In this document: positions 1 to 64,000 of the stretch, piece by piece
How positions within the stretch are numbered: position 1 is the first letter of the stretch
Layout: every line of letters starts with the position of its first letter
Assembly (NCBI GenBank): GCA_900469625.1
Contig: UBXV01000001.1
Span: 62,001 to 126,000 of the forward strand
Direction: 5' to 3'
Length of the DNA: 64,000 nt
Origin: Hyphomicrobiales bacterium
Lineage (GTDB): Bacteria > Pseudomonadota > Alphaproteobacteria > Rhizobiales > Rhizobiaceae
Made by a program: the position numbers and the translations under genes
The notes under the pieces: generated by a model
Seen by the model: only the letters and a program-made list of their open reading frames with translations
Databases searched by the model: none
What the model was told of the DNA's origin: nothing

Positions 1-1
1 G

Positions 2-712
2 GCGAAGGAGGCCGGCGTGGTGCTGGTCGCCTTCGACAACATCCTCGACACGGAGGACGCCATCAACGTCAACGTCGACCAGAAGGGGCTCGGCGCCCTG
101 TGGGGCGACTGGCTCGTCAAGCATCTGCCGGATGGCGGCAAGGTGCTGGAGGTGCGCGGCGTCGCCGGCACGTCTGTTGATACCGACCGGCACGACGGCA
201 TCCATGAGAAGCTTCAGGCGTCGGGCAAAAAATTCGAGGTCGTCGAGGTCATGGGCAAATGGGACGACGGCGTCGCCCAGAAGGTGACGGCGGATGCGAT
301 CGCGACCAGCGGTCCTTTCGACGGCATTACCGGCCAGGGCGGCGATACAGGCATCGTCCAGGCGATGATAGACGCGAAGCACCCGTTCGTGCCCTTCGGC
401 GGGGAAACCGAAAACGGCTTCCGCAAATTCTGTGCGGCCCATGCCGCCGACGGCCTGAAATGCTCGTCGGCCGGGACCGGACCGGCACAGGTGGCCGTCG
501 CCATCAAGACGGCGATCGCCGCGCTTGAGGGGCAGGTGATCCCGCAGTCGGTCAAGTTGCCGTTGGCGATCGTCGAAGATCCGAATTTCAAGGAGGGCCA
601 GGATTACTTCCAGTCCGAGTCCGACAACTTCTTCGTCGGTAATTCCTTCCCCACCTGCGGGATCAATTTCTCCGCCCAGGAGATCATGAAGCAGAGCAAG
701 GAAAACCAGTAG
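2..712 (+). CDS. sugar ABC transporter substrate-binding protein, C-terminal part
   Basis: This is the C-terminal 236 residues of a periplasmic sugar-binding protein of the ribose-binding (Peripla_BP_4) type; the open frame runs off the left edge, so the signal peptide and first lobe are missing. Visible family features are the NVDQKGLGALWGDWL helix and the GVAGTSVDTDRHDGIHE stretch, which correspond to the GxxG...R.xG region lining the sugar pocket. It lies 67 bases upstream of a sugar ABC ATPase and two permeases in the same orientation, so it is the binding component of that importer. The sugar cannot be read from the sequence. Confidence 0.88.
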   Translation, partial: AKEAGVVLVAFDNILDTEDAINVNVDQKGLGALWGDWLVKHLPDGGKVLEVRGVAGTSVDTDRHDGIHEKLQASGKKFEVVEVMGKWDDGVAQKVTADAIATSGPFDGITGQGGDTGIVQAMIDAKHPFVPFGGETENGFRKFCAAHAADGLKCSSAGTGPAQVAVAIKTAIAALEGQVIPQSVKLPLAIVEDPNFKEGQDYFQSESDNFFVGNSFPTCGINFSAQEIMKQSKENQ

Positions 713-779
713 GTCGATCGGTGCGGGCATCGCGAAGCTGCGCGGTGCCCGTCGCCAGCAACGGATCCCGGAGAGCGTA

Positions 780-2321
780 ATGGAAAGTGGCGCACCGCTC
801 TTTCGCATGGAAGGGATATCGAAACGCTATGGCGGTGTTCGGGCACTTGAAAACGCCGAGCTGTCGGTGAGGGCGGGCGCCATCCATGCCGTTCTCGGCG
901 AGAACGGCGCCGGCAAGTCGACCCTCATCAAGATCATGGCAGGCGTTGTGGCTCCGGACGATGGGCGCATGACACTGGACGGGAAGCCGGTGGAGTTCGC
1001 TTCGCCGGCCGCGGCCAACGCTGCCGGCATCGTCTCGGTGTTTCAGGAGCTTTCGCTGATCCCTGAACTCAGCGTCGCCGACAACATCATCATCTCCAAT
1101 CCGCCGACGCGGTTCGGCATGATCGACCGCAGGGCCCAGCGGCGTCTCGCTGAGGAGGCATTGGCGCGCGCCGGTGCTGAAGACATCCACCCCCTGGCGC
1201 TGGTCAAGGACTTGCCGCTGTCGCGCAAGCAGATCGTCGAGATCGCCAAGGCGCTGGCCCGCAAGCCACGCATCCTCATTCTCGACGAAGCGACATCGGC
1301 GCTGACGGCGGCGGATGTATCCAAGGTCTTCGCGGTGCTGAAGCGATTGCGCGCGGAAGGGTTGGCGCTGCTTTACATTTCGCATCGCATGAACGAAATC
1401 GCCGAACTCGCGGACGATTGCACAGTGTTTCGCAACGGAAGCAAGGTTGCGAGCTATGCCGCGGGCACCAGGAGCGACACGGAGGTCATCCAGATGATGA
1501 TCGGCCGTGAGTATCATAGTGTCTATCCGCCAAAACCCGATCAGCCTCTGCAGGCAGAGTCGGTGCTCCAGGCACAAAGTCTCTCCTGGGCGGACCGCCT
1601 GCACGACATCTCCTTTTCGCTCCATGCCGGTGAAATCGTAGGCCTCGGCGGGCTGGATGGGCAAGGCCAGCGCGACCTGCTCCTGGCGCTGTTCGGGGTT
1701 CTGCGCGGGCTGCGCGGCAGGGTGCTTGTCGATGGCCGTCCGGTTCGCATCGCCAGCCCCGCGCAGGCGCGCCAGCTCGGCATCGGCATGGCGCTTATCC
1801 CCGAGGATCGCAAGACCGAAGGGCTGATGCTGCCGATGACGGTGCGTGAAAATCTTTCGCTCGCGTCTCTCGATCGCCTGACGCGCGCCGGGGTCATCGA
1901 CAGCGCGAAGGAGGACGACATCATCGACCGCGTGATGACGCTGCTTGCCATCAAGGCGGGTAACATCGACGCGCCTGTCGCGGCGCTGTCCGGGGGCAAC
2001 CAGCAGAAGGTCGTCATTGCGAAATGGCTGATGCGGCAGCCGCGCATTCTCCTCCTCAACGATCCGACACGCGGCATCGACGTGGGAACCAAACAGGAGA
2101 TATATCAGCTCCTGCGGCGCCTTGCGGACGAGGGGGCTGCCATCCTGTACTACTCGACTGACTATGCCGAGCTGATCGGCTGCTGCGACCGGGTGCTTGT
2201 CCTCTATGATGGGACCGTGAAACGGGAACTGATCGGGGCTGACATAACCGAGCATGCGTTGATTGCCAGCGCGCTCAACATCCACCCGGCCGTCCCAACC
2301 CATCAGGAGCCGGCACAATGA
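780..2321 (+). CDS. sugar ABC transporter ATP-binding protein (RbsA/XylG type)
   Basis: A 513-residue protein with two fused ATPase domains, the normal size and layout for ribose/xylose-type importers. Domain 1 has Walker A GENGAGKST at residues 40-48 and Walker B ending in DE at 169-170, but its signature region (LPLSRKQ) is degenerate. Domain 2 has a degenerate Walker A (GLDGQGQRD, about 291-299), a good signature LSGGNQQK at 403-410, and an unusual Walker B reading LNDPT where LDEPT is typical. Having one good and one poor site is usual in this family. It sits between the binding protein and the permeases and overlaps the next gene by four bases (ATGA), which indicates translational coupling. 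Confidence 0.93.
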   Translation: MESGAPLFRMEGISKRYGGVRALENAELSVRAGAIHAVLGENGAGKSTLIKIMAGVVAPDDGRMTLDGKPVEFASPAAANAAGIVSVFQELSLIPELSVADNIIISNPPTRFGMIDRRAQRRLAEEALARAGAEDIHPLALVKDLPLSRKQIVEIAKALARKPRILILDEATSALTAADVSKVFAVLKRLRAEGLALLYISHRMNEIAELADDCTVFRNGSKVASYAAGTRSDTEVIQMMIGREYHSVYPPKPDQPLQAESVLQAQSLSWADRLHDISFSLHAGEIVGLGGLDGQGQRDLLLALFGVLRGLRGRVLVDGRPVRIASPAQARQLGIGMALIPEDRKTEGLMLPMTVRENLSLASLDRLTRAGVIDSAKEDDIIDRVMTLLAIKAGNIDAPVAALSGGNQQKVVIAKWLMRQPRILLLNDPTRGIDVGTKQEIYQLLRRLADEGAAILYYSTDYAELIGCCDRVLVLYDGTVKRELIGADITEHALIASALNIHPAVPTHQEPAQ

Positions 2322-3298
2322 AGGACTGGCAATACCGACTGGCGGAGCACCGGGGCACGTTGACGGCGCTTTCGATCTTCGTTGTGATGTTCATCATCTA
2401 CACGGCGAACCATCCGGCGGGTTTCACCGCGAATGTCGTCCAGACGGCTGCGAACAAGGGGGTACTGCTCGCCCTTGTCGCAATGGCGCAGACCATGGTG
2501 GTGATCACCGCGGGCATTGACCTGTCGGTCGGCATGATCTTCCTTCTCACCAATTGCCTGGCCTCATGGCTGGTCGTGGGCTCGCCGCTTGAGACGGCCG
2601 TCGGTGTGGTCATTGTGCTGGCCGTGGGCGCCTTGTGTGGAGCGATCAACGGCGCCATCGTCATTTACGGCCGGCTGCAGCCGATCGTGGCGACAATCGC
2701 GACGGGGGCAGTCTATTTCGGCATCGCGCTGCTGCTGCGGCCGTTTCCGGGCGGGTCCGTCAACGAGGTCCTGGCGGATGCCCTGACGGGACGGATCTTC
2801 AGCGTCGTGCCGGCGAGCCTTGTTGTGCTTGCGGCCGTGATTGCCCTGATATGGGTGCCGTTCAGTCGCTCGGTTTACGGCCGCGCGGCCTATGCGGCCG
2901 GTTCATCGGAAACCGCGGCCTACATGTCCGGCATGCCGATCAGGCGTGGCAAGCTGCTGGCCTATGCGTTGTCGGGACTCGTGGCTGGCATCGGCGGGCT
3001 GTTCCTGACCTTCTTCACCTATACGGGTGACGCAGCGCTAGCGAGCGGCAATGCCTACACGCTGTTTTCGATTGCCGCCGTCGTGTTGGGCGGCGTGTCG
3101 CTGTTCGGCGGGAAGGGGAGTGCAATCGGCGCGGTCTTCGGCGCGCTGGCATTCCGCACGATCGGCGACCTCCTGTTCGTTTTCGATTTCGATCCGCTCT
3201 GGCAACCGCTGTTCCAGGGGCTGATCCTGTTGGCGGCCGTCAGCCTGGGCGCGCTCGCCCTCTTCCGTGTGCGCAATCGATTGGAGTCGTTCCAGTGA
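2318..3298 (+). CDS. sugar ABC transporter permease (RbsC type)
   Basis: A 326-residue polytopic inner-membrane protein of the BPD_transp_2 family. The hallmark GIDLSVG motif is at residues 66-72, and the VVLGGVSLFGGKGS motif characteristic of ribose/xylose permeases lies near residue 260. Hydrophobic segments cover most of the length, compatible with eight to ten membrane spans. The ATG lies inside the end of the ATPase gene (ATGA overlap), and the stop overlaps the GTG start of a second permease. Two different permeases suggest a heterodimeric channel. Confidence 0.93.
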   Translation: MKDWQYRLAEHRGTLTALSIFVVMFIIYTANHPAGFTANVVQTAANKGVLLALVAMAQTMVVITAGIDLSVGMIFLLTNCLASWLVVGSPLETAVGVVIVLAVGALCGAINGAIVIYGRLQPIVATIATGAVYFGIALLLRPFPGGSVNEVLADALTGRIFSVVPASLVVLAAVIALIWVPFSRSVYGRAAYAAGSSETAAYMSGMPIRRGKLLAYALSGLVAGIGGLFLTFFTYTGDAALASGNAYTLFSIAAVVLGGVSLFGGKGSAIGAVFGALAFRTIGDLLFVFDFDPLWQPLFQGLILLAAVSLGALALFRVRNRLESFQ

Positions 3299-4281
3299 GC
3301 GAGACGGCGATGACGCAGACAACCGGACGCAAGACGCGCTTCATACGCAGCCTCGACCCGGCGGTGCTCACCGCCTTCGGCTGCATCCTGCTGCTCCTTG
3401 TGCTTGGCAGCTTCTATTCGCGTAGCTTCCTGTCACCGGAGTATCTGTTGCAGCAATTGAAGGTGGCATCCTTCCTTGGCGTCATCGCCACGGGCATGAT
3501 GCTCGTCATCCTGCTTGGGCAGATCGATCTCTCCGTCCCGTGGACGGTGGCGACAGGCGCGATGATGGCCTGCGCCGCTGCGGCCTACGGTCCTCTCGGG
3601 ACCACGCTTGCCATTCCCTTCGGCATCCTGTGCGGCATCGCCATCGGTCTCGTCAACGGCGTCGGGGTAGCCTACCTGCGCATTCCCTCGATGATCGTGA
3701 CGCTTGCGACCAATGCCGTCGCTCAAGGGGTGATGGTGGTCTATACCGGTGGGTTCTCGCCGCAGGATTCCGCCACCACGGCCATGCGCTACCTGGCAAC
3801 CGGCGCTTTGATCCCCGGCATCCCGAATGTCGTCTTCATCTGGGCGCTGATCGGCGCGGCGATGGTCTTCATCCTGCGCCGGACCGGCTTCGGGCGGGCC
3901 GTCTACGGCATCGGCAATCGCGAGCGCGCAGCCTATCTCTCGGGGATCAATACCCGTCGCATCGTCATGATCGCCTTTGCCGCCTCGGGCGGGCTGTCGG
4001 CCTTCGGCGGCGTCCTGCTTGCGGGCTATGCGTCCAAGGCCGCGCAGTCCATGGGGGACGCCTATCTTCTTCCTGCCATCGCGGCGGTCGTGCTTGGTGG
4101 GACCTCGATCCTCGGCGGACGGGGGACCTATCTCGGAACGGTCGCCGGCGTCATCCTGATCACGCTGCTGCAATCCATCCTTTCGGTCACGCAGATGCCC
4201 GAGGCCGGACGGCAGATCACCTACGGCGGGGTCATCATCTTCATGCTCCTGCTTTATGGCCGTGCGCCGCCGAGCCGGTAG
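3295..4281 (+). CDS. sugar ABC transporter permease, second subunit
   Basis: A 328-residue BPD_transp_2 permease paralogous to the preceding gene. It carries GQIDLSV in place of the standard GIDLSVG and VVLGGTSILGGRGT near residue 270. I start it at the GTG overlapping the upstream stop (GTGA); an ATG at 3310 would remove five residues and is equally possible. It ends the importer operon. A GC-rich inverted repeat (about 4300-4327) follows the stop, but it has no T-run, so I do not call it a terminator. Confidence 0.92.
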   Translation: MSETAMTQTTGRKTRFIRSLDPAVLTAFGCILLLLVLGSFYSRSFLSPEYLLQQLKVASFLGVIATGMMLVILLGQIDLSVPWTVATGAMMACAAAAYGPLGTTLAIPFGILCGIAIGLVNGVGVAYLRIPSMIVTLATNAVAQGVMVVYTGGFSPQDSATTAMRYLATGALIPGIPNVVFIWALIGAAMVFILRRTGFGRAVYGIGNRERAAYLSGINTRRIVMIAFAASGGLSAFGGVLLAGYASKAAQSMGDAYLLPAIAAVVLGGTSILGGRGTYLGTVAGVILITLLQSILSVTQMPEAGRQITYGGVIIFMLLLYGRAPPSR

Positions 4282-4493
4282 ACCTGCCGGAAGCGGCGAA
4301 AGGCGCGCATGCGGCTAACGCCGCGCCATGTTCCTGCCTAGTCGCTTCATCTCCGCCCCACGGCGCAGCGCGCTGGCGAGCGCGGCGACGGCACTGCCGC
4401 GCGCAGAGGAACGTCGAATTTTCGCAGGACAAAACTAAACCGGAAGCGCATTTCATCCGTATCCACCTCAAAGATCTATCTTTCCGAGGAACG

Positions 4494-5495
4494 ATGAACG
4501 CTCGTCCGATATCTATGCTTGCCGGCGTCTGGTTGCTCTTGATCGGACCGCTTCTCTGTCCCGTGTGGGCGATCGAACGTGAGGCGCGCCCAATTCGCAT
4601 CGACGTCGGCGGCACCGTGCTCAACAGCATCCTGTTGAAACCCGGCAAGAAGGTCGCTCTGCCGCCGATCGTCTTCATCCACGGCGCCAGCGCCAGCCTC
4701 TACGATCCGATGTTCTCATTCCGGAAAAAGCTGGAGGGGCGAGCGAAGCTCCTGTTCGTTGACCGACCGGGCCACGGCGGCTCCGATGTTGGCGGACCCG
4801 AAAACATTCTGCCCGACGGGCAGGCGGATGCGATCGCCGAACTGATGGAAAAACGTGGGATAGCCAAGGCAATCATCGTCAGTCACTCCTTCGGCGGCGC
4901 AGTTGCTGCCGCCCTTGCCGTGCGGCATCCCCAAAAAGTTGCCGGCCTCGTCTTCCTGTCGCCGGCCGTTTACCCCTGGAAGGGCGGCGTCGCCTGGTAT
5001 TACGATGCGGCGGCGGTTCCGGTTACCGGCGCTCTTTTCAGCACGCTGGTCGCCCCGCCGATCGGCCTTCTTTCGATCGGCAGTGCGACACGAGCGACAT
5101 TTGCGCCAAACAGCATGCCGGAAGATTACATGCGCCAATCCCGCACGCTGCAGGCCCTCAGGCCGGCGGCCTTCCGGCACAATGCACAGGAGGTTGCGGC
5201 ACTCAACGATTGGGCCCGGACGGCCAGCCAAAAATACCGCGGGATCAAGGCGCCGACGGTCATCATCACCGGTGACGTCGACACGATCGTATCGCCTGAC
5301 GTCCATGCCCGGCACCTGGCGCGCGACATCCGCGGCGCACGGCTATTGGTCGTGCACAATCTCGGTCACAAGTCCGATTACGTCGCAAACGATCTGGCGG
5401 TCGCCGCGATCGAGAGCATCGGTGGCCGGCGCGTGGATCTGAATGCCGTGAAAAGGACTGTCGAAAAGCGGATCGCGGCAGATGGGAAGCGTTGA
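4494..5495 (+). CDS. exported or membrane-anchored alpha/beta hydrolase
   Basis: A 333-residue alpha/beta-hydrolase-fold protein. Residues 8-26 form a hydrophobic signal peptide or anchor. The oxyanion HG is at 63-64, the strand VDRPGHGGS at 89-97 is typical, and the nucleophile is Ser132 in VSHSFGG, with Ser where the first Gly of GxSxG usually sits. The acid is probably Asp263 (TGDVD) and the base His292 (NLGHKSD). The reading frame stays open for about 950 bases further upstream, but that part overlaps the permease gene, so the start is the ATG at 4494 preceded by GAGGAACG. The substrate is not predictable. It overlaps the following DoxX-like gene by 14 bases. Confidence 0.85.
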   Translation: MNARPISMLAGVWLLLIGPLLCPVWAIEREARPIRIDVGGTVLNSILLKPGKKVALPPIVFIHGASASLYDPMFSFRKKLEGRAKLLFVDRPGHGGSDVGGPENILPDGQADAIAELMEKRGIAKAIIVSHSFGGAVAAALAVRHPQKVAGLVFLSPAVYPWKGGVAWYYDAAAVPVTGALFSTLVAPPIGLLSIGSATRATFAPNSMPEDYMRQSRTLQALRPAAFRHNAQEVAALNDWARTASQKYRGIKAPTVIITGDVDTIVSPDVHARHLARDIRGARLLVVHNLGHKSDYVANDLAVAAIESIGGRRVDLNAVKRTVEKRIAADGKR

Positions 5496-5901
5496 TCTCT
5501 GGCGGATGCGCTGCAGGGCTTTCCTGTTCGTCTTCTATGGCGCCGCGGGCGTCCTGCACATTGCCTTCCCCGCGCCCTTTGTTGCCATCACGCCTTCCTG
5601 GGTGCCGAACGCACAAGCGGTGATCATGCTGACCGGCCTTTGCGAGATCGCAGGCGCGATCGGCCTCCTGGTACCGGCGTTGCGAAGATATGCCGGTGTT
5701 GCGCTGGCGGTTTATGCGGTGCTCGTCTTTCCGGCCAATATCAAGCATGCGGTCGACAGCCTCAGCGCACCGGGCGCTTCCGCATGGCAGTGGTCGTACC
5801 ATGCGGTCAGGTTGCCGCTTCAGCCCGTCCTCGTCTGGCTTGCAGCCTTTGCGGGCGGTTCCGTCTCCTGGCCGCTACGCAGCAAGGTGCCAGGGCAATA
5901 G
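5482..5901 (+). CDS. DoxX-like family small membrane protein
   Basis: A 139-residue hydrophobic protein with about four membrane segments. It contains the pattern GLCEIAGAIGLLVPALRRYAG followed by an ANIKHA motif, which is typical of DoxX/DoxX-like proteins. The molecular function of this family is not settled. It overlaps the hydrolase gene by 14 bases and is followed by a strong hairpin terminator, so the two form a short operon. A link to membrane or redox maintenance would be inference only. Confidence 0.8.
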   Translation: MGSVDLWRMRCRAFLFVFYGAAGVLHIAFPAPFVAITPSWVPNAQAVIMLTGLCEIAGAIGLLVPALRRYAGVALAVYAVLVFPANIKHAVDSLSAPGASAWQWSYHAVRLPLQPVLVWLAAFAGGSVSWPLRSKVPGQ

Positions 5902-5908
5902 CCGCAGG

Positions 5909-5932
5909 GGCGGGGCAAGTTGCCCCGCCTTT
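5909..5932 (+). terminator. rho-independent terminator after the hydrolase/DoxX operon
   Basis: Perfect 9-bp stem (GGCGGGGCA / TGCCCCGCC) with an AGT loop, followed by TTT, directly after the DoxX-like stop. It lies between two convergent genes. Confidence 0.8.
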
Positions 5933-5958
5933 GTCGCTAGAGCAAAGCGCTCCGTCGG

Positions 5959-6747
5959 TCACATCGCCGGAAGGACGGCGATGTCGCGCACGTCGTTTTC
6001 CAGGCCCGTGATGGCGCCGATTTCGGTCGCGGCCCCGCTTGTGAGATCGACGGTGTAGAGCACCTTGTTGGCGACGAGATATGCACTGTTCTTGCCGCCT
6101 TCCATGCCCTGGATGTCGAAGGCGTAGACCGCTGGCATGTCCTTGATTCCGAGCTTGCCGATTGCCTTCAGCGTGCCGTCATTCGGCTTGGTCTGCTGAA
6201 TGAGCGCGCCGATGGTGGCGTCGATATTGTACATCGCCGTCTTTTCCGGCTTGCCGATCGAGTTGGTGTAGCCGGCCGCAACAATGTTCGGGGTCTCGCC
6301 CTTGTGCATGTCGCCTTCCTCGAAGGCGAGCATACCATCGACGGTGACTGCGCCCGTGTCAGGATGGACCCGGTGGTTGGTCGTGCCCGTCATGAAGCGA
6401 AGACGATCGGCCATCGGGTTGAAATCGACCACGATTGGGGCTTCCGACAGCGTCAGCACCTTGTCCATCTTGGCAATCTGTGTCGCCGCACCCGTCTCAA
6501 GGTCAATCGAGACGATGGCGTGGTCAGGCGTGACGCCAATGACGGTCTTGGTGCCCGGGCGGTAATCGATACCGACCAGCCGGTCGACGCCGGTCACGTC
6601 CATTGTCTTTGATGCAGCAGGTTTTTCTGTATCGAACATGACGAGAGTCTTGTCCCCGGTCAGTCCGAGGACCGGGGCGGCAACCGCGGCGCTCGCGGTC
6701 GCCGCAAACGTTGTCGATGCGATCAGAACGAAGAAAATGGGTTTCAT
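5959..6747 (-). CDS. exported DUF4394-domain protein
   Basis: A 262-residue protein with a signal peptide (about residues 1-25, ending in an Ala-rich ASAAVAAP stretch) followed by one DUF4394 domain: LVGIDYRPG, ADRLRFMTGTTNHRVHPDTGAV and YNIDATIGALIQQ are characteristic blocks. The predicted fold is a beta-propeller-like extracytoplasmic domain of unknown role. The start is the ATG at 6747 with GGGAGATTGAC upstream; the longer open frame has no ribosome site. It is divergent from an ECF sigma-factor gene 193 bases away, so control by that sigma factor is plausible but unproven. Confidence 0.85.
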   Translation of the reverse strand: MKPIFFVLIASTTFAATASAAVAAPVLGLTGDKTLVMFDTEKPAASKTMDVTGVDRLVGIDYRPGTKTVIGVTPDHAIVSIDLETGAATQIAKMDKVLTLSEAPIVVDFNPMADRLRFMTGTTNHRVHPDTGAVTVDGMLAFEEGDMHKGETPNIVAAGYTNSIGKPEKTAMYNIDATIGALIQQTKPNDGTLKAIGKLGIKDMPAVYAFDIQGMEGGKNSAYLVANKVLYTVDLTSGAATEIGAITGLENDVRDIAVLPAM

Positions 6748-6940
6748 GTCAATCTCCCGTGCGTTGACGTGCCTGGAATTCGCCCGGCTGCCTGGCCGTG
6801 ACGTCCCAATCATGAAGACCCCGCTCGAAGCGCCGATGGATGCACGGGCTCGAAAAAAATTCCGAGCGCGCATCCGACACGGCAGTTGGCGCGTATAGGG
6901 ATGGATAGCTCGCGTTCGGCGTGCTGAAGGGAGAGTGCTG

Positions 6941-7492
6941 ATGTTGATGACACCCGGACAGGATGATCTTGCCGCCGCACTTGCCGCGTGCGCAAAAGGC
7001 GACAGGAGGGCCCTGCGATCGATCTTTGACCGGGAGGCGGGACGACTGGTTGCGATTGCCGAGCGCATTGTCCGGCGAAGGGAGCTGGCGGAGGAGGTCG
7101 TGCAGGAGAGTTTCATCCGCATCTGGACACATGCACATCAGTACCAGCCGGATCGCGGGTCCGCACGCGGCTGGATCTACGCGATTGTACGCAACCGCGC
7201 CCTCAATCTCCTGCGCGACAGCAGACGCGAGTTTTCCGTCGAGGAGGTCGATGCCTTGCGCGAGAGCGAGCAGTCGGACGAAATCATGGCTGCGTGGCAC
7301 AAACTCGATCGCAATTCCCGGCTTTATCACTGCCTGGCGGCGCTGGACGAAACGAAACGCCGCGGCATCCTTATGGCCTACATTTCCGGTTACTCTCACG
7401 GCGAGATAGCGGGCCGCCTGCGCGTCCCGCTCGGGACCGCAAAATCCTGGATAAGGCGCGGGCTTTCGGCACTTCGAGAGTGCATGGCATGA
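6941..7492 (+). CDS. ECF RNA polymerase sigma factor (SigK-like)
   Basis: A 183-residue group-4 sigma factor. Region 2 contains the EEVVQESFIRIW helix and GWIYAIVRNRALNLLRD (-10 recognition); region 4 contains YSHGEIAGRLRVPLGTAKSWIRRGLSALRECM (-35 recognition helix-turn-helix). I use the ATG at 6941, which is spaced correctly behind AAGGGAGAG; an in-frame GTG at 6935 is too close to that ribosome site. Its stop overlaps the anti-sigma start (ATGA). A CGTATA element at 6892-6897, preceded 16 bases upstream by GCATCC, is a possible self-recognised promoter. Confidence 0.92.
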   Translation: MLMTPGQDDLAAALAACAKGDRRALRSIFDREAGRLVAIAERIVRRRELAEEVVQESFIRIWTHAHQYQPDRGSARGWIYAIVRNRALNLLRDSRREFSVEEVDALRESEQSDEIMAAWHKLDRNSRLYHCLAALDETKRRGILMAYISGYSHGEIAGRLRVPLGTAKSWIRRGLSALRECMA

Positions 7493-8193
7493 CCAGTGAG
7501 CGACCGGAAATGGCAACTCTCGCCGACGTGTACGTTCTGGGCTTGATGGATCCCGGCGAGGCAGCCGCGATCGAGGCGAACATGAAAGGCGACCCAGAGC
7601 TGAGGGCGGCGGTCGCCGCCAGCCGCGAACGGTTCTTGCCGCTCGATGCCGCAGCCGAGCCCGTGCCGGTGCGGGAGGATCTGTGGAGCCGGATCGTGGC
7701 CGCCCTGCCGTCGCAGGCAGGGCCAGCGGCGGGTGCGCCTGAACCGCCGGCAAACGAGAACCGCAGAAACGGCTGGCGGACGACCGCGATCGCTGCCATC
7801 GCCGCGACGGTGATCCTGGCGTTCGGACTTTCCTATAGCCTGTTGAGAACCTCCGAGCCGTTGGTTGTCGCGGTCCTCGTCAATGATCGCGGGGAGGTGC
7901 AAGCCGTTATCGAAGACTTCGGGAACGCACAGGCGACCGTCCGGCTGTTGGTTGATCTGGATGTTCCCGAGGGCAAGACGATCCAGGTGTGGACATTGCC
8001 ATCTCCTCAGATGGGGCCGGTGTCGCTTGGCCTGATCGACGATGCACGATCCGTGCGTCTTGACGGGCCGGCGCTGCCGATACCGCGTGACAGCCAGCTT
8101 TATGAATTGACGCTGGAGCAGGCTGGAGGGTCACCGACAGGACGCCCGACCGGTTTGATCCTGGCAAAAGGTCTGGCACGCGGTACGAGATAA
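7489..8193 (+). CDS. anti-sigma K factor (RskA family)
   Basis: A 234-residue single-span membrane protein. The N-terminal part (LADVYVLGLMDPGEAAAIEA) is the cytoplasmic sigma-binding region typical of RskA-type anti-sigma factors. A transmembrane helix lies at about residues 97-119, and the periplasmic C-terminal domain (about 125-230) carries the VWTLP...G.I family pattern. The gene overlaps the sigma factor by four bases (ATGA), as is usual for sigma/anti-sigma pairs. No zinc-binding HxxxCxxC motif is present. Sigma release by regulated proteolysis is expected from family knowledge. Confidence 0.9.
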   Translation: MTSERPEMATLADVYVLGLMDPGEAAAIEANMKGDPELRAAVAASRERFLPLDAAAEPVPVREDLWSRIVAALPSQAGPAAGAPEPPANENRRNGWRTTAIAAIAATVILAFGLSYSLLRTSEPLVVAVLVNDRGEVQAVIEDFGNAQATVRLLVDLDVPEGKTIQVWTLPSPQMGPVSLGLIDDARSVRLDGPALPIPRDSQLYELTLEQAGGSPTGRPTGLILAKGLARGTR

Positions 8194-8298
8194 CGTTCCG
8201 GCCTATTCTAACGCCACCTTTGGGGCCACTCGGCTCCATCGCCGGCGCAGAGTAGCCCGCTATCGGCAGCGTCCTTATGCAGGCGCAGATGCGGCTTC

Positions 8299-8324
8299 GG
8301 AACAAAAGTGCTCCGCATCCAGTT
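8299..8324 (+). promoter_or_regulatory. candidate general-stress (RpoE2/EcfG) promoter
   Basis: GGAAC at 8299-8303 is followed after 18 bases by GTT (8322-8324). This fits the alphaproteobacterial general-stress sigma consensus (GGAAC, 18-19 bases, TT). It lies 24 bases before the ATG of the small proline-rich gene. Confidence 0.55.
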
Positions 8325-8347
8325 GGTCATGGAAAGTGGAGCCGATT

Positions 8348-8524
8348 ATGAGCACGATACCGACCGAACCGACCCCCAGTCCACGGCCCGAGGTCCCCCC
8401 GGGCCTGCCGCCCGATCTGCCGCAGCCGCCGATTGAGGAACCGGAGCCGGACGTTCTGCCCGACGAAGTTCCCAATCCGAATCCCGACGAAAATGACAGG
8501 CCAGTGAAGCATATGCGCGGATGA
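8348..8524 (+). CDS. small proline-rich acidic protein
   Basis: A 58-residue protein, about one-third proline and rich in Glu/Asp, with repeating PxPxPE-like patterns and no hydrophobic segment, so it is probably cytosolic and disordered. I cannot assign a family or function. Support for it being real is the ATG at 8348 behind GGAG with six-base spacing, and the stress-type promoter just upstream. An in-frame GTG at 8336 is possible but has no ribosome site. General-stress expression is an inference from the promoter. Confidence 0.6.
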   Translation: MSTIPTEPTPSPRPEVPPGLPPDLPQPPIEEPEPDVLPDEVPNPNPDENDRPVKHMRG

Positions 8525-8807
8525 CGCCGTGCTCGACGAACGCTGCGACCCTCGCAAACATATGTGAACAACGCCCGTCGCTGATCGTCGAAACGTCGCA
8601 TCGGGCAACCCGACCTCAATGGCGTTCGGATCGCGTCGATCCCTTTGGAGCCATGTGGCGCCCTGCATCATGCACGGGCGCCACCGGCACGTGTCACCGC
8701 AGCGGACGGAAGGTTTCAACCGGCCGCCTGCCATTGACGCGGGCATTTTTCACAAACATAGGATCAGGCAAGAAATGTTGTGACCACAAATCAAAGGGAA
8801 ATTCATC

Positions 8808-9041
8808 GTGAGTGAGCCGACCGTAACCGATGCAACAAACCGCATTTATGAATCGCTCCACGCGGACAATGCCGACATCGATGTGCATATTGCGACGCTC
8901 AAGGCAGCGCTGGCGCGGGAAGGTTTGAAAGAGGCCGTGTTCGACCCTGCCAAGCTCACGCAAAACAATCGTTCTGGCAGGAAGCTGATGCAGGCCTATT
9001 TTCGCCAGCGCGGCGTGACGGTGACGTTCTCGGGTTCCTGA
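8808..9041 (+). CDS. small hypothetical protein
   Basis: A 77-residue protein starting at GTG 8808 with AAAGGGA seven bases upstream. It is soluble, with an acidic N-terminal half (NADIDVHIATLKAALAREGLKEAVFDPAKL) predicted helical and a basic C-terminal half (NNRSGRKLMQAYFRQRGVTVTFS). I do not recognise the family. It stands alone between the proline-rich gene and a convergent SDR gene. The 283 bases before it hold no other supported gene. Confidence 0.6.
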   Translation: MSEPTVTDATNRIYESLHADNADIDVHIATLKAALAREGLKEAVFDPAKLTQNNRSGRKLMQAYFRQRGVTVTFSGS

Positions 9042-9180
9042 AGCGTGCGGGTCAGCCAGGCTGTCTGAGGACGGCTGGATCACCCGCGATGGCTTGATAT
9101 CGCAGCGTTTGGCCTCGATTGCAAATTGATGTGCTGCGAGACGAGATAGGGACTCCGTCCCATCGGTATCACGGTCGTCC

Positions 9181-9942
9181 TCAGGCGACCGTCTCGCCGC
9201 CATCCACGACCAGGATCTGGCCGGTCATGTAGGAAGATCTGTCCGAGACCAGGAACAGGATCGCCTCGGCGATCTCGCCGACATTTGCCCAGCGGCCGAG
9301 CGGGACTTTTTCGCGGATATAGGCCTCGATCGCGCCGCGGCCGCCCATCTGCGCAATGAAGGGTTCGTTGAACGGCGTATCGACCCAGCCGGGGCAGAGC
9401 GCGTTGACGCGGATGCCATGGCGGGCGTAGTCCCCCGCCATCTGCTTGGTCATGGCGATCACCGCATGTTTGGTGGTGGTGTAGGCGATCATTTCGCGGT
9501 CGTAGAGCACGCCCGACGATGACGAGGTGTTGACGATGACGCCGCGGCCGGCGGCCTTCATCGACGGCATGACCAGGCGGGCGGCCATGAAATGGGCGCG
9601 CACGTTGAGGCTCCAGGACCGGTCGAAGCCGGAAATCTCCACTTCTTCGAGATCGCCGGCGACCTGCGCGCCGGCATGGTTGTGCAGGATGTCGATGCGG
9701 CCATGGCGATAGAGGATGTCCGCAATGCCGTCCGAAAGGGCTGCGTCGTCCGTGACATCGAGGGTGACGGCTTCGACCTTGCCGCCCATGGCGCTGATGG
9801 TATCGACCGTCTGTCTTGCCGCTTCGACACTACGGTCGACGACAATCACGTGGGCGCCTTCGCGCGCCATGATGGCGGCACCCGCCTGACCGATGCCGGA
9901 GCCCGCTCCGGTCACGATGGCGACCCGGTCTTTGAGGATCAT
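9181..9942 (-). CDS. SDR family NAD(P)-dependent oxidoreductase
   Basis: A 253-residue classical short-chain dehydrogenase. The cofactor motif TGAGSGIG is at residues 11-18, Asp36 (VVDRS) suggests NAD preference, Asn113 is present, and the catalytic pair is Tyr154/Lys158 (YTTTK) with Ser140-143 upstream. The usual NNAG motif reads NHAG (88-91). It begins four bases after the last permease gene of a polyamine-type importer, so it is probably the last gene of that operon and may oxidise the imported compound or a derivative. The substrate is unknown. Confidence 0.9.
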   Translation of the reverse strand: MILKDRVAIVTGAGSGIGQAGAAIMAREGAHVIVVDRSVEAARQTVDTISAMGGKVEAVTLDVTDDAALSDGIADILYRHGRIDILHNHAGAQVAGDLEEVEISGFDRSWSLNVRAHFMAARLVMPSMKAAGRGVIVNTSSSSGVLYDREMIAYTTTKHAVIAMTKQMAGDYARHGIRVNALCPGWVDTPFNEPFIAQMGGRGAIEAYIREKVPLGRWANVGEIAEAILFLVSDRSSYMTGQILVVDGGETVA

Positions 9943-9946
9943 CTGT

Positions 9947-10765
9947 TCACTCCCCGGATTTCGGTTTTTTATCCCGCATCAGAATGCGGGCAGTCAGGAT
10001 CAAGAGCAGCGATGCGACGAGCACCAGTGTCGCGATCGCGTTGATTTCGGGCGTCACGCCGCGGCGGATCGAGGCGAAGACGTAGATCGGCAAGGTCGTC
10101 TTCGAGCCGGCGACGAAGAAGGCGATGATGAAATCGTCGAAGGAGAAGGTGAAGGCGAGCAGGAAGCCGGCGAGGATCGACGGCAGGATCTGTGGCAGCA
10201 CGATCAGCCGGAAGGTGGTCAGCGGCGTCGCGTAGAGATCGCTGGAGGCTTCGACGATATCGCGCCCGAGGCTGGCGATACGGGCTTTGACGATCATGGT
10301 GACGAGCGCCATCGAGAACAGGCCGTGGGCGGCGATGATCGAGCCATAGCCAAGCCCGAGTTGCGGCGGCTGATCGCCCGGCCAGATCGTCGCCAGCGCC
10401 GGATTGACGAAGGAAAAGACGGCGACGAGCGCCACCAACGTGGCGATGCCGATGACGACGCCGGGGACGACGATGGCGGCTGCAAAGAGCGCATCGAAGA
10501 TCGCCCGGTTGCGCGGCGCCAGCCGCTCCATGCCGAGGGCTGCCATGGTGCCGAAGATCGCGGCAAGCGTCGCGCTGGTAAAGGCGATCATCAGGCTGTT
10601 CTGCAGCGCCGAGACCAGGAAGGTGTTGCCGAGCGCCTTGCCGTACCAGGCGGTCGAAAACCCGGTGAACTCGCTGGCGCTGCGCCCGGCATTGAACGAG
10701 AACAGCACCACCAGCGCGATCGGCGCGTAGAGGAAGATGTAGACCGAGGAGATGAAAGCGCGCAT
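9947..10765 (-). CDS. ABC transporter permease (PotC-like)
   Basis: A 272-residue inner-membrane permease of the spermidine/putrescine/opine class. About six hydrophobic spans surround the EAA cytoplasmic loop (EASSDLYATPLTTFRLIVLPQILPS, near residues 165-190), followed by FSFDDFIIAFF, which is highly typical of PotC/PotI. Its start codon overlaps the stop of the partner permease by one base. It pairs with the PotB-like subunit. Confidence 0.92.
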   Translation of the reverse strand: MRAFISSVYIFLYAPIALVVLFSFNAGRSASEFTGFSTAWYGKALGNTFLVSALQNSLMIAFTSATLAAIFGTMAALGMERLAPRNRAIFDALFAAAIVVPGVVIGIATLVALVAVFSFVNPALATIWPGDQPPQLGLGYGSIIAAHGLFSMALVTMIVKARIASLGRDIVEASSDLYATPLTTFRLIVLPQILPSILAGFLLAFTFSFDDFIIAFFVAGSKTTLPIYVFASIRRGVTPEINAIATLVLVASLLLILTARILMRDKKPKSGE

Positions 10766-11640
10766 CAGACGAGATCCACCTGTCTTGTGCCGGCGACGCG
10801 GAAGGCAATGCGCATCGCCACCATCAGGATCACCACCACGACAGCGACGAGGGTGACGGCGATCGCCGAACCGAAGGGCCAGTTTCGAGATTGCAGGAAG
10901 AGATCGACCAGCGCGTTGCCGATGAAGAACACCTTGCCGCCACCCAGGAGCTGCGGGATCAGGTATTCGCCGAGCAGAAGGATTGTCACCAGCGCCACGC
11001 CGGTCATCACGCCCGGCAGCGACAAGGGCAGGGTGACCCCGAAGAACGTCGACACCGGCTTGGCGCCGAGATCGGCGGACGCTTCCAGGAGCCGTCGGTC
11101 GAGTTTTTCAAGGCTGACATAGATCGGCATGATCATCAGCGGCAGGTAGCCATAGACGATGCCGAGCAGCACGGCGCACGGCGTGTTCAGAAGGCGCACA
11201 TCCTCAAGGCCGATCATCGACAGGAGGTTCGGGATGCCGCGCGAACCGAGAATGTACATCCAGGCGTAGGTGCGCACGAGCAGGCTCGTCCAGAAGGGGA
11301 CGACCACCAGCGATACGAGGATCAGGCGGTAGCGCGGATCGGCTTTGACCGCGAGATAGTAGGCGACGGGATAGGCGACCAGCAGGCAGAGGAGTGCACC
11401 GACCGGCGCCAGCACCATCGTGTTCCAGAAGGCGGCGGCGCGCGTCGGCAGACGCGCGAACTGCGCAAAGGTGAAAGCCGCCTGGTAGCCGCCCTCCGGC
11501 GCACGTTCGCCGAAGGCGAACACCAGCATGGCGATGAACGGCAGCACGAGAAAGATCATCAGCCATGCCGCCGCCGGCGCCACCAGCGCCGCCGTCACCA
11601 GGTTTCTCTTCGTGTTCGTTGCCACAGGCATAAAACTCAT
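10765..11640 (-). CDS. ABC transporter permease (PotB-like)
   Basis: A 291-residue permease with about six membrane spans and the EAA loop EASADLGAKPVSTFFGVTLPLSLPG near residue 195. The N-terminal section (VLPFIAMLVFAFGE) and the LLVRTYAWMYIL segment are typical of the PotB/PotH group. Its start is the ATG at 11640. It is separated from the upstream binding-protein gene by 287 bases containing a RIME-like palindrome, so expression of the permeases may differ from that of the binding protein. Confidence 0.92.
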   Translation of the reverse strand: MSFMPVATNTKRNLVTAALVAPAAAWLMIFLVLPFIAMLVFAFGERAPEGGYQAAFTFAQFARLPTRAAAFWNTMVLAPVGALLCLLVAYPVAYYLAVKADPRYRLILVSLVVVPFWTSLLVRTYAWMYILGSRGIPNLLSMIGLEDVRLLNTPCAVLLGIVYGYLPLMIMPIYVSLEKLDRRLLEASADLGAKPVSTFFGVTLPLSLPGVMTGVALVTILLLGEYLIPQLLGGGKVFFIGNALVDLFLQSRNWPFGSAIAVTLVAVVVVILMVAMRIAFRVAGTRQVDLV

Positions 11641-11689
11641 CCGTTCGCGTTTCAGTCGTGTTTACGGGCCCATCGGCGCAGCGAGGGAG

Positions 11690-11890
11690 CCCCTCATCCA
11701 CACGGTGAGGGAAGCCCCTCATCCGGCCTGCCGGCCACCTTCTCCCCGCAGGCGGGGGGAAGGAGACTCGTGGCGCTCGCCCGGTCCCACGCATGAACAG
11801 CGGGAAGGGGAGCGGTGAGCCCGCCACTTGTCCCTTCTCCCCGTCAGAACGGGGAGAAGGTGCCGGCAGGCGGATGAGGGGCGCTTCCCT
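11690..11890. repeat. RIME-like palindromic intergenic element
   Basis: CCCCTCATCC-type sequence at 11715-11747 reappears inverted at about 11851-11881, giving a long imperfect hairpin with the inner arms ACCTTCTCCCC / GGGGAGAAGGT. A further partial copy of the CCCCTCATCC end lies at 11690-11699. The sequence matches my recollection of the Rhizobium intergenic mosaic elements. It sits inside an operon, between the binding-protein and permease genes. Confidence 0.75.
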
Positions 11891-11927
11891 CTCGACGCAA
11901 GTGAGGACAGTACGGTCCGGGCGCCGA

Positions 11928-13088
11928 TCAGGCCGACTTGAACCGTGCCATCAACTCGGCACGGCCGGGGTCGGTCAGCGTCACGGCGGCGCCGAACTCC
12001 AGCGGCGTCAGGGACGCTTCATCCGGATAGACGATCTTGTTGCCGGTAATCTCGGCCGGCAGCAGCTTCAGGACGCGGCTGTCTGTGGTCGGCGCGCCGT
12101 TGGCGATGTGCTCCTTGACGGCATTTTCCGGCGCCATCAGGTAATTCAGCAGCGCGTAGCCGGCCGCCTTGTTGGCGGCACTCTTCGGGATCGCGTAGAA
12201 ATCCGACCAGATCTCGCCGCCGTCCTTTCCGAGCACGAACTGGATTTCCGGCATGTCGCGATTGAGCTGCGCGCCGTCATTGGTCCAGCACATGGTCATC
12301 CAGGCATCGGTGGCGCGCATTGACGGCTGGTAGTCGCTGTTGATGGCGTAGAGGTGCGGCTTCACCTTGATCAGCAGTTCCTCGGCCTTGGCGAGTTCGT
12401 CCGGCTTGGTCGAGTTGAAGGAATAGCCGAGCGAGACCAGCGCATTGCCGATGGTCGTCAGCTGATAATCATGCACCATGGCGCGGCCGTCGGCCTCGGT
12501 CATGGCGACCTCGAAGAAGTCCTTCCAGCTCGTCACCGGCGTCTTGATCTTGGTGGAGTTGAGCGCGATGCCGGTCGTGCCCCAATTCTTTGGCACGGCA
12601 TAGGTCTTGCCGTCGACGACGCCCTCGTTGGTGAAGCGCGCGGTCTCGGTCGCAGCGTCGTAGTTCGGCAGCTTGGAGAGATCGAGTTCGTCGATCAGCC
12701 CGAGCTCCACATAGGTCGAGATCGTGTAGTTGGTGGGCACGAACAGGTCCCAACCGGTGCCCCCGGCCTGTAGCTTGGCCAGCATCTCCTCGTTCGAGCC
12801 GAAGACGTTGACTTCGACCGCGACGCCGGTTGCGGCCTGGAACGCCTCGAAGGTGGCGGGGTCATGGTAGTTCGGCCAGGTGGCGATCGACATCTGGCTG
12901 CCGAGATCCTGGGCAAACGCGGTCGAGGAGAACAGACCGGGCTGGCGCGCCAGCACTGCGGTTGCAAGGCCAAGGCCGGTAACGCCGAGGAAATGACGGC
13001 GGGTGACCGAGCCGCGCTTCAGGCGCATCAACTCGTCGGCAAGCTGCTCGGCGGTAATCGGGGCATTTTCTCTGTACCATTTGGTCAT
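11928..13088 (-). CDS. Tat-exported polyamine-type ABC substrate-binding protein (PotD-like)
   Basis: A 386-residue periplasmic binding protein of the SBP_bac_8/PotD class. Residues 29-35 read TRRHFLG followed by a hydrophobic stretch and AFAQ, a twin-arginine signal; the leader is long (about 60 residues). The body has the PotD-like patterns IATWPNYHDPATFEAFQAATGV, WDLFVPTNYTI and MCWTNDGAQLNRDMPEIQFVLGKDGGEIWSD in separate blocks. It lies between the ATPase and permease genes of one importer. Polyamine, opine or related amines are the likely ligands; which one is not determinable here. Confidence 0.9.
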   Translation of the reverse strand: MTKWYRENAPITAEQLADELMRLKRGSVTRRHFLGVTGLGLATAVLARQPGLFSSTAFAQDLGSQMSIATWPNYHDPATFEAFQAATGVAVEVNVFGSNEEMLAKLQAGGTGWDLFVPTNYTISTYVELGLIDELDLSKLPNYDAATETARFTNEGVVDGKTYAVPKNWGTTGIALNSTKIKTPVTSWKDFFEVAMTEADGRAMVHDYQLTTIGNALVSLGYSFNSTKPDELAKAEELLIKVKPHLYAINSDYQPSMRATDAWMTMCWTNDGAQLNRDMPEIQFVLGKDGGEIWSDFYAIPKSAANKAAGYALLNYLMAPENAVKEHIANGAPTTDSRVLKLLPAEITGNKIVYPDEASLTPLEFGAAVTLTDPGRAELMARFKSA

Positions 13089-13158
13089 GACGCTGTTCCC
13101 TTTATCGTTTGACGTTCATGCATCAGCAGGCTGTGGCCCGGTCAGATCGTGCGCATTC

Positions 13159-14247
13159 TCAGGCCGGAAAGATGTGAAGCGCATTCGGATCGAAGGCGAG
13201 GCCGACCCTGTCGCCAGGCTCGACGAGATCGCTATCGCCGATGGTCCTGCGATCGGCGGTGACGAGAAAATCGCCGAGACCATCGACATCGACGGAATAT
13301 TCAACGGACGACCCCAGAAAAATGCGGTGCGTGACGGTACCGGACAGGGTGGCAGTGCCAGCAGCGCCGTTACGTTTCAGGCTGATCGCCTCGGGGCGCA
13401 GCGCAACGGTGGCCGAACCGGCGCGCGGCTTCGCCGTGGCTGTTGATGCAACCCGGGTGCCATCGGCAAAGACGATCGTGGTGCCGCCGTCGTCGACGGT
13501 CGCGGCGATCCGGTTGGTCTTGCCGACGAAATCGGCGACGAACAGACTGGCCGGACGATCATAGATGTCCTGCGGCGGGCCGACCTGGATGATGCGGCCG
13601 GCATTCATGACGCAGACGAAGTCGCTCATCGATAGCGCCTCCTCCTGATCGTGGGTCACCAGGACAAAAGTGATGCCAAGTTCGCGCTGCAGCGTCTGCA
13701 GTTCGATCTGCATGGCGGTGCGCAGCTTCTTGTCGAGTGCTGCCAGCGGCTCATCGAGCAGCAGCACCTTCGGCTTGTTGACGATGGCACGGGCAAGCGC
13801 CACGCGCTGCTGCTGGCCCCCGGACATTTCATGGATCCGGCGCTTGCCGAAGCCGCCGAGCCGGACCATATCCAGCGCTTCCTGGGCGCGCCGCGAGATT
13901 TCGGCAGGTGCTCTTCGCGGCCGCATCTGCTTCAAGCCGTAGGAGACATTCTGCTCGACGTCGAGATGTGGGAAGAGCGCATAGTGCTGGAACACCATGT
14001 TGACGGGGCGCCGATAGGCGGCAACGCCATTCATCGCCTCGCCGCTGATGTAGACCGTGCCTTCGCTCGGCTGCTCGAAGCCGCCGATCATGCGCAGGCA
14101 CGTGGTCTTGCCGCAGCCGGAAGGGCCGAGCAGCGCCATGAAGGCGCCCTTGGGCACCGCAAAGTTGATGTCCGAAACGGCGGTCACGCTGCCATAGCGT
14201 TTGGCGACCGAACGGAACTCGATGTCGTTCGTCGAAGCGGATGTCAC
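13159..14247 (-). CDS. ABC transporter ATP-binding protein (PotA-like)
   Basis: A 362-residue ATPase, normal PotA length. Walker A GPSGCGKTT is at 41-49, signature MSGGQQQR at 141-148, Walker B LLLDEP at 162-167 and the switch His at 199; a C-terminal TOBE regulatory domain covers about 270-362. The frame is open for 82 more codons upstream, but those overlap the divergent regulator, so I choose the GTG at 14247 with AGGGAAC upstream. It is the first gene of the importer operon and energises the two permeases. Confidence 0.92.
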   Translation of the reverse strand: MTSASTNDIEFRSVAKRYGSVTAVSDINFAVPKGAFMALLGPSGCGKTTCLRMIGGFEQPSEGTVYISGEAMNGVAAYRRPVNMVFQHYALFPHLDVEQNVSYGLKQMRPRRAPAEISRRAQEALDMVRLGGFGKRRIHEMSGGQQQRVALARAIVNKPKVLLLDEPLAALDKKLRTAMQIELQTLQRELGITFVLVTHDQEEALSMSDFVCVMNAGRIIQVGPPQDIYDRPASLFVADFVGKTNRIAATVDDGGTTIVFADGTRVASTATAKPRAGSATVALRPEAISLKRNGAAGTATLSGTVTHRIFLGSSVEYSVDVDGLGDFLVTADRRTIGDSDLVEPGDRVGLAFDPNALHIFPA

Positions 14248-14344
14248 GTCTGTTCCCTGCGGTTGTTGTCGGATACCGCCAAGGCATGGATGCCATCGCG
14301 TTCCACCGTCATTGACAGGCAGCGTAGTCAAGGCGCCCCTTGCC

Positions 14345-14403
14345 GGTATATACCCCGAGAGAGGTATTTCAACGGAATTTGGCTTGTGGGAGGAGTATAC
14401 CTC
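14345..14403. promoter_or_regulatory. repeated GGTATA/TATACC motifs upstream of the LuxR-type gene
   Basis: A perfect 10-bp palindrome GGTATATACC at 14345-14354, a half-site GAGGTATTTC at 14361-14370 and a near-palindrome GAGTATACCTC at 14393-14403 lie between the divergent ATPase and regulator genes. They are candidate binding sites for the neighbouring LuxR-family regulator. Confidence 0.35.
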
Positions 14404-14431
14404 AACAGGGCCGGTTCGGCGGGAGAGCGGT

Positions 14432-15235
14432 TTGGGTATCGACCTCGAGGGGGTATTCAAGGTTTTGGCGCCGATGGTCAGTGGCGCAGCCATGGACGAC
14501 GAGACGGTGGGCGTTGCCTACCGGCAATTGATGTCGGCGCTGATGAGCTTCGATTACGTGGTGGTGTTCGCCTATCGCAGCAAGGAACGGCCGATCGACC
14601 TCTACAGCACATTCAATGACAAGGATCACGTCCTGTTCGTCAGCCTCTACCAAGCTGGCCCCTATCTGCTCGATCCCTTCTATAACGCGGCCTGCGAGGG
14701 CAAGCCGGGCGTCTGGCGCATGCGGGAGAGGGCGCCGGACCGGTTTTTCTCCAGCGAATACTATCGAACCTATTACGTCCAGACCGGGCTTGCCGAGGAA
14801 GTCGGCTTCTTCGTGCCGATCAGCGATGACATTACCGTCGTGCTGTCGTTGATGCGGCGTGAGGCGACGGGATCCTTCAGCCCGGCGGAATTCGCCCTGT
14901 TGAAGAAGGTCGAGCCGCTGGTCTCGGCATTGGTGAGCCACCATTGGTCGGACCTTGGCCGCAGGTTCGATGCGGCCTTGGCAAAGTCCGGGCGCAACCG
15001 GCGGAAGGCCACCCACCCACCGGCCGACGGTGTCTGGCAACATCTCAATCTGACGGAACGCGAAGCCTCGATCATCGAACTGGTACTGCAGGGGCATTCG
15101 TCGGAATCGATCGGACTGAAGCTCGGCATTTCGACTGGGACCGTCAAGGTCCACCGCCGCAACGTCTATCGCAAGCTTGGCATCTCCTCGCAAACGCAGC
15201 TTCTCTCCCTCTATCTGCGCAATCTCGGTCAGTAG
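14432..15235 (+). CDS. LuxR-family transcriptional regulator
   Basis: A protein of about 267 residues with a C-terminal LuxR helix-turn-helix: LTEREASIIELVLQGHSSESIGLKLGISTGTVKVHRRNVYRKLGI, near residues 208-253. The N-terminal 190 residues have no response-regulator aspartate signature and are not a clear autoinducer domain. The true start is uncertain: the frame is open from 14201, and the TTG at 14432 behind GGGAGAG is the best-spaced candidate. It is divergent from the polyamine-type importer and probably regulates it, sensing an unknown ligand. Confidence 0.82.
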   Translation: MGIDLEGVFKVLAPMVSGAAMDDETVGVAYRQLMSALMSFDYVVVFAYRSKERPIDLYSTFNDKDHVLFVSLYQAGPYLLDPFYNAACEGKPGVWRMRERAPDRFFSSEYYRTYYVQTGLAEEVGFFVPISDDITVVLSLMRREATGSFSPAEFALLKKVEPLVSALVSHHWSDLGRRFDAALAKSGRNRRKATHPPADGVWQHLNLTEREASIIELVLQGHSSESIGLKLGISTGTVKVHRRNVYRKLGISSQTQLLSLYLRNLGQ

Positions 15236-15243
15236 CGATGTCG

Positions 15244-16395
15244 CTACTTCTGCACCTGCTCCGCCGGCATCGGTTTTACCGGTGCTCCGGGGAAGATCTT
15301 CTGCAGGTTTCCGGCGATAACCTGGTCGCCTTCCGAAACGCCTGAAGCCAGCCCGATGAGATCGCCGCTGGCCGGGCCAAGCGTGACGAGCCGCTGCTCT
15401 ACTGTGTCGCCCTTGCCGACGATATAGACGTATTTGCCGAGCTGGCTCGATCCGAGCGCTGTCTCCGGAACCATCATCACGTTCGGTTCATCCCGGATCT
15501 TCAGTCGCACGCGGACATACTGGCCGGGAAGCAGGCTGAGGTCCGTGTTGTCGATCGTCGCGCGCGCCACCACCGTTCCGGTATTGCCCTCGACCGCGTT
15601 GTTGATGAACGTGAGGTCGCCGCGGTAGCGCGGCTCCATGTCGCCGGGCAGAAGCACTTCCGCCTCGACTTTGCCCTTGGCCCGGGCCTTCTGGATGTCG
15701 GCAAGTTCGGCTTCGCTCGGGTTGAACGAGACATAAATCGGCGAAAGTTGCACAAGGTTGTTGAGCGGTGTTCCGGTCGTATTGCTGACCAGCGTCCCCT
15801 CTGGTGCCAAGTTGCGCCCGAGCCGCCCGGCAAAGGGCGCGCGGATTTCGGTGTAGGCTAGGTTGATCTCAGCGGTTTGCACCGCTGCCCGCGACATGGC
15901 CACCGCGGCCTCTGCCTGATGCACCGCACTCTGGCGCTGATCGAAACTGTCCTTGTCCAGATATCCTGTCGTGGCGAGCTCGTTGCCGCGCGTGAGATTG
16001 GATCGGAGATAGGCGAGGGACGCTTCGTCCCTCTCGACCTGGGCCTTTGCCTGATCCAGCACCGCTCGATAGTCGCGCGCGTCGATCCGGTAGAGGAGGT
16101 CGCCGCCCTTGACGTCGGAACCGTCGGCAACCGGCTGCGCTTCTATGTAGCCGGAGACCTTGGCGCGCAGTGTCACGTTGCGGATTGCCTCGGTCCGCGC
16201 GGAATAGTCGAGATAAATGGGGATCGTTTTCTTGACGACCGCCGCGACGGGAACAGGCATGGCTTGCGGCGCCGGAGCAGGTGCGGCCCCGGCGTCGCCG
16301 GCTTTGATCTCGAACCCGCCAATCCTGTAGTGATAGGCGGCCGCAAGAGCGGCTGCGATCACCACTGCGACTAGGGCCAGTTTCGAACCACGCAT
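15244..16395 (-). CDS. RND efflux pump periplasmic adaptor subunit
   Basis: A 383-residue membrane-fusion protein of the AcrA/MexA/HlyD type. An N-terminal membrane anchor spans about residues 4-21, a barrel/lipoyl part starts with RAKVSGYIEAQPVADGSDVKGGDLLYRID, and a helical hairpin (about 100-165, rich in Ala/Gln/Glu) follows; the lipoyl return strand reads YTEIRAPFAGRLG. The start is the ATG at 16395 behind GGAG; a TTG at 16407 is weaker. It is encoded 15 bases downstream of the pump gene in the same orientation and links it to an outer-membrane channel that is not encoded nearby. Confidence 0.93.
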   Translation of the reverse strand: MRGSKLALVAVVIAAALAAAYHYRIGGFEIKAGDAGAAPAPAPQAMPVPVAAVVKKTIPIYLDYSARTEAIRNVTLRAKVSGYIEAQPVADGSDVKGGDLLYRIDARDYRAVLDQAKAQVERDEASLAYLRSNLTRGNELATTGYLDKDSFDQRQSAVHQAEAAVAMSRAAVQTAEINLAYTEIRAPFAGRLGRNLAPEGTLVSNTTGTPLNNLVQLSPIYVSFNPSEAELADIQKARAKGKVEAEVLLPGDMEPRYRGDLTFINNAVEGNTGTVVARATIDNTDLSLLPGQYVRVRLKIRDEPNVMMVPETALGSSQLGKYVYIVGKGDTVEQRLVTLGPASGDLIGLASGVSEGDQVIAGNLQKIFPGAPVKPMPAEQVQK

Positions 16396-16410
16396 GTCAG
16401 GCTCCAATCC

Positions 16411-19400
16411 CTATTCCGCCGCCTTCGGCTCGTGCTTCTCGCCGACGGATTTCGCCGACAGTCCCTCCCGCCATCGCTCGATGACCGCGTAGAAGACCGG
16501 GACGAAGATGAGTGTGAGAACGGTGGCGGCGAGCATGCCGCCGAAAACGGTGGTGCCGATCGACTGGCGGCTGGCAGCACCGGCGCCCTTGGCATACATC
16601 AGCGGCAGCACACCGAGGATGAAGGCAAAGGCGGTCATCAGGATCGGACGCAAGCGAAGGCGCGCCGCCTCGGCGGCCGCTGCCACCACATCCAGCCCTT
16701 CTTCGCGGCGGCGGCGGGCGAACTCGACGATCAGGATGGCGTTCTTGGCGGCAAGTCCAACAAGCATCACGAAACCGATCTGCGAATAGACGTCGATCTG
16801 CATTCCGCGCAGCCACAGCGCCAGAAGCGCGCCCAGGAGCGCCAAGGGCACAGAAAGCAGTACCATGAACGGCATCGACCAGCTTTCGTACTGGGCGGCC
16901 AGGATCAGGAAGCAGAACACGAGGGCGAGCGCGAATACGAGCGCGGCAATCGAACCTGCGCGGATCTCCTGATAGGTAATGCCGGTCCACTCGAATGTGT
17001 AGTCCCGCGGCAGCGTCTCCTTTGCCACCCGCTCCATCGCGGCCACCGCCTGGCTCGAGCTGAAGCCGGGTGCTGCCGCGCCGTTGACCAGCGCAGACGG
17101 ATAGTTGTTGTAGTGGGTAATCGTCTCTGGGCCGACCGTCGATCTGAAAGAGCCGAGCGTGTTAAGCGGCACCATCTCGCCCTGGCTGTTGCGCACATAA
17201 AGGCGCGAAAGATCGTTGGCAGAGGCGCGTGCGGCCTGATCGGCCTGAAGCGTGACGCGGAAGGTTCGGCCGAACAGGTTGAAGTCGTTGACGTAGAGCG
17301 AGCCGAAATAGATCTGCAGCGTGTTGAAGATATCGGGCAAGGTGAGCCCGAGGAGTTTTGCCTTGTCGCGATCGAGGTCGTAGTCGAATTGCGGGCTCGA
17401 GGTGCTGAAGGTGGTGAACAGCTGATAGGGATTGATCTCCGGCTGCTTGCGCGCCTCGGCGATCAGCGCCTGCGTGGTGTCGTTCAGCGCCTGGGCACTG
17501 CGGCCGGCGAGGTCCTCGACCTGGAATTCGAAGCCACCGGTCGCCCCCAGACCCTGGATCGAAGGCGGATCGAAGGCGAGCACCAGCGCATCCGGGATCT
17601 GCAGCAACTGCGGCGTCACGGCCTCGCGCAGCACCGACGCACCCTGTTCGGGCGGGCGCTCGTCCCAGGGTTTCAGCACGGCGAACTGCACGGCGGAATT
17701 CGATTGCGCCGCAAAGGACAGGAAATTGAAGCCGACGACGGAGCCGACGAAATCGACGCCGGTCGTGCCACGCAGGATCTCCTCGGATCGCCTTGCAACG
17801 GCCTCGGTACGTTCGAGCGATGCGCCGTCCGGCAATTGAATGACGACGAAGAAATAGCCCTGGTCTTCGACCGGCAGGAAGGTCGAAGGGATGCGCTGCC
17901 ACAGCATGTAAGTGGAGCCGACAGCGGCCAGGAACAGCGCGAACAGCGCCCAGCGCCAGCGCACCAGCCCGGCGACGCTGCGTGCATAGCTGTGCGACAG
18001 CGCATGAAAACCATCGTTGAACCAGCGGAAGAGCGCAAAGCGAGGCTCGCCGCGATAGCGCAGAAAAGCGGCGCTGAGCGCCGGGCTGAGTGTCAGCGAA
18101 TTGAAGGCGGAGAAGGCAACGGAGATCGCGACCGTCAGCGCGAACTGGTTGTAGAGGCTGCCGGCAACGCCTGGAATGAAGGCGACGGGAATGAAGACGG
18201 CGAGCAGCACGGCTGTCGTGGCGATGATCGGCCCGGTCACCTCCTGCATGGCTTTTTTGGTGGCTTCGAGCGGTGGCAGCCCGGCCTCCAGCTGGCGTTC
18301 GACATTCTCGACGACGACGATCGCGTCGTCGACCACGAGACCGATGGCGAGCACCATGCCAAGCAGGCTCAGCATGTTCAGCGAGAAGCCGAAGAGGTAC
18401 ATCACGACCAGCGTCGCGATCAGTGACACCGGGATGGCAATAGTCGGGATAATCGTGGTGCGCAGGTTTTGAAGGAAGATGAAGACGACGAAAACTACGA
18501 GCGCGAGCGCCTCCAGCAGCGTGTACACCACATCCTTCATAGCCGCCGAAACGAAACGCGTGGTGTCGTAGAACATGTGATAGGCGATGCCCGACGGGAA
18601 GCGCAGAGACAGCTCGTCCATCTTGGCCTGGACACGGCTCTGCAGGTCGAGCGCGTTGGAGCCGGGTCCCTGGAACACGGCAAGAACCACGCTTTCCTTG
18701 CCGTTGAAGGTGACGGATGACGAGTAGAGCAGGGCCCCGAGCTCGATGCGGGCCACGTCACGCAGCCTCGTTGTGGCGCCGGTGGCCTGGTCGGCGCGAA
18801 GCACGATATCGCCGAATTGCGACGGATCGCTCAATCGGCCAAGCGCATTGATCTGCATCTCGAACGGTGTGCCGGCGGGTGCGGGCGACTGTCCGATCTT
18901 GCCGCCGGCCACCTGGATATTCTGTTCGGCGATCACATTCTGGACATCGACAGCGGTGACGCCGAGATTGGCCATACGGTCGGGATCGAGCCAGACCCGC
19001 ATCGAATAGCGGCGTTCGCCGAAAAGCTGGACGTCGCCGACACCGGGCAGCCGCTTCAACGGATCGAGAATCTGCAGGTAGGCGTAGTTGCTGACGGAGG
19101 CGAAATCGACCGAGTTGTCAGGCGAATCCAGGCTCACCAGCACGGTGAAGTTCGGGATCTGCTTGGCAATCGTCACGCCGGTCTGGTTGACGAGCGCCGG
19201 CAGCGAGGAGGCTGCCTGCGAGACGCGGTTCTGGACGTCGAGCGCGGCGACGTCGATCGGATAGCCCACCTCGAAGGAGATGATGATCCGCGACGAACCA
19301 TCGTTCGAACTCGTCGAGGTCATGTAGAGCATGCCCGGCACGCCGTTGATCTGCTGTTCGAGCGGCGTCGTCACGGTATCGGCGACGACCTGAGCACTGG

Positions 19401-19554
19401 CGCCGGGATAGTTGGCGGCCACCACGATCTGGGGCGGCGTCACGTCGGGAAACTGCGAGATCGGCAACAGGAAATAGCAGATACCGCCCGCCAGCGTCAT
19501 GATGATCGCGATGGCTGATGCGAAGATTGGCCGATGAATGAAGAAGTCGATCAT
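16411..19554 (-). CDS. RND multidrug efflux pump inner-membrane subunit (HAE1 family)
   Basis: A 1047-residue pump of the AcrB/MexB family, normal length. The N-terminus MIDFFIHRPIFASAIAII is the classical HAE1 start. The proton-relay aspartates occur in GLVVDDAIVVVENVER (transmembrane helix 4), and GFVMLVGLAAKNAILIVEFA marks helix 10-11. Internal repeats of two six-helix halves with large periplasmic loops fit the trimeric porter. I use the ATG at 19554 rather than the GTG at 19596, which would add 14 atypical residues. With the adaptor gene it forms a two-gene operon without a local outer-membrane factor or regulator. Confidence 0.95.
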   Translation of the reverse strand: MIDFFIHRPIFASAIAIIMTLAGGICYFLLPISQFPDVTPPQIVVAANYPGASAQVVADTVTTPLEQQINGVPGMLYMTSTSSNDGSSRIIISFEVGYPIDVAALDVQNRVSQAASSLPALVNQTGVTIAKQIPNFTVLVSLDSPDNSVDFASVSNYAYLQILDPLKRLPGVGDVQLFGERRYSMRVWLDPDRMANLGVTAVDVQNVIAEQNIQVAGGKIGQSPAPAGTPFEMQINALGRLSDPSQFGDIVLRADQATGATTRLRDVARIELGALLYSSSVTFNGKESVVLAVFQGPGSNALDLQSRVQAKMDELSLRFPSGIAYHMFYDTTRFVSAAMKDVVYTLLEALALVVFVVFIFLQNLRTTIIPTIAIPVSLIATLVVMYLFGFSLNMLSLLGMVLAIGLVVDDAIVVVENVERQLEAGLPPLEATKKAMQEVTGPIIATTAVLLAVFIPVAFIPGVAGSLYNQFALTVAISVAFSAFNSLTLSPALSAAFLRYRGEPRFALFRWFNDGFHALSHSYARSVAGLVRWRWALFALFLAAVGSTYMLWQRIPSTFLPVEDQGYFFVVIQLPDGASLERTEAVARRSEEILRGTTGVDFVGSVVGFNFLSFAAQSNSAVQFAVLKPWDERPPEQGASVLREAVTPQLLQIPDALVLAFDPPSIQGLGATGGFEFQVEDLAGRSAQALNDTTQALIAEARKQPEINPYQLFTTFSTSSPQFDYDLDRDKAKLLGLTLPDIFNTLQIYFGSLYVNDFNLFGRTFRVTLQADQAARASANDLSRLYVRNSQGEMVPLNTLGSFRSTVGPETITHYNNYPSALVNGAAAPGFSSSQAVAAMERVAKETLPRDYTFEWTGITYQEIRAGSIAALVFALALVFCFLILAAQYESWSMPFMVLLSVPLALLGALLALWLRGMQIDVYSQIGFVMLVGLAAKNAILIVEFARRRREEGLDVVAAAAEAARLRLRPILMTAFAFILGVLPLMYAKGAGAASRQSIGTTVFGGMLAATVLTLIFVPVFYAVIERWREGLSAKSVGEKHEPKAAE

Positions 19555-20109
19555 GGCGGGATCGATCCTTGCAAGGAGTTTCCGTGAGGGGGCCACACGG
19601 CACCGGGGCTGGCGGCACGCCGCAAAAGCTCAAAAGCGGTGGCACAGATATCTGCTGCTCGGACCTTCCGGTCCGCGGCGCGCTCCTTCGCCTTGTGCTC
19701 GGCAAGCATAGGCATCGTAGGCTCCAGCACGAGATCGAGATGGGCCGGCCTGGCCCGGATCTTGAATGTGATCGAACGTTACATAACCGTGCGGCACGGT
19801 CTCTGACTAAAAGACGACTGACGATCGCGCCAGCCGACATTACGCTGAAAATTTTCTTGCAGTAACCACTGTCGCCCGAAGGCTTGGACAAGCGGCCGTC
19901 TCTTGGCGTGCCGTCGGCTCAAAGGCGCCGAATGCATCAATTGCACTGTGAGAACGGCAATGCCGCAATACCTCACCGTGCATCAATCCACTTCGCGTTG
20001 CAACAGTGACGAGAATGACGGTCGAGATGGTTCAATCTTGAGGGCCGATCACAGGCTTCGGTTGCAGGCGGCCGGCATCGTCGGCGCCGCAACACCCGCA
20101 GTTCCGCTT
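19555..20109. other. intergenic region with no supported gene
   Basis: About 555 bases between the pump gene and a small membrane-protein gene, both on the minus strand. Open frames here lack ribosome sites and protein-like composition. A perfect 7-bp inverted repeat (ACCGTGC-G-GCACGGT, 19786-19800) about 230 bases upstream of the pump start is a possible operator. Confidence 0.5.
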
Positions 20110-20355
20110 TTATCGCCAATAGCCGCGCTCACCGTCGATCGAAGACCGTCCGATGACGAAGCCGATCGCAAAGGCAAGGGCGCCAACCGTCAGCAGCAGG
20201 CCGGATGCGGTGCGTGGATGGTCGGCAACCGCGGCAGCGACAACATTCGCTTCGCGCCTGGCCGCATCTGTCGCCGTCTTTGCCATCTTACGCACGCCTG
20301 TCGGCGGTTCGACGGGGGTGCCGGTGAAGCCGGCTGTGAGCGCGTCCTTGGCCAT
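20110..20355 (-). CDS. small membrane protein, candidate general-stress product
   Basis: An 81-residue protein: a hydrophilic Ala/Arg-rich N-terminal half and one C-terminal transmembrane helix at about residues 51-69 (GLLLTVGALAFAIGFVIG). The DHPRTASGLLLTVGALAFAIGF layout recalls the C-terminal anchor of ElaB/DUF883-type proteins, but the match is weak. A strong AAGGAG lies eight bases before the ATG, and a GGAAC-N18-TT promoter lies immediately upstream. The function is unknown; stress-linked membrane protein is an inference. Confidence 0.7.
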   Translation of the reverse strand: MAKDALTAGFTGTPVEPPTGVRKMAKTATDAARREANVVAAAVADHPRTASGLLLTVGALAFAIGFVIGRSSIDGERGYWR

Positions 20356-20378
20356 GTTCTTTCTCCTTTGTCAGGAAG

Positions 20379-20403
20379 AACCGCCGAGGAGACAGGAAGT
20401 TCC
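20379..20403 (-). promoter_or_regulatory. candidate general-stress (RpoE2/EcfG) promoter
   Basis: On the minus strand GGAAC (20403-20399) is followed after exactly 18 bases by TT (20380-20379), preceded by GG. It lies just upstream of the ribosome site of the 81-residue membrane-protein gene. Confidence 0.55.
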
Positions 20404-20486
20404 GAGGTTCGATGGAACGCCAGCGCGCTCCTGCCGGCACGGGAGGCGGGATTTTCATCGCGCCTCGCACGTGTGTTGCGATCGCA

Positions 20487-21653
20487 TTAACTGGAAAGCG
20501 CGGACATCTCCTTGTAGAGGTCGCTCTTGCCTTCGAACCCGATGCCGGGAAGCTCTGGCATCTCGATGTGGCCGTCCTCGACCCGTACACCGTCCGGAAA
20601 GCCTCCATAGGGCTGGAAAAGGTCGGGGTAGCTCTCGTTGCCGCCGAGGCCCAAGCCGGCAGCAATGTTCAACGACATCTGATGCCCCCCATGCGGGATG
20701 CAGCGCGATGGCGACCAGCCGTGGGCCTTCAGCATATCCAGTGTCCTCAGATACTCGACGAGGCCGTAGGAAAGGGCGCAGTCGAACTGCAACCAGTCCC
20801 GATCCGGGCGCATGCCGCCATGCCGGATCAGATTGCGGGCGTCCTGCATGCTGAACAGGTTTTCGCCCGTTGCCATCGCACCTGGATAGAATTCGGCAAG
20901 GGCCGCCTGAAGCTGGTAATCGAGTGGGTCACCCGCCTCCTCGTACCAGAACAGCGGATATTGCCGGAGCATCTTTGCATAGGCGATCGCCGTCTTGAGA
21001 TCGAACCGCCCGTTCGCGTCGACGGCGAGTTGCGCTTGCGAACCGATTTCCTCAAGTACGGCCTCGACACGTCGTGCATCGTCGTCGACCGATGCGCCGC
21101 CAATCTTCATTTTCACGACATTGTAGCCCCGGTCGAGGTATCCGCGCATTTCCTTGCGCAAGGCGGAATTGTCCTTGCCCGGATAGTAATAACCGCCAGC
21201 AGCGTAAACGAAGACCTTTGGATTTGCGTCCCGGCCTGCGCGCTCCGCCAGTAGGCGAAACAGAGGCTTTCCGGCGATCTTTGCAACGGCATCCCACACC
21301 GCCATGTCGATGGTGCCGACCGCAACCGAGCGTTCGCCGTGGCCGCCCGGTTTCTCGTTGGTCATCATCGCCGCCCAGACCTTTTCGGGCGAGATGTTTT
21401 CACCGGTCTCGTCGAGCAGCGTCTGCGGATCCGCGCTGGTGATACGGTCGGCAAACCGCTCGCGGATCAGGCCGCCCTGACCGTAGCGACCATTGGAATT
21501 AAAGCCGTAGCCGACGACCGGCCGGCCGTCGCGGATCACATCCGTGATCACCGCGACCAGACTGCTGGTCATCTTGGAAAAGTCGATATAGGCATTTCGG
21601 ATCGGCGACGAGATCGGCTTCGTCACTTCCCGGATTTCAACGATACGGGGCAT
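20487..21653 (-). CDS. tarD: enolase-superfamily dehydratase, D(-)-tartrate dehydratase-like
   Basis: A 388-residue member of the mandelate racemase/enolase superfamily. Residues 181-183 form the KMK catalytic motif, Asp212, Glu238/239 and Glu264 are positioned as metal ligands, and His321 (IPHGGHQ) as the general acid. Length and long stretches such as SSPIRNAYIDF, GFNSNGRYGQGGLIRERF and GGMRPDRDWLQFDCALSYG agree with the Bradyrhizobium japonicum D-tartrate dehydratase as I remember it. The reaction would be D-tartrate to oxaloacetate. It follows a NitT/TauT-type importer, which would bring in the acid. Another acid-sugar substrate remains possible. Confidence 0.85.
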   Translation of the reverse strand: MPRIVEIREVTKPISSPIRNAYIDFSKMTSSLVAVITDVIRDGRPVVGYGFNSNGRYGQGGLIRERFADRITSADPQTLLDETGENISPEKVWAAMMTNEKPGGHGERSVAVGTIDMAVWDAVAKIAGKPLFRLLAERAGRDANPKVFVYAAGGYYYPGKDNSALRKEMRGYLDRGYNVVKMKIGGASVDDDARRVEAVLEEIGSQAQLAVDANGRFDLKTAIAYAKMLRQYPLFWYEEAGDPLDYQLQAALAEFYPGAMATGENLFSMQDARNLIRHGGMRPDRDWLQFDCALSYGLVEYLRTLDMLKAHGWSPSRCIPHGGHQMSLNIAAGLGLGGNESYPDLFQPYGGFPDGVRVEDGHIEMPELPGIGFEGKSDLYKEMSALSS

Positions 21654-21688
21654 TTGCGAACTCCAGAGTTTATGGATCCCGACTGCGT

Positions 21689-22546
21689 TTATTCGCCGGC
21701 GTCACGGCTGTCCTTGTGCCAGAAGATCAGTTTCTTCTGCACAAGGCTGACGGTACCGAACATGGCGAGGCCAAGCAGGCTGAGATAAAGGATGAGGGCG
21801 AAAACGCGCGGCGTATGAAGCTGAGATGCCGCGATACGGATCATCTCGCCAAAGCCCTTGCCGCCGCCCAGGAACTCCCCGGTGATGGCACCCGCCATGA
21901 CGCCCAACGAGGCGATCTTCAGGCCGGTAAAAACATGCGGCAGGCCGGCCGGCATCTTCATATGGATAAGGGTCTGCCAGCGCGAAGCGCCCATCGTGCG
22001 AAAGAGGTTGAGCGCGTTACGGTCGGCGGAATTGAGCCCAGCCGCCGTGCCGACCAGGATCGGGAAAACGGAAACAAAGGTCGCGAGCGCCACCTTCGAG
22101 GAAATGTCGAAGCCGAGCCACGCGACGAAGAGTGGCGCAAAAGCGATCTTCGGCATCGTATCGATGGCGATCAGATAGGGCATCACGGCGCGTTCCCCGA
22201 AGCGGGTTTCACCGACCAGAACGCCGAGGCCGACACCGATCAGGGTGGCAAGCACGAACCCGATCAACACCTCCTGCATAGTGATCCAGAGCGCACCCAG
22301 CATGTAGCCGCCGCTCACGAGGTTGGTGCCGACGAATATGATCTCGCGCCAAGTCTCCGCTGGCGACGGCAGGATGATCGCGGATACCACACCGGACACC
22401 GTGACCAGCTGCCAGACCAGCACCAGCGCCAAACCGAGGCCTGCGATGGCAATTGGTCTCGGGATGCTGTCAATCGGCGAAACCTGTTCCTTCCAAATCG
22501 TATCCTTGACCGGGCTGTCGGCGTCATGGCTGTCAAATGTCGTCAT
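21689..22546 (-). CDS. ABC transporter permease (SsuC/TauC type)
   Basis: A 285-residue permease with about six spans and the BPD_transp_1 EAA-type loop FRTMGASRWQTLIHMKMPAGLPHVFTGLKIA near residues 185-215. This class imports nitrate, taurine, sulfonates and small carboxylates. Its ATG overlaps the ATPase stop by four bases, so the two are translationally coupled. It lies between the ATPase and the dehydratase gene, which points to uptake of the dehydratase substrate. Confidence 0.92.
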   Translation of the reverse strand: MTTFDSHDADSPVKDTIWKEQVSPIDSIPRPIAIAGLGLALVLVWQLVTVSGVVSAIILPSPAETWREIIFVGTNLVSGGYMLGALWITMQEVLIGFVLATLIGVGLGVLVGETRFGERAVMPYLIAIDTMPKIAFAPLFVAWLGFDISSKVALATFVSVFPILVGTAAGLNSADRNALNLFRTMGASRWQTLIHMKMPAGLPHVFTGLKIASLGVMAGAITGEFLGGGKGFGEMIRIAASQLHTPRVFALILYLSLLGLAMFGTVSLVQKKLIFWHKDSRDAGE

Positions 22547-23349
22547 GACTGAGATCCTGTGCTGAGCAAGTTGCGTATGTGGGTCACATAGCGGCCGAAG
22601 GCCGGGCTCGTCACCATGTCGAGCGTGCGCGGGCGAGGCAGATCTATCGTCACCGCCTCGATCACGCGGCCCGGCCTTGCGCCCATGACGAAGACCGTAT
22701 CCGACAGGATGACCGCTTCGGCGATCGAATGGGTGACAAGAAAGGCGGTCGCTTCGCGCTCAAGGCAGATGCGCTGAAGCTCCATGTTCATGAAATCGCG
22801 AACCAGTTCATCAAGCGCACTGAACGGTTCGTCGAGCAAGAGCACCGCCGGCTCCGTGATCAGCATTCGGCAGATTGCGGCGCGCTGAGCCATGCCGCCC
22901 GACAACTCGGCGGGGTAGGCTTTGTCGAACCCTCTCAATCCCACAAGGTCCAGCAGCGCCATTGCGTCTGCCGCCTTGTCTCTTGCCGCGGCCCTCCCGT
23001 CACGGATACGTATCGGCAGCAGGATGTTGTCGATGGTGGTCAACCAGGGAAAGAGCGTCGCCTGCTGGAACATCATGCCGATATCGCGGCGAGGGCCGAG
23101 CACCGGCCTGTCGGCCAAGATGACACTGCCAGCCGAAGGCGAGATCAGGCCGGCCATGATCTTCAGCAACGTCGACTTGCCGCATCCGGACGAACCGATC
23201 ACCGAGGAGAAGCTCCCTCTGGGCAGATCGAGGTTGACGCCCTCAAGAGCAACCAGGCTGCGGCGCGCATAGGTTTTGCCGACGCCGCGCAACGTATAGA
23301 CCGGGGGCGCCGCAAGCGGCGTCCCCTCCTTCACGCGTTGTGGGATCAT
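22543..23349 (-). CDS. ABC transporter ATP-binding protein (SsuB/TauB type)
   Basis: A 268-residue ATPase with Walker A GSSGCGKST at about 52-60, signature LSGGM at 149-153 and Walker B LLLDEP with DE at 173-174. I choose the ATG at 23349 because it overlaps the stop of the binding-protein gene (ATGA); a GTG at 23361 would add four residues. It pairs with the permease below, whose start it overlaps. Confidence 0.92.
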   Translation of the reverse strand: MIPQRVKEGTPLAAPPVYTLRGVGKTYARRSLVALEGVNLDLPRGSFSSVIGSSGCGKSTLLKIMAGLISPSAGSVILADRPVLGPRRDIGMMFQQATLFPWLTTIDNILLPIRIRDGRAAARDKAADAMALLDLVGLRGFDKAYPAELSGGMAQRAAICRMLITEPAVLLLDEPFSALDELVRDFMNMELQRICLEREATAFLVTHSIAEAVILSDTVFVMGARPGRVIEAVTIDLPRPRTLDMVTSPAFGRYVTHIRNLLSTGSQS

Positions 23350-24359
23350 TTGGCGTTCCACGCTTCGACAAACCGGTTGGTGTAGATGGCGTTGAGGTCG
23401 GGGAGCGCTTCCTTCAGTTCGCCCGAAGACACGAGGCTTTCTTGCCAGGCCTGCCAGGCCGCCAAGTCCTGATAGCCATAGCCCTTGGCAGGGTCGAGCG
23501 GCGACTGGCGCACGACGATCTGCTCGATCAGGGCCTTGGAGAAAGCCCGATCCTCGCCCTCCTGCGGATTGACCGCCGCGGCATGATCGATGACCTTTTC
23601 GATGTTGGCGGGGTCGGCCGCGAAGCGGGCGCCCCGAACCACCGCCTTGCCGAAAGCCTCGATTACATCCGGGTTCTTTTCGATGTAATCGCTCATGGCG
23701 GCGAAGCCATTGCCGAAGAACTGGCGGAACTTCTCCGGGGTGATGTTGCGCAAGCTCAGGCCGCGGCTGTTGAGGATCGCCGCATCGCTGGTTGCCGCGA
23801 CATAGGCGTCGATATCGCCGCGCATGAAGCCGGCAGTCGCCAGCCCACCGTCACCCACGACCAGAAATGTATAATCCTTGCCTTCCACCATGCCGAGATC
23901 GCCGAAGATCGAGCGGGCGAAGGACGCTTCGGCGCCGTCAGCGGTCCCGATGCCGATAACCTTGCCTTTCAGATCCTCCGGTCCCTGCGTTGCGGTCTCT
24001 TGCCGGACCACCATGCTCAGGGAGCTGTTCGGATTGAGGCGATAGAGAAATGTGATGTCGATACCGCGCGCACGTGCGCCGAGAAAAGGCCCGGCTGCCG
24101 GATTGCCTATTTGCCCTTGACCCGCCGTCAACGCCTGAAGTACGGCACCGGAGCCGTTCAGGGCCTCGACATCAACCTTCAATCCTTCCTTCTCGAAGTA
24201 GCCCTCTCCCATGGCCACTGCGACGGGGATGATGTTGATCGCCGACGGATTGGCGATGACGAAGGTCACATCCTTGGTTTGAGCCATGGATGCGGTCGTG
24301 GCTGTCAATCCGATGGCCGATGCCGCAATCAGGCGTTTTACAAATGCCAGTCGTTGCAT
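23346..24359 (-). CDS. ABC transporter substrate-binding protein (NitT/TauT, NMT1-like)
   Basis: A 337-residue periplasmic binding protein with a signal peptide (residues 1-26, ending ASMAQ). The NMT1/OMP-decarboxylase-like pattern PVAVAMGEGYFEKEGLKVDVEALNGSGAVLQALTAGQ is clear. The start ATG 24359 follows an ideal AAGGAGGATATAAT site, and a consensus-like promoter lies 30 bases upstream. A much longer open frame continues upstream but overlaps the divergent regulator. From its neighbours the ligand may be tartrate or a similar hydroxy acid; this is inference. Confidence 0.92.
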   Translation of the reverse strand: MQRLAFVKRLIAASAIGLTATTASMAQTKDVTFVIANPSAINIIPVAVAMGEGYFEKEGLKVDVEALNGSGAVLQALTAGQGQIGNPAAGPFLGARARGIDITFLYRLNPNSSLSMVVRQETATQGPEDLKGKVIGIGTADGAEASFARSIFGDLGMVEGKDYTFLVVGDGGLATAGFMRGDIDAYVAATSDAAILNSRGLSLRNITPEKFRQFFGNGFAAMSDYIEKNPDVIEAFGKAVVRGARFAADPANIEKVIDHAAAVNPQEGEDRAFSKALIEQIVVRQSPLDPAKGYGYQDLAAWQAWQESLVSSGELKEALPDLNAIYTNRFVEAWNAK

Positions 24360-24389
24360 ATTATATCCTCCTCTTTCCTTCTCGAAAAT

Positions 24390-24418
24390 AATGTATGATA
24401 TGGAAAAACGTATGTCAA
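24390..24418 (-). promoter_or_regulatory. sigma-70 type promoter of the tartrate-type importer operon
   Basis: Minus-strand TTGACA (24418-24413), a 17-base spacer and TACATT (24395-24390) lie 31 bases before the binding-protein ATG. The region overlaps ATGTATG half-sites and abuts the divergent GntR regulator gene, so repression by that regulator is plausible. Confidence 0.6.
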
Positions 24419-24458
24419 AATGCATTTTTGTGCAGACCTGCAATTCCGGATCCAGTTC

Positions 24459-25169
24459 ATGACCAACGCATCGACGGCAAAAACGACCTCCCGCCGACCC
24501 ACCGCTGGCAAGGCGACTGCCGCGTCTGCAATTTTTGCGGCGATCCGCCTGGATATCCTTGCGGGAAAACTGCCGCCTGGTTCTCGGTTGAAGATTGATG
24601 CCCTTTGCCAGGCATACGAAACGACGCTCAATCCGGTTCGTGAAGCACTCAATCGGCTCACGGCCGAAGGGCTGGTGGACCTCGAGGATCAGCGGGGCTT
24701 TTCGGTCGCCCCGGTTTCGATCGAGGAATGGCGTGAAATTGTGCGCGGGCGATGCCTGATGGAGGCTTGCGCGCTTAGGGAAGCCATCCGCAACCGCACA
24801 GAAGCCTGGGAAGAGGGCATCGTGCTTAGTCTCTATCGCCTGTCTCGCACGCCGCGGTTTATCGAAGGTACGGCGCAGACGCCCAATCCGGAATGGGAGC
24901 CGCGACACCACGCGTTTCACAATGCGCTGCTGACGGCCTGCAATTCCCGCATCGTGCTGGAATTTTGCGAGGATTTGCGTGAGAGGTCCGATCGCTACCG
25001 CCATATCGCATCGATCTCTCCCCAGGCCAGGCAGTCCTATGTCGAAGAACATCGCGACATCGCCGACGCCGTCCTGGACGGGGACGCCGATAAGGCCGTC
25101 GAGTTGTTGACAGCGCATTACCGGCGAACCCTGGCGGTCGTCGAAGACTTCCTCGAAAAACCAAGCTAG
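24459..25169 (+). CDS. GntR-family regulator with FCD domain
   Basis: A 236-residue regulator. A winged helix-turn-helix covers about residues 18-80 (FAAIRLDILAGKLPPGSRLKIDALCQAYETTLNPVREALNRLTAEGLV), followed by an all-helical FCD ligand domain (about 90-225) containing HHAFHNALLTACNS, whose histidines are typical metal/acid ligands. I start at the ATG 24459; an ATG at 24420 is in frame but has no ribosome site. It is divergent from the tartrate-type importer and convergent with the FAH gene, and probably controls both in response to a carboxylate. Confidence 0.88.
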   Translation: MTNASTAKTTSRRPTAGKATAASAIFAAIRLDILAGKLPPGSRLKIDALCQAYETTLNPVREALNRLTAEGLVDLEDQRGFSVAPVSIEEWREIVRGRCLMEACALREAIRNRTEAWEEGIVLSLYRLSRTPRFIEGTAQTPNPEWEPRHHAFHNALLTACNSRIVLEFCEDLRERSDRYRHIASISPQARQSYVEEHRDIADAVLDGDADKAVELLTAHYRRTLAVVEDFLEKPS

Positions 25170-25171
25170 GC

Positions 25172-25190
25172 GGCCCCGAACGGCGGGGCC
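25172..25190. terminator. hairpin between convergent GntR and FAH genes
   Basis: A 7-bp GC stem (GGCCCCG / CGGGGCC) with a five-base loop lies between two convergent stops. There is no T-run, so terminator function is only probable. Confidence 0.4.
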
Positions 25191-25199
25191 GGATTAACG

Positions 25200-26057
25200 T
25201 CACGCTGCGGCAACGACCCGATTTGTGAGGGTAGGGAGCCCTTCGATCTCTATTTCGATTACGTCGCCTGCTTTCATGAAAACAGGGGGCGTGCGGGCGA
25301 AGCCGACGCCCGAGGGCGTGCCGGTCGCAATCACGTCGCCAGGCTCAAGCGTCATGATTTCAGACGCATAGGAGATGATGCTCGCGATGCTGAACATCAG
25401 GTCGCGGGTATTGCCGTCCTGCATGATTTGCCCGTTCAGGCGTGACCGGACCGACAGGCCCACTGCTCCAGGAGGAAATTCATCTGCTGTGGCGATTGCG
25501 GGACCGAAGGGACCCGTCGCGTCGAAGTTTTTCCCGGCCGTCCATTGCGTCGTCTGCCGCTGATAATCGCGCAGCGAGCCGTCGTTGAACGCGGTGTAAC
25601 CGAAGACGTGATCGAGTGCGTCCTTCTCCGATACATTGTGCGCGGTCTTTCCGATGATCACCAGCAACTCGGCCTCGAAGTCGAGCCGATCAGAGACCTT
25701 CGGCACGACGATCTCGCCGTCGGGCGGAAGCAAGCTTGTCTGGACACGAAGAAACAACGTGGGGAAGGCAGGGATCTCCCGTCCACCTTCCTTGACGTGC
25801 TCAAGGTAGTTCAGTCCCATGCAAATGAATTTTCCGGGGCGCGCGATGGGCGAAAGAAGCCTGACATTACCGAGCGGAATGCCTGCCTTTGCCCCGAGCC
25901 TGTTCAGCGACTGATCAAGAACGGGCTTGCCCTTCTTGATCAGCGCCACCATGTCGCCCCCAATTTCGGGGATCTCGTCTTCCAGAGTGAAGACAAGGCC
26001 GTCTCGGAGAAGGCCGACAGATGCCTTCCCTTGATGTTCGTATCGCACCAGCAACAT
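25200..26057 (-). CDS. fumarylacetoacetate hydrolase family protein
   Basis: A protein of about 285 residues with one FAH domain: FEAELLVIIGKTAHNV supplies the Glu metal ligands, FGYTAFNDGSLRDYQ an Asp ligand, and LEPGDVIATGTPSGVGF is the conserved glycine-rich loop. Family members cleave or decarboxylate keto acids, including oxaloacetate. Next to a D-tartrate dehydratase-like enzyme, oxaloacetate decarboxylation to pyruvate is an attractive inference. Start choice is uncertain: GAGGAG lies one base before ATG 26066 and ten bases before ATG 26057; I use the latter. Confidence 0.85.
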   Translation of the reverse strand: MLLVRYEHQGKASVGLLRDGLVFTLEDEIPEIGGDMVALIKKGKPVLDQSLNRLGAKAGIPLGNVRLLSPIARPGKFICMGLNYLEHVKEGGREIPAFPTLFLRVQTSLLPPDGEIVVPKVSDRLDFEAELLVIIGKTAHNVSEKDALDHVFGYTAFNDGSLRDYQRQTTQWTAGKNFDATGPFGPAIATADEFPPGAVGLSVRSRLNGQIMQDGNTRDLMFSIASIISYASEIMTLEPGDVIATGTPSGVGFARTPPVFMKAGDVIEIEIEGLPTLTNRVVAAA

Positions 26058-26260
26058 TCCCAGCATACTCCTCTATGCAAATTCGGTGTGCATCAAACAT
26101 TAAAATGTATGTTTCAAATTATCCAGAGAGAAAATGTATTAAATGCCTGCGAAAGGAAACGCCCGAGGCGTTCGCCGCTCGCGACGCGACAAAAAAAGCG
26201 CGGCGAAGCGATGCAGCCAGGCGCGCGTTGCGATGGGGCGTGAAAAAAAGTCGACGGTCC

Positions 26261-26297
26261 GGGGAATAAGTCTGCGCGCGCTTTCGTATACTGCGGC
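26261..26297 (+). promoter_or_regulatory. ECF-type promoter directly before the sigma-factor start
   Basis: GGGGAATAA (26261-26269), about 15 bases, then CGTATA (26285-26290), resembling ECF sigma promoters. The expected transcription start falls at about 26296-26298, on or next to the ATG at 26298, which suggests a leaderless self-controlled transcript. Confidence 0.55.
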
Positions 26298-26843
26298 ATG
26301 AACAATAAGATACCGGGCTTCAACGTCGTCGGCCAGTTGGCAGCGCTTCGCCGCTATGCCTATTCGCTGACGCGCGATTCCGACGAGGCGGAAGACCTCG
26401 TCCATGATGCGCTGGTGAATGCCTTCGAGCGTCAGTCGAGTTTCAAGCGGGGCGGCAACGTTCGCAACTGGTTGCTTTCGGTGGTGCACAACAGCTTCGT
26501 CGACCATCTGCGCCAGAAGAAATCGCAGGCGCGGCGGATCGAAGCCGCAGCGGAGCTTGCCGATAGCATGACGCCGGCCGTTCAGGACCAGTCACTGCGT
26601 CTCAAGCAGATCAAGGCCGCCTTCTTCGAGCTTCCTGACGAGCAGCGCGACGCGCTTCATCTGGTAGCGATCGAAGAGCTTTCCTATCGCGAAGCGGCAG
26701 ACGCACTCGGCATTCCAGTCGGAACGCTGATGTCGAGGATTTCGCGAGCACGGGCCAGCCTGCGCGAATTCGAGGCCGGACGGCGGAGCCCGGCCTCATC
26801 TCATCTGAAAGTCGTCGGAGGAAGTCGCGATGACGAGCGTTGA
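26298..26843 (+). CDS. ECF RNA polymerase sigma factor
   Basis: A 181-residue group-4 sigma factor. Region 2 includes LTRDSDEAEDLVHDALVNAFER and NVRNWLLSVVHNSFVDHLRQ; region 4 includes LPDEQRDALHLVAIEELSYREAADALGIPVGTLMSRISRARASLREF. No ribosome site is visible before the ATG; an ECF-type promoter ends eight bases upstream, so the mRNA may lack a leader. It overlaps the anti-sigma gene by 14 bases. Its regulon is unknown. Confidence 0.93.
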   Translation: MNNKIPGFNVVGQLAALRRYAYSLTRDSDEAEDLVHDALVNAFERQSSFKRGGNVRNWLLSVVHNSFVDHLRQKKSQARRIEAAAELADSMTPAVQDQSLRLKQIKAAFFELPDEQRDALHLVAIEELSYREAADALGIPVGTLMSRISRARASLREFEAGRRSPASSHLKVVGGSRDDER

Positions 26844-27603
26844 TCCGATTCTGGAATCCGACCTGCACGCCTATGTAGATGACGAGCTCGATGTTGCTCG
26901 CCGCATCGAAGTTGAGGCTTATCTCTCGGAGCGTCCGGCCGCCGCGGCGCAAGTCATGGCTGATCTGCGCGTTCGCGACGAGCTTCGCATGGCACTTGCC
27001 GATCAGAAGCCTAGGCCGCGGCCAGAGACGCGGGAGGCGGCGCGGCGCGTGGAGAGCATTCTCGCCAGGCGCCAGGTCTACGACGTGTTTCGCCGCGCCG
27101 CGGTCGTGCTCGCATTTGTCGGGATCGGCTGGGCAGGACATGCCAACCTGGGGCCGTTAGGGGCAACGGAGGTGGTTGCCTCCGTACCGCCGCCGGTTTT
27201 CGTCGAAGAGGCCTTGCGCGCCCATCGAACCACGCTTCTGCGCGAGCGCATGCCGTCGCAGCCAGAGGTGACCGAATACGACAGGGCCGACATCCGCTCG
27301 GCGACCGCGATCGTTCTTCCGGTGCTTCCGCAAGACTGGAAGGTTATCGACGCTCAGATCTTCCCCTCGGCCTACGGCCCGAGCGTGGAACTGGCCGTCG
27401 AGCCAGATGCCGGGCAGCGGCTTTCACTCTTTGCCGTCCGTCCGGGCTCCTTTGCGGTTCAAAAAATGCTGTTCACCGAAAAGGACGGCACGCGAGCAGC
27501 CTACTGGCAGATCGGGGAGGTGGCCTACGCGCTGGTTTCGAACAGCGTCCCGCTCGATCGACTGACAACAACCGCGCGCAAACTGGCGCGTGAAATCCAC
27601 TAA
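26830..27603 (+). CDS. anti-sigma factor, single-span membrane protein
   Basis: A 257-residue protein. The N-terminal 70 residues (ESDLHAYVDDELDVARRIEVEAYLSERPAAAAQV) match the cytoplasmic RsiW/zinc-finger-like anti-sigma region, but the HxxxCxxC zinc motif is missing. A membrane helix is at about residues 87-105 (AAVVLAFVGIGWAGH), followed by a periplasmic domain. It overlaps the sigma gene by 14 bases. It should hold the sigma factor at the membrane until a signal releases it. Confidence 0.88.
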   Translation: MTSVDPILESDLHAYVDDELDVARRIEVEAYLSERPAAAAQVMADLRVRDELRMALADQKPRPRPETREAARRVESILARRQVYDVFRRAAVVLAFVGIGWAGHANLGPLGATEVVASVPPPVFVEEALRAHRTTLLRERMPSQPEVTEYDRADIRSATAIVLPVLPQDWKVIDAQIFPSAYGPSVELAVEPDAGQRLSLFAVRPGSFAVQKMLFTEKDGTRAAYWQIGEVAYALVSNSVPLDRLTTTARKLAREIH

Positions 27604-27630
27604 CCCAACGACATACCGAGGAGCATCATC

Positions 27631-28344
27631 ATGCAACCCGCACAAAACAGCTTCGGTTACGGCGCGCAGGCCGCCGCACTCTTTGACGAAAGCCTTCGCC
27701 AACACATGCTGCGCGTCTACAACTACATGGGCGCCGGGCTGGTGCTCACGGGGCTCGTCGCATTCATCGTCGGCTCGACGCCGGCGCTTTACGTGCCGAT
27801 TTTCTCCACCCCGCTGAAATGGGTGGTGATGCTGGCGCCACTGGCGTTCGTGTTCTTCTTCTCGTTCCGCATCCATGCGATGTCGGCTGCAACCGCTCAG
27901 ATGACATTTTGGGCCTTCTGCGCCGTCATGGGATTGTCGCTGGCGTCGGTCTTCCTCGTCTTCACCGGCATGAGCATCGCACGCACGTTCTTCATCGCGG
28001 CAACCATGTTCGGTGCGACAAGTCTTTATGGCTACGTCACCAAGCGGGACCTGTCGAGGATGGGATCGTTCCTGATGATGGGTCTGATTGGCGTCATCAT
28101 CGCCTCCATCGTCAATATCTTCCTCGGCTCGAGCGCGCTGCAGTTTGCGATTTCCGTCATCGGCATCGTCGTCTTCGTCGGACTGACCGCCTGGGACACG
28201 CAGAACATCAAGGAGCAGTTCTCCGAGAACGCGGATCAGGAGTCCCGGCAAAAGCTCGCCGTCTTCGGGGCGCTGTCGCTCTATCTCAACTTCGTCAACA
28301 TCTTCCAGCTCCTGCTCAACTTTACCGGCGAGCGCGAGGGTTGA
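27631..28344 (+). CDS. Bax inhibitor-1/YccA family membrane protein
   Basis: A 237-residue protein with seven hydrophobic spans. The pattern HMLRVYNYMGAGLVLTGLVAF and the C-terminal GLTAWDTQNIKEQF...LYLNFVNIFQLLL are hallmarks of the BI-1/YccA (TMBIM) family, known as ion-conducting or protease-associated membrane proteins. GAGGAG precedes the ATG. It lies 27 bases after the anti-sigma gene and may belong to the same transcript. Confidence 0.93.
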   Translation: MQPAQNSFGYGAQAAALFDESLRQHMLRVYNYMGAGLVLTGLVAFIVGSTPALYVPIFSTPLKWVVMLAPLAFVFFFSFRIHAMSAATAQMTFWAFCAVMGLSLASVFLVFTGMSIARTFFIAATMFGATSLYGYVTKRDLSRMGSFLMMGLIGVIIASIVNIFLGSSALQFAISVIGIVVFVGLTAWDTQNIKEQFSENADQESRQKLAVFGALSLYLNFVNIFQLLLNFTGEREG

Positions 28345-28735
28345 TCGAAGAAGAGAGCAGGCGGGATCGGGGGCGATGACGCGTTGGGCGACATCGACTT
28401 CTGGACGCTCTGCCAAATTGGTGCATCGGGGGCTTGCTTCCCGATGCGCACGGCACCTCCCGATCTTTCACGACCATCGGCGCCCACCGCGGCGGATTTT
28501 CAACTGATGCCTTCCGACGAAGACGACTCTGTGGACGATGAGGGGCGATCGCCCCAATCCGCAGCCATGCCGGCCGGTTTCCGACTACGGTGCATGTGCG
28601 CACGTCATGGCAAATGGCTGCGACCTGGCCTAGCAGGCTCAGCGGCTCACAATACGCCCCTTTCGTTTTCCCGTTTCCCCGATCACGACAATCAAAAGGA
28701 ATGCCGATCTGTGATGTTCGGCATGAGAAGACCCC
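28345..28735. other. 391-base leader/intergenic region without a supported gene
   Basis: No convincing gene is present; a frame at 28384-28746 lacks a ribosome site and has random-like composition. I compared it mentally with the manganese (yybP-ykoY) riboswitch found before some TerC genes and saw no match. A hairpin at 28701-28724 adjoins the ribosome site of the TerC-type gene. Confidence 0.5.
28701..28724 (+). promoter_or_regulatory. stem-loop immediately before the ribosome site of the TerC-type gene
   Basis: A perfect 7-bp stem (ATGCCGA / TCGGCAT) with a ten-base loop ends one base before GAGAAG and 11 bases before the ATG at 28736. It could influence translation; there is no T-run. 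Confidence 0.4.
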
Positions 28736-30304
28736 ATGTACTTTGAATGGATATCCGATCCGGCCGCCTGGGCGGGATTGGCGACGCTGATCGTGCTGGA
28801 GATCGTGCTTGGCATCGATAATCTGGTGTTCATCGCCATTCTCGCCGACAAGTTGCCACCGCACCAGCGTGAGAAGGCAAGGCTGATCGGCCTCTCGCTG
28901 GCGCTCGGCATGCGCATGGTGCTGCTCGCATCCGTTGCGTGGATCGTGACGCTGACAGCGCCTATCTTCACGGTCATTGGCAACGAGATCTCCGGTCGCG
29001 ACCTGATCCTGCTCTTCGGCGGCCTGTTCCTGTTGTTCAAGGGAACGATGGAGCTGCATGAGCGGCTGGAAGGGCATGCGGGTCCGAAGGAAGGCAAGAT
29101 CGCCCATGCGGTCTTCTGGCAGGTGCTCGTCCAGATCGTGGTTCTCGATGCGGTCTTTTCGCTCGACAGCGTCATCACCGCCGTTGGCATGGTCGAGCAT
29201 CTCTCCGTCATGATGATCGCCGTCGTCGTTGCCATCGGCGTTATGATGGTGTCGTCAAGGCCGCTGATGGCGTTCGTGTCGAAACATCCGACTGTGGTGA
29301 TCCTGTGCCTCGGCTTCCTGATGATGATCGGCTTTTCCCTTATCGTCGAAGGTCTCGGCTTCCACATCCCTAAGGGCTATCTCTATGCCGCGATCGGCTT
29401 CTCGGTGCTGATCGAGATGTTCAACCAGATCGGCCGTCGCAACCGCGAACGCTTCGTGACTGCGGGCGATTTGCGCAGCAAGACCGCGGATGCGGTGCTT
29501 TCCCTGCTTGGCGGCAAACGCGGCGAAATTGCGCTCGGCGAGACTGCCGACCTCATCGCCGAGCAGACGGCGGAATCCGACCTGTTCTCAAAGGAGGAAA
29601 AAGGCATGATCGAAGGCGTGCTGACGCTTGCCGAGCGCCCGGCAAAATCGATCATGACGCCGCGGATGGACATCGACTGGCTCGATATCGAGGATGACGA
29701 CGAGACGCTGCGGCGCAAGATCATCGACATGGGCCATTCCCGCTTTCCGCTGGCGCGGGGGAGTCTCGACCAGTTCCTGGGCATCGCATTTGCGAAGGAC
29801 CTGCTGCGCGACTTGCTCGAGGAAGGCCGGATCAACCTGCAACGCTCGCTTCGCCAGCCACTCGTCGTGCATGAAAGTGCGAGCGCCCTGCGGCTGCTCG
29901 AACAGCTTCGTCAATCGCCATTGCAAGTCGCGATGGTTCTCGACGAGTTCGGCTCACTCGAGGGAATGGTGACCCCGACCGATATTCTCGAGGCGATTGC
30001 CGGGGAATTCGCGGACGATAATGACGAGGCGCTGACTGTAGAGAGGGGCGAGAACGGCTCGCTGCTTGTCGATGGATGGATCGACATACGACAGGCATCG
30101 AAACTGCTGGATGTCGACCTTGTCGACGAGACAGATCGCTATTCGACGCTCGCCGGGCTCATTCTCTGGCGCCTCGGCCATCTTCCGAGCACGGGCGAGA
30201 CCGTCGTCTATGGCAGCCTCTCCTTCGATGTCGTTGCCCTGAGCGGTCGCAATATCGACAAGGTGAGAATTTCGACGGCCAACGACGCCCTTGCACTGGC
30301 CTGA
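28736..30304 (+). CDS. TerC family protein with CBS pair and CorC/HlyC C-terminal domain
   Basis: A 522-residue fusion. Residues 1-230 form a TerC-type integral membrane domain ([33 protein letters not shown], with the conserved Asp residues of this metal-linked family). Residues about 300-420 form two CBS domains ([46 protein letters not shown]), and about 430-515 the transporter-associated CorC_HlyC domain. The arrangement is that of YegH/YoaE-type proteins. Metal efflux or membrane stress tolerance is likely from family knowledge; the transported ion is unknown. Confidence 0.92.
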
Positions 30305-30330
30305 TCGGGCCAGGCAGCCTCCAATACGTC

Positions 30331-30361
30331 TCCTAAACACAGACGACGCCTGTGTTTAGGA
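30331..30361. terminator. perfect 12-bp hairpin between convergent genes
   Basis: TCCTAAACACAG (30331-30342) and CTGTGTTTAGGA (30350-30361) form a perfect stem with a seven-base loop, between the convergent TerC-type and DapA-type genes. No T-run follows on either strand; it may be a terminator or a protein-binding palindrome. Confidence 0.5.
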
Positions 30362-30399
30362 CGTTCCCGGAACGCGATCGCTTCCGAAGCAATCGGCGG

Positions 30400-31281
30400 T
30401 CAAATGAGCTCGTAGCGGCGCAGGATGTCCTCGATCTGGGCGTCCTGAGCGCTGTTGGGCAAAAGCGCCGGCTGGCGGCTTGCGCCGACGGAAGCGTCCT
30501 GAAGATAAAGCGAGCGCTTGACCATGGCAGGTGCGAAGCCAAGGGCATAGAGATCCGTGCGGAAAGCCGAGTAGATCGCCTGCTGACGCTCGGCTTCGGC
30601 AATGTCGCCGGCGTTGAAAGCGTTCAAGATCCCGGCCAGAACGGTCGGCATGGCATTGCCGAGGCCGGAAATGCAGCCGGCCGCGCCGTTCTGCAGAGCC
30701 CACAGCACCAGGTGGTCGGGACCGGAGTAGACTTCGAAACCGTCCACGTCCTTAGCCACGGCAAGATAGGCCTCCAGCGTCTCCTTGGCGCCGCCGGAAT
30801 CCTTGATGCCGGCAATGTTGCCGTGGCGAGACAGGGTGCGGGCGGTTTCGGGCTCGATGTGGTTCTGGGTGCGGGCGGGAATATCGTAGAGATAAACGGG
30901 TGTTTCGACGGCATCGGCAATGGTCGAGAAATGCCGGATCAGGCCGTCCTGGGTGCAGGCGATGAAAAACGGCGTGATAACGGCGATTCCGTCGACGCCG
31001 ATGCGGTCGAATTCACGCGCAAGCTTCAGCGTTTCGAAGGTGGCGGGCATGCCGGCATTAACGATGACCTTGACGCGACCGGCGACCTCGTCGGCCACTT
31101 CCTCCGTGAGGCGCACCTTCTCCTCGAAGGTGAGGGCGCTGAAATCGCCGTTGGTACCCGCGCACATGATGTTGTTGCCGGCGTCGACCTGGCGACGCAC
31201 CTGCGCGCGTGTCGCTTCATAGTTGATGGTCTCATCGTCGTTGAAGCAGGTGACGAGCGCGACAAAGGCTTGCTTGGACAT
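30400..31281 (-). CDS. dihydrodipicolinate synthase/N-acetylneuraminate lyase family aldolase
   Basis: A 293-residue DapA-superfamily protein with the Schiff-base Lys160 (NIAGIKDSGG) and catalytic Tyr132 (VYLYDIP). The substrate loop reads GTNGDF (42-47), differing from GTTGES of lysine-biosynthesis DapA and from the GSTGE of sialate lyases, so it is probably a catabolic keto-acid aldolase or dehydratase. It is the last gene of the peptide-type importer operon, 27 bases after the ATPase. The substrate is unknown; the co-located acid-sugar enzymes suggest a 2-keto-3-deoxy acid. Confidence 0.88.
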   Translation of the reverse strand: MSKQAFVALVTCFNDDETINYEATRAQVRRQVDAGNNIMCAGTNGDFSALTFEEKVRLTEEVADEVAGRVKVIVNAGMPATFETLKLAREFDRIGVDGIAVITPFFIACTQDGLIRHFSTIADAVETPVYLYDIPARTQNHIEPETARTLSRHGNIAGIKDSGGAKETLEAYLAVAKDVDGFEVYSGPDHLVLWALQNGAAGCISGLGNAMPTVLAGILNAFNAGDIAEAERQQAIYSAFRTDLYALGFAPAMVKRSLYLQDASVGASRQPALLPNSAQDAQIEDILRRYELI

Positions 31282-31308
31282 TTCAGTCTCCAGGGATTGG
31301 GGGACGCC

Positions 31309-32928
31309 TCAGGAGGCGTATTCGAGCCGGGCGGCGCGATTGGCCGCCTGGACGTCGGGATCGGGATCGAGGCCGGCTGCGAGCAGCGCGCGGGTGTAGT
31401 CCTCGCGCGGGGTTTCGAACACCTCTTGCACGGTACCGAGCTCCACGACATTGCCCTTCTGCATCACCATGACGTGGTCGGCGAAGTCGCGAACGACGGG
31501 AAGGTCATGGGCGATAAAGATGAAGGCGATGCCCATGTCCTTGCGCAGTCTGTCGAGAAGCGCGATGACCTGGGCCTGGACCGACACATCAAGGGCTGAA
31601 ACCGCTTCGTCGCAGATGATCAATTGCGGCTCGAGGGCGAGCGCGCGCGCAATCGCGATACGCTGGCGCTGGCCGCCGGAGAACTGATGCGGATACCGTG
31701 CCATGTGTTCCGGGCCTAGTCCCACCTGCACCAGCAGTTCGGCGACCCGTTCGCGCCATTTAGACTTGGGCAAAATGTCCGGATGGATCACCCAGGCCTC
31801 CGAGATCAGCTGATACACGGTCATGCGGGGATTGAGCGACTGTGTCGGATCCTGGAACACCATCTGCAGGTCGCGACGAAGCTTGTAGAGTTCCGCCGGC
31901 GACAGTTGGAAAAGGTCGCGGCCCTTCCACAGGGCGCTACCGCTGTCGGGTTCGTCCAGTCGCACGAGAATGCGGGCGAGGGTGGATTTGCCAGAGCCGC
32001 TTTCGCCGACGACCGCCATGGTTTCGCCGGGCATGAGATCGAAGGAGATGCCTTTCAACGCTTCGAAGCTGCCATAGTGCTTGCGCACCTCGCGTACCGA
32101 CAAGACGGGCTCGCCGCGTGCGCCTGGCGCATGCATCTTGCCTTTCCCGGGGGCGGCGGCGATCAGCTTGCGCGTGTAAGGGTGCTGCGGGTTCTTGTAG
32201 ACCTCGCGAACCGTTCCAGCCTCGACCAGTTCGCCCTTTTCTATCACCACGACACGGTCGGCAATCTCGGCAACGACGCCGAGATCGTGTGTGATGATCA
32301 GGACGGCCATCCCGGTTTCGTGCTGCAACTCCTCCAACAGTGCGAGGACTTCAGCCTGCACCGTCACGTCGAGTGCCGTCGTCGGCTCGTCGGCAATGAG
32401 CAGATCGGGACGAAGTGCTAGCGCCATCGCAATCATGACGCGTTGGCGCTGGCCGCCGGAGAATTCGTGCGGATATTTGTCGAGCGACTTTTCCGGGTCG
32501 GGAATGCCGACACGCGTCAACAGGCGCAGCGCCTCCGATTGTGCCGCAGCAGCCGCGGCACCATGTGTGGTCAACGCTTCTCTTATCTGCCAGCCAACCG
32601 TATAGACCGGGTTCAGGTGGCTGAGCGGATCCTGGAAGATCATCGCGATACGACGGCCGTTCACCTCGCGTCGCTTATGCGCCGGCATTTTCAGGAGGTC
32701 GACGCCGTCGAGCAGGATCTCGCCCGAGCTGATGCGCCCCGGCGGCATGTCGATCAGATTCATGATCGCCGAGGAGGACACCGACTTTCCCGACCCGCTC
32801 TCGCCCAGGATCGCGAGTGTTTCGCCACGATCGAGGTGATAGGAGATGTTGCGCACGGCTTTGACCACGCCCATGGCTGTGTGAAATTCGACCGAGAGGT
32901 TGCGGACTTCCAGCAGATGCTCAGCCAT
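31309..32928 (-). CDS. ABC transporter ATP-binding protein, fused DppD-DppF type
   Basis: A 539-residue tandem ATPase of the peptide/nickel class (like GsiA). Both halves look active: Walker A GESGSGKS at 42-49 and 308-315, signatures FSGGQ at 156-160 and 416-420, Walker B ending DE at 180-181 and 440-441. Each half carries the oligopeptide-type C-terminal segment (NPQHPYTRKL; TPREDYTRALL). It overlaps the upstream permease gene by eight bases. Confidence 0.93.
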   Translation of the reverse strand: MAEHLLEVRNLSVEFHTAMGVVKAVRNISYHLDRGETLAILGESGSGKSVSSSAIMNLIDMPPGRISSGEILLDGVDLLKMPAHKRREVNGRRIAMIFQDPLSHLNPVYTVGWQIREALTTHGAAAAAAQSEALRLLTRVGIPDPEKSLDKYPHEFSGGQRQRVMIAMALALRPDLLIADEPTTALDVTVQAEVLALLEELQHETGMAVLIITHDLGVVAEIADRVVVIEKGELVEAGTVREVYKNPQHPYTRKLIAAAPGKGKMHAPGARGEPVLSVREVRKHYGSFEALKGISFDLMPGETMAVVGESGSGKSTLARILVRLDEPDSGSALWKGRDLFQLSPAELYKLRRDLQMVFQDPTQSLNPRMTVYQLISEAWVIHPDILPKSKWRERVAELLVQVGLGPEHMARYPHQFSGGQRQRIAIARALALEPQLIICDEAVSALDVSVQAQVIALLDRLRKDMGIAFIFIAHDLPVVRDFADHVMVMQKGNVVELGTVQEVFETPREDYTRALLAAGLDPDPDVQAANRAARLEYAS

Positions 32929-33844
32929 TTTTGCGGCCTTTCATTTCCAGGCGCCAGCGCTGCACGGGATCGAGCGCGATACGCATCCAGTTCGACAGCA
33001 GGTTCAGCGACATCGTGGTCAGGATGATTGCAAGGCCCGGCCAGAAAGACAGCCACCAGGCATTGGTCAGATACTGCCGGCCTTGTGAAATCATCAGGCC
33101 CCAGGTGATTTCGGGCGGCTGGATGCCGATACCGAGGAAGGAGAGTGCGCTTTCTGCCAGCATGACATAGGCGAAATCGAGGGTGGCGAGCGTCGTCAAG
33201 GTCGGCAGAACCACCGGCAGGATGTGCCGGAACAGGATGCGCCGGTTCGATGCGCCCATGACGCGAGCCGCCTGCACGAACATGCGCTCGCGGATCTCCA
33301 GCACCTCGGCGCGGGTGGTGCGCAGATAGACCGGGATGCGCGTGATCGACAGAACCAGCATCAGATTGAGGATCGAGGACCCGAGCACGTAAAGCACGAT
33401 CACCGCGATCAGGAGCGATGGAAACGACATGATGACGTCGGCCAGCCGCATGATGACCTGATTGACGCGTGGCGAGGAAAAGCCGGCGACGAGCCCGAGG
33501 GTCGTTCCGACGATTGCGGAGATCGTAACGGCGCCGGCAGCAACCATGAGCGTGTTTTGCGTTGCCACGATGATGCGGGCAAGCAGCGGGCGCCCGAGCG
33601 CGTCCGCGCCCATCCACCAGACCCAACCGCGTTCCCACTCGAACGGCGCGGCGTTTCGGCCTCGCAGGTTCTGCTTGGTGGCAAGGTCGCCGAGCCAGCT
33701 CGGCCCGACGATCGCCAGGATGAGAATGACGATCAGGAAGATGGCGGCGCAAAGGGCGAACTTGTCGGCCCACAGCATGCGCGCCATGCGAGCGAGGAAT
33801 CCGGGTTCCGCGATGATTGTCGTATCTGTCGTCTGTAAGGTCAT
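32921..33844 (-). CDS. ABC transporter permease (DppC type)
   Basis: A 307-residue permease with an N-terminal OppC-type segment, about six membrane spans and the EAA loop RMFVQAARVMGASNRRILFRHILPVVLPTL. The start is the ATG at 33844 behind GAAGAG; a TTG at 33859 overlapping the upstream stop is an alternative. It is the second permease of the peptide-type importer. Confidence 0.92.
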   Translation of the reverse strand: MTLQTTDTTIIAEPGFLARMARMLWADKFALCAAIFLIVILILAIVGPSWLGDLATKQNLRGRNAAPFEWERGWVWWMGADALGRPLLARIIVATQNTLMVAAGAVTISAIVGTTLGLVAGFSSPRVNQVIMRLADVIMSFPSLLIAVIVLYVLGSSILNLMLVLSITRIPVYLRTTRAEVLEIRERMFVQAARVMGASNRRILFRHILPVVLPTLTTLATLDFAYVMLAESALSFLGIGIQPPEITWGLMISQGRQYLTNAWWLSFWPGLAIILTTMSLNLLSNWMRIALDPVQRWRLEMKGRKNG

Positions 33845-33855
33845 GGCCGAACTCT

Positions 33856-34770
33856 TCAATGACGGATGCGCGGATCGAGCAGCGCATAGGCAAGGTCGAT
33901 CAGCAGATTCATGACGAAGATCGCGAGCGCGGTGACGAGAATGGCGGCCAGCACCACATTGAAGTCACGCTGCAGGATGGAATCGATCATCAGCTTGCCG
34001 ACACCGGGAAAACCGAAAATGGTTTCGACGATGACGGCGCCGTTCAGAAGACTTGCTGCCTGGTCGCCGATCACCGTGATGACCGGGAGCATGGCGTTGC
34101 GCAGCGCGTGGAGGAAGATGATCGGCCCTGACTTCACGCCCTTGGCGCGCGCCGTCTTCACATAGGCCGACGATAGCGCGCTGAGCATCGATCCGCGCAC
34201 CACCTGTACGATGATCCCGAAGGGCCGAACGAAGAGGACGCAGATCGGCAGGATCCAGTGCAGCAGCGAACCCGTACCGGACGTGGGCAGCCAGGCAAGG
34301 TTGACCGAGAACACCACGATCGCAACGATCGCGAGCCAGAAGTCCGGCACGGCCGCGCCGATCAGCGAAATGACCGAAGAGAGGCGGTCGAAAAATCCGC
34401 CGGCGCGAAAGGCGGCCAGCGATCCCACAACAATAGCAGCGCCCGTCACCAGCGACATGGTGATGACTGCAAGCCAGAGCGTCCACTGGAAAGCTTCGAG
34501 GACCACGTCCAGTGCCGGGCGCGCCTTGCGCAGCGACTCTCCGAAATCGCCGGTGACGACGTCGCCGACATAACGGGCAAACTGGACCAGGAGCGGATCG
34601 TTCAGGCCGTGGATCTCGCGAAATTGCTGCTTCATCTCCGCCGACGCTTCGACGGGAAGGAAGAGTGCTGCGGGATCGCCCGTCAGACGCGACAGGAAAA
34701 AGACCATCACGATCAGGCCGACCAGGGAAACCAGGCTGGCCACGGCGCGTTTACGAATGAAGCTCATCAT
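33856..34770 (-). CDS. ABC transporter permease (DppB type)
   Basis: A 304-residue permease. The N-terminus (RLTGDPAALFLP) and the block YVKTARAKGVKSGPIIFLHALRNAMLPVITVIG followed by VVETIFGFPGVGKLMIDSI-like residues are diagnostic of DppB/OppB. It is preceded by an intercistronic hairpin separating it from the binding-protein gene, and followed directly by the DppC-type gene. Confidence 0.92.
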   Translation of the reverse strand: MMSFIRKRAVASLVSLVGLIVMVFFLSRLTGDPAALFLPVEASAEMKQQFREIHGLNDPLLVQFARYVGDVVTGDFGESLRKARPALDVVLEAFQWTLWLAVITMSLVTGAAIVVGSLAAFRAGGFFDRLSSVISLIGAAVPDFWLAIVAIVVFSVNLAWLPTSGTGSLLHWILPICVLFVRPFGIIVQVVRGSMLSALSSAYVKTARAKGVKSGPIIFLHALRNAMLPVITVIGDQAASLLNGAVIVETIFGFPGVGKLMIDSILQRDFNVVLAAILVTALAIFVMNLLIDLAYALLDPRIRH

Positions 34771-34789
34771 TGTGCCCCTCGATTGCAGA

Positions 34790-34812
34790 GGCGGCGGGAC
34801 TGTCCCGCCGCC
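34790..34812 (-). promoter_or_regulatory. intercistronic GC-rich hairpin between binding-protein and permease genes
   Basis: GGCGGCGGGA and TCCCGCCGCC form a 10-bp stem with a three-base loop in the 87-base gap after the binding-protein stop. Hairpins here commonly protect the upstream message so that binding protein is made in excess over permease. Confidence 0.55.
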
Positions 34813-34857
34813 TTGATTGCGTCTGTCCCTGGCGGATCTGGTGACCGCCAGAACGAT

Positions 34858-36357
34858 TCACTTGATGCCGATCTCCGACAGCTGGAGCATCGAATTGGTG
34901 GCCATGGTGGGCTTGTAGTCCAGCCGTTCGGAAACGCGCGAGAAGCCGACCATGTGGAAGAGCAGCACGTCGGCCACCACCTCATCATGCACATAAGCGA
35001 TGGTTTCTGACCACAGCTTGGCGCGTTCCTCGCCGGTCGCGGCCGAGGCGCGCTTGATCAGATCGTCGACCTTGGGGTCGGAGAAGCCTGACTGTGTGCC
35101 CTCGGTTGCGTATTTGAAGAACATCGAGAACGAAGGGTCACCCTTGGAGTTATCGTGCATGGCGGCGACGAGCTGCGGACCGCGTCCTTCCTTGAACGGC
35201 TTGGAATAGTAGCCTTCGTGCTCGGCGACCTCGACGAATTTCAGGTCGACCTTGAAGCCGACTTCCTGCAATTGCGCCTGAATGGCTTCCATGATCTCGG
35301 TCACGTTGGGGAAGTTGGCCGAGCGTGCGATGATGGTGATCGGTGTCTCGACCTTCACGCCTGCTGCCTTGGCTTCCTCCAGAAGCTTTTTCGCGCCTTC
35401 CGGATCAAACGGGAAAACCTTGACATCCGGATTCCAGCCGAGCGTCGGCGGTGGCACGATGGCCGTTGCAAGCAGAGCGCTGTCGGGAACCAGAGTGCCG
35501 AGGAAGGCCTGCCGGTCGATCGCCAGGTTGAGGGCGCGGCGGACGCGCACGTCGTTCAGCGGCTCGATATTGTGGTCGATGCGCAGATAGACGGTCTCGC
35601 TGTCGAGGTAGGAGAAGTCGGTCTTCGGGTTTGTCGCGTCGAGCTGCGAGATCGAAGGCGAGAGATCTGCCTCGCCGGCCTGAACCATTGCAGCGCGAAC
35701 GGACGGATCAGCGCGGAACAGATAGGTCGCTTCGGTGACCTGCGGCTTCTGGCCCCAGTAGTCGTCGCGTTCCGTCAGTACGATCTGCTGGCCCGGCGTC
35801 CAGTTTGTCAGCTTGTAGGGGCCGGTACCGATCGGCTCGCGGATGAACTCCAGCGGGGTTTCCTCGGGAACGATTGTTACCAGAGACATCAACAGGGGCA
35901 GGATCGGCTGGACCGGGTCGGCGCTGAAGTCGATGGTGAAATCGTCGACAACATTCGCAGTAACAGTCATTCCGCCAAAGTAGCGGCGAGACTCACAGGC
36001 GTTCTTGTCGCTCATGATGCGGTCAAAACTATGCTTGACGTCCTTGGCGTCGAAGGTCGTGCCGTCCGAAAATTTCACGCCCTGGCGAAGATGGAAACGC
36101 CAGCTGCCGTCTTCGTTCTGTTCCCACTTCTCGGCCAGGCGGGGCATGACGCCCTTGCCGCCACGAACGTCGAGCTCGGTCAGGGTTTCGCTGACGTTCT
36201 GCATGATGACGCGTCCGATGTTGGAGCGGGTCGCCATGCAGGGCTCAAGCAGATCGGCCTCTTCCGCAAGCACGATCTTGATCGGCCCCGATGCGGCAAG
36301 GACGGGCGAAATGGTGGAGCCCAACAGGAGCGCACCCAGGATAAGCGTTTTTTTCAT
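34858..36357 (-). CDS. peptide-type ABC transporter substrate-binding protein
   Basis: A 499-residue SBP_bac_5 family protein with a Sec signal peptide (residues 1-21, ending PVLAA). Family blocks include KWEQNEDGSWRFHLRQGVKFSDGTTFDAKDVKHSFDRI and IGTGPYKLTNWTPGQQIVLTERDDYWG in separate stretches. GGAGGAGA precedes the ATG. Despite the name, this class also binds opines, sugars and oligomers. The acid-sugar genes around it suggest a carbohydrate-derived ligand; that is inference. Confidence 0.92.
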   Translation of the reverse strand: MKKTLILGALLLGSTISPVLAASGPIKIVLAEEADLLEPCMATRSNIGRVIMQNVSETLTELDVRGGKGVMPRLAEKWEQNEDGSWRFHLRQGVKFSDGTTFDAKDVKHSFDRIMSDKNACESRRYFGGMTVTANVVDDFTIDFSADPVQPILPLLMSLVTIVPEETPLEFIREPIGTGPYKLTNWTPGQQIVLTERDDYWGQKPQVTEATYLFRADPSVRAAMVQAGEADLSPSISQLDATNPKTDFSYLDSETVYLRIDHNIEPLNDVRVRRALNLAIDRQAFLGTLVPDSALLATAIVPPPTLGWNPDVKVFPFDPEGAKKLLEEAKAAGVKVETPITIIARSANFPNVTEIMEAIQAQLQEVGFKVDLKFVEVAEHEGYYSKPFKEGRGPQLVAAMHDNSKGDPSFSMFFKYATEGTQSGFSDPKVDDLIKRASAATGEERAKLWSETIAYVHDEVVADVLLFHMVGFSRVSERLDYKPTMATNSMLQLSEIGIK

Positions 36358-36384
36358 TGCATTCTCCTCCCTAGAAAGTCTGGT

Positions 36385-37269
36385 TCAGTTCGATTTGGTG
36401 TCAGATCCGATCTTGCCGGAACGAGCGGCGATCAACGCCGCACAGCAGATGAGCGCCCCACCGCCGACGGTGGTCAGGGCGATCGTTTCCCCGAACAGGG
36501 CAAAACCGCCAAAGGCAACGAGTGGCAGCCGCAGGAAATCCACCGGCGCCACGATGGTTGCCGGCGCCAACGAGAAGGCATGCGTCATCAGCGCCATGCA
36601 GGCGGTACCGACAACGCCCTGAAGTGCCAGCAGCCCCATTTCCCTCGGTCCCGGCATGGTGAAGAAGGGCAGGGCGAACAGCAGCGCGATCGGCACGGTC
36701 AGAAGAAGGTTCCAGACCACAAGCGTCGACGTGGCGTCGCCTTTTGACATGGACTTCAGGATCAGCTGGATCGCCGATTGAAGCAACGCACCGGTCAAGG
36801 CGAGCAAGATCGCCAGCGTGAAGCCCGTTGCCGAAGGGCCGATCACCAGCATGGCGCCGGCGAAACCGAGGGCGACCGCAATGATCATCGCCGGGCCTGG
36901 TCGCTCGCCCAATGTCAGCGCCGCACCGAGCACCACGAAGATCGGAGAGGTGAAGGCGATGGCGGTTACGTCGGCAAGCGGCCCCCAGCTGAAGGCTGCA
37001 AACAGCGCGATCATCGCCAGCAGCTTGAATGCGGCGCGCAATGCGTGCTGGCGCAGCGGATGTGTCGTGCGCAGAACGGATGGGCGCCAGGCGATCCAGG
37101 GCAGAAGGATGAGTGCGCCAAAAAACGCCCGGAAAAATCCGATGACGAAAGGATGTACCGCACCGCTCAGCGCCCGCACGATCACGGCATCCGCTGCGGC
37201 GAGCGTTGCCGCTCCTGCCGCAAAGGCGACGGCCGTCGTAGCCTGAAGGCGACTGCTGGCGTTGGACAT
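36385..37269 (-). CDS. EamA/DMT family transporter
   Basis: A 294-residue protein with ten hydrophobic segments in two EamA repeats (about 15-140 and 155-285). Typical features are RAFFGALILLPWIAWRP in the first repeat and FLRLPLVAFGGFALFGE in the second. Such proteins move small metabolites, often outward. It is the first gene of the minus-strand operon, 27 bases before the binding protein, and its promoter region is shared with the divergent sialidase-like gene. Confidence 0.88.
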   Translation of the reverse strand: MSNASSRLQATTAVAFAAGAATLAAADAVIVRALSGAVHPFVIGFFRAFFGALILLPWIAWRPSVLRTTHPLRQHALRAAFKLLAMIALFAAFSWGPLADVTAIAFTSPIFVVLGAALTLGERPGPAMIIAVALGFAGAMLVIGPSATGFTLAILLALTGALLQSAIQLILKSMSKGDATSTLVVWNLLLTVPIALLFALPFFTMPGPREMGLLALQGVVGTACMALMTHAFSLAPATIVAPVDFLRLPLVAFGGFALFGETIALTTVGGGALICCAALIAARSGKIGSDTKSN

Positions 37270-37334
37270 GAAACTCCTCCGGGCCTGTCATCCTCGATCC
37301 AGGCTGGCTCGAACATCCATCTTTTAAAAAAGTT

Positions 37335-37371
37335 TGTCAAATTAATTTATGCTGTAAAAATTATTTGACGA
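37335..37371. promoter_or_regulatory. candidate operator: inverted TGTCAA..AATTT motifs
   Basis: TGTCAAATTAATTT (37335-37348) and the inverted AATTATTTGACGA (37359-37371) form an imperfect palindrome in the AT-rich 236-base gap between the divergent EamA and sialidase-like genes. The same TGTCAA-N3-AATTT pattern occurs upstream of the GntR/kinase operon. Confidence 0.45.
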
Positions 37372-37505
37372 CATAGATATTAAAACAACGACATTAAATC
37401 AATATGATATGCTTCAATACTGAAGCGAGTCGTTCGATAAATGAACATTCTCAAACTTGACAACTTGAAAAAATGAGCGATTTTCGGACGTGACTGGAGG
37501 GCCCA

Positions 37506-38702
37506 ATGCATCCCGATGAAATCGCTCGCAACATGACCGGCGTGCTTCAATCCGTGTCCGAAGGGCGCGCTGAGGCCCTGCTGCCTTCACCGATGATCCA
37601 GAATCACGCGGCATTCCTGCACTTGCTCGATGATGGCGCCCTGGTTTGCGCCTGGTTCGGCGGCACGCTTGAGGGAAAGTCGGACATTTCCATTTTCGCG
37701 TCGGTGCTGGAGAAAGGCTCGACGACGTGGGGCGCGCCCCAGCGCCTGAGCAAAGATCCCTCGCATTCGGAGCAGAACCCGGTGCTGTTTTCCGCGCCGG
37801 ACGGGACGCTCTGGCTGTTTCATACTTCGCAACCGTCCGGCAACCAGGATGAATGCCGTATTCGCATGGCCGAGGTGGTAAGCGACGCGGCCGATCCGAA
37901 CCGGCTCGCGACCACGAGAGAACGGTATCTCGATCTGCCACGTGGATGTTTCGTCCGCGCGCCCGTCGTCGTTCGCGATGACGGAGCATGGCTGTTGCCA
38001 ATTTTTCGCTGCGTGCAGCGCCCCGGCCAGAAATGGAACGGCAGCCACGATACGGCAGCCGTCGGTGTGTCGCTCGATGGTGGCGAGACCTGGCGGCTCG
38101 ACGACATCGACCAGTCCATCGGCTGCGTGCACATGTCGCCCGTCGCTCTTGGGCAGGATCGGCTGGCCGCCTTCTTCCGACGTCGGCAGGCCGATTTCGT
38201 CTACCGCAGCGACAGCAGCGACGGCGGGCGATCCTGGTCCGTACCCCATGCAACCGATGTGCCGAACAACAACTCCTCGATTGCCGCCACCCGTCTGCGC
38301 GACGGTCGGGTCGCGATGATCTGCAATCCGGTCAATGCGTTGTCGTCGACCGACCGGCGCGCCTCGCTCTACGACGAACTGGGCGAGGATGACAGCCGGC
38401 CCGACGCAGATCCGAGCGGAGGATGCGTTCCGATCTGGGGTGTGCCGCGCGCGCCTGTGGCGCTCTGCGTCTCCGATGACGAAGGGCGTAGCTTTGCAAC
38501 CCGTCAACGGATCGAAGATGGCCCGGGCACCTGCCTGTCCAACGATTCGACCGACGGCCGCAATCAGGAGTTGTCCTACCCGTGGCTGCTCGAAGGTCCC
38601 GACGGCGCGATGCATCTCGCCTACACCTATCATCGGCGTGCGATCAAATATGTCCGCCTGGCTCCCGGATGGGACAGTGCGGCTCGACGGAGTGTTTCAT
38701 GA
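37506..38702 (+). CDS. sialidase-fold (BNR/Asp-box) protein without signal peptide
   Basis: A 398-residue six-bladed propeller protein. Asp-box-like repeats are visible as [16 protein letters not shown] and SDDEGRSF; the [17 protein letters not shown] and [27 protein letters not shown] blocks match BNR_2-type bacterial proteins. No signal peptide is present, so it should act in the cytoplasm on an imported, not extracellular, substrate. The ATG lies behind GGAGG. Its stop overlaps the PdxA2 start (ATGA). True sialidase activity is doubtful. Confidence 0.85.
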
Positions 38703-39655
38703 GCAATATCATCGGAATAACCATGGGCGACCCATGCGGGGTCGGCCCGGAGATCGCTGTCCGCGCCCTGGCAGAAATGCCGGTCGAAGAGCGGGACCGG
38801 ACCCGGATCTACGGCAATCTGGTCACGCTCGAGAAGGCGCGTTCCGCACTGGATATCGACGTCGATCTGGCGCCGTTCGTGGTCGACCTGCCGATCGAGG
38901 GCGCGCCGCTTGCCTGGGGTCAGTTGAGTGCAGTCGCGGGCGACGCGGCCTTTCGCTTCATCGAGAAGGCGGTGCGGGATGCCGAGGCTGGTGCGATCGG
39001 CTGCATCGTCACCGCCCCGATCAACAAGGAAGCGCTGAACCTCGCCGGCCATCACTATGACGGGCATACCGGCATGCTGCGCAGCCTGACCGGTTCGAAG
39101 GCGGCCTATATGCTGCTCGCCTCCGAGCGTCTGAAGGTCATCCATGTCTCGACGCATGTCTCGCTGCAGGAGGCGATCAGGCGGGCGACGACCGAACGGG
39201 TGCTGGCGACGATCAGGGCCGGCGACGCCCATCTGAAGCGCATCGGCTATGCCGCACCGAAGATCGCGGTTGCCGGGATCAACCCGCACTGCGGCGAGAA
39301 CGGCCTGTTTGGCACCGAAGATGACGATCAGATCGCGCCAGCAGTGGCAGCCGCACGTGCGGAAGGCATCGACGTCCAAGGGCCAATCTCGGCAGACACG
39401 GTGTTTTACCGCGCCTATTCCGGCGCATTCGATCTGATCGTCGCCCAGTATCACGATCAGGGACACATCCCCATCAAGCTCGTCGCCTTCGACACGGCGG
39501 TGAACGTCTCGGTGGATCTGCCGATCGATCGCACGTCCGTCGACCACGGTACGGCGTTCGACATCGCCGGGAAGGGGATTGCCAACCACGGCAACATGAA
39601 TTCCGCCATCGCCTACGCGCGCAAGCTCGTGAGCGGCCGCGACAAGCAAGGATGA
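38699..39655 (+). CDS. pdxA2: PdxA2-type 4-phosphate sugar-acid dehydrogenase
   Basis: A 318-residue PdxA-family protein. Metal-ligand histidines are at 153, 197 (NPHCGE) and 252 (YHDQGH), matching the spacing of Escherichia coli PdxA, and [13 protein letters not shown] forms the N-terminus. PdxA2 proteins encoded with a DUF1537 kinase oxidise and decarboxylate D-threonate or D-erythronate 4-phosphate to dihydroxyacetone phosphate (family knowledge). A DUF1537 kinase lies 2 kb away, so this role is preferred over vitamin B6 synthesis. The ATG overlaps the preceding stop. Confidence 0.88.
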
Positions 39656-39662
39656 CCCGGCC

Positions 39663-40781
39663 ATGACCATTGCTCAAATCACCCTTCACCAGCCCCGCCG
39701 CCTTGCGGTCGGAGCCGGCCTCATCGGCGAGGTCGGCGCATGGGCGGCAGATCTGCAGTCCACGCTCGTGATTGCGACGCCGATCACCGCAGGATTTGCC
39801 GATCGGCTGAAGCTCTCGGGTCGCGTAACCGTCTTCGACGCAATTCCGGGCGAACCGGATATCGCGACGCTTGAGGCAGCACTCGCGGCGGCGCGGCAGT
39901 GCAAGCCGGACCTGATTGTCGGGCTCGGCGGCGGTTCGGTGCTCGACGTGGCAAAGCTCGTTGCCGTGCTTTGGGATTGTGACCAGACGCTCGGCGATGT
40001 CGCGGGGCCAAACCGCGTCGCGGGTCGCCGCACGCGGCTGGTTCAGGTCGCTACAACGGCCGGGACGGGGTCCGAGGCCGGTATTCGCTCATTGATCACC
40101 GACCCGGTAAAGGGCAACAAGATCGCAGTGGAAAGCCCGCACATGATCGCGGATTTTGCCGTTCTCGATCCCGAGTTGACCTATTCTGTGCCGCCGGCGG
40201 TCACGGCGGCGACCGGTGTCGACGCGATGGCGCATTGCGTCGAGGCCTTTACCAACAGGCGGGCGCATCCGATGATCGACGGTTTCGCGCGCATGGGCTT
40301 TCGTCTCGTCGGCAAGTATCTGTCGCGGGCAGTCAGGGACGGCTCCGATACCGAGGCGCGGGAAGGGCTGATGCTCGCTTCCTACTACGGCGGTATCTGC
40401 CTTGGTCCCGTCAACACGGCAGCAGGGCACGCCATTGCCTACCCGCTGGGCACCCGGCTCGGATTGCCGCACGGGCTTGCCAACGCCATCATCTTTCCAC
40501 ACGTGCTCGCCTTCAACCAGCCGGTTGCGGCCAAGAAGACCGACGAAGTCGCGCTTGCGCTCGGCTTCGGCGGTGCGCTGTCCGATGCCCAGCTTTTGAG
40601 CGCCGCGCAGGGGTTCTGCAGGAGCCTGGGCATCGAGATGTCGCTTGCCGCTCATGGTGCGGTTGCGGATGACCTGCCCCGTTACGCAAGTGAGGCGCAT
40701 GCAAACCGCCGCCTGATGGACAACAATCCGGCGGATATGACCGTCGAGGATGTCCTGTCGGTCTATAAGGCAGCCTTCTAG
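39663..40781 (+). CDS. iron-containing alcohol dehydrogenase
   Basis: A 372-residue group III dehydrogenase. The nucleotide loop is GLGGGSVLDVAK (87-98); metal ligands are Asp187, His191 (GVDAMAHCVEAF), His256 (AAGHAIAYPLG) and His270 (GLPHGLANA). It begins seven bases after the pdxA2 stop, so the sialidase-like, pdxA2 and dehydrogenase genes form one operon, ended by a strong bidirectional terminator. It may oxidise an alcohol precursor or reduce a keto product of the pathway; the substrate is unknown. Confidence 0.92.
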   Translation: MTIAQITLHQPRRLAVGAGLIGEVGAWAADLQSTLVIATPITAGFADRLKLSGRVTVFDAIPGEPDIATLEAALAAARQCKPDLIVGLGGGSVLDVAKLVAVLWDCDQTLGDVAGPNRVAGRRTRLVQVATTAGTGSEAGIRSLITDPVKGNKIAVESPHMIADFAVLDPELTYSVPPAVTAATGVDAMAHCVEAFTNRRAHPMIDGFARMGFRLVGKYLSRAVRDGSDTEAREGLMLASYYGGICLGPVNTAAGHAIAYPLGTRLGLPHGLANAIIFPHVLAFNQPVAAKKTDEVALALGFGGALSDAQLLSAAQGFCRSLGIEMSLAAHGAVADDLPRYASEAHANRRLMDNNPADMTVEDVLSVYKAAF

Positions 40782-40808
40782 GCTGGTCCGGCGTTCGCTC
40801 TTGCCGGC

Positions 40809-40841
40809 AAAAATGCCTCGGCCATGTGTCGAGGCATTTTT
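40809..40841. terminator. bidirectional rho-independent terminator
   Basis: AAAAATGCCTCG (40809-40820) and CGAGGCATTTTT (40830-40841) form a perfect 12-bp stem with a nine-base loop, with A- and T-runs on both sides, between convergent dehydrogenase and GntR genes. Confidence 0.88.
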
Positions 40842-40901
40842 CTTTGTATGCAGGGTAAACCGCCGCCTCTGGTGGAAATCACGATGTCCAGGTGGGTCGG
40901 T

Positions 40902-41603
40902 TTACCTGGTCGCCTGGAAAAGGCGCTCGCGCGAGCCGGTCAGGTGATCGTGCATCAGTTGCTTTGCTCTCGTGCCGTCGCCGATGGCGATCGCTTCTGC
41001 GATCGCCTCATGTTCGGCAAAGACACGGGTGAGGCCGGCGGCCTCACGTTTGACCGATGCGCCATGAAATTTCATGCCGACGGCTATATGGTCTTTGAGC
41101 GCTTCCATCGCGGTCGAGAAATAGCTGTTCCTGGCGGCACGCGCGATCGCGAGATGAAACTGGAAGTCGGCATCCTCCCGGTGCGACTGGCGATTGGTGG
41201 CATCCCGCATCAATTCGAGCGCCTGACGAATGGCGCCGAGGCTTGCGTTATCGTGGCGGGCGGCGGCGGCTGCAGCGGCCGCCGGCTCGACGGTCAGCCG
41301 GAACTCGTAGCAATTCAGGAGATCCGCAACATTCTCCAACTGCCCGAAGCCGAGCGGCTCCTTCATGCCGAGGGCGCGAACGAAGCTGCCAGCGCCCCGG
41401 CGCGAATAGATCAATCCCTGGTCACGAAGGCGTTGGAGCGCTTCTCGGATGACCGGACGTGAAACTTCGAATTCCGCCGATAGTTCGTGCTCTGTCGGCA
41501 ACCGCTCATCAGGCTGGTATGCGCCGGACTTGATCGCGCGGTGCATCCGCTCGAAGGCAAAGTCGGCGAGGCTCTTGCGTGTCGTTCCGTTCTCCAGTCC
41601 CAT
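40902..41603 (-). CDS. GntR-family regulator (FadR subfamily)
   Basis: A 233-residue regulator with a winged helix-turn-helix at about residues 12-78 (LPTEHELSAEFEVSRPVIREALQRLRDQGLIYSRRGAGSFV) and a helical FCD domain (about 100-220) with DADFQFHLAIARAARNSYF. It starts three bases after the DUF1537 kinase stop, so the two are co-transcribed. It probably controls this pair and the divergent promoters at 37.4 kb, because a TGTCAA-N3-AATTT motif is present in both regions. The effector is likely a sugar acid. Confidence 0.88.
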   Translation of the reverse strand: MGLENGTTRKSLADFAFERMHRAIKSGAYQPDERLPTEHELSAEFEVSRPVIREALQRLRDQGLIYSRRGAGSFVRALGMKEPLGFGQLENVADLLNCYEFRLTVEPAAAAAAAARHDNASLGAIRQALELMRDATNRQSHREDADFQFHLAIARAARNSYFSTAMEALKDHIAVGMKFHGASVKREAAGLTRVFAEHEAIAEAIAIGDGTRAKQLMHDHLTGSRERLFQATR

Positions 41604-41606
41604 CTG

Positions 41607-42635
41607 TCATCCCATATTGCGGAGAATCCTGTCCGCAATCTCCCTCAAAGTTCCCGGTTGGCCGAATCCCCCGGACTTGGCAATGATGCAACGGCCGGCC
41701 GCGTGGGCCAAGCCCAAGCCGGGCAGGCACTCGCCAACGAGTCTGAAACGGGTGATCCCCATCTTTTCTAGCACGGCTTCGGCAGTCGCACCGCCGGAAA
41801 GCAGCAAGGTGGAAGCGACGTCGGTCAGTGCCGGGCATATGCCTTCCGCCAAGAGCCGGGATACCTCCTGCGGGTCCGTCGGTGTAGGCCCAGGAACGGC
41901 CTGAACCAGAGTTATCGGGCTTTCGGCGGCGGCGGCGCCAGTCAGTCGCCCGTTTTGTGCCGGCAGGAACCGCGGCCTGTGCGACGCAAGCAGTTCGTCG
42001 ACCTGGGTGAGTGTGATCGGATCGCGCGAACCGATCACGAAAAGGCCCGGTCCGTGGGGGATCTCAGCTGCAAGCGGCTTGGCGCCGGCGGTCATCTGGT
42101 GCGCGAGGGCTTCCGCAAGCCCGCGCGCGCCCACCAGCACGTCTATCCCCCGTTCCTGCGCGGCGTGTAGCCAACGGCTCATGTCTTCGAACGTTGCGAC
42201 GTCGGGGACGATGGATTGTTCCGCATGCCTGCCGAGCGTCTCGGCAACCGATATCGGTGTATCGATGCCGAAACCTTCAACGTGGCCGTTCCTCACGATG
42301 CGCCCGAAATCCGGAATGGCCGGCGCCATCAGCGCTAAACGAAAGGGCGTGACATCGAGTTCAGCCGCGATGTGGCCCTTGAGGCGGGAGTCGACCTTCT
42401 TGAAAAGACGTGTGCCAGCCGGCAACGCGGCAAGTGCCGCCGCCGTCGCCATCCTCGCACCGGCAACGTCCCGTTCCCGCGACGCAACGTTGATGGAAAT
42501 CACCTGCGGCTGCTCGCTCAGGGCTTGGGGGATCGCCCCGATGGCGAGCGCGATCTCCGTATGAAGGCCTCTGCTGGCAAAGGGTGCGGCTGCATCCAGG
42601 GCGCCTGTCAGGTCATCGGCGACAATGGCCAGCAT
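41607..42635 (-). CDS. four-carbon acid sugar kinase family protein (DUF1537)
   Basis: A 342-residue protein. The N-terminal domain starts IVADDLTGALDAAAPFA, the acid-sugar binding hallmark; the C-terminal nucleotide domain contains LLLSGGATAEAVLEKMGI and AKSGGFGQPGTL. Family members such as DtnK and OtnK phosphorylate D-threonate, D-erythronate or 3-oxo-tetronates. It is shorter than the roughly 420 residues usual for the family, with no obvious missing hallmark. With PdxA2 it would give a kinase-dehydrogenase route to dihydroxyacetone phosphate. Confidence 0.85.
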   Translation of the reverse strand: MLAIVADDLTGALDAAAPFASRGLHTEIALAIGAIPQALSEQPQVISINVASRERDVAGARMATAAALAALPAGTRLFKKVDSRLKGHIAAELDVTPFRLALMAPAIPDFGRIVRNGHVEGFGIDTPISVAETLGRHAEQSIVPDVATFEDMSRWLHAAQERGIDVLVGARGLAEALAHQMTAGAKPLAAEIPHGPGLFVIGSRDPITLTQVDELLASHRPRFLPAQNGRLTGAAAAESPITLVQAVPGPTPTDPQEVSRLLAEGICPALTDVASTLLLSGGATAEAVLEKMGITRFRLVGECLPGLGLAHAAGRCIIAKSGGFGQPGTLREIADRILRNMG

Positions 42636-43004
42636 GAGACGAACTCCGATAGATTTGTTGTTATCTTTAAATCTTAGGTTTTTGATTGAAATGTCAATAC
42701 AATTTCATAACTACATAACAAATCAACTGCTGCGGGATGCGCGCGGCGGGACAATTTTTGAGGTGGGCCCGGAGGCTCCGTCGATTCCGTCCACGATCGG
42801 TCGCACGCGCCGGCGATGCGTAAGATGATGCCGAGAGGTCTTTAGGGTCCAGCCGTCGTCGCAGTGCCCGCGCTATAGGCCATTCATTTCGATCATCGTG
42901 GCGTCAGGCCGATGCCATCGGTGATGTGTCTCTTGCGGCGTACGCCGCCTTCGGGGTGGCACGCGCCATCTCCATCGCCGGGGGCGGCTGTCGATGCCGG
43001 CGCG
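42636..43004. other. AT-rich promoter region then non-coding sequence
   Basis: The first 90 bases are AT-rich and hold the promoter side of the kinase/GntR operon, including minus-strand TTGACA (42697-42692). The remaining bases contain no supported gene and adjoin a gene remnant. Confidence 0.5.
42692..42705. promoter_or_regulatory. candidate operator/promoter of the kinase-GntR operon
   Basis: TGTCAATACAATTT shares 11 of 14 bases with the motif at 37335-37348. Read on the minus strand its TTGACA could be the -35 element of the kinase operon, so a repressor here would block polymerase. Confidence 0.45.
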
Positions 43005-43281
43005 ATGAAGGTGAAGCGACCAAGCATTAATCTTTCCCCGATGAGGCCATCCTTGATCTCAGCGATCGAGGGCAACGGTGTGGTGACGGTCAAGGGCAAG
43101 GTTGCCCAGATTTTTGGCGACCATTTCATCCTGATTGTCTCGGATGGCAGCGGGCTGATTGCGGCGGGGCCGGGAGGCGAGGGCGGTAAACTCGTCCATC
43201 GCACGAAATTTCGACTGTCGTGCAGAACGCCGGTTTTGATCGGCTGCCGTCGCATTCAAAGGCGCTGCACCGAACGGCTGA
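43005..43281 (+). pseudogene. decayed OB-fold small-protein gene
   Basis: The frame from 43005 gives IEGNGVVTVKGKVAQIFGDHFILIVSDGSGLIAAGPGGEGGK, which resembles small exported OB-fold proteins (VTVTGTV..IFGN.F.L.D..G...V..GP.G). The expected continuation appears in two other frames (VVQNAGFD, then AAVAFKGAAPNG before a TGA), consistent with two frameshifts. No signal peptide is intact. The assignment rests on pattern memory only. Confidence 0.35.
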
Positions 43282-43414
43282 ACGCGGCGAAACCTGCGCT
43301 CCGATGCCTGTTTCGTGCCGTCAATCGAAAGCAAAAAACGTGCTGCCGCCGGACACTTGCGATATCGCAAGGACATTCGACCATCTGCCCGGCGGCCAGC
43401 TTTGCTGGATGTGG

Positions 43415-43861
43415 CTATTTCGTGAGCTTGGAATAGTCGAGCTTGGGAGCTTTGGAGAGGTCGTCCTTGTTGGTGTCGACGAACGCCTTCCAGGTGCCGC
43501 CATCGTTGGCCAGCGCCAGAGATGCCGGATCGATAACAACATAGCTTTCACCAACCCCGAGGAAGCCGCCGACGCTTGCAACCACGCCGATCACCGACTT
43601 GCCGTCCGCGATAACGACGTCGGCGATCTCACCGATCGCCTCATTCTGCTTGTTGTAGATGTCGACGCCGACAAGTTTCGAGGTCACCAAATCCGTGCCT
43701 TTGATCTCGACATATTTCAGCGGCATCGTCGCGGCGGTGCCCATGGTGATGCCGGGGCCCGCCAAAACTGCGTCTGCCCCGGTCGCCGCGGTTTGCTGCT
43801 GGGCGTGGGACGCCCCTACCATCGTCAGGGTGATCGCGGTGGCAAGAAGAATGGATTTCAT
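43415..43861 (-). CDS. exported PRC-barrel domain protein
   Basis: A 148-residue protein with a Sec signal peptide (residues 1-20, ending SHAQ) and a PRC-barrel domain (about 48-118: VEIKGTDLVTSKLVGVDIYNKQNEAIGEIADVVIADGKSVIGVVASVGGFLGVGESYVVID in consecutive blocks). Such periplasmic or envelope PRC proteins are common in rhizobia and of uncertain role. AGGAG lies seven bases before the ATG, and a consensus general-stress promoter lies 46 bases upstream, suggesting induction in stationary phase or under stress. Confidence 0.88.
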   Translation of the reverse strand: MKSILLATAITLTMVGASHAQQQTAATGADAVLAGPGITMGTAATMPLKYVEIKGTDLVTSKLVGVDIYNKQNEAIGEIADVVIADGKSVIGVVASVGGFLGVGESYVVIDPASLALANDGGTWKAFVDTNKDDLSKAPKLDYSKLTK

Positions 43862-44413
43862 GAAATGCTCCTGATGTGATCCGAAACGAAAGCTTCGGCG
43901 TCACTAAACGAACCATTTCGCCCAAAGTTCCGGTTGCAACGGATCTAAGCGTGCTTGGAGCCGTTACGATGTCCTTCACGGCGCTTCTGACGGAACTTCA
44001 TTCGATGCACGTCCGGCACCGTTGAACGCAGGGCAGGCGGCGGCGTTGAACCGTTTGGTACCGAATGATCTCTGTTGCTTCCACCGCCAACCCTCGTCGC
44101 CTTTGCGACGACCATCGCGTTGCTCATTGAGGCCGGTTTGTGCGCCGTCCCGCGCCACTAGACCGCGGCGATGGGGACTTCACGGTCGTGCCAGAAATTC
44201 AGTCTCAGTTCACGTCAGTTCGTCGAGCAATCTCGGCAAAGCGCCGGCGCAATCTCTGTCGGGCTGATCTTCTTCTCATGCGGCCAAGCAATGACGGGCG
44301 TTCATCGTAATCAATGCCATCCAGACGCCCCCAGGTCGGCAAAACCCGGGGAGAGTGACATTCCAACCTTGCAGGATCAGGGCACTTCAACTTTGCGGTG
44401 GAGAACCTAACCG
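43862..44413. other. intergenic region with a stress promoter and no further gene
   Basis: Apart from the PRC-gene promoter at 43907-43931, this 552-base stretch holds only short overlapping frames on both strands without ribosome sites. It ends at the left inverted repeat of the IS30-type element and may include older decayed sequence. Confidence 0.45.
43907..43931 (-). promoter_or_regulatory. consensus general-stress (RpoE2/EcfG) promoter
   Basis: On the minus strand GGAAC (43931-43927), 16 bases, then CGTT (43910-43907), an exact match to the alphaproteobacterial EcfG consensus, 46 bases before the ATG of the PRC-barrel gene. Confidence 0.7.
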
Positions 44414-45497
44414 AAGTGCATCATGCCGGTTTTGAGGTTAGGTGTTCAGCCGTCTTCTTGCAAATGCGCCATGAACACTTCGGTTGGTGTCCTGTAGTTG
44501 AGGCACTTTCTCGGCTGGTCGTTGAGATGGCGAGCAAGTTGGATCAGGTTGCGTTGCGATACGACTGCAAGATCCGTATCGCCTGGCATGAAGCGGCGAA
44601 TTCGCTTGTTGACGTTTTCCACCGCGCCTTTTTGCCAGGGCGCGCTTGGGTCACAGAACCAGCTGCGTGCGCCGATACCATCTTCCAAAGCCCTAAAAGC
44701 GCTGAACTCTGTGCCGCGATCAAACGTGAAGCTCTGCCGGGCAAAGGCAGGCAGGGGTGCGAAGGTATCGACGATCTTGTCCATGATCGGTCGCGAGTGC
44801 CGGCTGTGGTTTTTGATCATCACCGTGTAGCGGCTCTTGCGCTCGATCAATGAGGTCACGTTGGCGTTGCGCAGATCCCGTTGGAAGATCAGCAAGTCGC
44901 CTTCCCCAATGATCGAACTGCGAGCGATCATCAATAAAATCAGGGCGTTGCGATATTTTGCAAGCCGCAGGGAAGACGCCATCGCGGGGCCTCTTGGAGC
45001 CGCGACGGCGTCGTTTGCGGCGTGCCTCTGGTAAGTAGCGAAAGGGGCCTAGCCCGTAGTCTTCCTTGCCATAAACGAACCGATAGATCGTCTCGGCGCA
45101 GATCTTGATGAGGCTAAGTCCATCCGCCCACAGTCGGCCGGCTATCTGCTCGGGCGACCAGTAGGCCTTCAATCGATCGATTACCAGTTCGCGCAGTTGC
45201 GGATGGCACCTGAGCTTCCTCAGACGTCGGCGACGCTCTTTGCTGATATCGTCTGCAACCGTCGAGAAGTAACCGCTATACTCGGGGAGTTCGCGATCGT
45301 GGAATGTGTTGCGCCTGATCTCGCGATAGATTGTCGATCGATGACGGCCAAGTTGACGCGCCATTTCATTAATCGGCACTTTTCGTTCGACAAAGTGGTG
45401 TAGGCGGCGCCTATCAGCCAGATTCAGCTGCGAATAACAGTGAGACATCCCAAAATCTCCAAGGGGAACCCATTGAAATTATTGGCATGTCGCACTT
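44414..45497 (-). mobile_element. IS30-family insertion sequence
   Basis: An approximately 1.08-kb element bounded by inverted repeats AAGTGCATCATGCC (44414-44427) and, inverted, AAGTGCGACATGCC (45497-45484), 12 of 14 bases identical. It contains one IS30-type transposase split by a frameshift. Exact outer ends and the short target duplication could not be fixed by eye. Confidence 0.85.
44446..45448 (-). pseudogene. IS30-family transposase, frameshifted
   Basis: The N-terminal part (from ATG 45448) has the IS30 helix-turn-helix LNLADRRRLHHFVERKVPINEMARQLGRHRSTIYREIRRN. The C-terminal part, in another frame, has the DDE-domain blocks SRYTVMIKNHSRHS, FDRGTEFSAF and PWQKGAVENVNKRIRRFMPGDTDL. 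The frames meet at the HWEGDLL motif, where four consecutive C on the plus strand (44904-44907) should be three: one extra base. A single base removal would restore about 333 residues. Either a recent inactivation, a sequencing error, or, less likely, programmed slippage. Confidence 0.88.
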
Positions 45498-45756
45498 GGA
45501 AATAGAATGTACCCGGCTACACACAAAGATCGCATAATCAGCATTATGGAACTAAGTTTGAGGCTCAACACAAGAGTCCACACCAGTTGCGGTGCAGCAA
45601 TCGTTGGCCAAAGAACACGGAGCATACTCTTCCAGCAGGTGTCAATTTTGGCGACGATCCTCGTCACGGTTGGCGGCTCACTTCCGCAACTTCACTTCGG
45701 TGCTGACGAAGGCTGAGACAGCCACTGACTCTTAGGATCGGCGCGTTCCTAAAAGA

Positions 45757-46101
45757 GTGCCGAGCGTTTCGACGCGCGACCGCTTCGGCGAGACAGTCAA
45801 GTCCATCGTTCGCAACGACGGCGGCTATCTGGTCGCGACCTGAACGGAGACCGTCTGTGCAAGCCACGTCGTCATTGCCAGCGGCAGAAACGCTGAGCAC
45901 TTCGTTGCCAGCCTACCCGAGATCGAGGCTTTCATGGGCACACGGCTGCACAGCGATGATTATATTGACGCTGCGCCCTTCGCCGGCCAGTCGGTTCTGG
46001 TTGTCGGCATGGGAAACACCGGCGCCGAGATTGCGCTCGACGTTGCCGAGTGCGGCGCCCGCCCGACGCTCTCGGTACGCAAAACGGACATGCGACCCTG
46101 A
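45757..46101 (+). pseudogene. remnant of a flavin-containing monooxygenase-like gene
   Basis: One frame reads GETVKSIVRNDGGYLVAT, a stop at 45839-45841, then VVIASGRNAEHFVASLP and AAPFAGQSVLVVGMGNTGAEIALDVAECGARPTLSVR before a TGA. The GMGNTGAE segment is the second nucleotide-binding (NADPH) motif of FMO/YUCCA-like monooxygenases. Both ends and the FAD-binding N-terminus are missing, and there is an internal stop, so it is non-functional. Confidence 0.75.
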
Positions 46102-46226
46102 CGATGCTATGGCCGCCAATCCACAACCGCCGCCGGCGCACAACGGCGGCAAGCGATAATCGCGGGCCTCCATCTCCCCACATGAGCTTTGAACGGATGT
46201 TCGCCCAAATTGGAGCCGCCCCACGG

Positions 46227-46251
46227 GGAACGAAACGCGCGCTGGCAGCTT
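46227..46251 (+). promoter_or_regulatory. possible general-stress promoter before the NIPSNAP gene
   Basis: GGAAC (46227-46231), 18 bases, then TT (46250-46251), 88 bases upstream of the NIPSNAP ATG. It lacks the CGTT form, so a chance match is possible. Confidence 0.3.
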
Positions 46252-46338
46252 TTAGAAGGCACCGCGAAACGTTTCAAAGACCGGGGAGATCAAAGGAGGC
46301 CGGAAGATCGTTAACTGAACGAAATGGAGTGTCAAAAG

Positions 46339-46647
46339 ATGATCACTTGCTTCGTCGACTATGTCATCGATCCTCGCAAGATCAGTGAGTTTGAAGAGTT
46401 TGGCAGGCGTTGGATTGAGCTCGTGGAAAAGCACGGTGGAGAGCATCTTGGGTATTTCCTGCCGTCGGAAGGCGCCAGCGACAGGGCGATTGCTCTGTTC
46501 AACTTTCAGAGCCTGGCGGCTTACGAAAAGTATCGATCGCGGTTCGGAAGCGATCCGGAATTCATAGCTGCGGACCGCATAAGAGATGAAAGTGGGTGCA
46601 TCCTCCGATACGATAGGACATTCATGAGACCGCTGCTGCGCAGGTGA
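46339..46647 (+). CDS. NIPSNAP family protein
   Basis: A 102-residue protein: MITCFVDYVIDPRKISEFEEFGRRWIELVEKHGGEHLGYFLP and ALFNFQSLAAYEKYRSRFGSDPEF fit the NIPSNAP ferredoxin-like (dimeric alpha+beta barrel) domain. The ATG at 46339 gives the normal N-terminus and has GGAG nine bases upstream; an ATG at 46324 adds five residues. It stands alone among decayed genes; its biochemical role is unknown. Confidence 0.85.
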   Translation: MITCFVDYVIDPRKISEFEEFGRRWIELVEKHGGEHLGYFLPSEGASDRAIALFNFQSLAAYEKYRSRFGSDPEFIAADRIRDESGCILRYDRTFMRPLLRR

Positions 46648-47095
46648 GAGTTCCAAATCCGTCACGGTCGAGGATGCCACCTAAGTAATCCGAGCGGCAC
46701 CACCTCTGGATCGTCGTCCTGCATCAAGATTGCTTGAAAAGCCGTGTGATTGAGGCGGTTCCCGCTCCCGTTCTACCTTCGGCGGATCGACGTCAACCGT
46801 CGTCGAACCCCGTCTCCGTCCAAGGCAATCCATCGCGGGGTTTTTCCTTTCCCCGGCTGACCGCCTGGAACTCACGGCAAATCCCGCCGGTTTCATCGGC
46901 GATGCGCAAACAGGCGTCGAGAGATATCGAGCCGCTTTCGATCGCAAATGGGGACATGAAAGCGCTGGGCGACCGACCACAAGCGCGCAGTGAACTTTCC
47001 GTCACATCCAATTGCTGCAATCTTCAACTTCACCTACATTGACCAAGTGGTAAAAGACGCGTTCCAAAACGCGCAATCAATCAGAGGGGAATTTC
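46648..47095. other. intergenic region without a supported gene
   Basis: About 448 bases. Short frames on both strands have no ribosome site or recognisable motif. A 6-bp hairpin (CGCGTT-CCAA-AACGCG, 47058-47073) lies just before the ribosome site (GAGGGG) of the BMP-type gene and may be part of its leader. Confidence 0.45.
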
Positions 47096-48061
47096 ATGCA
47101 TAGCAATTCCTTCGCCTTCACCATTTCCAGAAGAAATCTGATCAAAATTGCCGGCGCTTCCGTCGCAGTGGCTGTGGCCGGTCTGCCAGGTCGCCTGCTC
47201 GCTGCAGACCCGATAAAGGTGGCGGCCGTCTACACCGTGCCGGTGGAGCAGCAGTGGGTCAGCCGCATCCACAAGGCGGCCAATGCCGCCAAGGAACGCG
47301 GCGACATCGAGTATGTCTATTCGGAAAACACCGCGAACAACGACTACGAGCGCGTCATGCGCGAATATTGCGAGGCCGGCCACAAGCTGATCCTAGGCGA
47401 AGTCTTCGGCGTCGAGGATGCCGCCCGCGCCGTCGCCAGGGACTATCCTGACGTCGCCTTCCTGATGGGCTCGAGCTTCAAGCCCGATGCCGCCGTGCCC
47501 AACTTCTCGGTTTTCGACAACTACATCCAGGACGCGTCCTACCTGTCCGGCCTCATCGCCGGCGCAATGACCAAGTCCAAGAATATCGGCATGGTGGGAG
47601 GCTATCCGATCCCAGAGGTCAACCGGCTGATGAACGCGTTCATGGCCGGCGTGAAGGAAGTGGCCCCGGACACCAAATTCCAGGTTGCCTTCATCGGCTC
47701 GTGGTTCGATCCGCCAAAGGCCAAGGAGACGGCGTTCGCCCAGATCGATGGCGGTGCAGACCTTCTGTATGCCGAGCGTTTCGGCGTGTCCGATGCCGCC
47801 AAGGAGAGGAAGATCCTCGCCATCGGCAATGTCATCGACACCCAGGCGGATTATCCCGACACCGTTGTCGCTTCCGCACTGTGGCATTTCGAGCCGACGC
47901 TCGACAAGGCGATCGCCGAAGTGAAGGCCGGCTCGTTCAAGGCGGACGACTACGGCGTCTATTCCTTCATGAAGAACGGCGGCTGCTCGCTCGCACCTCT
48001 CGGCGCCTTCGACAGCAAGGTTGCAGACGACATCAAGGCCAAGGTCGCGGAGAAGGAATAG
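47096..48061 (+). CDS. BMP/PnrA-type ABC substrate-binding protein, ended early by an amber codon
   Basis: A 321-residue periplasmic lipoprotein-family (Bmp) binding protein for nucleosides or purine-related compounds. The N-terminus SRRNLIKIAGASVAVAVAGLPG is Tat-like. Family blocks include SENTANNDYERVMREYCEAGHKLILGEVF and GGYPIPEVNRLMNAFMAGVKEVAP. The TAG at 48059-48061 interrupts a frame that continues AIKDGSFTVEINDAEPKSS to a second TAG at 48119-48121, the expected family ending. The product therefore lacks about 20 residues; function may be lost or retained. First gene of the importer operon. Confidence 0.88.
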   Translation: MHSNSFAFTISRRNLIKIAGASVAVAVAGLPGRLLAADPIKVAAVYTVPVEQQWVSRIHKAANAAKERGDIEYVYSENTANNDYERVMREYCEAGHKLILGEVFGVEDAARAVARDYPDVAFLMGSSFKPDAAVPNFSVFDNYIQDASYLSGLIAGAMTKSKNIGMVGGYPIPEVNRLMNAFMAGVKEVAPDTKFQVAFIGSWFDPPKAKETAFAQIDGGADLLYAERFGVSDAAKERKILAIGNVIDTQADYPDTVVASALWHFEPTLDKAIAEVKAGSFKADDYGVYSFMKNGGCSLAPLGAFDSKVADDIKAKVAEKE

Positions 48062-48200
48062 GCGATCAAGGACGGCTCGTTCACCGTCGAGATCAACGAC
48101 GCCGAGCCGAAGTCGAGCTAGCTCCCGCTGCCGTTCATGGGGTGGTGATGGTCCGTGGCGATCGAGAATGTGCCCTCAACTGGTTGCGGCCTATTCCTTC

Positions 48201-49778
48201 ATGAACGGGAAGGAAGCCTTCCCGCAACGCCACTTCCCGGTGACGCCCGTGTCAAGCAATCCTGCCCTTCGTCTTTCCGGCATCAGCAAGCGCTTCGGTC
48301 CGCTCAGGGCCAACGACGCTATTTCCTTCGAGCTGAAGCGTGGCGAAGTCATCGCGCTGCTCGGGGAGAACGGTGCCGGCAAGACGACGTTGATGAACAT
48401 TCTCTTCGGTCACTACGTCGCCGACGAGGGAACGGTCGAGGCCTTCGGCAAGCTGCTTGCGCCGGGCGATCCGCGCGCGGCGCTGGATGCCGGCATCGGC
48501 ATGGTCCACCAGCATTTCACGCTCGCCGACAACATGACGGTGCAGGAAAATATCGCGCTCGGCACACAAAGCCTCTGGCGCATGCGGCTTGATCGGACTG
48601 CCGCACGCCGGCGCATCGAACAGCTCTCCGCCGATTTCGGCCTCGCCGTCGATCCGGCTGCCACCGTCTCCACGCTTTCGGTTGGCGAACGCCAGCGCGT
48701 CGAGATCCTGAAGGCGCTCTACCGCGAAGCCCGTATCCTGATCCTCGACGAGCCGACGGCGGTTCTGACGCCCGCCGAAACCGACGCCCTGTTCCGGACG
48801 CTGAAGCTGCTGGTCGCCAAGGGCCTGTCGATCATCTTCATCTCCCACAAATTGCACGAGGTGATGGCGGTCAGCGATCGGGTGCTGGTTCTTCGCTCCG
48901 GCCAGCTCGTCGGCGAGCGCGCCACAGCCTCCACCGACCGAAAGGAACTGGCTGCCCTCATGGTCGGCCAGGAGGTCAAACAGGCGGAAGTCAGCCCGGT
49001 GAAGCCGGGCGCACCGCTGCTGGCGCTCGAACGCGTCTCCACGACGCCGTACAACGGTGCAGGCCTCGACGACGTATCGCTCACGCTCACTGCCGGTGAA
49101 ATCACCGGGCTTGCCGGCGTTGCCGGCAATGGCCAGGCTGTGCTTGCAGCCCTCATCGCCGGGACCCGGCGCCCGACGAGCGGGCGCATCTCCATTGCCG
49201 GACAAAACGTCCGCGACTGGTCACCGCGCGCCGCACTCGCCCATGGCGTGGCCCGAATTCCGGAAGATCGGCACGCCATCGGCAGCATCGGCGACATGAG
49301 CGTGACGGAGAATGTCATCGCCGAACGCTACCGGAGCCCGCGGTTCAGCCGCATGGGCTTCCTGAACTGGAAGGCATCCCGCCAGTTCGCCGAGAAACTG
49401 ATCGCCGACTACGAGGTCAAATGCCCCTCGCCCGACGCCCGCATCCGCCTGCTTTCCGGCGGAAACATGCAGAAGCTGATCCTCGGCCGCGCGCTCGATC
49501 CCGACCCGGAGATCATCCTGGCAAGCCAGCCGACCCGGGGGCTTGATGTGGGCGCCGTCGCCTATGTTCACCGCATGCTGCTTGAAGCGCGCACCCGAGG
49601 CGCGGCGATCTTGCTGATTTCGGAAGACCTCGAGGAGGTCCTGACATTGTCCGACCGCATCATCGTCATGTCGAAGGGGCGCCTTTCGACGCCGTCCGCG
49701 CGCGGCGAGCGCAGCATTCGGGAACTGGGAGAGCTTATGGCCGGCCATAGCGGGGAGCACGGCGACCATGCGGCTTGA
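48201..49778 (+). CDS. ABC transporter ATP-binding protein for nucleoside-type import
   Basis: About 525 residues, two fused ATPase domains as in BmpB/NupA-type systems. Domain 1 has GENGAGKTT (Walker A), LSVGERQRVEI (signature) and LILDEPTAVL; domain 2 has degenerate Walker A GVAGNGQAV, signature LLSGGNMQK and the weak Walker B ILASQPTRGLDVG, usual for this class. The start is uncertain: ATG 48201 is used, while GTG 48240 (VTPVSSNPALRL) would match relatives better. It overlaps the next permease by 11 bases. Confidence 0.9.
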   Translation: MNGKEAFPQRHFPVTPVSSNPALRLSGISKRFGPLRANDAISFELKRGEVIALLGENGAGKTTLMNILFGHYVADEGTVEAFGKLLAPGDPRAALDAGIGMVHQHFTLADNMTVQENIALGTQSLWRMRLDRTAARRRIEQLSADFGLAVDPAATVSTLSVGERQRVEILKALYREARILILDEPTAVLTPAETDALFRTLKLLVAKGLSIIFISHKLHEVMAVSDRVLVLRSGQLVGERATASTDRKELAALMVGQEVKQAEVSPVKPGAPLLALERVSTTPYNGAGLDDVSLTLTAGEITGLAGVAGNGQAVLAALIAGTRRPTSGRISIAGQNVRDWSPRAALAHGVARIPEDRHAIGSIGDMSVTENVIAERYRSPRFSRMGFLNWKASRQFAEKLIADYEVKCPSPDARIRLLSGGNMQKLILGRALDPDPEIILASQPTRGLDVGAVAYVHRMLLEARTRGAAILLISEDLEEVLTLSDRIIVMSKGRLSTPSARGERSIRELGELMAGHSGEHGDHAA

Positions 49779-50817
49779 GCCGAAACCCGCACCGTCCCTG
49801 GCGGTGACCCTGATGTTCCCGCTGGCAGCCGTCGCCATGACGCTGGTGCTGACATCGATGCTGGTGCTCGCCGCCGGCGCGTCGCCCCTCTCCGTCTTCT
49901 ATCTTGTGGCCAAGGGCGCGGCCGGCTCACAGTTCGCGCTGTTGGAAACCCTGACGCGCGCGACGCCGCTGATCTTCACTGGCCTCGCGATCGCCGTCGC
50001 CTTTCGGGCAAAGCTCTGGAATATCGGCGCGGAAGCCCAGCTCTATATCGGCGGCGTCGTCACCGTGGTGCTGGGGACCGGCGCACTTCCTCTGCCTTCG
50101 GCCGTTCTTATTCCGGTGATCATGATCGCCGTCATGGCTGCAGGCGCGGCGCTTCTGCTCGGCCCCGCCGTGCTGAAGACCCGCTTCGGGGTCGACGAGG
50201 TGGTGACGACGCTCCTCCTCAACTTCATCGTGCTGCTGTTCGTGTCGATGTTGCTTGAAGGCGTGCTTAAGGACCCGATGGGGCTCGGCTGGCCGCAGTC
50301 GCAAAAGGTCATCGCCGACGCCCAGCTGCCGCGCATCATTCAAGGCAAGCGGCTGCATTACGGCTTCGTCATCGCCATCGTTTCGGCCGTTCTCGTCTGG
50401 CTCGTCATGAAAAAGACGGTTCTCGGCTACGAGATGCGCGCCGTCGGCCATAACCCAGAAGGCGCGCGCTTCGTCGGCATTCTTGTCAACCGGACGCTGA
50501 TGAAGACGGCGCTGCTTTCGGGCGGCCTGGCGGCACTCGCAGGCTTTTCCGAAGTTTCGGGGCTGAAAGGTAACCTGACACTCGACCTGTCGCCGGGCTA
50601 CGGCTACACCGGCATCGTCGTCGCCATGCTCGCCATGCTCAATCCGCTCGGCGTCATCGCATCGGCCATTTTCGTCGCCGGCATCTTCGTCGGCGCCGAT
50701 GCCATGAGCCGCGCAGCCAAGGTGCCGAGCTATATCGCGGACGTCATGGTCGCCACATCGCTGCTGACGATGGTTGTCGCGATCCTGCTGACGCGATACC
50801 GGATGAGGTGGAGGTGA
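49768..50817 (+). CDS. ABC transporter permease (BMP/nucleoside type), first subunit
   Basis: A 349-residue BPD_transp_2 permease with eight or more hydrophobic spans. The block PLIFTGLAIAVAFRAKLWNIGAEAQLYIGG is diagnostic of the subunit paired with PnrA-type ATPases; GLKGNLTLDLSPGYGYTGIVVAMLA is the second hallmark. It lies between the ATPase and the second permease with short overlaps, so all are translated from one message. Confidence 0.92.
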   Translation: MRLEPKPAPSLAVTLMFPLAAVAMTLVLTSMLVLAAGASPLSVFYLVAKGAAGSQFALLETLTRATPLIFTGLAIAVAFRAKLWNIGAEAQLYIGGVVTVVLGTGALPLPSAVLIPVIMIAVMAAGAALLLGPAVLKTRFGVDEVVTTLLLNFIVLLFVSMLLEGVLKDPMGLGWPQSQKVIADAQLPRIIQGKRLHYGFVIAIVSAVLVWLVMKKTVLGYEMRAVGHNPEGARFVGILVNRTLMKTALLSGGLAALAGFSEVSGLKGNLTLDLSPGYGYTGIVVAMLAMLNPLGVIASAIFVAGIFVGADAMSRAAKVPSYIADVMVATSLLTMVVAILLTRYRMRWR

Positions 50818-50819
50818 CA

Positions 50820-51761
50820 ATGGACGCGCTTGAAATCCTCTTTACCGCCTCCTTCTGGGTTGCCGCGATCCGCATCGCGTCGCCGCTGATCTTCGCGACC
50901 ATGGGCGAGCTGATCTGCGAGCGGGCTGGCGTCCTCAACCTCGGCATCGAGGGGATCATGACGGCGGGCGCGTTCGCCGGCTGGTTCACCGTCTATTCCG
51001 GTGGCGATCTCTGGGCCGGCGTTCTGGTCGCAGCCCTTGTCGGCGCCCTGTTCGGCCTGTTGCACGCCACCCTCACGGTTCCGCTCGGCCTGTCTCAGCA
51101 CGTCGTCGGCATCGGCATCACGCTGCTTGCCACGAGCCTGACCTATTTCACTTATCGGCTTGTCTTGCCCGAGGTGACCTCGCCGCCAAAGATCGAACCG
51201 TTCCAGCCGCTGCCGATCCCGGGCCTGTCCAGGATTCCCGTCGTTGGCGAAGCGCTCTTTACCCAGACGCCGCTCACCTATCTCGCGTTCGTGTCGGTCG
51301 CAGCCGTCGCCTGGATCCTCTATCGCACGCCGGTCGGCCTCGCCGTTCGCGCCGCCGGCGAGAACCCGTCCGCAGTCGAGGCGCAAGGCATTTCGGTCAC
51401 CGGCATCCGCATGGGCGCGGTGGCCGTCGGAAGCGCGCTGATGGGGGTCGGCGGCGCTTTCCTCACCATCTCGGCCTTCAATTCTTTCTTCTTCCAGATG
51501 ATCAATGGCCGCGGCTGGATCTGCATCGCGCTGGTCGTCTTCGGTTCCTGGCGGCCGGGCAAGGCGCTGGTCGGCGCCATCCTGTTTGCCGCCTTCGATG
51601 CCTATCAGGTTCGACTGCAACAGATTTCCGGCGGCATCGTGCCCTATCAGGTTTTCTTGATGATGCCCTATGCGCTGTCGATCCTGGCGTTGATCCTGGT
51701 GGCGCGACGTGCCACCTATCCTAAAGCTTTGATGATCCCGTACCAGAAAGGCGAAAGATGA
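50820..51761 (+). CDS. ABC transporter permease (BMP/nucleoside type), second subunit
   Basis: A 313-residue BPD_transp_2 permease. ELICERAGVLNLGIEGIMTAGAFAGW near residues 22-47 is the signature of this partner subunit. The ATG at 50820 follows GGAGGTG; an in-frame GTG at 50808 is too close to that site. Its end overlaps the cytosine-deaminase start by four bases, so import and deamination are coupled at the translational level. Confidence 0.92.
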   Translation: MDALEILFTASFWVAAIRIASPLIFATMGELICERAGVLNLGIEGIMTAGAFAGWFTVYSGGDLWAGVLVAALVGALFGLLHATLTVPLGLSQHVVGIGITLLATSLTYFTYRLVLPEVTSPPKIEPFQPLPIPGLSRIPVVGEALFTQTPLTYLAFVSVAAVAWILYRTPVGLAVRAAGENPSAVEAQGISVTGIRMGAVAVGSALMGVGGAFLTISAFNSFFFQMINGRGWICIALVVFGSWRPGKALVGAILFAAFDAYQVRLQQISGGIVPYQVFLMMPYALSILALILVARRATYPKALMIPYQKGER

Positions 51762-53050
51762 GTTTCGACCTGATCGTAAAGGGCGGCACGCTGCCTGATG
51801 AAACCGTCGCCGATATCGGCATCAGGGGTGACAGGATCGCCGCGATCGAGCCTCGCATCGACGCCGAGGCCGGTCGTGTGGTCGACGCCTCGGGCGACCT
51901 CGTCAGCCAGCCCTTCGTCGATCCGCATTTCCACATGGACGCAACGCTGTCCTATGGCCTGCCACGCATCAATGCTTCTGGCACATTGCTCGAAGGCATC
52001 GCGCTATGGGGCGAGCTCAAGCCGACCCTGACCCATGAGGCCGTCAAGCAACGCGCGCTCGCCTATTGCGACTGGGCGGTCTCGATGGGCCTGCTCGCCA
52101 TCCGCACCCATGTGGATACCTGCGACGACCGCCTGCTCGCGGTGGAGGCGCTGCTCGAGGTCAGGAAGGAGATCGCGCCCTACATCGATCTACAACTCGT
52201 CGCCTTTCCGCAGGACGGGCTTTATCGCTCGCCGAATGCCCGCGAAAACACGATCCGCGCCCTCGACATGGGCGTCGATGTCGTCGGCGGCATACCGCAT
52301 TTCGAGCGCACCATGTCCGACGGCACGCGGTCCGTGACCGACCTTTGCGAGATCGCGGCCGAACGCGGGCTGATGGTCGATCTGCATTGCGACGAGACCG
52401 ATGACCCGTTGTCGCGCCATATCGAGCAGCTTGCCTTTGAGACCCAGAGGCTTGGCCTGCAAGGCCGGGTCGCGGGTTCGCACCTCACGTCCATGCACTC
52501 GATGGACAATTACTACGTCTCGAAACTGCTGCCCTTGATTGCCGAGGCCGGCGTCTCGGCGATCCCCAATCCGCTGATCAACATCATGCTGCAGGGACGG
52601 CACGACACCTATCCCAAGCGCCGTGGCATGACACGCGTGCCCGAGATGCTGAAGGCAGGCATCCGCGTCGGTTGGGGTCAGGATTGCGTGCTCGATCCCT
52701 GGTATTCGCTCGGCACGGCCGACATGCTCGACGTCGCCTTCATGGGGCTGCATGTCGCCCAGATGTCCTCGCCCGCCGACATGCACAGCTGTTTCGACAT
52801 GGTAACCAGGGTCAATGCCGAGATCATGGGGCTCGATCATCTCGGCCTGGCCGTCGGCAAATCGGCAAGCCTGGTAGTGCTCGATGCCGGCAATCCCGTC
52901 GAGGCGGTGCGCCTTCGCGCCGAGCGGCTCTGCGTTGTTGCCAGGGGCAAGGTGGTGGCTGAACGCAAGAAGCGCGATACCACGCTTTCGATCACGGGCC
53001 GCCCCGAAACCGTCAACCGTCGCCACATCGTGCCACAGCAGCTGCGCTGA
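51758..53050 (+). CDS. codA: cytosine deaminase-type amidohydrolase
   Basis: A 430-residue metal-dependent hydrolase, the size of Escherichia coli CodA. Metal ligands fit His57 and His59 (DPHFHMDA), His210 (DLHCDETDDP, with Glu213 as proton shuttle), His242 (SHLTSM) and an Asp in GWGQDCVLDPWYSLG (309-313). CodA has GHDDVFDPW at the last site; here it is GQDCVLDPW. Cytosine to uracil is the likely reaction, though related amidohydrolases use isocytosine, creatinine or other pyrimidines. It is the last gene of the importer operon and should process the imported base. Confidence 0.87.
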   Translation: MSFDLIVKGGTLPDETVADIGIRGDRIAAIEPRIDAEAGRVVDASGDLVSQPFVDPHFHMDATLSYGLPRINASGTLLEGIALWGELKPTLTHEAVKQRALAYCDWAVSMGLLAIRTHVDTCDDRLLAVEALLEVRKEIAPYIDLQLVAFPQDGLYRSPNARENTIRALDMGVDVVGGIPHFERTMSDGTRSVTDLCEIAAERGLMVDLHCDETDDPLSRHIEQLAFETQRLGLQGRVAGSHLTSMHSMDNYYVSKLLPLIAEAGVSAIPNPLINIMLQGRHDTYPKRRGMTRVPEMLKAGIRVGWGQDCVLDPWYSLGTADMLDVAFMGLHVAQMSSPADMHSCFDMVTRVNAEIMGLDHLGLAVGKSASLVVLDAGNPVEAVRLRAERLCVVARGKVVAERKKRDTTLSITGRPETVNRRHIVPQQLR

Positions 53051-53137
53051 GTGAACTGACCTCGAATGACGAGGCGCCGGTCGGAAAAGATCGGGACGCT
53101 TGCGCTTTCTGCATGCGCAGGCTAAATACTGAACTAT

Positions 53138-53494
53138 ATGGTTCAGTATAATTGTCCTCCGCTCGATCTCTCATTTGCGGCGCTGTCCGATGCGACCCGC
53201 CGCGGGATAATCGATCAGCTTGGGCAAGGCGACGCGTCGATCACCAGTCTCGCGGACACGTTCCAGATGACGCTGACCGGCATGAAGAAGCACATTCAGG
53301 TTCTTGAGCGGGCGGGCCTCGTCGTCACGCAAAAGGTCGGACGCGTGAGAACGTGCAAACTTGGGAAACGCGGCCTCGGGGCGGAGGCCGAATGGATCGA
53401 GGCGCATCGCAAGCTGTTCCAGACCCGCTTCGAAGCATTGGACGAAATCATCAGCGAACTGGAAAAGGAGGGAAACGATGAACCAGCAAGTTAG
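53138..53494 (+). CDS. ArsR-family transcriptional regulator
   Basis: A 118-residue winged helix-turn-helix repressor: FAALSDATRRGIIDQLGQGDASITSLADTFQMTLTGMKKHIQVLERAGLVVTQKVGRVRTCKL. No cysteine metal site is present, so it belongs to the non-metal subgroup usually paired with AHSA1 proteins. It overlaps the AHSA1 gene by 17 bases. It probably represses its own operon. Confidence 0.9.
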   Translation: MVQYNCPPLDLSFAALSDATRRGIIDQLGQGDASITSLADTFQMTLTGMKKHIQVLERAGLVVTQKVGRVRTCKLGKRGLGAEAEWIEAHRKLFQTRFEALDEIISELEKEGNDEPAS

Positions 53495-53981
53495 CGGTGC
53501 AGGTGGCGAGCAGAACCGCACGTCCGTCGAGCGCGGTGGGGATCGCGAACTCGTCGTAACGCGGACATTCAATGCGCCTCCGAGTACGGTCTACAAGGCG
53601 TGGAGCCAGCCCGAGCTGTTCCAGCGGTGGTGGGTGCCAAAATCGGCATCGGGAATTTCACTTGTATCGTGCGAGATGGACGTCCGTACGAGCGGCAAAT
53701 ATCGCCTGGAATTCGGCGCCGGCGGTTCCGACACCATGGCCTTCTACGGCAAGTATCTCGAGGTGGTGCCGAACGAGCGCATCGTCTGGACCAACGACGA
53801 AGGCGATGAGGGCGCGATCACGACCGTAACGTTCGTGGACCAGGGCGGGAAGACGCTGTTGCGTTTCCACGAAAGCTATCCGTCCAAGGAGGCGCTTGAG
53901 GAAGCACTACAGGGCTCTGCGGCCGCATTGCCGGAACAGCTGGAGCAGCTCGACGAATTGCTTTCCCGCAAAGGCACGTAG
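53478..53981 (+). CDS. AHSA1/SRPBCC-domain protein
   Basis: A 167-residue START/Bet v1-like protein: LVVTRTFNAPPSTVYKAWSQPELFQRWWVPK is the AHSA1 opening, and ERIVWTNDEGDEGAITTVTFVDQGGKTLL and the amphipathic C-terminal helix follow. The fold binds hydrophobic ligands. The ATG at 53478 follows GGAGGG; the longer open frame overlaps the regulator. It forms a two-gene unit with the ArsR-type repressor, a common pairing of unknown purpose. Confidence 0.9.
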   Translation: MNQQVSGAGGEQNRTSVERGGDRELVVTRTFNAPPSTVYKAWSQPELFQRWWVPKSASGISLVSCEMDVRTSGKYRLEFGAGGSDTMAFYGKYLEVVPNERIVWTNDEGDEGAITTVTFVDQGGKTLLRFHESYPSKEALEEALQGSAAALPEQLEQLDELLSRKGT

Positions 53982-54232
53982 CTATACTCCGGGCCAACTT
54001 GCATCACGCGCCAGCTAGCCAAGCGCCCATGATCAGATCGCGATACCGCCATCACTAAGCCGGGCGACCTTGCCGGGCATGGGGGGCCGCGCATCCACTT
54101 TGCGCACCTGCGCCATCCACGGTCACGCGTCAGTCCGACTGGTCGATCTTCGCCCAGCGTTTGGTTTAACCGCACCGTTTGATTTGGAGGCCGGTAACCG
54201 CATCTCAACGGTTGACCTTGTAGCGTCGACCC

Positions 54233-55906
54233 ATGTCCTGGAATAACATGAGAAATGCGCTCGCGACGATATTGCTGAGCTTGGCGATGCTTGCATCTAT
54301 GGCCCCGGCAACACTCGGCGCGGCCGAAACCAGGGACATTCGGAGTGCGTGCTGGACGTCCAGCAGTTTATCGGACGACCTGGTCACTGTCGTCAACGCA
54401 ACAGGGCGGTGGATGTGCGGGGACCGGATCTATTCGCTAGAGGGCGAGCGGGCACTGCTGCGTTTCGAGATCGGTCCCAACGATGCCCTCCCGCGATATC
54501 TCTTTTCAAGGCGCAGTGCACTCGTTGCCGTGCATCTGCTGTCGATCGACGGAGATGGCGCAATGCGCCAGGCGTCCATGTCCGCCGACGAATTGGATAG
54601 CTCTCTGTCTGGCGGTTATTTCAAGGTCCCTCTGACCGGCGTAACCCACGACACACGACAGGTCGTCGTCGCCTTCGATTTGCCGAGCCACCGGATGACG
54701 CTGGAGAGAGCCTATCTGTCACCGTCTGACCTTGTCATGGGCCCGGAGCTTCTGAAGTCCTTGCTTCTCTTAGCTACACTTGCAGGCATGCTGTCCATGC
54801 CGGTCATTTTCAACGCCGCCTTCTACCGGATCCTGCGCGAGCCGTTCCTGCTCTGGCACTCCATGCTCACGGTCTCTTTGCTGCTGACGATCCTGGTCAC
54901 CTCCGGACTTGCGGTCGTTCTCTTCGATCCGCGCGCAATGACGTTGAGCTGGATGACGACGGTGATCTTCGGCGTTACGGTCGCCTCCGGAGCGATGTTT
55001 ACGCACAGCTTCATCGAGCCCGGCCGAATGCATCCACTCCTGCGGCGGGCGCTGCTTTATTGCGCTGCCTGGGCCATGTTTCTGAGCTTGTCTCACGCTG
55101 CATTTCCGTTTGTGGGACGTTCTGTACAATCAACCATCTACACGGCGGCTTTTGCGCCCGTGGTCATCATATTCATACTGGCGGTTGCCGACGCGCTGCG
55201 GCGCGGAAGTCGAGCCGCCAAGTTCCAGGCGATCGGCTATACCCCTGTCATCATGGCCGGTCTGGTCCGCCTGGCAACCGGTGTGTTTCCATGGCTCGAG
55301 AGCAACGACGCCATGCTCCTTTTCTATGTGGGATGCGCATGTGAAGTCTTGTTCACCGCGCTGGGCGTGGCGGACCGCTTCATGACGATCAAGCGCCAGC
55401 GAGACAGCGCGCGGTTCGAGGCCGACGTTCTTGAGCGCCTTTCCGAACGCGACGCATTGACCGGATTGCTCAACCGGCGCGCAATCGAGCAGAATTTCGA
55501 GACGTTTCGTGGCGAAGGCTTCGGCACACTTGCCGTGCTCGACCTGGACCACTTCAAGGCGATCAATGATGTTCACGGCCATGTGGTCGGTGATGCGGTG
55601 TTGAGAGCCGTAGCCGAAGCGCTTCAGGCAGACCCGCAGGTTCATGCGTTCCGCCTGGGCGGCGAGGAATTCGTGCTTCTTGTGCGCGGCGATGATGCCC
55701 AGGCTCTCGCGGAGCGGCGGCGCCAGGCAATTCCCCTCGTCGTCGCCAACGCGGTTCCACGCCTCGGTCGACCCGTGACGGCCAGCATGGGCGTGGCGGA
55801 TGCACTGCCAAACGCTGATAATGGCTTCGCAGAACTTTACGAACAGGCCGACAGGCTACTCTATGACGCAAAACTTTCGGGCCGCAATCGAACCAAAGTC
55901 GCTTAG
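54233..55906 (+). CDS. membrane diguanylate cyclase (7TM sensor plus GGDEF)
   Basis: A 557-residue protein. A signal peptide (about 1-30) precedes a periplasmic domain (30-165) resembling 7TMR-DISMED2; seven transmembrane helices cover about 172-385; a GGDEF domain covers about 400-555 with DLDHFKAINDVHGHVVGD (437-454) and the active GGEEF at 476-480. No RxxD inhibitory site is seen before GGEEF, so product inhibition may be absent. It makes cyclic di-GMP in response to an external signal. It is monocistronic. Confidence 0.92.
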   Translation: MSWNNMRNALATILLSLAMLASMAPATLGAAETRDIRSACWTSSSLSDDLVTVVNATGRWMCGDRIYSLEGERALLRFEIGPNDALPRYLFSRRSALVAVHLLSIDGDGAMRQASMSADELDSSLSGGYFKVPLTGVTHDTRQVVVAFDLPSHRMTLERAYLSPSDLVMGPELLKSLLLLATLAGMLSMPVIFNAAFYRILREPFLLWHSMLTVSLLLTILVTSGLAVVLFDPRAMTLSWMTTVIFGVTVASGAMFTHSFIEPGRMHPLLRRALLYCAAWAMFLSLSHAAFPFVGRSVQSTIYTAAFAPVVIIFILAVADALRRGSRAAKFQAIGYTPVIMAGLVRLATGVFPWLESNDAMLLFYVGCACEVLFTALGVADRFMTIKRQRDSARFEADVLERLSERDALTGLLNRRAIEQNFETFRGEGFGTLAVLDLDHFKAINDVHGHVVGDAVLRAVAEALQADPQVHAFRLGGEEFVLLVRGDDAQALAERRRQAIPLVVANAVPRLGRPVTASMGVADALPNADNGFAELYEQADRLLYDAKLSGRNRTKVA

Positions 55907-56024
55907 CGCTAAGACCGAAGCATCATGTGGCCCCGGTCTTTGGTGGTTTGACCAAGTCGCCTCCTATGGACGGTCTCGATTCGAGCTTGCCCCGAAACGC
56001 ACATAAAGCAGACAAGTGCGCTAT

Positions 56025-56774
56025 TCAGATCGTGATACCGCCATCGATATTGATCGCCTGACCGGTGATGAAGGCCCCCTCGTCGGACGCGAGGAAGGCG
56101 CAGATGCCGGCGACCTCCTCGACCGTGCCGAAGCGCCCCGCTGGTTGCCGGCTGATGAACGACCGATAGGCCTCGTCGCGGCTCCCGAGCGTGACCCCGA
56201 GTTCGCCGATGCGCTCTTCCAAAGAGGGCGAGGCGACGGTGCCGGGGCAGACCGAATTGCAACGGATGCCCTGTGAGACGTAGTCCGCCGCGACCGCCTT
56301 GGTGAGACCGATGACACCGCCCTTGGCCGCACCATAGGCCGCGCGTCTAGGAAAACCCTTGATCGAGGAGGCGACCGAGCCGATGGTGATAATGCTGCCG
56401 CCACCCACCTTCATCTTCGGGATCGCGCCGGCAATGACGTTGTAGGCGCTGTCGAGCGTGATGTTTACCGAGCGCCGCCAGTCCTCCGCCGAGCATTCCT
56501 CGATCGTGCCCTGGTGCACGTAGCCGACCGCGTGGACGAGAATGTCGACGCGCGCGAAGGCCGCGAAGTAGTCTTTCACCGCCGCGCTGTCGGTTGCGTC
56601 CAGCTGCGTCGTTGCAGCGCCGGCGAGCGTGGCGAGCAGGCTGTCGTTGATGTCGCTGGCGTGAACCTCGGCGCCTTCTGCCATCAGCCTTTCGGCAACG
56701 GCGCGGCCGATGCCCTGGCCCGCCGCCGTCACTACCGCCACGCGTCCGGACAATCGTCCAGTCTTTTCACTCAT
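56025..56774 (-). CDS. SDR dehydrogenase, 2-keto-3-deoxy acid-sugar type
   Basis: A 249-residue short-chain dehydrogenase. The cofactor motif VTAAGQGIGRA (15-25), Asp41 in ASDIND, and catalytic Ser133, Tyr147, Lys151 are present. The AAGQGIG cofactor motif is typical of the subgroup containing 2-keto-3-deoxy-L-fuconate dehydrogenase. Start is ATG 56774 behind AAGGAATGG. The next gene upstream is an FAH-family hydrolase, which in such pathways acts on the diketo product, supporting this assignment. The actual sugar is not known. Confidence 0.88.
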   Translation of the reverse strand: MSEKTGRLSGRVAVVTAAGQGIGRAVAERLMAEGAEVHASDINDSLLATLAGAATTQLDATDSAAVKDYFAAFARVDILVHAVGYVHQGTIEECSAEDWRRSVNITLDSAYNVIAGAIPKMKVGGGSIITIGSVASSIKGFPRRAAYGAAKGGVIGLTKAVAADYVSQGIRCNSVCPGTVASPSLEERIGELGVTLGSRDEAYRSFISRQPAGRFGTVEEVAGICAFLASDEGAFITGQAINIDGGITI

Positions 56775-56799
56775 GATCCATTCCTTCCTGGCGATCGGG

Positions 56800-57642
56800 T
56801 TAAATGGCCTGCACCGTCTGGCGCTGGCGGCCGAGGCCATCGATGCCAAGCTCCACCACGTCGCCGGGCTTCAGATAGCGCGGCGGCTTCTTGCCCATGC
56901 CGACGCCCGGCGGCGTGCCGGTGCAGATAAGATCGCCCGGCTCCAGCACGCAGAACTCGCTCATGTAGGAGACGATGGCCGCGACATCGAAGATCATGCG
57001 CGCGGTCGTGCCCGTCTGCATGCGTTCGCCGTTGACGTCGAGCCACATCGACAGCGCCTGCGGATCCGGCACTTCATCGCGGGTAACAAGCCAGGGCCCC
57101 GTCGGGCAGAAATTGGGAAAGCTCTTGCCCTTCACCCATTGCCCGCCGCGCTCCATCTGCCAGGCTCGCTCGGAGACATCGTTGACGATGGCGTAGCCGA
57201 AGACATGGTCCATGGCCGCGTCCCGCGTGACGTTCAAGGCGCGCTTGCCGATGACGATGCCGAGTTCGACCTCCCAGTCGAGCTTCGACATCTTTTCGGA
57301 ATGAAGAAGCGGCGCATTCGGCCCGCAATATGTCCCGGCCGCCTTGTTGAAGAGGATCGGTTCAGATGGCACCGGCAGGCCCGCCTCCTCCGCATGGTCC
57401 GAGTAGTTGAGCCCGACGCACCAGATCGTGCCGGGCTTTGCGACCGGTGGCAGAATGTCCGCATCGATGACGGGCACCACCGGTAGAGCCGACAGGTCCA
57501 CAGCCGACAGGACAGCGTCGACGCCGGGCAGGCTCTCCGAGGTAAAGTCCTGCACCAGTGAGGACACATCTCGTGCCTGCCCCTGGGTATCGAGGATGCA
57601 AGGCACGGCGGCTCCGCCGACCGTTAAACGCAACAATTTCAT
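56800..57642 (-). CDS. FAH-family diketo acid-sugar hydrolase
   Basis: A 280-residue FAH protein with an N-terminal small domain and the catalytic domain from about residue 70. Metal ligands lie in LDWEVELGIVIGKRAL (Glu pair) and FGYAIVNDVSERAWQ (Asp); GKSFPNFCPTGPWLV and ICTGTPPGVGMG are the typical loops. Members of this subgroup hydrolyse 2,4-diketo-3-deoxy sugar acids to pyruvate and a hydroxy acid (family knowledge from the L-fucose and L-rhamnose diketo pathways). ATG 57642 gives the normal MKLLRL start. Confidence 0.87.
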   Translation of the reverse strand: MKLLRLTVGGAAVPCILDTQGQARDVSSLVQDFTSESLPGVDAVLSAVDLSALPVVPVIDADILPPVAKPGTIWCVGLNYSDHAEEAGLPVPSEPILFNKAAGTYCGPNAPLLHSEKMSKLDWEVELGIVIGKRALNVTRDAAMDHVFGYAIVNDVSERAWQMERGGQWVKGKSFPNFCPTGPWLVTRDEVPDPQALSMWLDVNGERMQTGTTARMIFDVAAIVSYMSEFCVLEPGDLICTGTPPGVGMGKKPPRYLKPGDVVELGIDGLGRQRQTVQAI

Positions 57643-57684
57643 GTCATGGCCTTTCGCTTGGGAAGGAACGGGCGAGCCCACGGC

Positions 57685-58707
57685 TCAGCCCAAGGGCGCA
57701 GCTTCGACAGCAAGCCGATATCGGGTGGTCAAGGTCTGGCCGGGCTCGAAGGCGATTGCTGTCGAGACGCCCGATGATGCCAAGGGTGTGGCCGCCGTAG
57801 CGACGGCCGGCCCAAGGTCGAAAGCGGACGCGACCGGCTCGACGCCGAGCGCCACATGCCGCCCATTCCAGGGATAGGCCTTTCGGCCGCGGTTGCTGTA
57901 CCAGAGCAGCAGGCTCGGAAAATGTTCCTTTTGCCACGACAGTCGTGCGCGAAAACCCTCGTCGCAATAGCGAAGCGCCACACGTCCGTCCATGCCCGAG
58001 AGTTGCAGCAGGTCCTCTGTCTCTTCTGCAAGCGGCACCTGCGCCGCATCGACCGTCAAGCCGCTCCGTGTCTCGACCTTTGCGAGCGACGGCCATTGCC
58101 GGTCGGGTGCAAAGAGCGCCGCACCCGGTTCGACATCGCCTGGAAAACTCCAGACACGGTCGAAGTTCCCGGCTTCGATCACAACCGAGCCTGGCCGCGG
58201 CGACAGCCGGAAGGTCGGATGCAGCCCGATCGGAAGGCGGCATGGCAGCCGCACCTCGATTTCCAGCGTGATGTCGACGGCAGCCGCACCTTGGTCAGGA
58301 ACGATCCGCCGGCGCAGCAACCGGATGGGATGATCCTCTGGATAATGGCATTCCATGGTGATCTGGTGGTCGTCGCAGTCGCCCCAGGTCCAATGGGCAT
58401 TGGAGCCATGGCCATGCGGAACGCCGGCGCCGTCGAAACTCTCGCCCGTTGCTGACCAGCCGGGCGGGAGCAGCCGCTCGGCATCGCTGCCGAAGGGAAC
58501 GCAAGGCCACTCGCCGCGAAGCTCTTGAAGGATTTCCGGCAGCGTTTCGCGTTTGGGATCATTGCCCCAGGGCGCGACATGCAAGGGGCTCACCTGGCGT
58601 CCATCGGGCAGCAGGAACAGCACGGGGCCAAGCATGCCGCCGAGCGACTGTGTTGAAAGGCAGCCATGCGCCCAGGCGAGCGCGCGCCGTGTCGTCGTCG
58701 CACTCAT
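57685..58707 (-). CDS. aldose 1-epimerase family protein
   Basis: A 340-residue galactose-mutarotase-like beta-sandwich protein. Recognisable parts are HGHGSNAHWTWGDCDDHQITMECHYPEDHPIRLLRR (putative catalytic His region), LPIGLHPTFRLSPRPGSV (second conserved His) and the C-terminal EPVASAFDLGPAVA. It interconverts anomers of a free sugar, consistent with being the first step of an oxidative pathway. It overlaps the SMP-30 gene by four bases. Confidence 0.82.
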   Translation of the reverse strand: MSATTTRRALAWAHGCLSTQSLGGMLGPVLFLLPDGRQVSPLHVAPWGNDPKRETLPEILQELRGEWPCVPFGSDAERLLPPGWSATGESFDGAGVPHGHGSNAHWTWGDCDDHQITMECHYPEDHPIRLLRRRIVPDQGAAAVDITLEIEVRLPCRLPIGLHPTFRLSPRPGSVVIEAGNFDRVWSFPGDVEPGAALFAPDRQWPSLAKVETRSGLTVDAAQVPLAEETEDLLQLSGMDGRVALRYCDEGFRARLSWQKEHFPSLLLWYSNRGRKAYPWNGRHVALGVEPVASAFDLGPAVATAATPLASSGVSTAIAFEPGQTLTTRYRLAVEAAPLG

Positions 58708-59594
58708 AGCGGCGGCGCGCCATAGCGGTTTTCCGGCAGGCCAGCGACCTCGACGCGCAGCGCATGGAGACTGCCAGCAAGGCGTTCGCCAGGCGCGCCT
58801 GCCGTGGTGACGTAGAGCGTCTTCAGATCGGTGCCACCGAAAGTGCAGGTGGTGATGTTGGTCACCGGCATCTCAATCACCTCGGCAAGGCTCCCGTCGG
58901 GCGCGATGCGGGCAATACTCCCTCCGCCATAGCGGCAGTTCCAGAGGAACCCCTCGCTGTCGATCGCCGAACCGTCAGGCGAACCGCGGTCGAAACCGGT
59001 GAAGAAGTGCCGTTCGCCGGATATTGCCCCCGCCTCCATATCATAGTCGAAGGCATAGATTTCGTTTGCCAGCGTATCGCCGAAATAGAAAGTGCGTTGG
59101 TCCGGGCTCCAGCAGAGCGTGTTGGAAATGCCGAGGCCCCGCCGCCATTCGGTCACCGCACCATCCGGCGCGACACGGTAGAGAACACCCTCGTCAGGCC
59201 CGACTTCGCCCAGCTCGCCATTGGGCAGGACGTTGTTCTTCATCGACCCGACCCAGAAGTTTCCGGCCGGATCGGCGCGACCGTCATTCAAACGCACCCG
59301 CGGCGCACCGGGTAGCACGAAACCGTGATCCTCGCGCCGGTCGGTTTGCGGCCACCACCAGATCAGTTTCGAGCCGAGAGCGACGAGCAGACACCCGTCT
59401 TCCCGCGTCAGCGAGATCGCGACCACCGGCTCCTCGAACAGCCAGGTCCGAACCGCCCGTGTCGCCTCGTCGTAGCGATGGACGAGGAAACGGTTGATGT
59501 CGGTCCAGTAGAGGACCGCTTCCGTCGCCGACCAGACGGCGCCCTCGCCGCAGCGGTCGCCGACAGGCGCGATACAGACGATCTCGCGTGCCAT
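58704..59594 (-). CDS. SMP-30/gluconolactonase family lactonase
   Basis: A 296-residue six-bladed propeller. Metal ligands are in CGEGAVW (Glu about 17), LNDGRADPAGNFWVGSM (Asn/Asp) and FDRGSPDGSAIDSEGFLWNC (Asp). Such enzymes open sugar-acid lactones produced by sugar dehydrogenases. The ATG at 59594 stands behind GGAGG; a TTG one codon earlier is unnecessary. It lies between the dehydratase and epimerase genes. Confidence 0.92.
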   Translation of the reverse strand: MAREIVCIAPVGDRCGEGAVWSATEAVLYWTDINRFLVHRYDEATRAVRTWLFEEPVVAISLTREDGCLLVALGSKLIWWWPQTDRREDHGFVLPGAPRVRLNDGRADPAGNFWVGSMKNNVLPNGELGEVGPDEGVLYRVAPDGAVTEWRRGLGISNTLCWSPDQRTFYFGDTLANEIYAFDYDMEAGAISGERHFFTGFDRGSPDGSAIDSEGFLWNCRYGGGSIARIAPDGSLAEVIEMPVTNITTCTFGGTDLKTLYVTTAGAPGERLAGSLHALRVEVAGLPENRYGAPPL

Positions 59595-59603
59595 CAATGC
59601 CTC

Positions 59604-60716
59604 CTATTCCGCCGCCAGGCTCGCCGGGACCGAGCGCGACGGCCCGAGCGCCTCGGCGTTCTGCACCAGCGCCTTCATGTAGCCGAGGGCGAAAGCCTTG
59701 CCGGCATGCCAGGAAGCGCCGCAGGTCATGGCCGGCGTATGATCGGGGATCAGCACGCCCTGATAATTCTCGTCACGCAGGATGCGGATGATCTCGGCCA
59801 TATCGATATCGCCTTCGTCGACGAAGGTCTCGACATACCGCGGCATCTTTCCGCGCACGTTGCGGAAATGGATGTAGCCGATACGGCCGGAGCGGGCGAA
59901 GCGGCGGACGTGCTCGTAGATGTCGCCGCCCGGCATTTCCTGTAGCGAGCCGAGGCAGAGTTCGAGCCCATTGGACGGGGAATCGACGATCGCCATCAGT
60001 CGATCGTATTTTTCCGGGCGGTTGACGAGTCGCGCTGTTCCGCGCAACACCTCCGCCGGCGGATCGTCCGGGTGAGCGCCGAGCACGACACCCGCCTCTT
60101 CGGCAACGGGAACGACTTCCTTCAGGAAGCGGCCAAGGCGATCCCAAAGCTCCGCCGAGCTGACGGAGACGGAGGCGGCGCCAGTGACGCCGCGGCGATA
60201 GCGCATGTTCCAGACCATACCGTCGGGGATCGGGGCATCGGGGCTGGGCGCTATGCTGTTTTCCACACCGAAGCCGACGGATTCCGCACCGCCACGGGCA
60301 TAGGGGCCGCGCGTCCAGCCATAGACGCCGGCGAGCGAGAAATTGTAGCCAATGCAGGGAATACCGGCCCGCCCGGCATCGCGGATGAGTTGTTTCAACC
60401 CTTCGATCTGCTCAGCCCGTTCGGGTCCGTCCAGGAGCACATCGGACCAGAAGCGCGGCGAGAAGTTTTCGATCGCCGCAATCTGCAAGCCACCGGCACG
60501 TACATCCTTCACCAGCGACGACAGCTCCTCGTAAGACCAGAGCCGATCGCCGGAACAATCGCCCCAGCCGCCCTGATCGCCACTGTCGATCTTCGGATCC
60601 TTGCCGGCGAAATAGTTGGTCAGGTGTGCGACGACATGGGTCGCACCCGCCTGCTGCGCAAACTGAAAATTGTCCGGGGTGAGCTGTTCCCGGTAGAGCC
60701 CAAGGCCGATTTTCAT
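59604..60716 (-). CDS. uxuA: mannonate dehydratase (UxuA) family protein
   Basis: A 370-residue TIM-barrel protein. The UxuA manganese ligands appear conserved: His215 (GAHPDDPP), Cys254 (LELCLGS), His283 (YIHFRNVRG) and Asp325 (IPDHTP). The family converts D-mannonate to 2-keto-3-deoxy-D-gluconate. Here the neighbours are a lactonase, two SDRs and an FAH hydrolase rather than uronate enzymes, so it may dehydrate another aldonic acid of compatible stereochemistry. No keto-deoxygluconate kinase gene is in view. Confidence 0.88.
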   Translation of the reverse strand: MKIGLGLYREQLTPDNFQFAQQAGATHVVAHLTNYFAGKDPKIDSGDQGGWGDCSGDRLWSYEELSSLVKDVRAGGLQIAAIENFSPRFWSDVLLDGPERAEQIEGLKQLIRDAGRAGIPCIGYNFSLAGVYGWTRGPYARGGAESVGFGVENSIAPSPDAPIPDGMVWNMRYRRGVTGAASVSVSSAELWDRLGRFLKEVVPVAEEAGVVLGAHPDDPPAEVLRGTARLVNRPEKYDRLMAIVDSPSNGLELCLGSLQEMPGGDIYEHVRRFARSGRIGYIHFRNVRGKMPRYVETFVDEGDIDMAEIIRILRDENYQGVLIPDHTPAMTCGASWHAGKAFALGYMKALVQNAEALGPSRSVPASLAAE

Positions 60717-60736
60717 CTTGTCATTTTCCTGTCTGA

Positions 60737-61522
60737 TTACTTGACGCCGATGCCGGCGGTGAGACCGCCGTCGATGCGGAAATCCGAGCCGGTGACGAAG
60801 GCGGCCCGGTCTGAGGCGAGGTAGGCGACGAGTTCGGCCACCTCCTCCGGTTCACCGATGCGGCCGATCGGGTGCGCGGCGCCGAAGCGCGCGAAGGCCT
60901 CCGCCTCGCTGACGCCCTCGCCACCATAGGTGCGGGCCGCAAGCGCAAGCAGCGGCGTGCGCACCGATCCGGGGCTCACCGAATTCACCCGGACCTTTGC
61001 CGCCGCGTGATCGAGCGCCATGGCACGGGTCAGCGCATGGATCGCCCCCTTCGAGGCGACGTATGCCGCGACATTCTGCTGGCAGGCATGGCCCTGCACC
61101 GAGGAGATATTGACGATGGCGCCACCGCCACGCTTCATCATTTCCGGAATGCCGAAACGCCCGGTCAGATAGATCGAGCCAACATTGACCCCGAGGCAGC
61201 GGGCGAAGGTCTCCGCACTGGTATCGAGAACCGTGCCATAGGGATGGACGGCTGCGGCATTGACGATGATGTCGAGGCCGCCATGGCGAAGCACCGTCTC
61301 GCGCACGGCCGCTTCCACCTCGGCCTCCACGGAGACATCGGTCAGGCGCGTCGACATCGGCAGATCGCGTTCTTTGGCTATCCGATCGAAGATCGCGTTG
61401 GTGGCAACATCATTGCCGCAGGCGAGCACGGTCGCGCCCGACGACGCCAGCCGGATCGCCGACGCAAGGCCTATTCCGGACGTGCCGGTGACCAGAGCGA
61501 TCTTTCCTTCAAATTCAGTCAT
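60737..61522 (-). CDS. SDR dehydrogenase, candidate sugar dehydrogenase
   Basis: A 261-residue short-chain dehydrogenase: cofactor motif VTGTSGIG (11-18), NAAA (88-91), Ser140/141, Tyr154 and Lys158 (YVASK). Start is ATG 61522; the longer frame lacks a ribosome site. It is the first catabolic gene after the ABC permease and, by elimination, the best candidate for oxidising the imported sugar to its lactone. Confidence 0.9.
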   Translation of the reverse strand: MTEFEGKIALVTGTSGIGLASAIRLASSGATVLACGNDVATNAIFDRIAKERDLPMSTRLTDVSVEAEVEAAVRETVLRHGGLDIIVNAAAVHPYGTVLDTSAETFARCLGVNVGSIYLTGRFGIPEMMKRGGGAIVNISSVQGHACQQNVAAYVASKGAIHALTRAMALDHAAAKVRVNSVSPGSVRTPLLALAARTYGGEGVSEAEAFARFGAAHPIGRIGEPEEVAELVAYLASDRAAFVTGSDFRIDGGLTAGIGVK

Positions 61523-61629
61523 GATTGTCTCCGCGATGGATCGCGATGGTTTCAGGCCGCACAGGTCCGAACTCACAAGCGTGATCTATTTTCACTGGAG
61601 AGCGGGATGCCGGGCACCCCGCTCCGACC

Positions 61630-62622
61630 TCAACGCACCCGTTCCAGGACCTGATTGAGAAGAACGGCGCCGAGAATGATCCCGCCGCGCACGACGTACT
61701 GCCAATATTCGCTGACATTCATCAGCGTCATGCCGTTGGAAATACAGCCGAGGAAAAGGACACCGATCAGCGTGCCCCAGATGCGGCCCTTGCCGCCGAA
61801 GAGCGAGGTGCCGCCGATGATCACAGCCGCGATCACGTCGAGTTCCATGCCGGTTGCGGTCGTCCCGGTTCCAGCACCGATCTGCGATGCGATCAGCGTG
61901 CCGGAGACGGCCGTCAGCGCACCGGTGAGACCAAGCGTCAGCGCCTTCACCCTCCAGACGTCGATGCCCGAGAGGCGCGCGGCCTCCATGTTGCCGCCGA
62001 CGGCGTAAACCTCGCGGCCGAAGCTCGTGTATTTCATCAGGAAGTGCATGCCGGCAAAGGTCAGGGCGAAGATATAAACCGGGAACGGGATGCCGAAGAG
62101 ATAGCCGCCGCCGAGGAAATCAAAGCCGATCGGAAAGGACGACATCGGGAAGCCGCCGGTGATGAGGTTGGCGACACCACGCAGTGCGGCAAAGAGCGCA
62201 AGGGTGGTGATGAAAGTCGGCACGTTGAACCACTGCCGGAATCGCCCGGTGAGAAAACCGAGCATGAAGCCGAGCAGCAGCGCCGCCGCGAAACCGACGG
62301 TGACCGCGCCCCAATCGCCGAAGACATCGGTGAAGCGGTCGGCGAACCAGGCGACGATACAGCCGGCAAGTGCGGCGCCGGCGCCGACAGACAGGTCGAT
62401 CTCGCCGCTGATGATGACGGCCGTCATGCCGAAGGCGATGATGCCGAGCATCGATACTGTCCTGAGCACATTGAGGACGTTGCCCGTCGAGGCAAAACCG
62501 GGTGCCACGAATATCAGGAAGATCACCAAGGCGGCGAGGATGATCTCCATCGGATAGGTTTTCAGGAACTTGAGCGGCGTGTTCTGTCCGCCTGATTCCG
62601 TCGTCTGGCTCACGAGTGTCAT
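61630..62622 (-). CDS. sugar ABC transporter permease (RbsC type)
   Basis: A 330-residue BPD_transp_2 permease with the hallmark SGEIDLSVGAGAAL near residue 75 and IGGTSLFGGKGRIWGTLIG near residue 280, and eight to ten hydrophobic spans. ATG 62622 overlaps the ATPase stop by four bases. It completes the sugar importer preceding the catabolic genes. Confidence 0.92.
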   Translation of the reverse strand: MTLVSQTTESGGQNTPLKFLKTYPMEIILAALVIFLIFVAPGFASTGNVLNVLRTVSMLGIIAFGMTAVIISGEIDLSVGAGAALAGCIVAWFADRFTDVFGDWGAVTVGFAAALLLGFMLGFLTGRFRQWFNVPTFITTLALFAALRGVANLITGGFPMSSFPIGFDFLGGGYLFGIPFPVYIFALTFAGMHFLMKYTSFGREVYAVGGNMEAARLSGIDVWRVKALTLGLTGALTAVSGTLIASQIGAGTGTTATGMELDVIAAVIIGGTSLFGGKGRIWGTLIGVLFLGCISNGMTLMNVSEYWQYVVRGGIILGAVLLNQVLERVR

Positions 62623-64000
62623 TGCTTGGCCCCTTCCATGCACAGGCCGTAAAGTTCGGTAAGGTCGGTTTTCGTCGGATCCACTTCGGCAACGACTGCG
62701 CCGTGGTGCATGACGAGGATTCGATCGGCGACTTCGAGGACTTCCTCGAGCTCCGTCGAGACGAAGAGGCTGGCAAGGCCGTCGGCGGCCTGTTGCCAGA
62801 TGATATCGAAGATCTGGCGTTTGGCCTGAACGTCGACGCCGCGGCTCGGTTCGTCGAAGAACATCACAGAGGGTTGCCGGTTCAACCACTTCCCGATCAC
62901 GACTTTCTGCTGGTTGCCGCCTGACAGCGACGACACCGGCAGTTCCGGATCACCGCACTTGATGTGCAGGTCGGCGATCTGGCGGCGGATGAAGGGCTGC
63001 TCGCGCCGGCGCGAGATCAAACCCTTGGTCGAGATCGGACCAAGGCTCGCCATGCAAAGGTTGTCAGCAGTCGACAGAGATTGCACGAGGCCGACTTCCT
63101 TGCGGTTTTCCGGCGTATAGCCGAGGCCGGCCTTGCGCATGTCGCGCGGGCTCGCACCGGTCATGTCACGACCATTAAATGCAACGGTACCGCTGTCGAT
63201 CCGGTCAGCGCCAAAGACCGCCCGCATCAGCTCGGTGCGGCCGGCGCCGAGCAACCCGGCGATGCCGAGGATTTCGCCCGGATAGAGATCGAAGGAGACA
63301 TCATGGAAATGCCCTGACCGGGAGAGATTGCGCACCTCAAGGACAGGTGTTGCACGATCGAGCTGTCGCCGCGGCGGACGTGTCGCGCGGGCCGCATCGC
63401 CAAACATCATGCCGACGATGGCGGGCGGCGTCGTCTCCTTCATGGCGACAGAACCGACATAGTGGCCATCGCGGATCACCGTGCAGGTATCGGCGATCTC
63501 GAAGAGTTCGCTCATCCGATGGGTGATGTAAATCATCGTCACGCCGCGGGCGCGCAGGCGCTCGATCAGCGCAAAGAGCTGCTTGACCTCACGCGAGGCG
63601 AGCGCCGAGGTTGGCTCGTCGAGCAGCAGGATCGACGGGTTGAAGGACATCGCCTTCACGATCTCGACGACCTGCTGCTGGCCTACGCTGAGAGCGGAGA
63701 CCGGCTGGCGGGAATCGATCGCAAGCCCCATGTCGGCCAGCAGTTCACCGGCGCGCCGATGCAGGCCGGGCCAGTCGACGACGCTGAAGCCGGCGCGGCG
63801 ACGGTGGGGCAGCCGGCCGAGAAAGATGTTCTCGCCGACCGAAAGCTCCGGCACCAGGGAAAGCTCCTGGTGCACGGTGACGATGCCCGCCTTGAAAGCA
63901 TCGTGCGGGGAGGTGAAATGCCGGTCCTCGCCATTGACGCTGATGATGCCGGAAGTCGGTTCGGTGACGCCGGCAAGTAGCTTGACGAGCGTCGACTTGC
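62619..64000 (-). CDS. sugar ABC transporter ATP-binding protein (RbsA type), N-terminus off window
   Basis: The window holds about 460 residues of a tandem sugar ATPase; the frame is open through the right edge, entering at the end of Walker A (GKSTLVKLLAGV). Domain 1 has LSVGQQQVVEI and LLLDEPTSAL; domain 2 has LSGGNQQK and the Walker B FFDEPSRGVDV. The missing part is about 40 residues. It couples to the permease below; the binding-protein gene presumably lies beyond the edge. Confidence 0.93.
   Translation of the reverse strand, partial: KSTLVKLLAGVTEPTSGIISVNGEDRHFTSPHDAFKAGIVTVHQELSLVPELSVGENIFLGRLPHRRRAGFSVVDWPGLHRRAGELLADMGLAIDSRQPVSALSVGQQQVVEIVKAMSFNPSILLLDEPTSALASREVKQLFALIERLRARGVTMIYITHRMSELFEIADTCTVIRDGHYVGSVAMKETTPPAIVGMMFGDAARATRPPRRQLDRATPVLEVRNLSRSGHFHDVSFDLYPGEILGIAGLLGAGRTELMRAVFGADRIDSGTVAFNGRDMTGASPRDMRKAGLGYTPENRKEVGLVQSLSTADNLCMASLGPISTKGLISRRREQPFIRRQIADLHIKCGDPELPVSSLSGGNQQKVVIGKWLNRQPSVMFFDEPSRGVDVQAKRQIFDIIWQQAADGLASLFVSTELEEVLEVADRILVMHHGAVVAEVDPTKTDLTELYGLCMEGAKQ

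Follow-up and report, generated by a model that had tools for sequence, protein, structure and literature searches.

Five enzymes, namely a sialidase-fold protein (hereafter SIA), a DapA-type aldolase, an iron-type alcohol dehydrogenase (Fe-ADH), a DUF1537 kinase and PdxA2, constitute one conserved unit, a member of which lies in the window, the 64,000-nucleotide stretch of DNA analysed here. We propose, tentatively and at somewhat less than an even chance, that the locus may encode one linear catabolic pathway whose hub would be 3-deoxy-2-heptulosarate, a C7 2-keto-3-deoxy sugar diacid.

Gene content and conservation of the locus

Open reading frames and family matches gave the same eleven genes, in the same order and over the same range (30400–42635), as the sequence-only reading of this DNA had listed (Table 1).

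Table 1 Features of the locus, with positions in the window
Feature	Position	Strand	Basis
DapA-family class I (Schiff-base) aldolase	30400..31281	-	PF00701, E 3.8e-55; YDIPART and GIKDSGG motifs
Fused double ATPase, peptide/nickel-type ABC importer	31309..32928	-	Two ABC_tran stretches and oligo_HPY
ABC importer permease, OppC type	32921..33859	-	BPD_transp_1
ABC importer permease, OppB type	33856..34770	-	BPD_transp_1
Substrate-binding protein, SBP family 5	34858..36357	-	PF00496, E 2.4e-83
EamA/DMT transporter, accessory	36385..37269	-	PF00892
Divergent promoter region, importer operon versus SIA operon	37334..37463	.	Two conserved TTGACA-type boxes
SIA, sialidase-fold (BNR_2) protein	37506..38702	+	PF13088, E 8.7e-64
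PdxA2	38699..39655	+	PF04166; start overlaps SIA end by four bases
Fe-ADH	39663..40781	+	PF00465/PF25137
FadR-type regulator (GntR + FCD), beside kinase	40902..41603	-	PF00392 and PF07729 over cut-off
DUF1537 kinase, short form	41607..42635	-	SBD_N and NBD_C

In 60 of 69 fetched loci, almost all of them from the family of the window, the five enzymes occur together, and the same holds for 75/80, 4/6 and 8/10 loci of three further sets, the four sets overlapping in part (named loci and other genomes share strains), the search profiles having been built partly from the same loci later scored, one genome scan having retained 80 of 556, the 10 plasmid records having been picked from 307 and 313 matching ones so as to cover a broad range, and weak SIA matches (3 genomes of the family and 24 further genomes) being left out of the counts. 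Twenty unrelated stretches of 20 kb each from these genomes yielded no SIA, PdxA2, Fe-ADH or DUF1537 gene and a single DapA gene, indicating that the clustering is beyond chance. The comparison across genomes that the sequence-only reading had suggested supports its conserved acid-sugar catabolic cluster, and the adverse outcome it had named, a lack of clustering in relatives, did not arise.

The unit spans two phyla and was also found in Klebsiella, E. coli Nissle, Methylobacterium, Azospirillum, Comamonadaceae, Enterococcus and Subdoligranulum. In E. coli it forms a 9-kb block that is nearly all-or-none (1043 of 1044 matching genomes; 5426 scanned), a pattern within one species that perhaps reflects a single inheritance. 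The cluster is carried by roughly one in five of the collection's complete E. coli genomes, a biased sample.

It had been suggested that the kinase and PdxA2 serve one branch and the aldolase or dehydrogenase another. In such a scheme SIA would free a C4 sugar acid for the first pair while the aldolase and Fe-ADH handled an unrelated second product, which we regard as improbable. In these families a DUF1537 kinase and PdxA2 suffice by themselves for D-threonate, and a partial cluster in Pantoea agglomerans indicates that the parts can separate. Against this, Fe-ADH (66/69 loci) and DapA (64/69) are linked to SIA about as tightly as the kinase (65/69), and both Firmicutes loci inspected carry all five enzymes despite a SIA only 31% identical. 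The branched scheme is replaced here by the linear pathway, in which one chain would employ all five enzymes. Several loci count against this pathway: in P. agglomerans (L224) and in L233 none of the other four genes lies within about 9 kb of SIA, in L112 only Fe-ADH accompanies it, and Pantoea ananatis and L234 have no kinase nearby. Accessory SDR and TerC genes, which the linear route does not explain, were likewise counted against it.

Enzyme families of the cluster

The sialidase fold first read for SIA is supported by an AF2 model (pLDDT 86.6, pTM 0.89), for which sialidase 1eur was the best Foldseek match among those listed (TM 0.68/0.74); nearly all of the 50 matches listed were sialidases with probability 1.00. 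SxDxGxxW Asp boxes at residues 189–196 and 237–244 agree with a sialidase propeller. No signal peptide was found by eye in the window SIA and five relatives, suggesting that the protein is probably cytoplasmic, as had also been read. GH33 exo-alpha-sialidases, the class to which SIA is usually annotated, carry a FRIP/RIP motif whose arginine is the first of the triad that binds the carboxylate. This motif was not found in SIA, where QNHA stands instead (placed by sequence position), and among ten divergent members H34 is invariant and none carries Arg in the FRIP region; given the missing arginine motif, the sialidase mechanism is not simply transferable to SIA. YhcH is encoded beside SIA in Pantoea, Klebsiella and E. 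coli, which hints at a cyclic 2-keto acid. The NanQ-like protein of the Klebsiella cluster scored 104.3 bits with NF040884, below the cut-off of 160, and passed the broader TIGR00022 (106.5).

The window kinase is short (342 aa), and both DUF1537 Pfam domains scored over cut-off while being matched in part (SBD_N over 1–125 of 230, NBD_C over 90–168 of 168). The ADD and KxDSxLKG motifs are conserved in an alignment of 67 kinases, and the nearest solved chain is 4xfm/4xgj. It scored higher with the DtnK model NF047819 (103.8) than with OtnK (48.8), both below cut-off. The Klebsiella kinase passed NF047819 (505.7; cut-off 450), which those of Comamonadaceae (115.9), Methylobacterium (103.5), Enterococcus (220.3) and a kinase-PdxA fusion in Caballeronia (160.4) did not reach. 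Similarly, the D-threonate 4-phosphate dehydrogenase model NF002891 (cut-off 583) was passed by PdxA2 of Klebsiella (665.1) and P. ananatis (665.8), and not by the window PdxA2 (305.4) or four other cluster members (302.8–354.3). The window PdxA2 passed the general PLP pdxA equivalog TIGR00557 (342; cut-off 290.35), and general PdxA models score it as high as, or above, NF002891; TIGR00557 cannot separate PdxA from PdxA2, because the Klebsiella and P. ananatis D-threonate enzymes pass it too. The E. coli cluster genes are annotated as dtnK and D-threonate 4-phosphate dehydrogenase. The D-threonate type, one of two alternatives earlier named for the pair (the other being D-erythronate), is backed through relatives, with Klebsiella over both cut-offs, but not by the window's own two proteins. 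D-threonate catabolism by DtnK and PdxA2 was reportedly described by Zhang and co-workers in 2016, and some DUF1537/PdxA2 proteins are said, after work by Thiaville in the same year, to act on 4-hydroxythreonine.

Salvage of vitamin B6 or 4-hydroxythreonine by the kinase and PdxA2 corresponds to the assignment in passages of PMC12928451, where the pair is connected with PLP synthesis and Thiaville 2016 is cited. We consider this very improbable. It would leave the importer and most enzymes of the cluster (SIA, the aldolase and Fe-ADH) unused, for which PLP salvage was rejected, and genome G000 has four PdxA-family genes. Passages of PMC9997740 moreover assign PdxA2, which can stand in for PdxA, to organic-acid catabolism and not to the making of PLP.

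The window aldolase scored 194.2 with the lysine-pathway dapA equivalog TIGR00674, below the cut-off of 206.15 that the Enterococcus aldolase passes (219.3), and remained far below cut-off with nanA TIGR00683 (98.1 against 382) and TIGR02313 (141 bits against 396.7). It carries an R138-type arginine. Among 78 aldolases this position holds Arg in 42, Lys in 2 and neither in 33, the motif being absent in 1; the arginine would bind the distal carboxylate, for which reason its presence in 42 counts against the route, and the 33 with neither residue led us to drop it as proof of a diacid substrate. Two aldolase classes were defined by Arg or Lys being present or not (a missing motif counting as not) together with the score gap. 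About six switches of residue class map onto the SIA tree, five of them forced by well-supported branches, and an aldolase gene lay within 1.5 kb of SIA in all nine loci checked. Judged from these sequences, the aldolase appears obligate yet replaceable in the cluster, which we count in favour of the linear route. For the window Fe-ADH, a 4-hydroxybutyrate dehydrogenase model came second best (199.7 bits; cut-off 500).

Regulation, import and the proposed linear route

Every NCBIfam model scored below cut-off with the regulator, the best being NanR (102.7 of 260). Together with the sialidase fold, an aldolase of the DapA/NanA superfamily, an SSS carrier and a NanQ-like protein, this would agree with catabolism of a sialic-acid-like nonulosonate or Kdo. 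We give that reading hardly any credence, as aldol cleavage would give a hexosamine or a pentose and not a C4 acid, leaving the kinase and PdxA2 idle, for which sialic acid and Kdo were rejected as substrates, and the nanA score is far too low. Glucarate-type routes were also rejected, as they yield C3 and not C4. Palindrome and word counts found no operator shared by the importer, the SIA operon and the kinase, and a common FadR operator was discarded, TNGTNNNACNA-like words being scattered. In 30 loci the density of TTGTCAA/TTGACAA words is 6.25 per kb in the region upstream of SIA, 1.04 in that upstream of the kinase and 0.04 elsewhere; the words are probably -35 boxes and were rejected as proof of co-regulation.

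The importer type varies among loci, comprising two Opp-type ABC kinds, SSS, TctC and CitMHS/SLC13, and this variation suggests that the imported substrate may be a small carboxylate. Carrier families named for citrate or tricarboxylates occur in the E. coli, Enterococcus, Subdoligranulum and Comamonadaceae loci, and solved relatives of the SBP family 5 protein are named as dipeptide-, nickel-, heme- and agrocinopine-binding proteins.

The sequence-only reading had supposed that a conjugate or oligomer is imported. In the sharpest form of this idea the ABC importer would take up a fragment of rhamnogalacturonan II (RG-II), such as DHA-(2,3)-GalA, and SIA would act as a cytosolic ketosidase, after which DHA would pass through the aldolase, Fe-ADH, kinase and PdxA2 as in the linear route. 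We hold this to be unlikely. It would suit the sialidase fold of SIA and the many plant-associated host names, and a GH78 protein of Bacteroides finegoldii has a C-terminus resembling SIA residues 244–387 (30%), its gene adjoining one of GH140, an RG-II family. The supposition is weakened by the SSS, TctC or CitMHS/SLC13 carriers, small-acid families, that replace the ABC importer in several lineages, and E. coli and Enterococcus are not known to degrade RG-II. Besides the pathway enzymes, importer, regulator and EamA genes (the EamA cluster being present in 10/69 loci), no gene cluster is common to more than 6 of 69 loci, which also argues against it; representatives of four small shared clusters were a chemotaxis receptor, an ABC permease and, twice, proteins with no Pfam family. 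In its favour, RG-II chains C and D bear Kdo and Dha according to passages of PMC12282258.

In the linear route that we favour, the importer would take up a small C7 dicarboxylate, which SIA would convert into 3-deoxy-2-heptulosarate, either by hydrating a glycal ring double bond or by hydrolysing a DHA ketoside; daucic acid (a glycal, our best guess) or an RG-II DHA ketoside may be the substrate. A NanQ-like protein encoded beside SIA in some relatives may serve as an anomerase ahead of the aldolase. The DapA-family aldolase would then cleave 3-deoxy-2-heptulosarate to pyruvate and 2,3-dihydroxy-4-oxobutanoate, and Fe-ADH would reduce the latter to D-threonate. At the family level, from NCBIfam matches in relatives and earlier work on DUF1537 and PdxA2 proteins, the DUF1537 kinase would form D-threonate 4-phosphate, and PdxA2 would oxidise and decarboxylate it to DHAP and CO2. 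We count for this route the conserved unit, the Klebsiella and P. ananatis scores, the Caballeronia fusion, YhcH beside SIA, the citrate- or tricarboxylate-type carriers and the sialidase fold; the scores of the window's own kinase and PdxA2, the missing FRIP motif and the failure to find a shared operator count against it.

The proposed route balances atom by atom, and of 8 configurations computed only D-lyxo and D-xylo give D-threonate. RG-II DHA is D-lyxo in passages of PMC12168206, and the stereochemistry fits this natural acid, because D-lyxo gives D-threonate. Our literature search did not yield the ring stereochemistry of daucic acid, which counts against the linear route, and it turned up no account of how DHA or daucic acid is broken down. 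The more specific version, in which SIA is a cytosolic sialidase-fold hydratase opening daucic acid, a C7 plant diacid, to 3-deoxy-2-heptulosarate and the cluster is the first daucic acid catabolic pathway, is a doubtful candidate.

Relation to known systems

D-threonate catabolism by DtnK and PdxA2 uses the same kinase and dehydrogenase families, the Klebsiella and E. coli proteins being the curated equivalogs themselves. The cluster adds three conserved enzymes, which are proposed to produce intracellular D-threonate from a larger acid. The nan clusters for sialic acid share the sialidase fold, a DapA-superfamily lyase, a NanQ-like protein and an SSS carrier; here, in contrast, a C4-acid kinase and PdxA2 replace the amino-sugar steps, and SIA lacks a signal peptide and the FRIP motif. 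The 2,4-dihydroxyhept-2-enedioate aldolase of TIGR02313 splits a C7 diacid into pyruvate and a C4 aldehyde acid, resembling the proposed aldolase step, whose substrate would be the 5,6-dihydroxy analogue.

The gene combination, which the sequence-only reading did not recognise, is already in print as region GR 6 of APEC BEN2908 and a pdxA-like cluster of S. meliloti 1021, sharing sialidase-like, DapA, Fe-ADH, kinase, PdxA, NanQ-like and CitT-like genes (passages of PMC12928451). Those passages connect the kinase and PdxA2 with PLP synthesis and give neither a pathway nor a substrate.

The cluster looks like an undescribed route from a seven-carbon plant sugar diacid to central metabolites, present from soil rhizobia to gut E. 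coli. The current names exo-alpha-sialidase, dihydrodipicolinate synthase and 4-hydroxythreonine-4-phosphate dehydrogenase are vague or probably wrong for its members. D-threonate is not known to have a clear natural source; the proposed route, if true, would explain its origin, from rhizobia to human-gut E. coli. The sialidase fold would acquire a novel role in metabolism, and an acid from plants or their walls would be identified as a food of root bacteria and gut commensals.

Organisation of the cluster and earlier descriptions

The host genome is of the Ensifer/Sinorhizobium kind, and among 80 named loci (the best of 556 relatives) the closest relatives of the sialidase-fold protein (SIA) belong to Ensifer (88-90% identity). 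ORFs and family matches bore out the order and range of the eleven genes listed in the sequence-only reading. The 3' end of SIA shares four bases with PdxA2 and the iron-type alcohol dehydrogenase (Fe-ADH) starts seven bases past PdxA2, so that these three genes look like a single transcription unit. The genes for the DUF1537 kinase and the FadR-type regulator, three bases apart, form a predicted second unit, and the DapA-family aldolase is the last gene of the importer operon. Conserved TTGACA-type words, found ahead of the importer, the SIA operon and, more rarely, the kinase, look like promoter -35 boxes. Only gene order makes co-regulation by FadR plausible.

The combination, which the sequence-only reading did not recognise, is already in print: the accessible part of PMC12928451 lists the gene set for APEC BEN2908, compared with S. 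meliloti 1021, and ties the kinase and PdxA2 to PLP synthesis. PdxA2 is assigned to organic-acid catabolism in an excerpt of PMC9997740. Neither a published pathway for the combination nor a description of the catabolism of daucic acid or of DHA (3-deoxy-D-lyxo-2-heptulosarate, a sugar of rhamnogalacturonan II, RG-II) was found in the open-access literature.

Features in the window and in loci fetched from other genomes
Sequence	Position	Strand	Feature
Window	16414-19596		AcrB/RND efflux pump
Window	44446-45448	-	Two overlapping ORFs in different frames, IS30-family transposase-like (by eye); adjoins kinase end of cluster
Window	47096-49775		PnrA/Bmp-type binding protein, then double ABC ATPase
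Window	59607-60716		Uronate gene ~17 kb from cluster, for a UxuA-type mannonate dehydratase (PF03786)
L236, Roseomonas gilardii	4064-4600		Annotated kinase, C-terminal part only; ~750 bases without listed gene beside it
L237, Azospirillum B510	15012-21176		ABC importer, ArgE/DapE-type deacylase and class II aldolase gene, ~4 kb downstream of SIA
L243, Bacteroides finegoldii	2226-6092		SIA-like part as C-terminal stretch of GH78 protein, GH140 beside; suggestive of RG-II locus
L265, E. coli	11141-11899		TerC-family membrane protein between DapA and SIA

Conservation of the five-enzyme set

SIA orthologues are patchy, occurring in 72 of 394 same-family genomes (a count that takes in the window's genome and three weak matches) and in seven of 289 genomes of the class, where the close ones are the window's own and only one more. 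Stretches of 12-20 kb were fetched for 69 loci (68 family genomes and genome G040), and a profile search found all five enzymes (SIA, aldolase, Fe-ADH, DUF1537 kinase and PdxA2) together inside the stretch in 60 of them, with single counts of 64 for DapA, 67 for PdxA2, 66 for Fe-ADH and 65 for DUF1537. Five of the nine incomplete loci lie near a contig or stretch end (L067, L073, L074, L079 and L102); away from such ends, L087 is without PdxA2, L111 and L113 are without Fe-ADH, and L112 has Fe-ADH only. Twenty unrelated control stretches of 20 kb in these genomes lacked SIA, PdxA2, Fe-ADH and DUF1537 altogether and held DapA once.

Of the 80 named loci, which came from one scan, 75 hold the complete set. 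Among six strong relatives from other parts of the phylum four were complete as well, as were eight of ten plasmid records in public databases that were chosen to cover a wide spread; the kinase is missing nearby in L234 and L238, and SIA stands without the other four enzymes close by in L233 and in L224 (P. agglomerans), the latter still with SSS, YhcH and SDR, which may represent a second context for SIA. Distance correlations between family pairs among the five enzymes (72 loci) ranged from r = 0.54 to 0.92, and the aldolase is in every pair with the lower values (0.54-0.73).

Other lineages and the probable D-threonate end

The set is present in Methylobacterium nodulans, Azospirillum, Roseomonas, Comamonadaceae and Caballeronia with a sodium:solute symporter (SSS) and/or a TctC binding protein, Caballeronia carrying a kinase-PdxA fusion. 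A profile matched the DUF1537 kinase family in L236 despite the partial annotation, and in several clusters outside the rhizobia (L226, L227, L237 and L239) SIA is followed by a short SDR oxidoreductase (~225-240 aa). The genes of Klebsiella pneumoniae and Pantoea ananatis run Fe-ADH, DapA, SSS, SIA, YhcH and SDR, with PdxA2 divergent from these, and in Klebsiella the kinase adjoins PdxA2. The E. coli cluster, between glnS and nagE, reads DeoR, D-threonate 4-phosphate dehydrogenase and dtnK, then Fe-ADH, DapA, TerC, SIA, YhcH and SLC13; its 9-kb block has matches in 1044 of 5426 complete genomes, covered to at least 80% in 1043. Enterococcus raffinosus, whose SIA is 31% identical to that of the window, and Subdoligranulum variabile, whose kinase is cut by the stretch start and lies ~5 kb from Fe-ADH, hold the five families together with a CitMHS/SLC13-type carrier.

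The window kinase scored 103.8 on the D-threonate kinase model versus 48.8 on that of 3-oxo-tetronate kinase, neither reaching its cut-off, and the window PdxA2 scored 305.4 on the D-threonate 4-phosphate dehydrogenase model, below the cut-off of 583 and with general PdxA models equal or higher. The Klebsiella kinase (505.7) and PdxA2 (665.1) exceed both D-threonate cut-offs and the RefSeq names of the E. coli genes agree; the Comamonadaceae, Methylobacterium, Enterococcus and Caballeronia members fall below. Because the cluster is otherwise the same as in Klebsiella and E. coli, the C4 acid of the window is, judged from these relatives, most likely D-threonate.

A candidate route from a C7 diacid

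If the alcohol dehydrogenase makes D-threonate from the aldol product, that product would have to be the aldehyde 2,3-dihydroxy-4-oxobutanoate and the aldolase substrate the C7 diacid 3-deoxy-2-heptulosarate. Only two of its eight configurations (D-lyxo and D-xylo) lead to D-threonate, and the natural RG-II acid is D-lyxo according to the accessible part of PMC12168206, so the kinase-end prediction and the natural stereochemistry agree without adjustment. The window aldolase scored 141 on the C7-diacid aldolase model TIGR02313 and the window Fe-ADH 199.7 on the 4-hydroxybutyrate dehydrogenase model, each under its cut-off and outscored by another model, which points only weakly to such a route. 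By the residue after the YxIP motif, the DapA-family proteins of 78 loci fall into two classes, the first with Arg (42) or Lys (2) and the second with neither (33), the motif being missing from one. On the tree of 72 SIA proteins the aldolase class, with the labels of L265 (E. coli) and L267 verified, changes six times, at least five of these forced by well-supported branches (shuffled labels, 22.4), and in nine second-class loci the aldolase gene lies <1.5 kb from SIA. This repeated change of aldolase with retention of its slot suggests that aldol cleavage is an obligate step.

The predicted SIA structure is confident (pLDDT 86.6, pTM 0.89), and almost every one of the 50 Foldseek matches listed is a sialidase, headed by 1eur (E 1.3e-15, TM 0.68/0.74, 17% identity). 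No signal peptide was seen by eye in the window SIA and five relatives. Ten divergent members share 77 invariant residues, including H34, E56, D60, R151, H209, R225, R227, N254-256, R315 and Y358; the FRIP arginine typical of sialidases is missing from SIA, where the sequence is QNHA. The best PDB sequence-profile relatives are NanC and NanB, matched over about 180-278 only, and NanC is a sialidase that produces, then slowly hydrates, the glycal Neu5Ac2en. An alternative entry would be a DHA ketoside from RG-II as the SIA substrate: a stretch like SIA 244-387 occurs within a GH78 protein adjoining GH140 in Bacteroides finegoldii. No glycoside hydrolase was among the gene clusters common to at least four of the 69 loci, and in several lineages the ABC importer gives way to carriers of small-acid families; for these reasons the favoured substrate is a monomer that a sialidase fold could handle, namely a glycal. 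Pantoea, Klebsiella and E. coli each have a YhcH/YjgK/YiaL protein following SIA, that of Klebsiella scoring 104.3 on the N-acetylneuraminate anomerase model (cut-off 160), and a cyclic 2-keto acid would be consistent with an anomerase between SIA and the aldolase.

Daucic acid is a plant C7 diacid of this glycal type, presumably the 2,3-glycal of a 3-deoxy-2-heptulosaric acid, and SIA would hydrate it to 3-deoxy-2-heptulosarate. Its ion at m/z 203.02, given in an excerpt of PMC7589261, corresponds to C7H8O7, which plus water balances to C7H10O8, that same acid; a literature search for its ring stereochemistry found none. Daucic acid hydration, the boldest form of the proposal, is held with low confidence. 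The linear C7-diacid route as such is the best reading, tentatively held, of a cluster whose observation is real and which is a deeply conserved catabolic unit.
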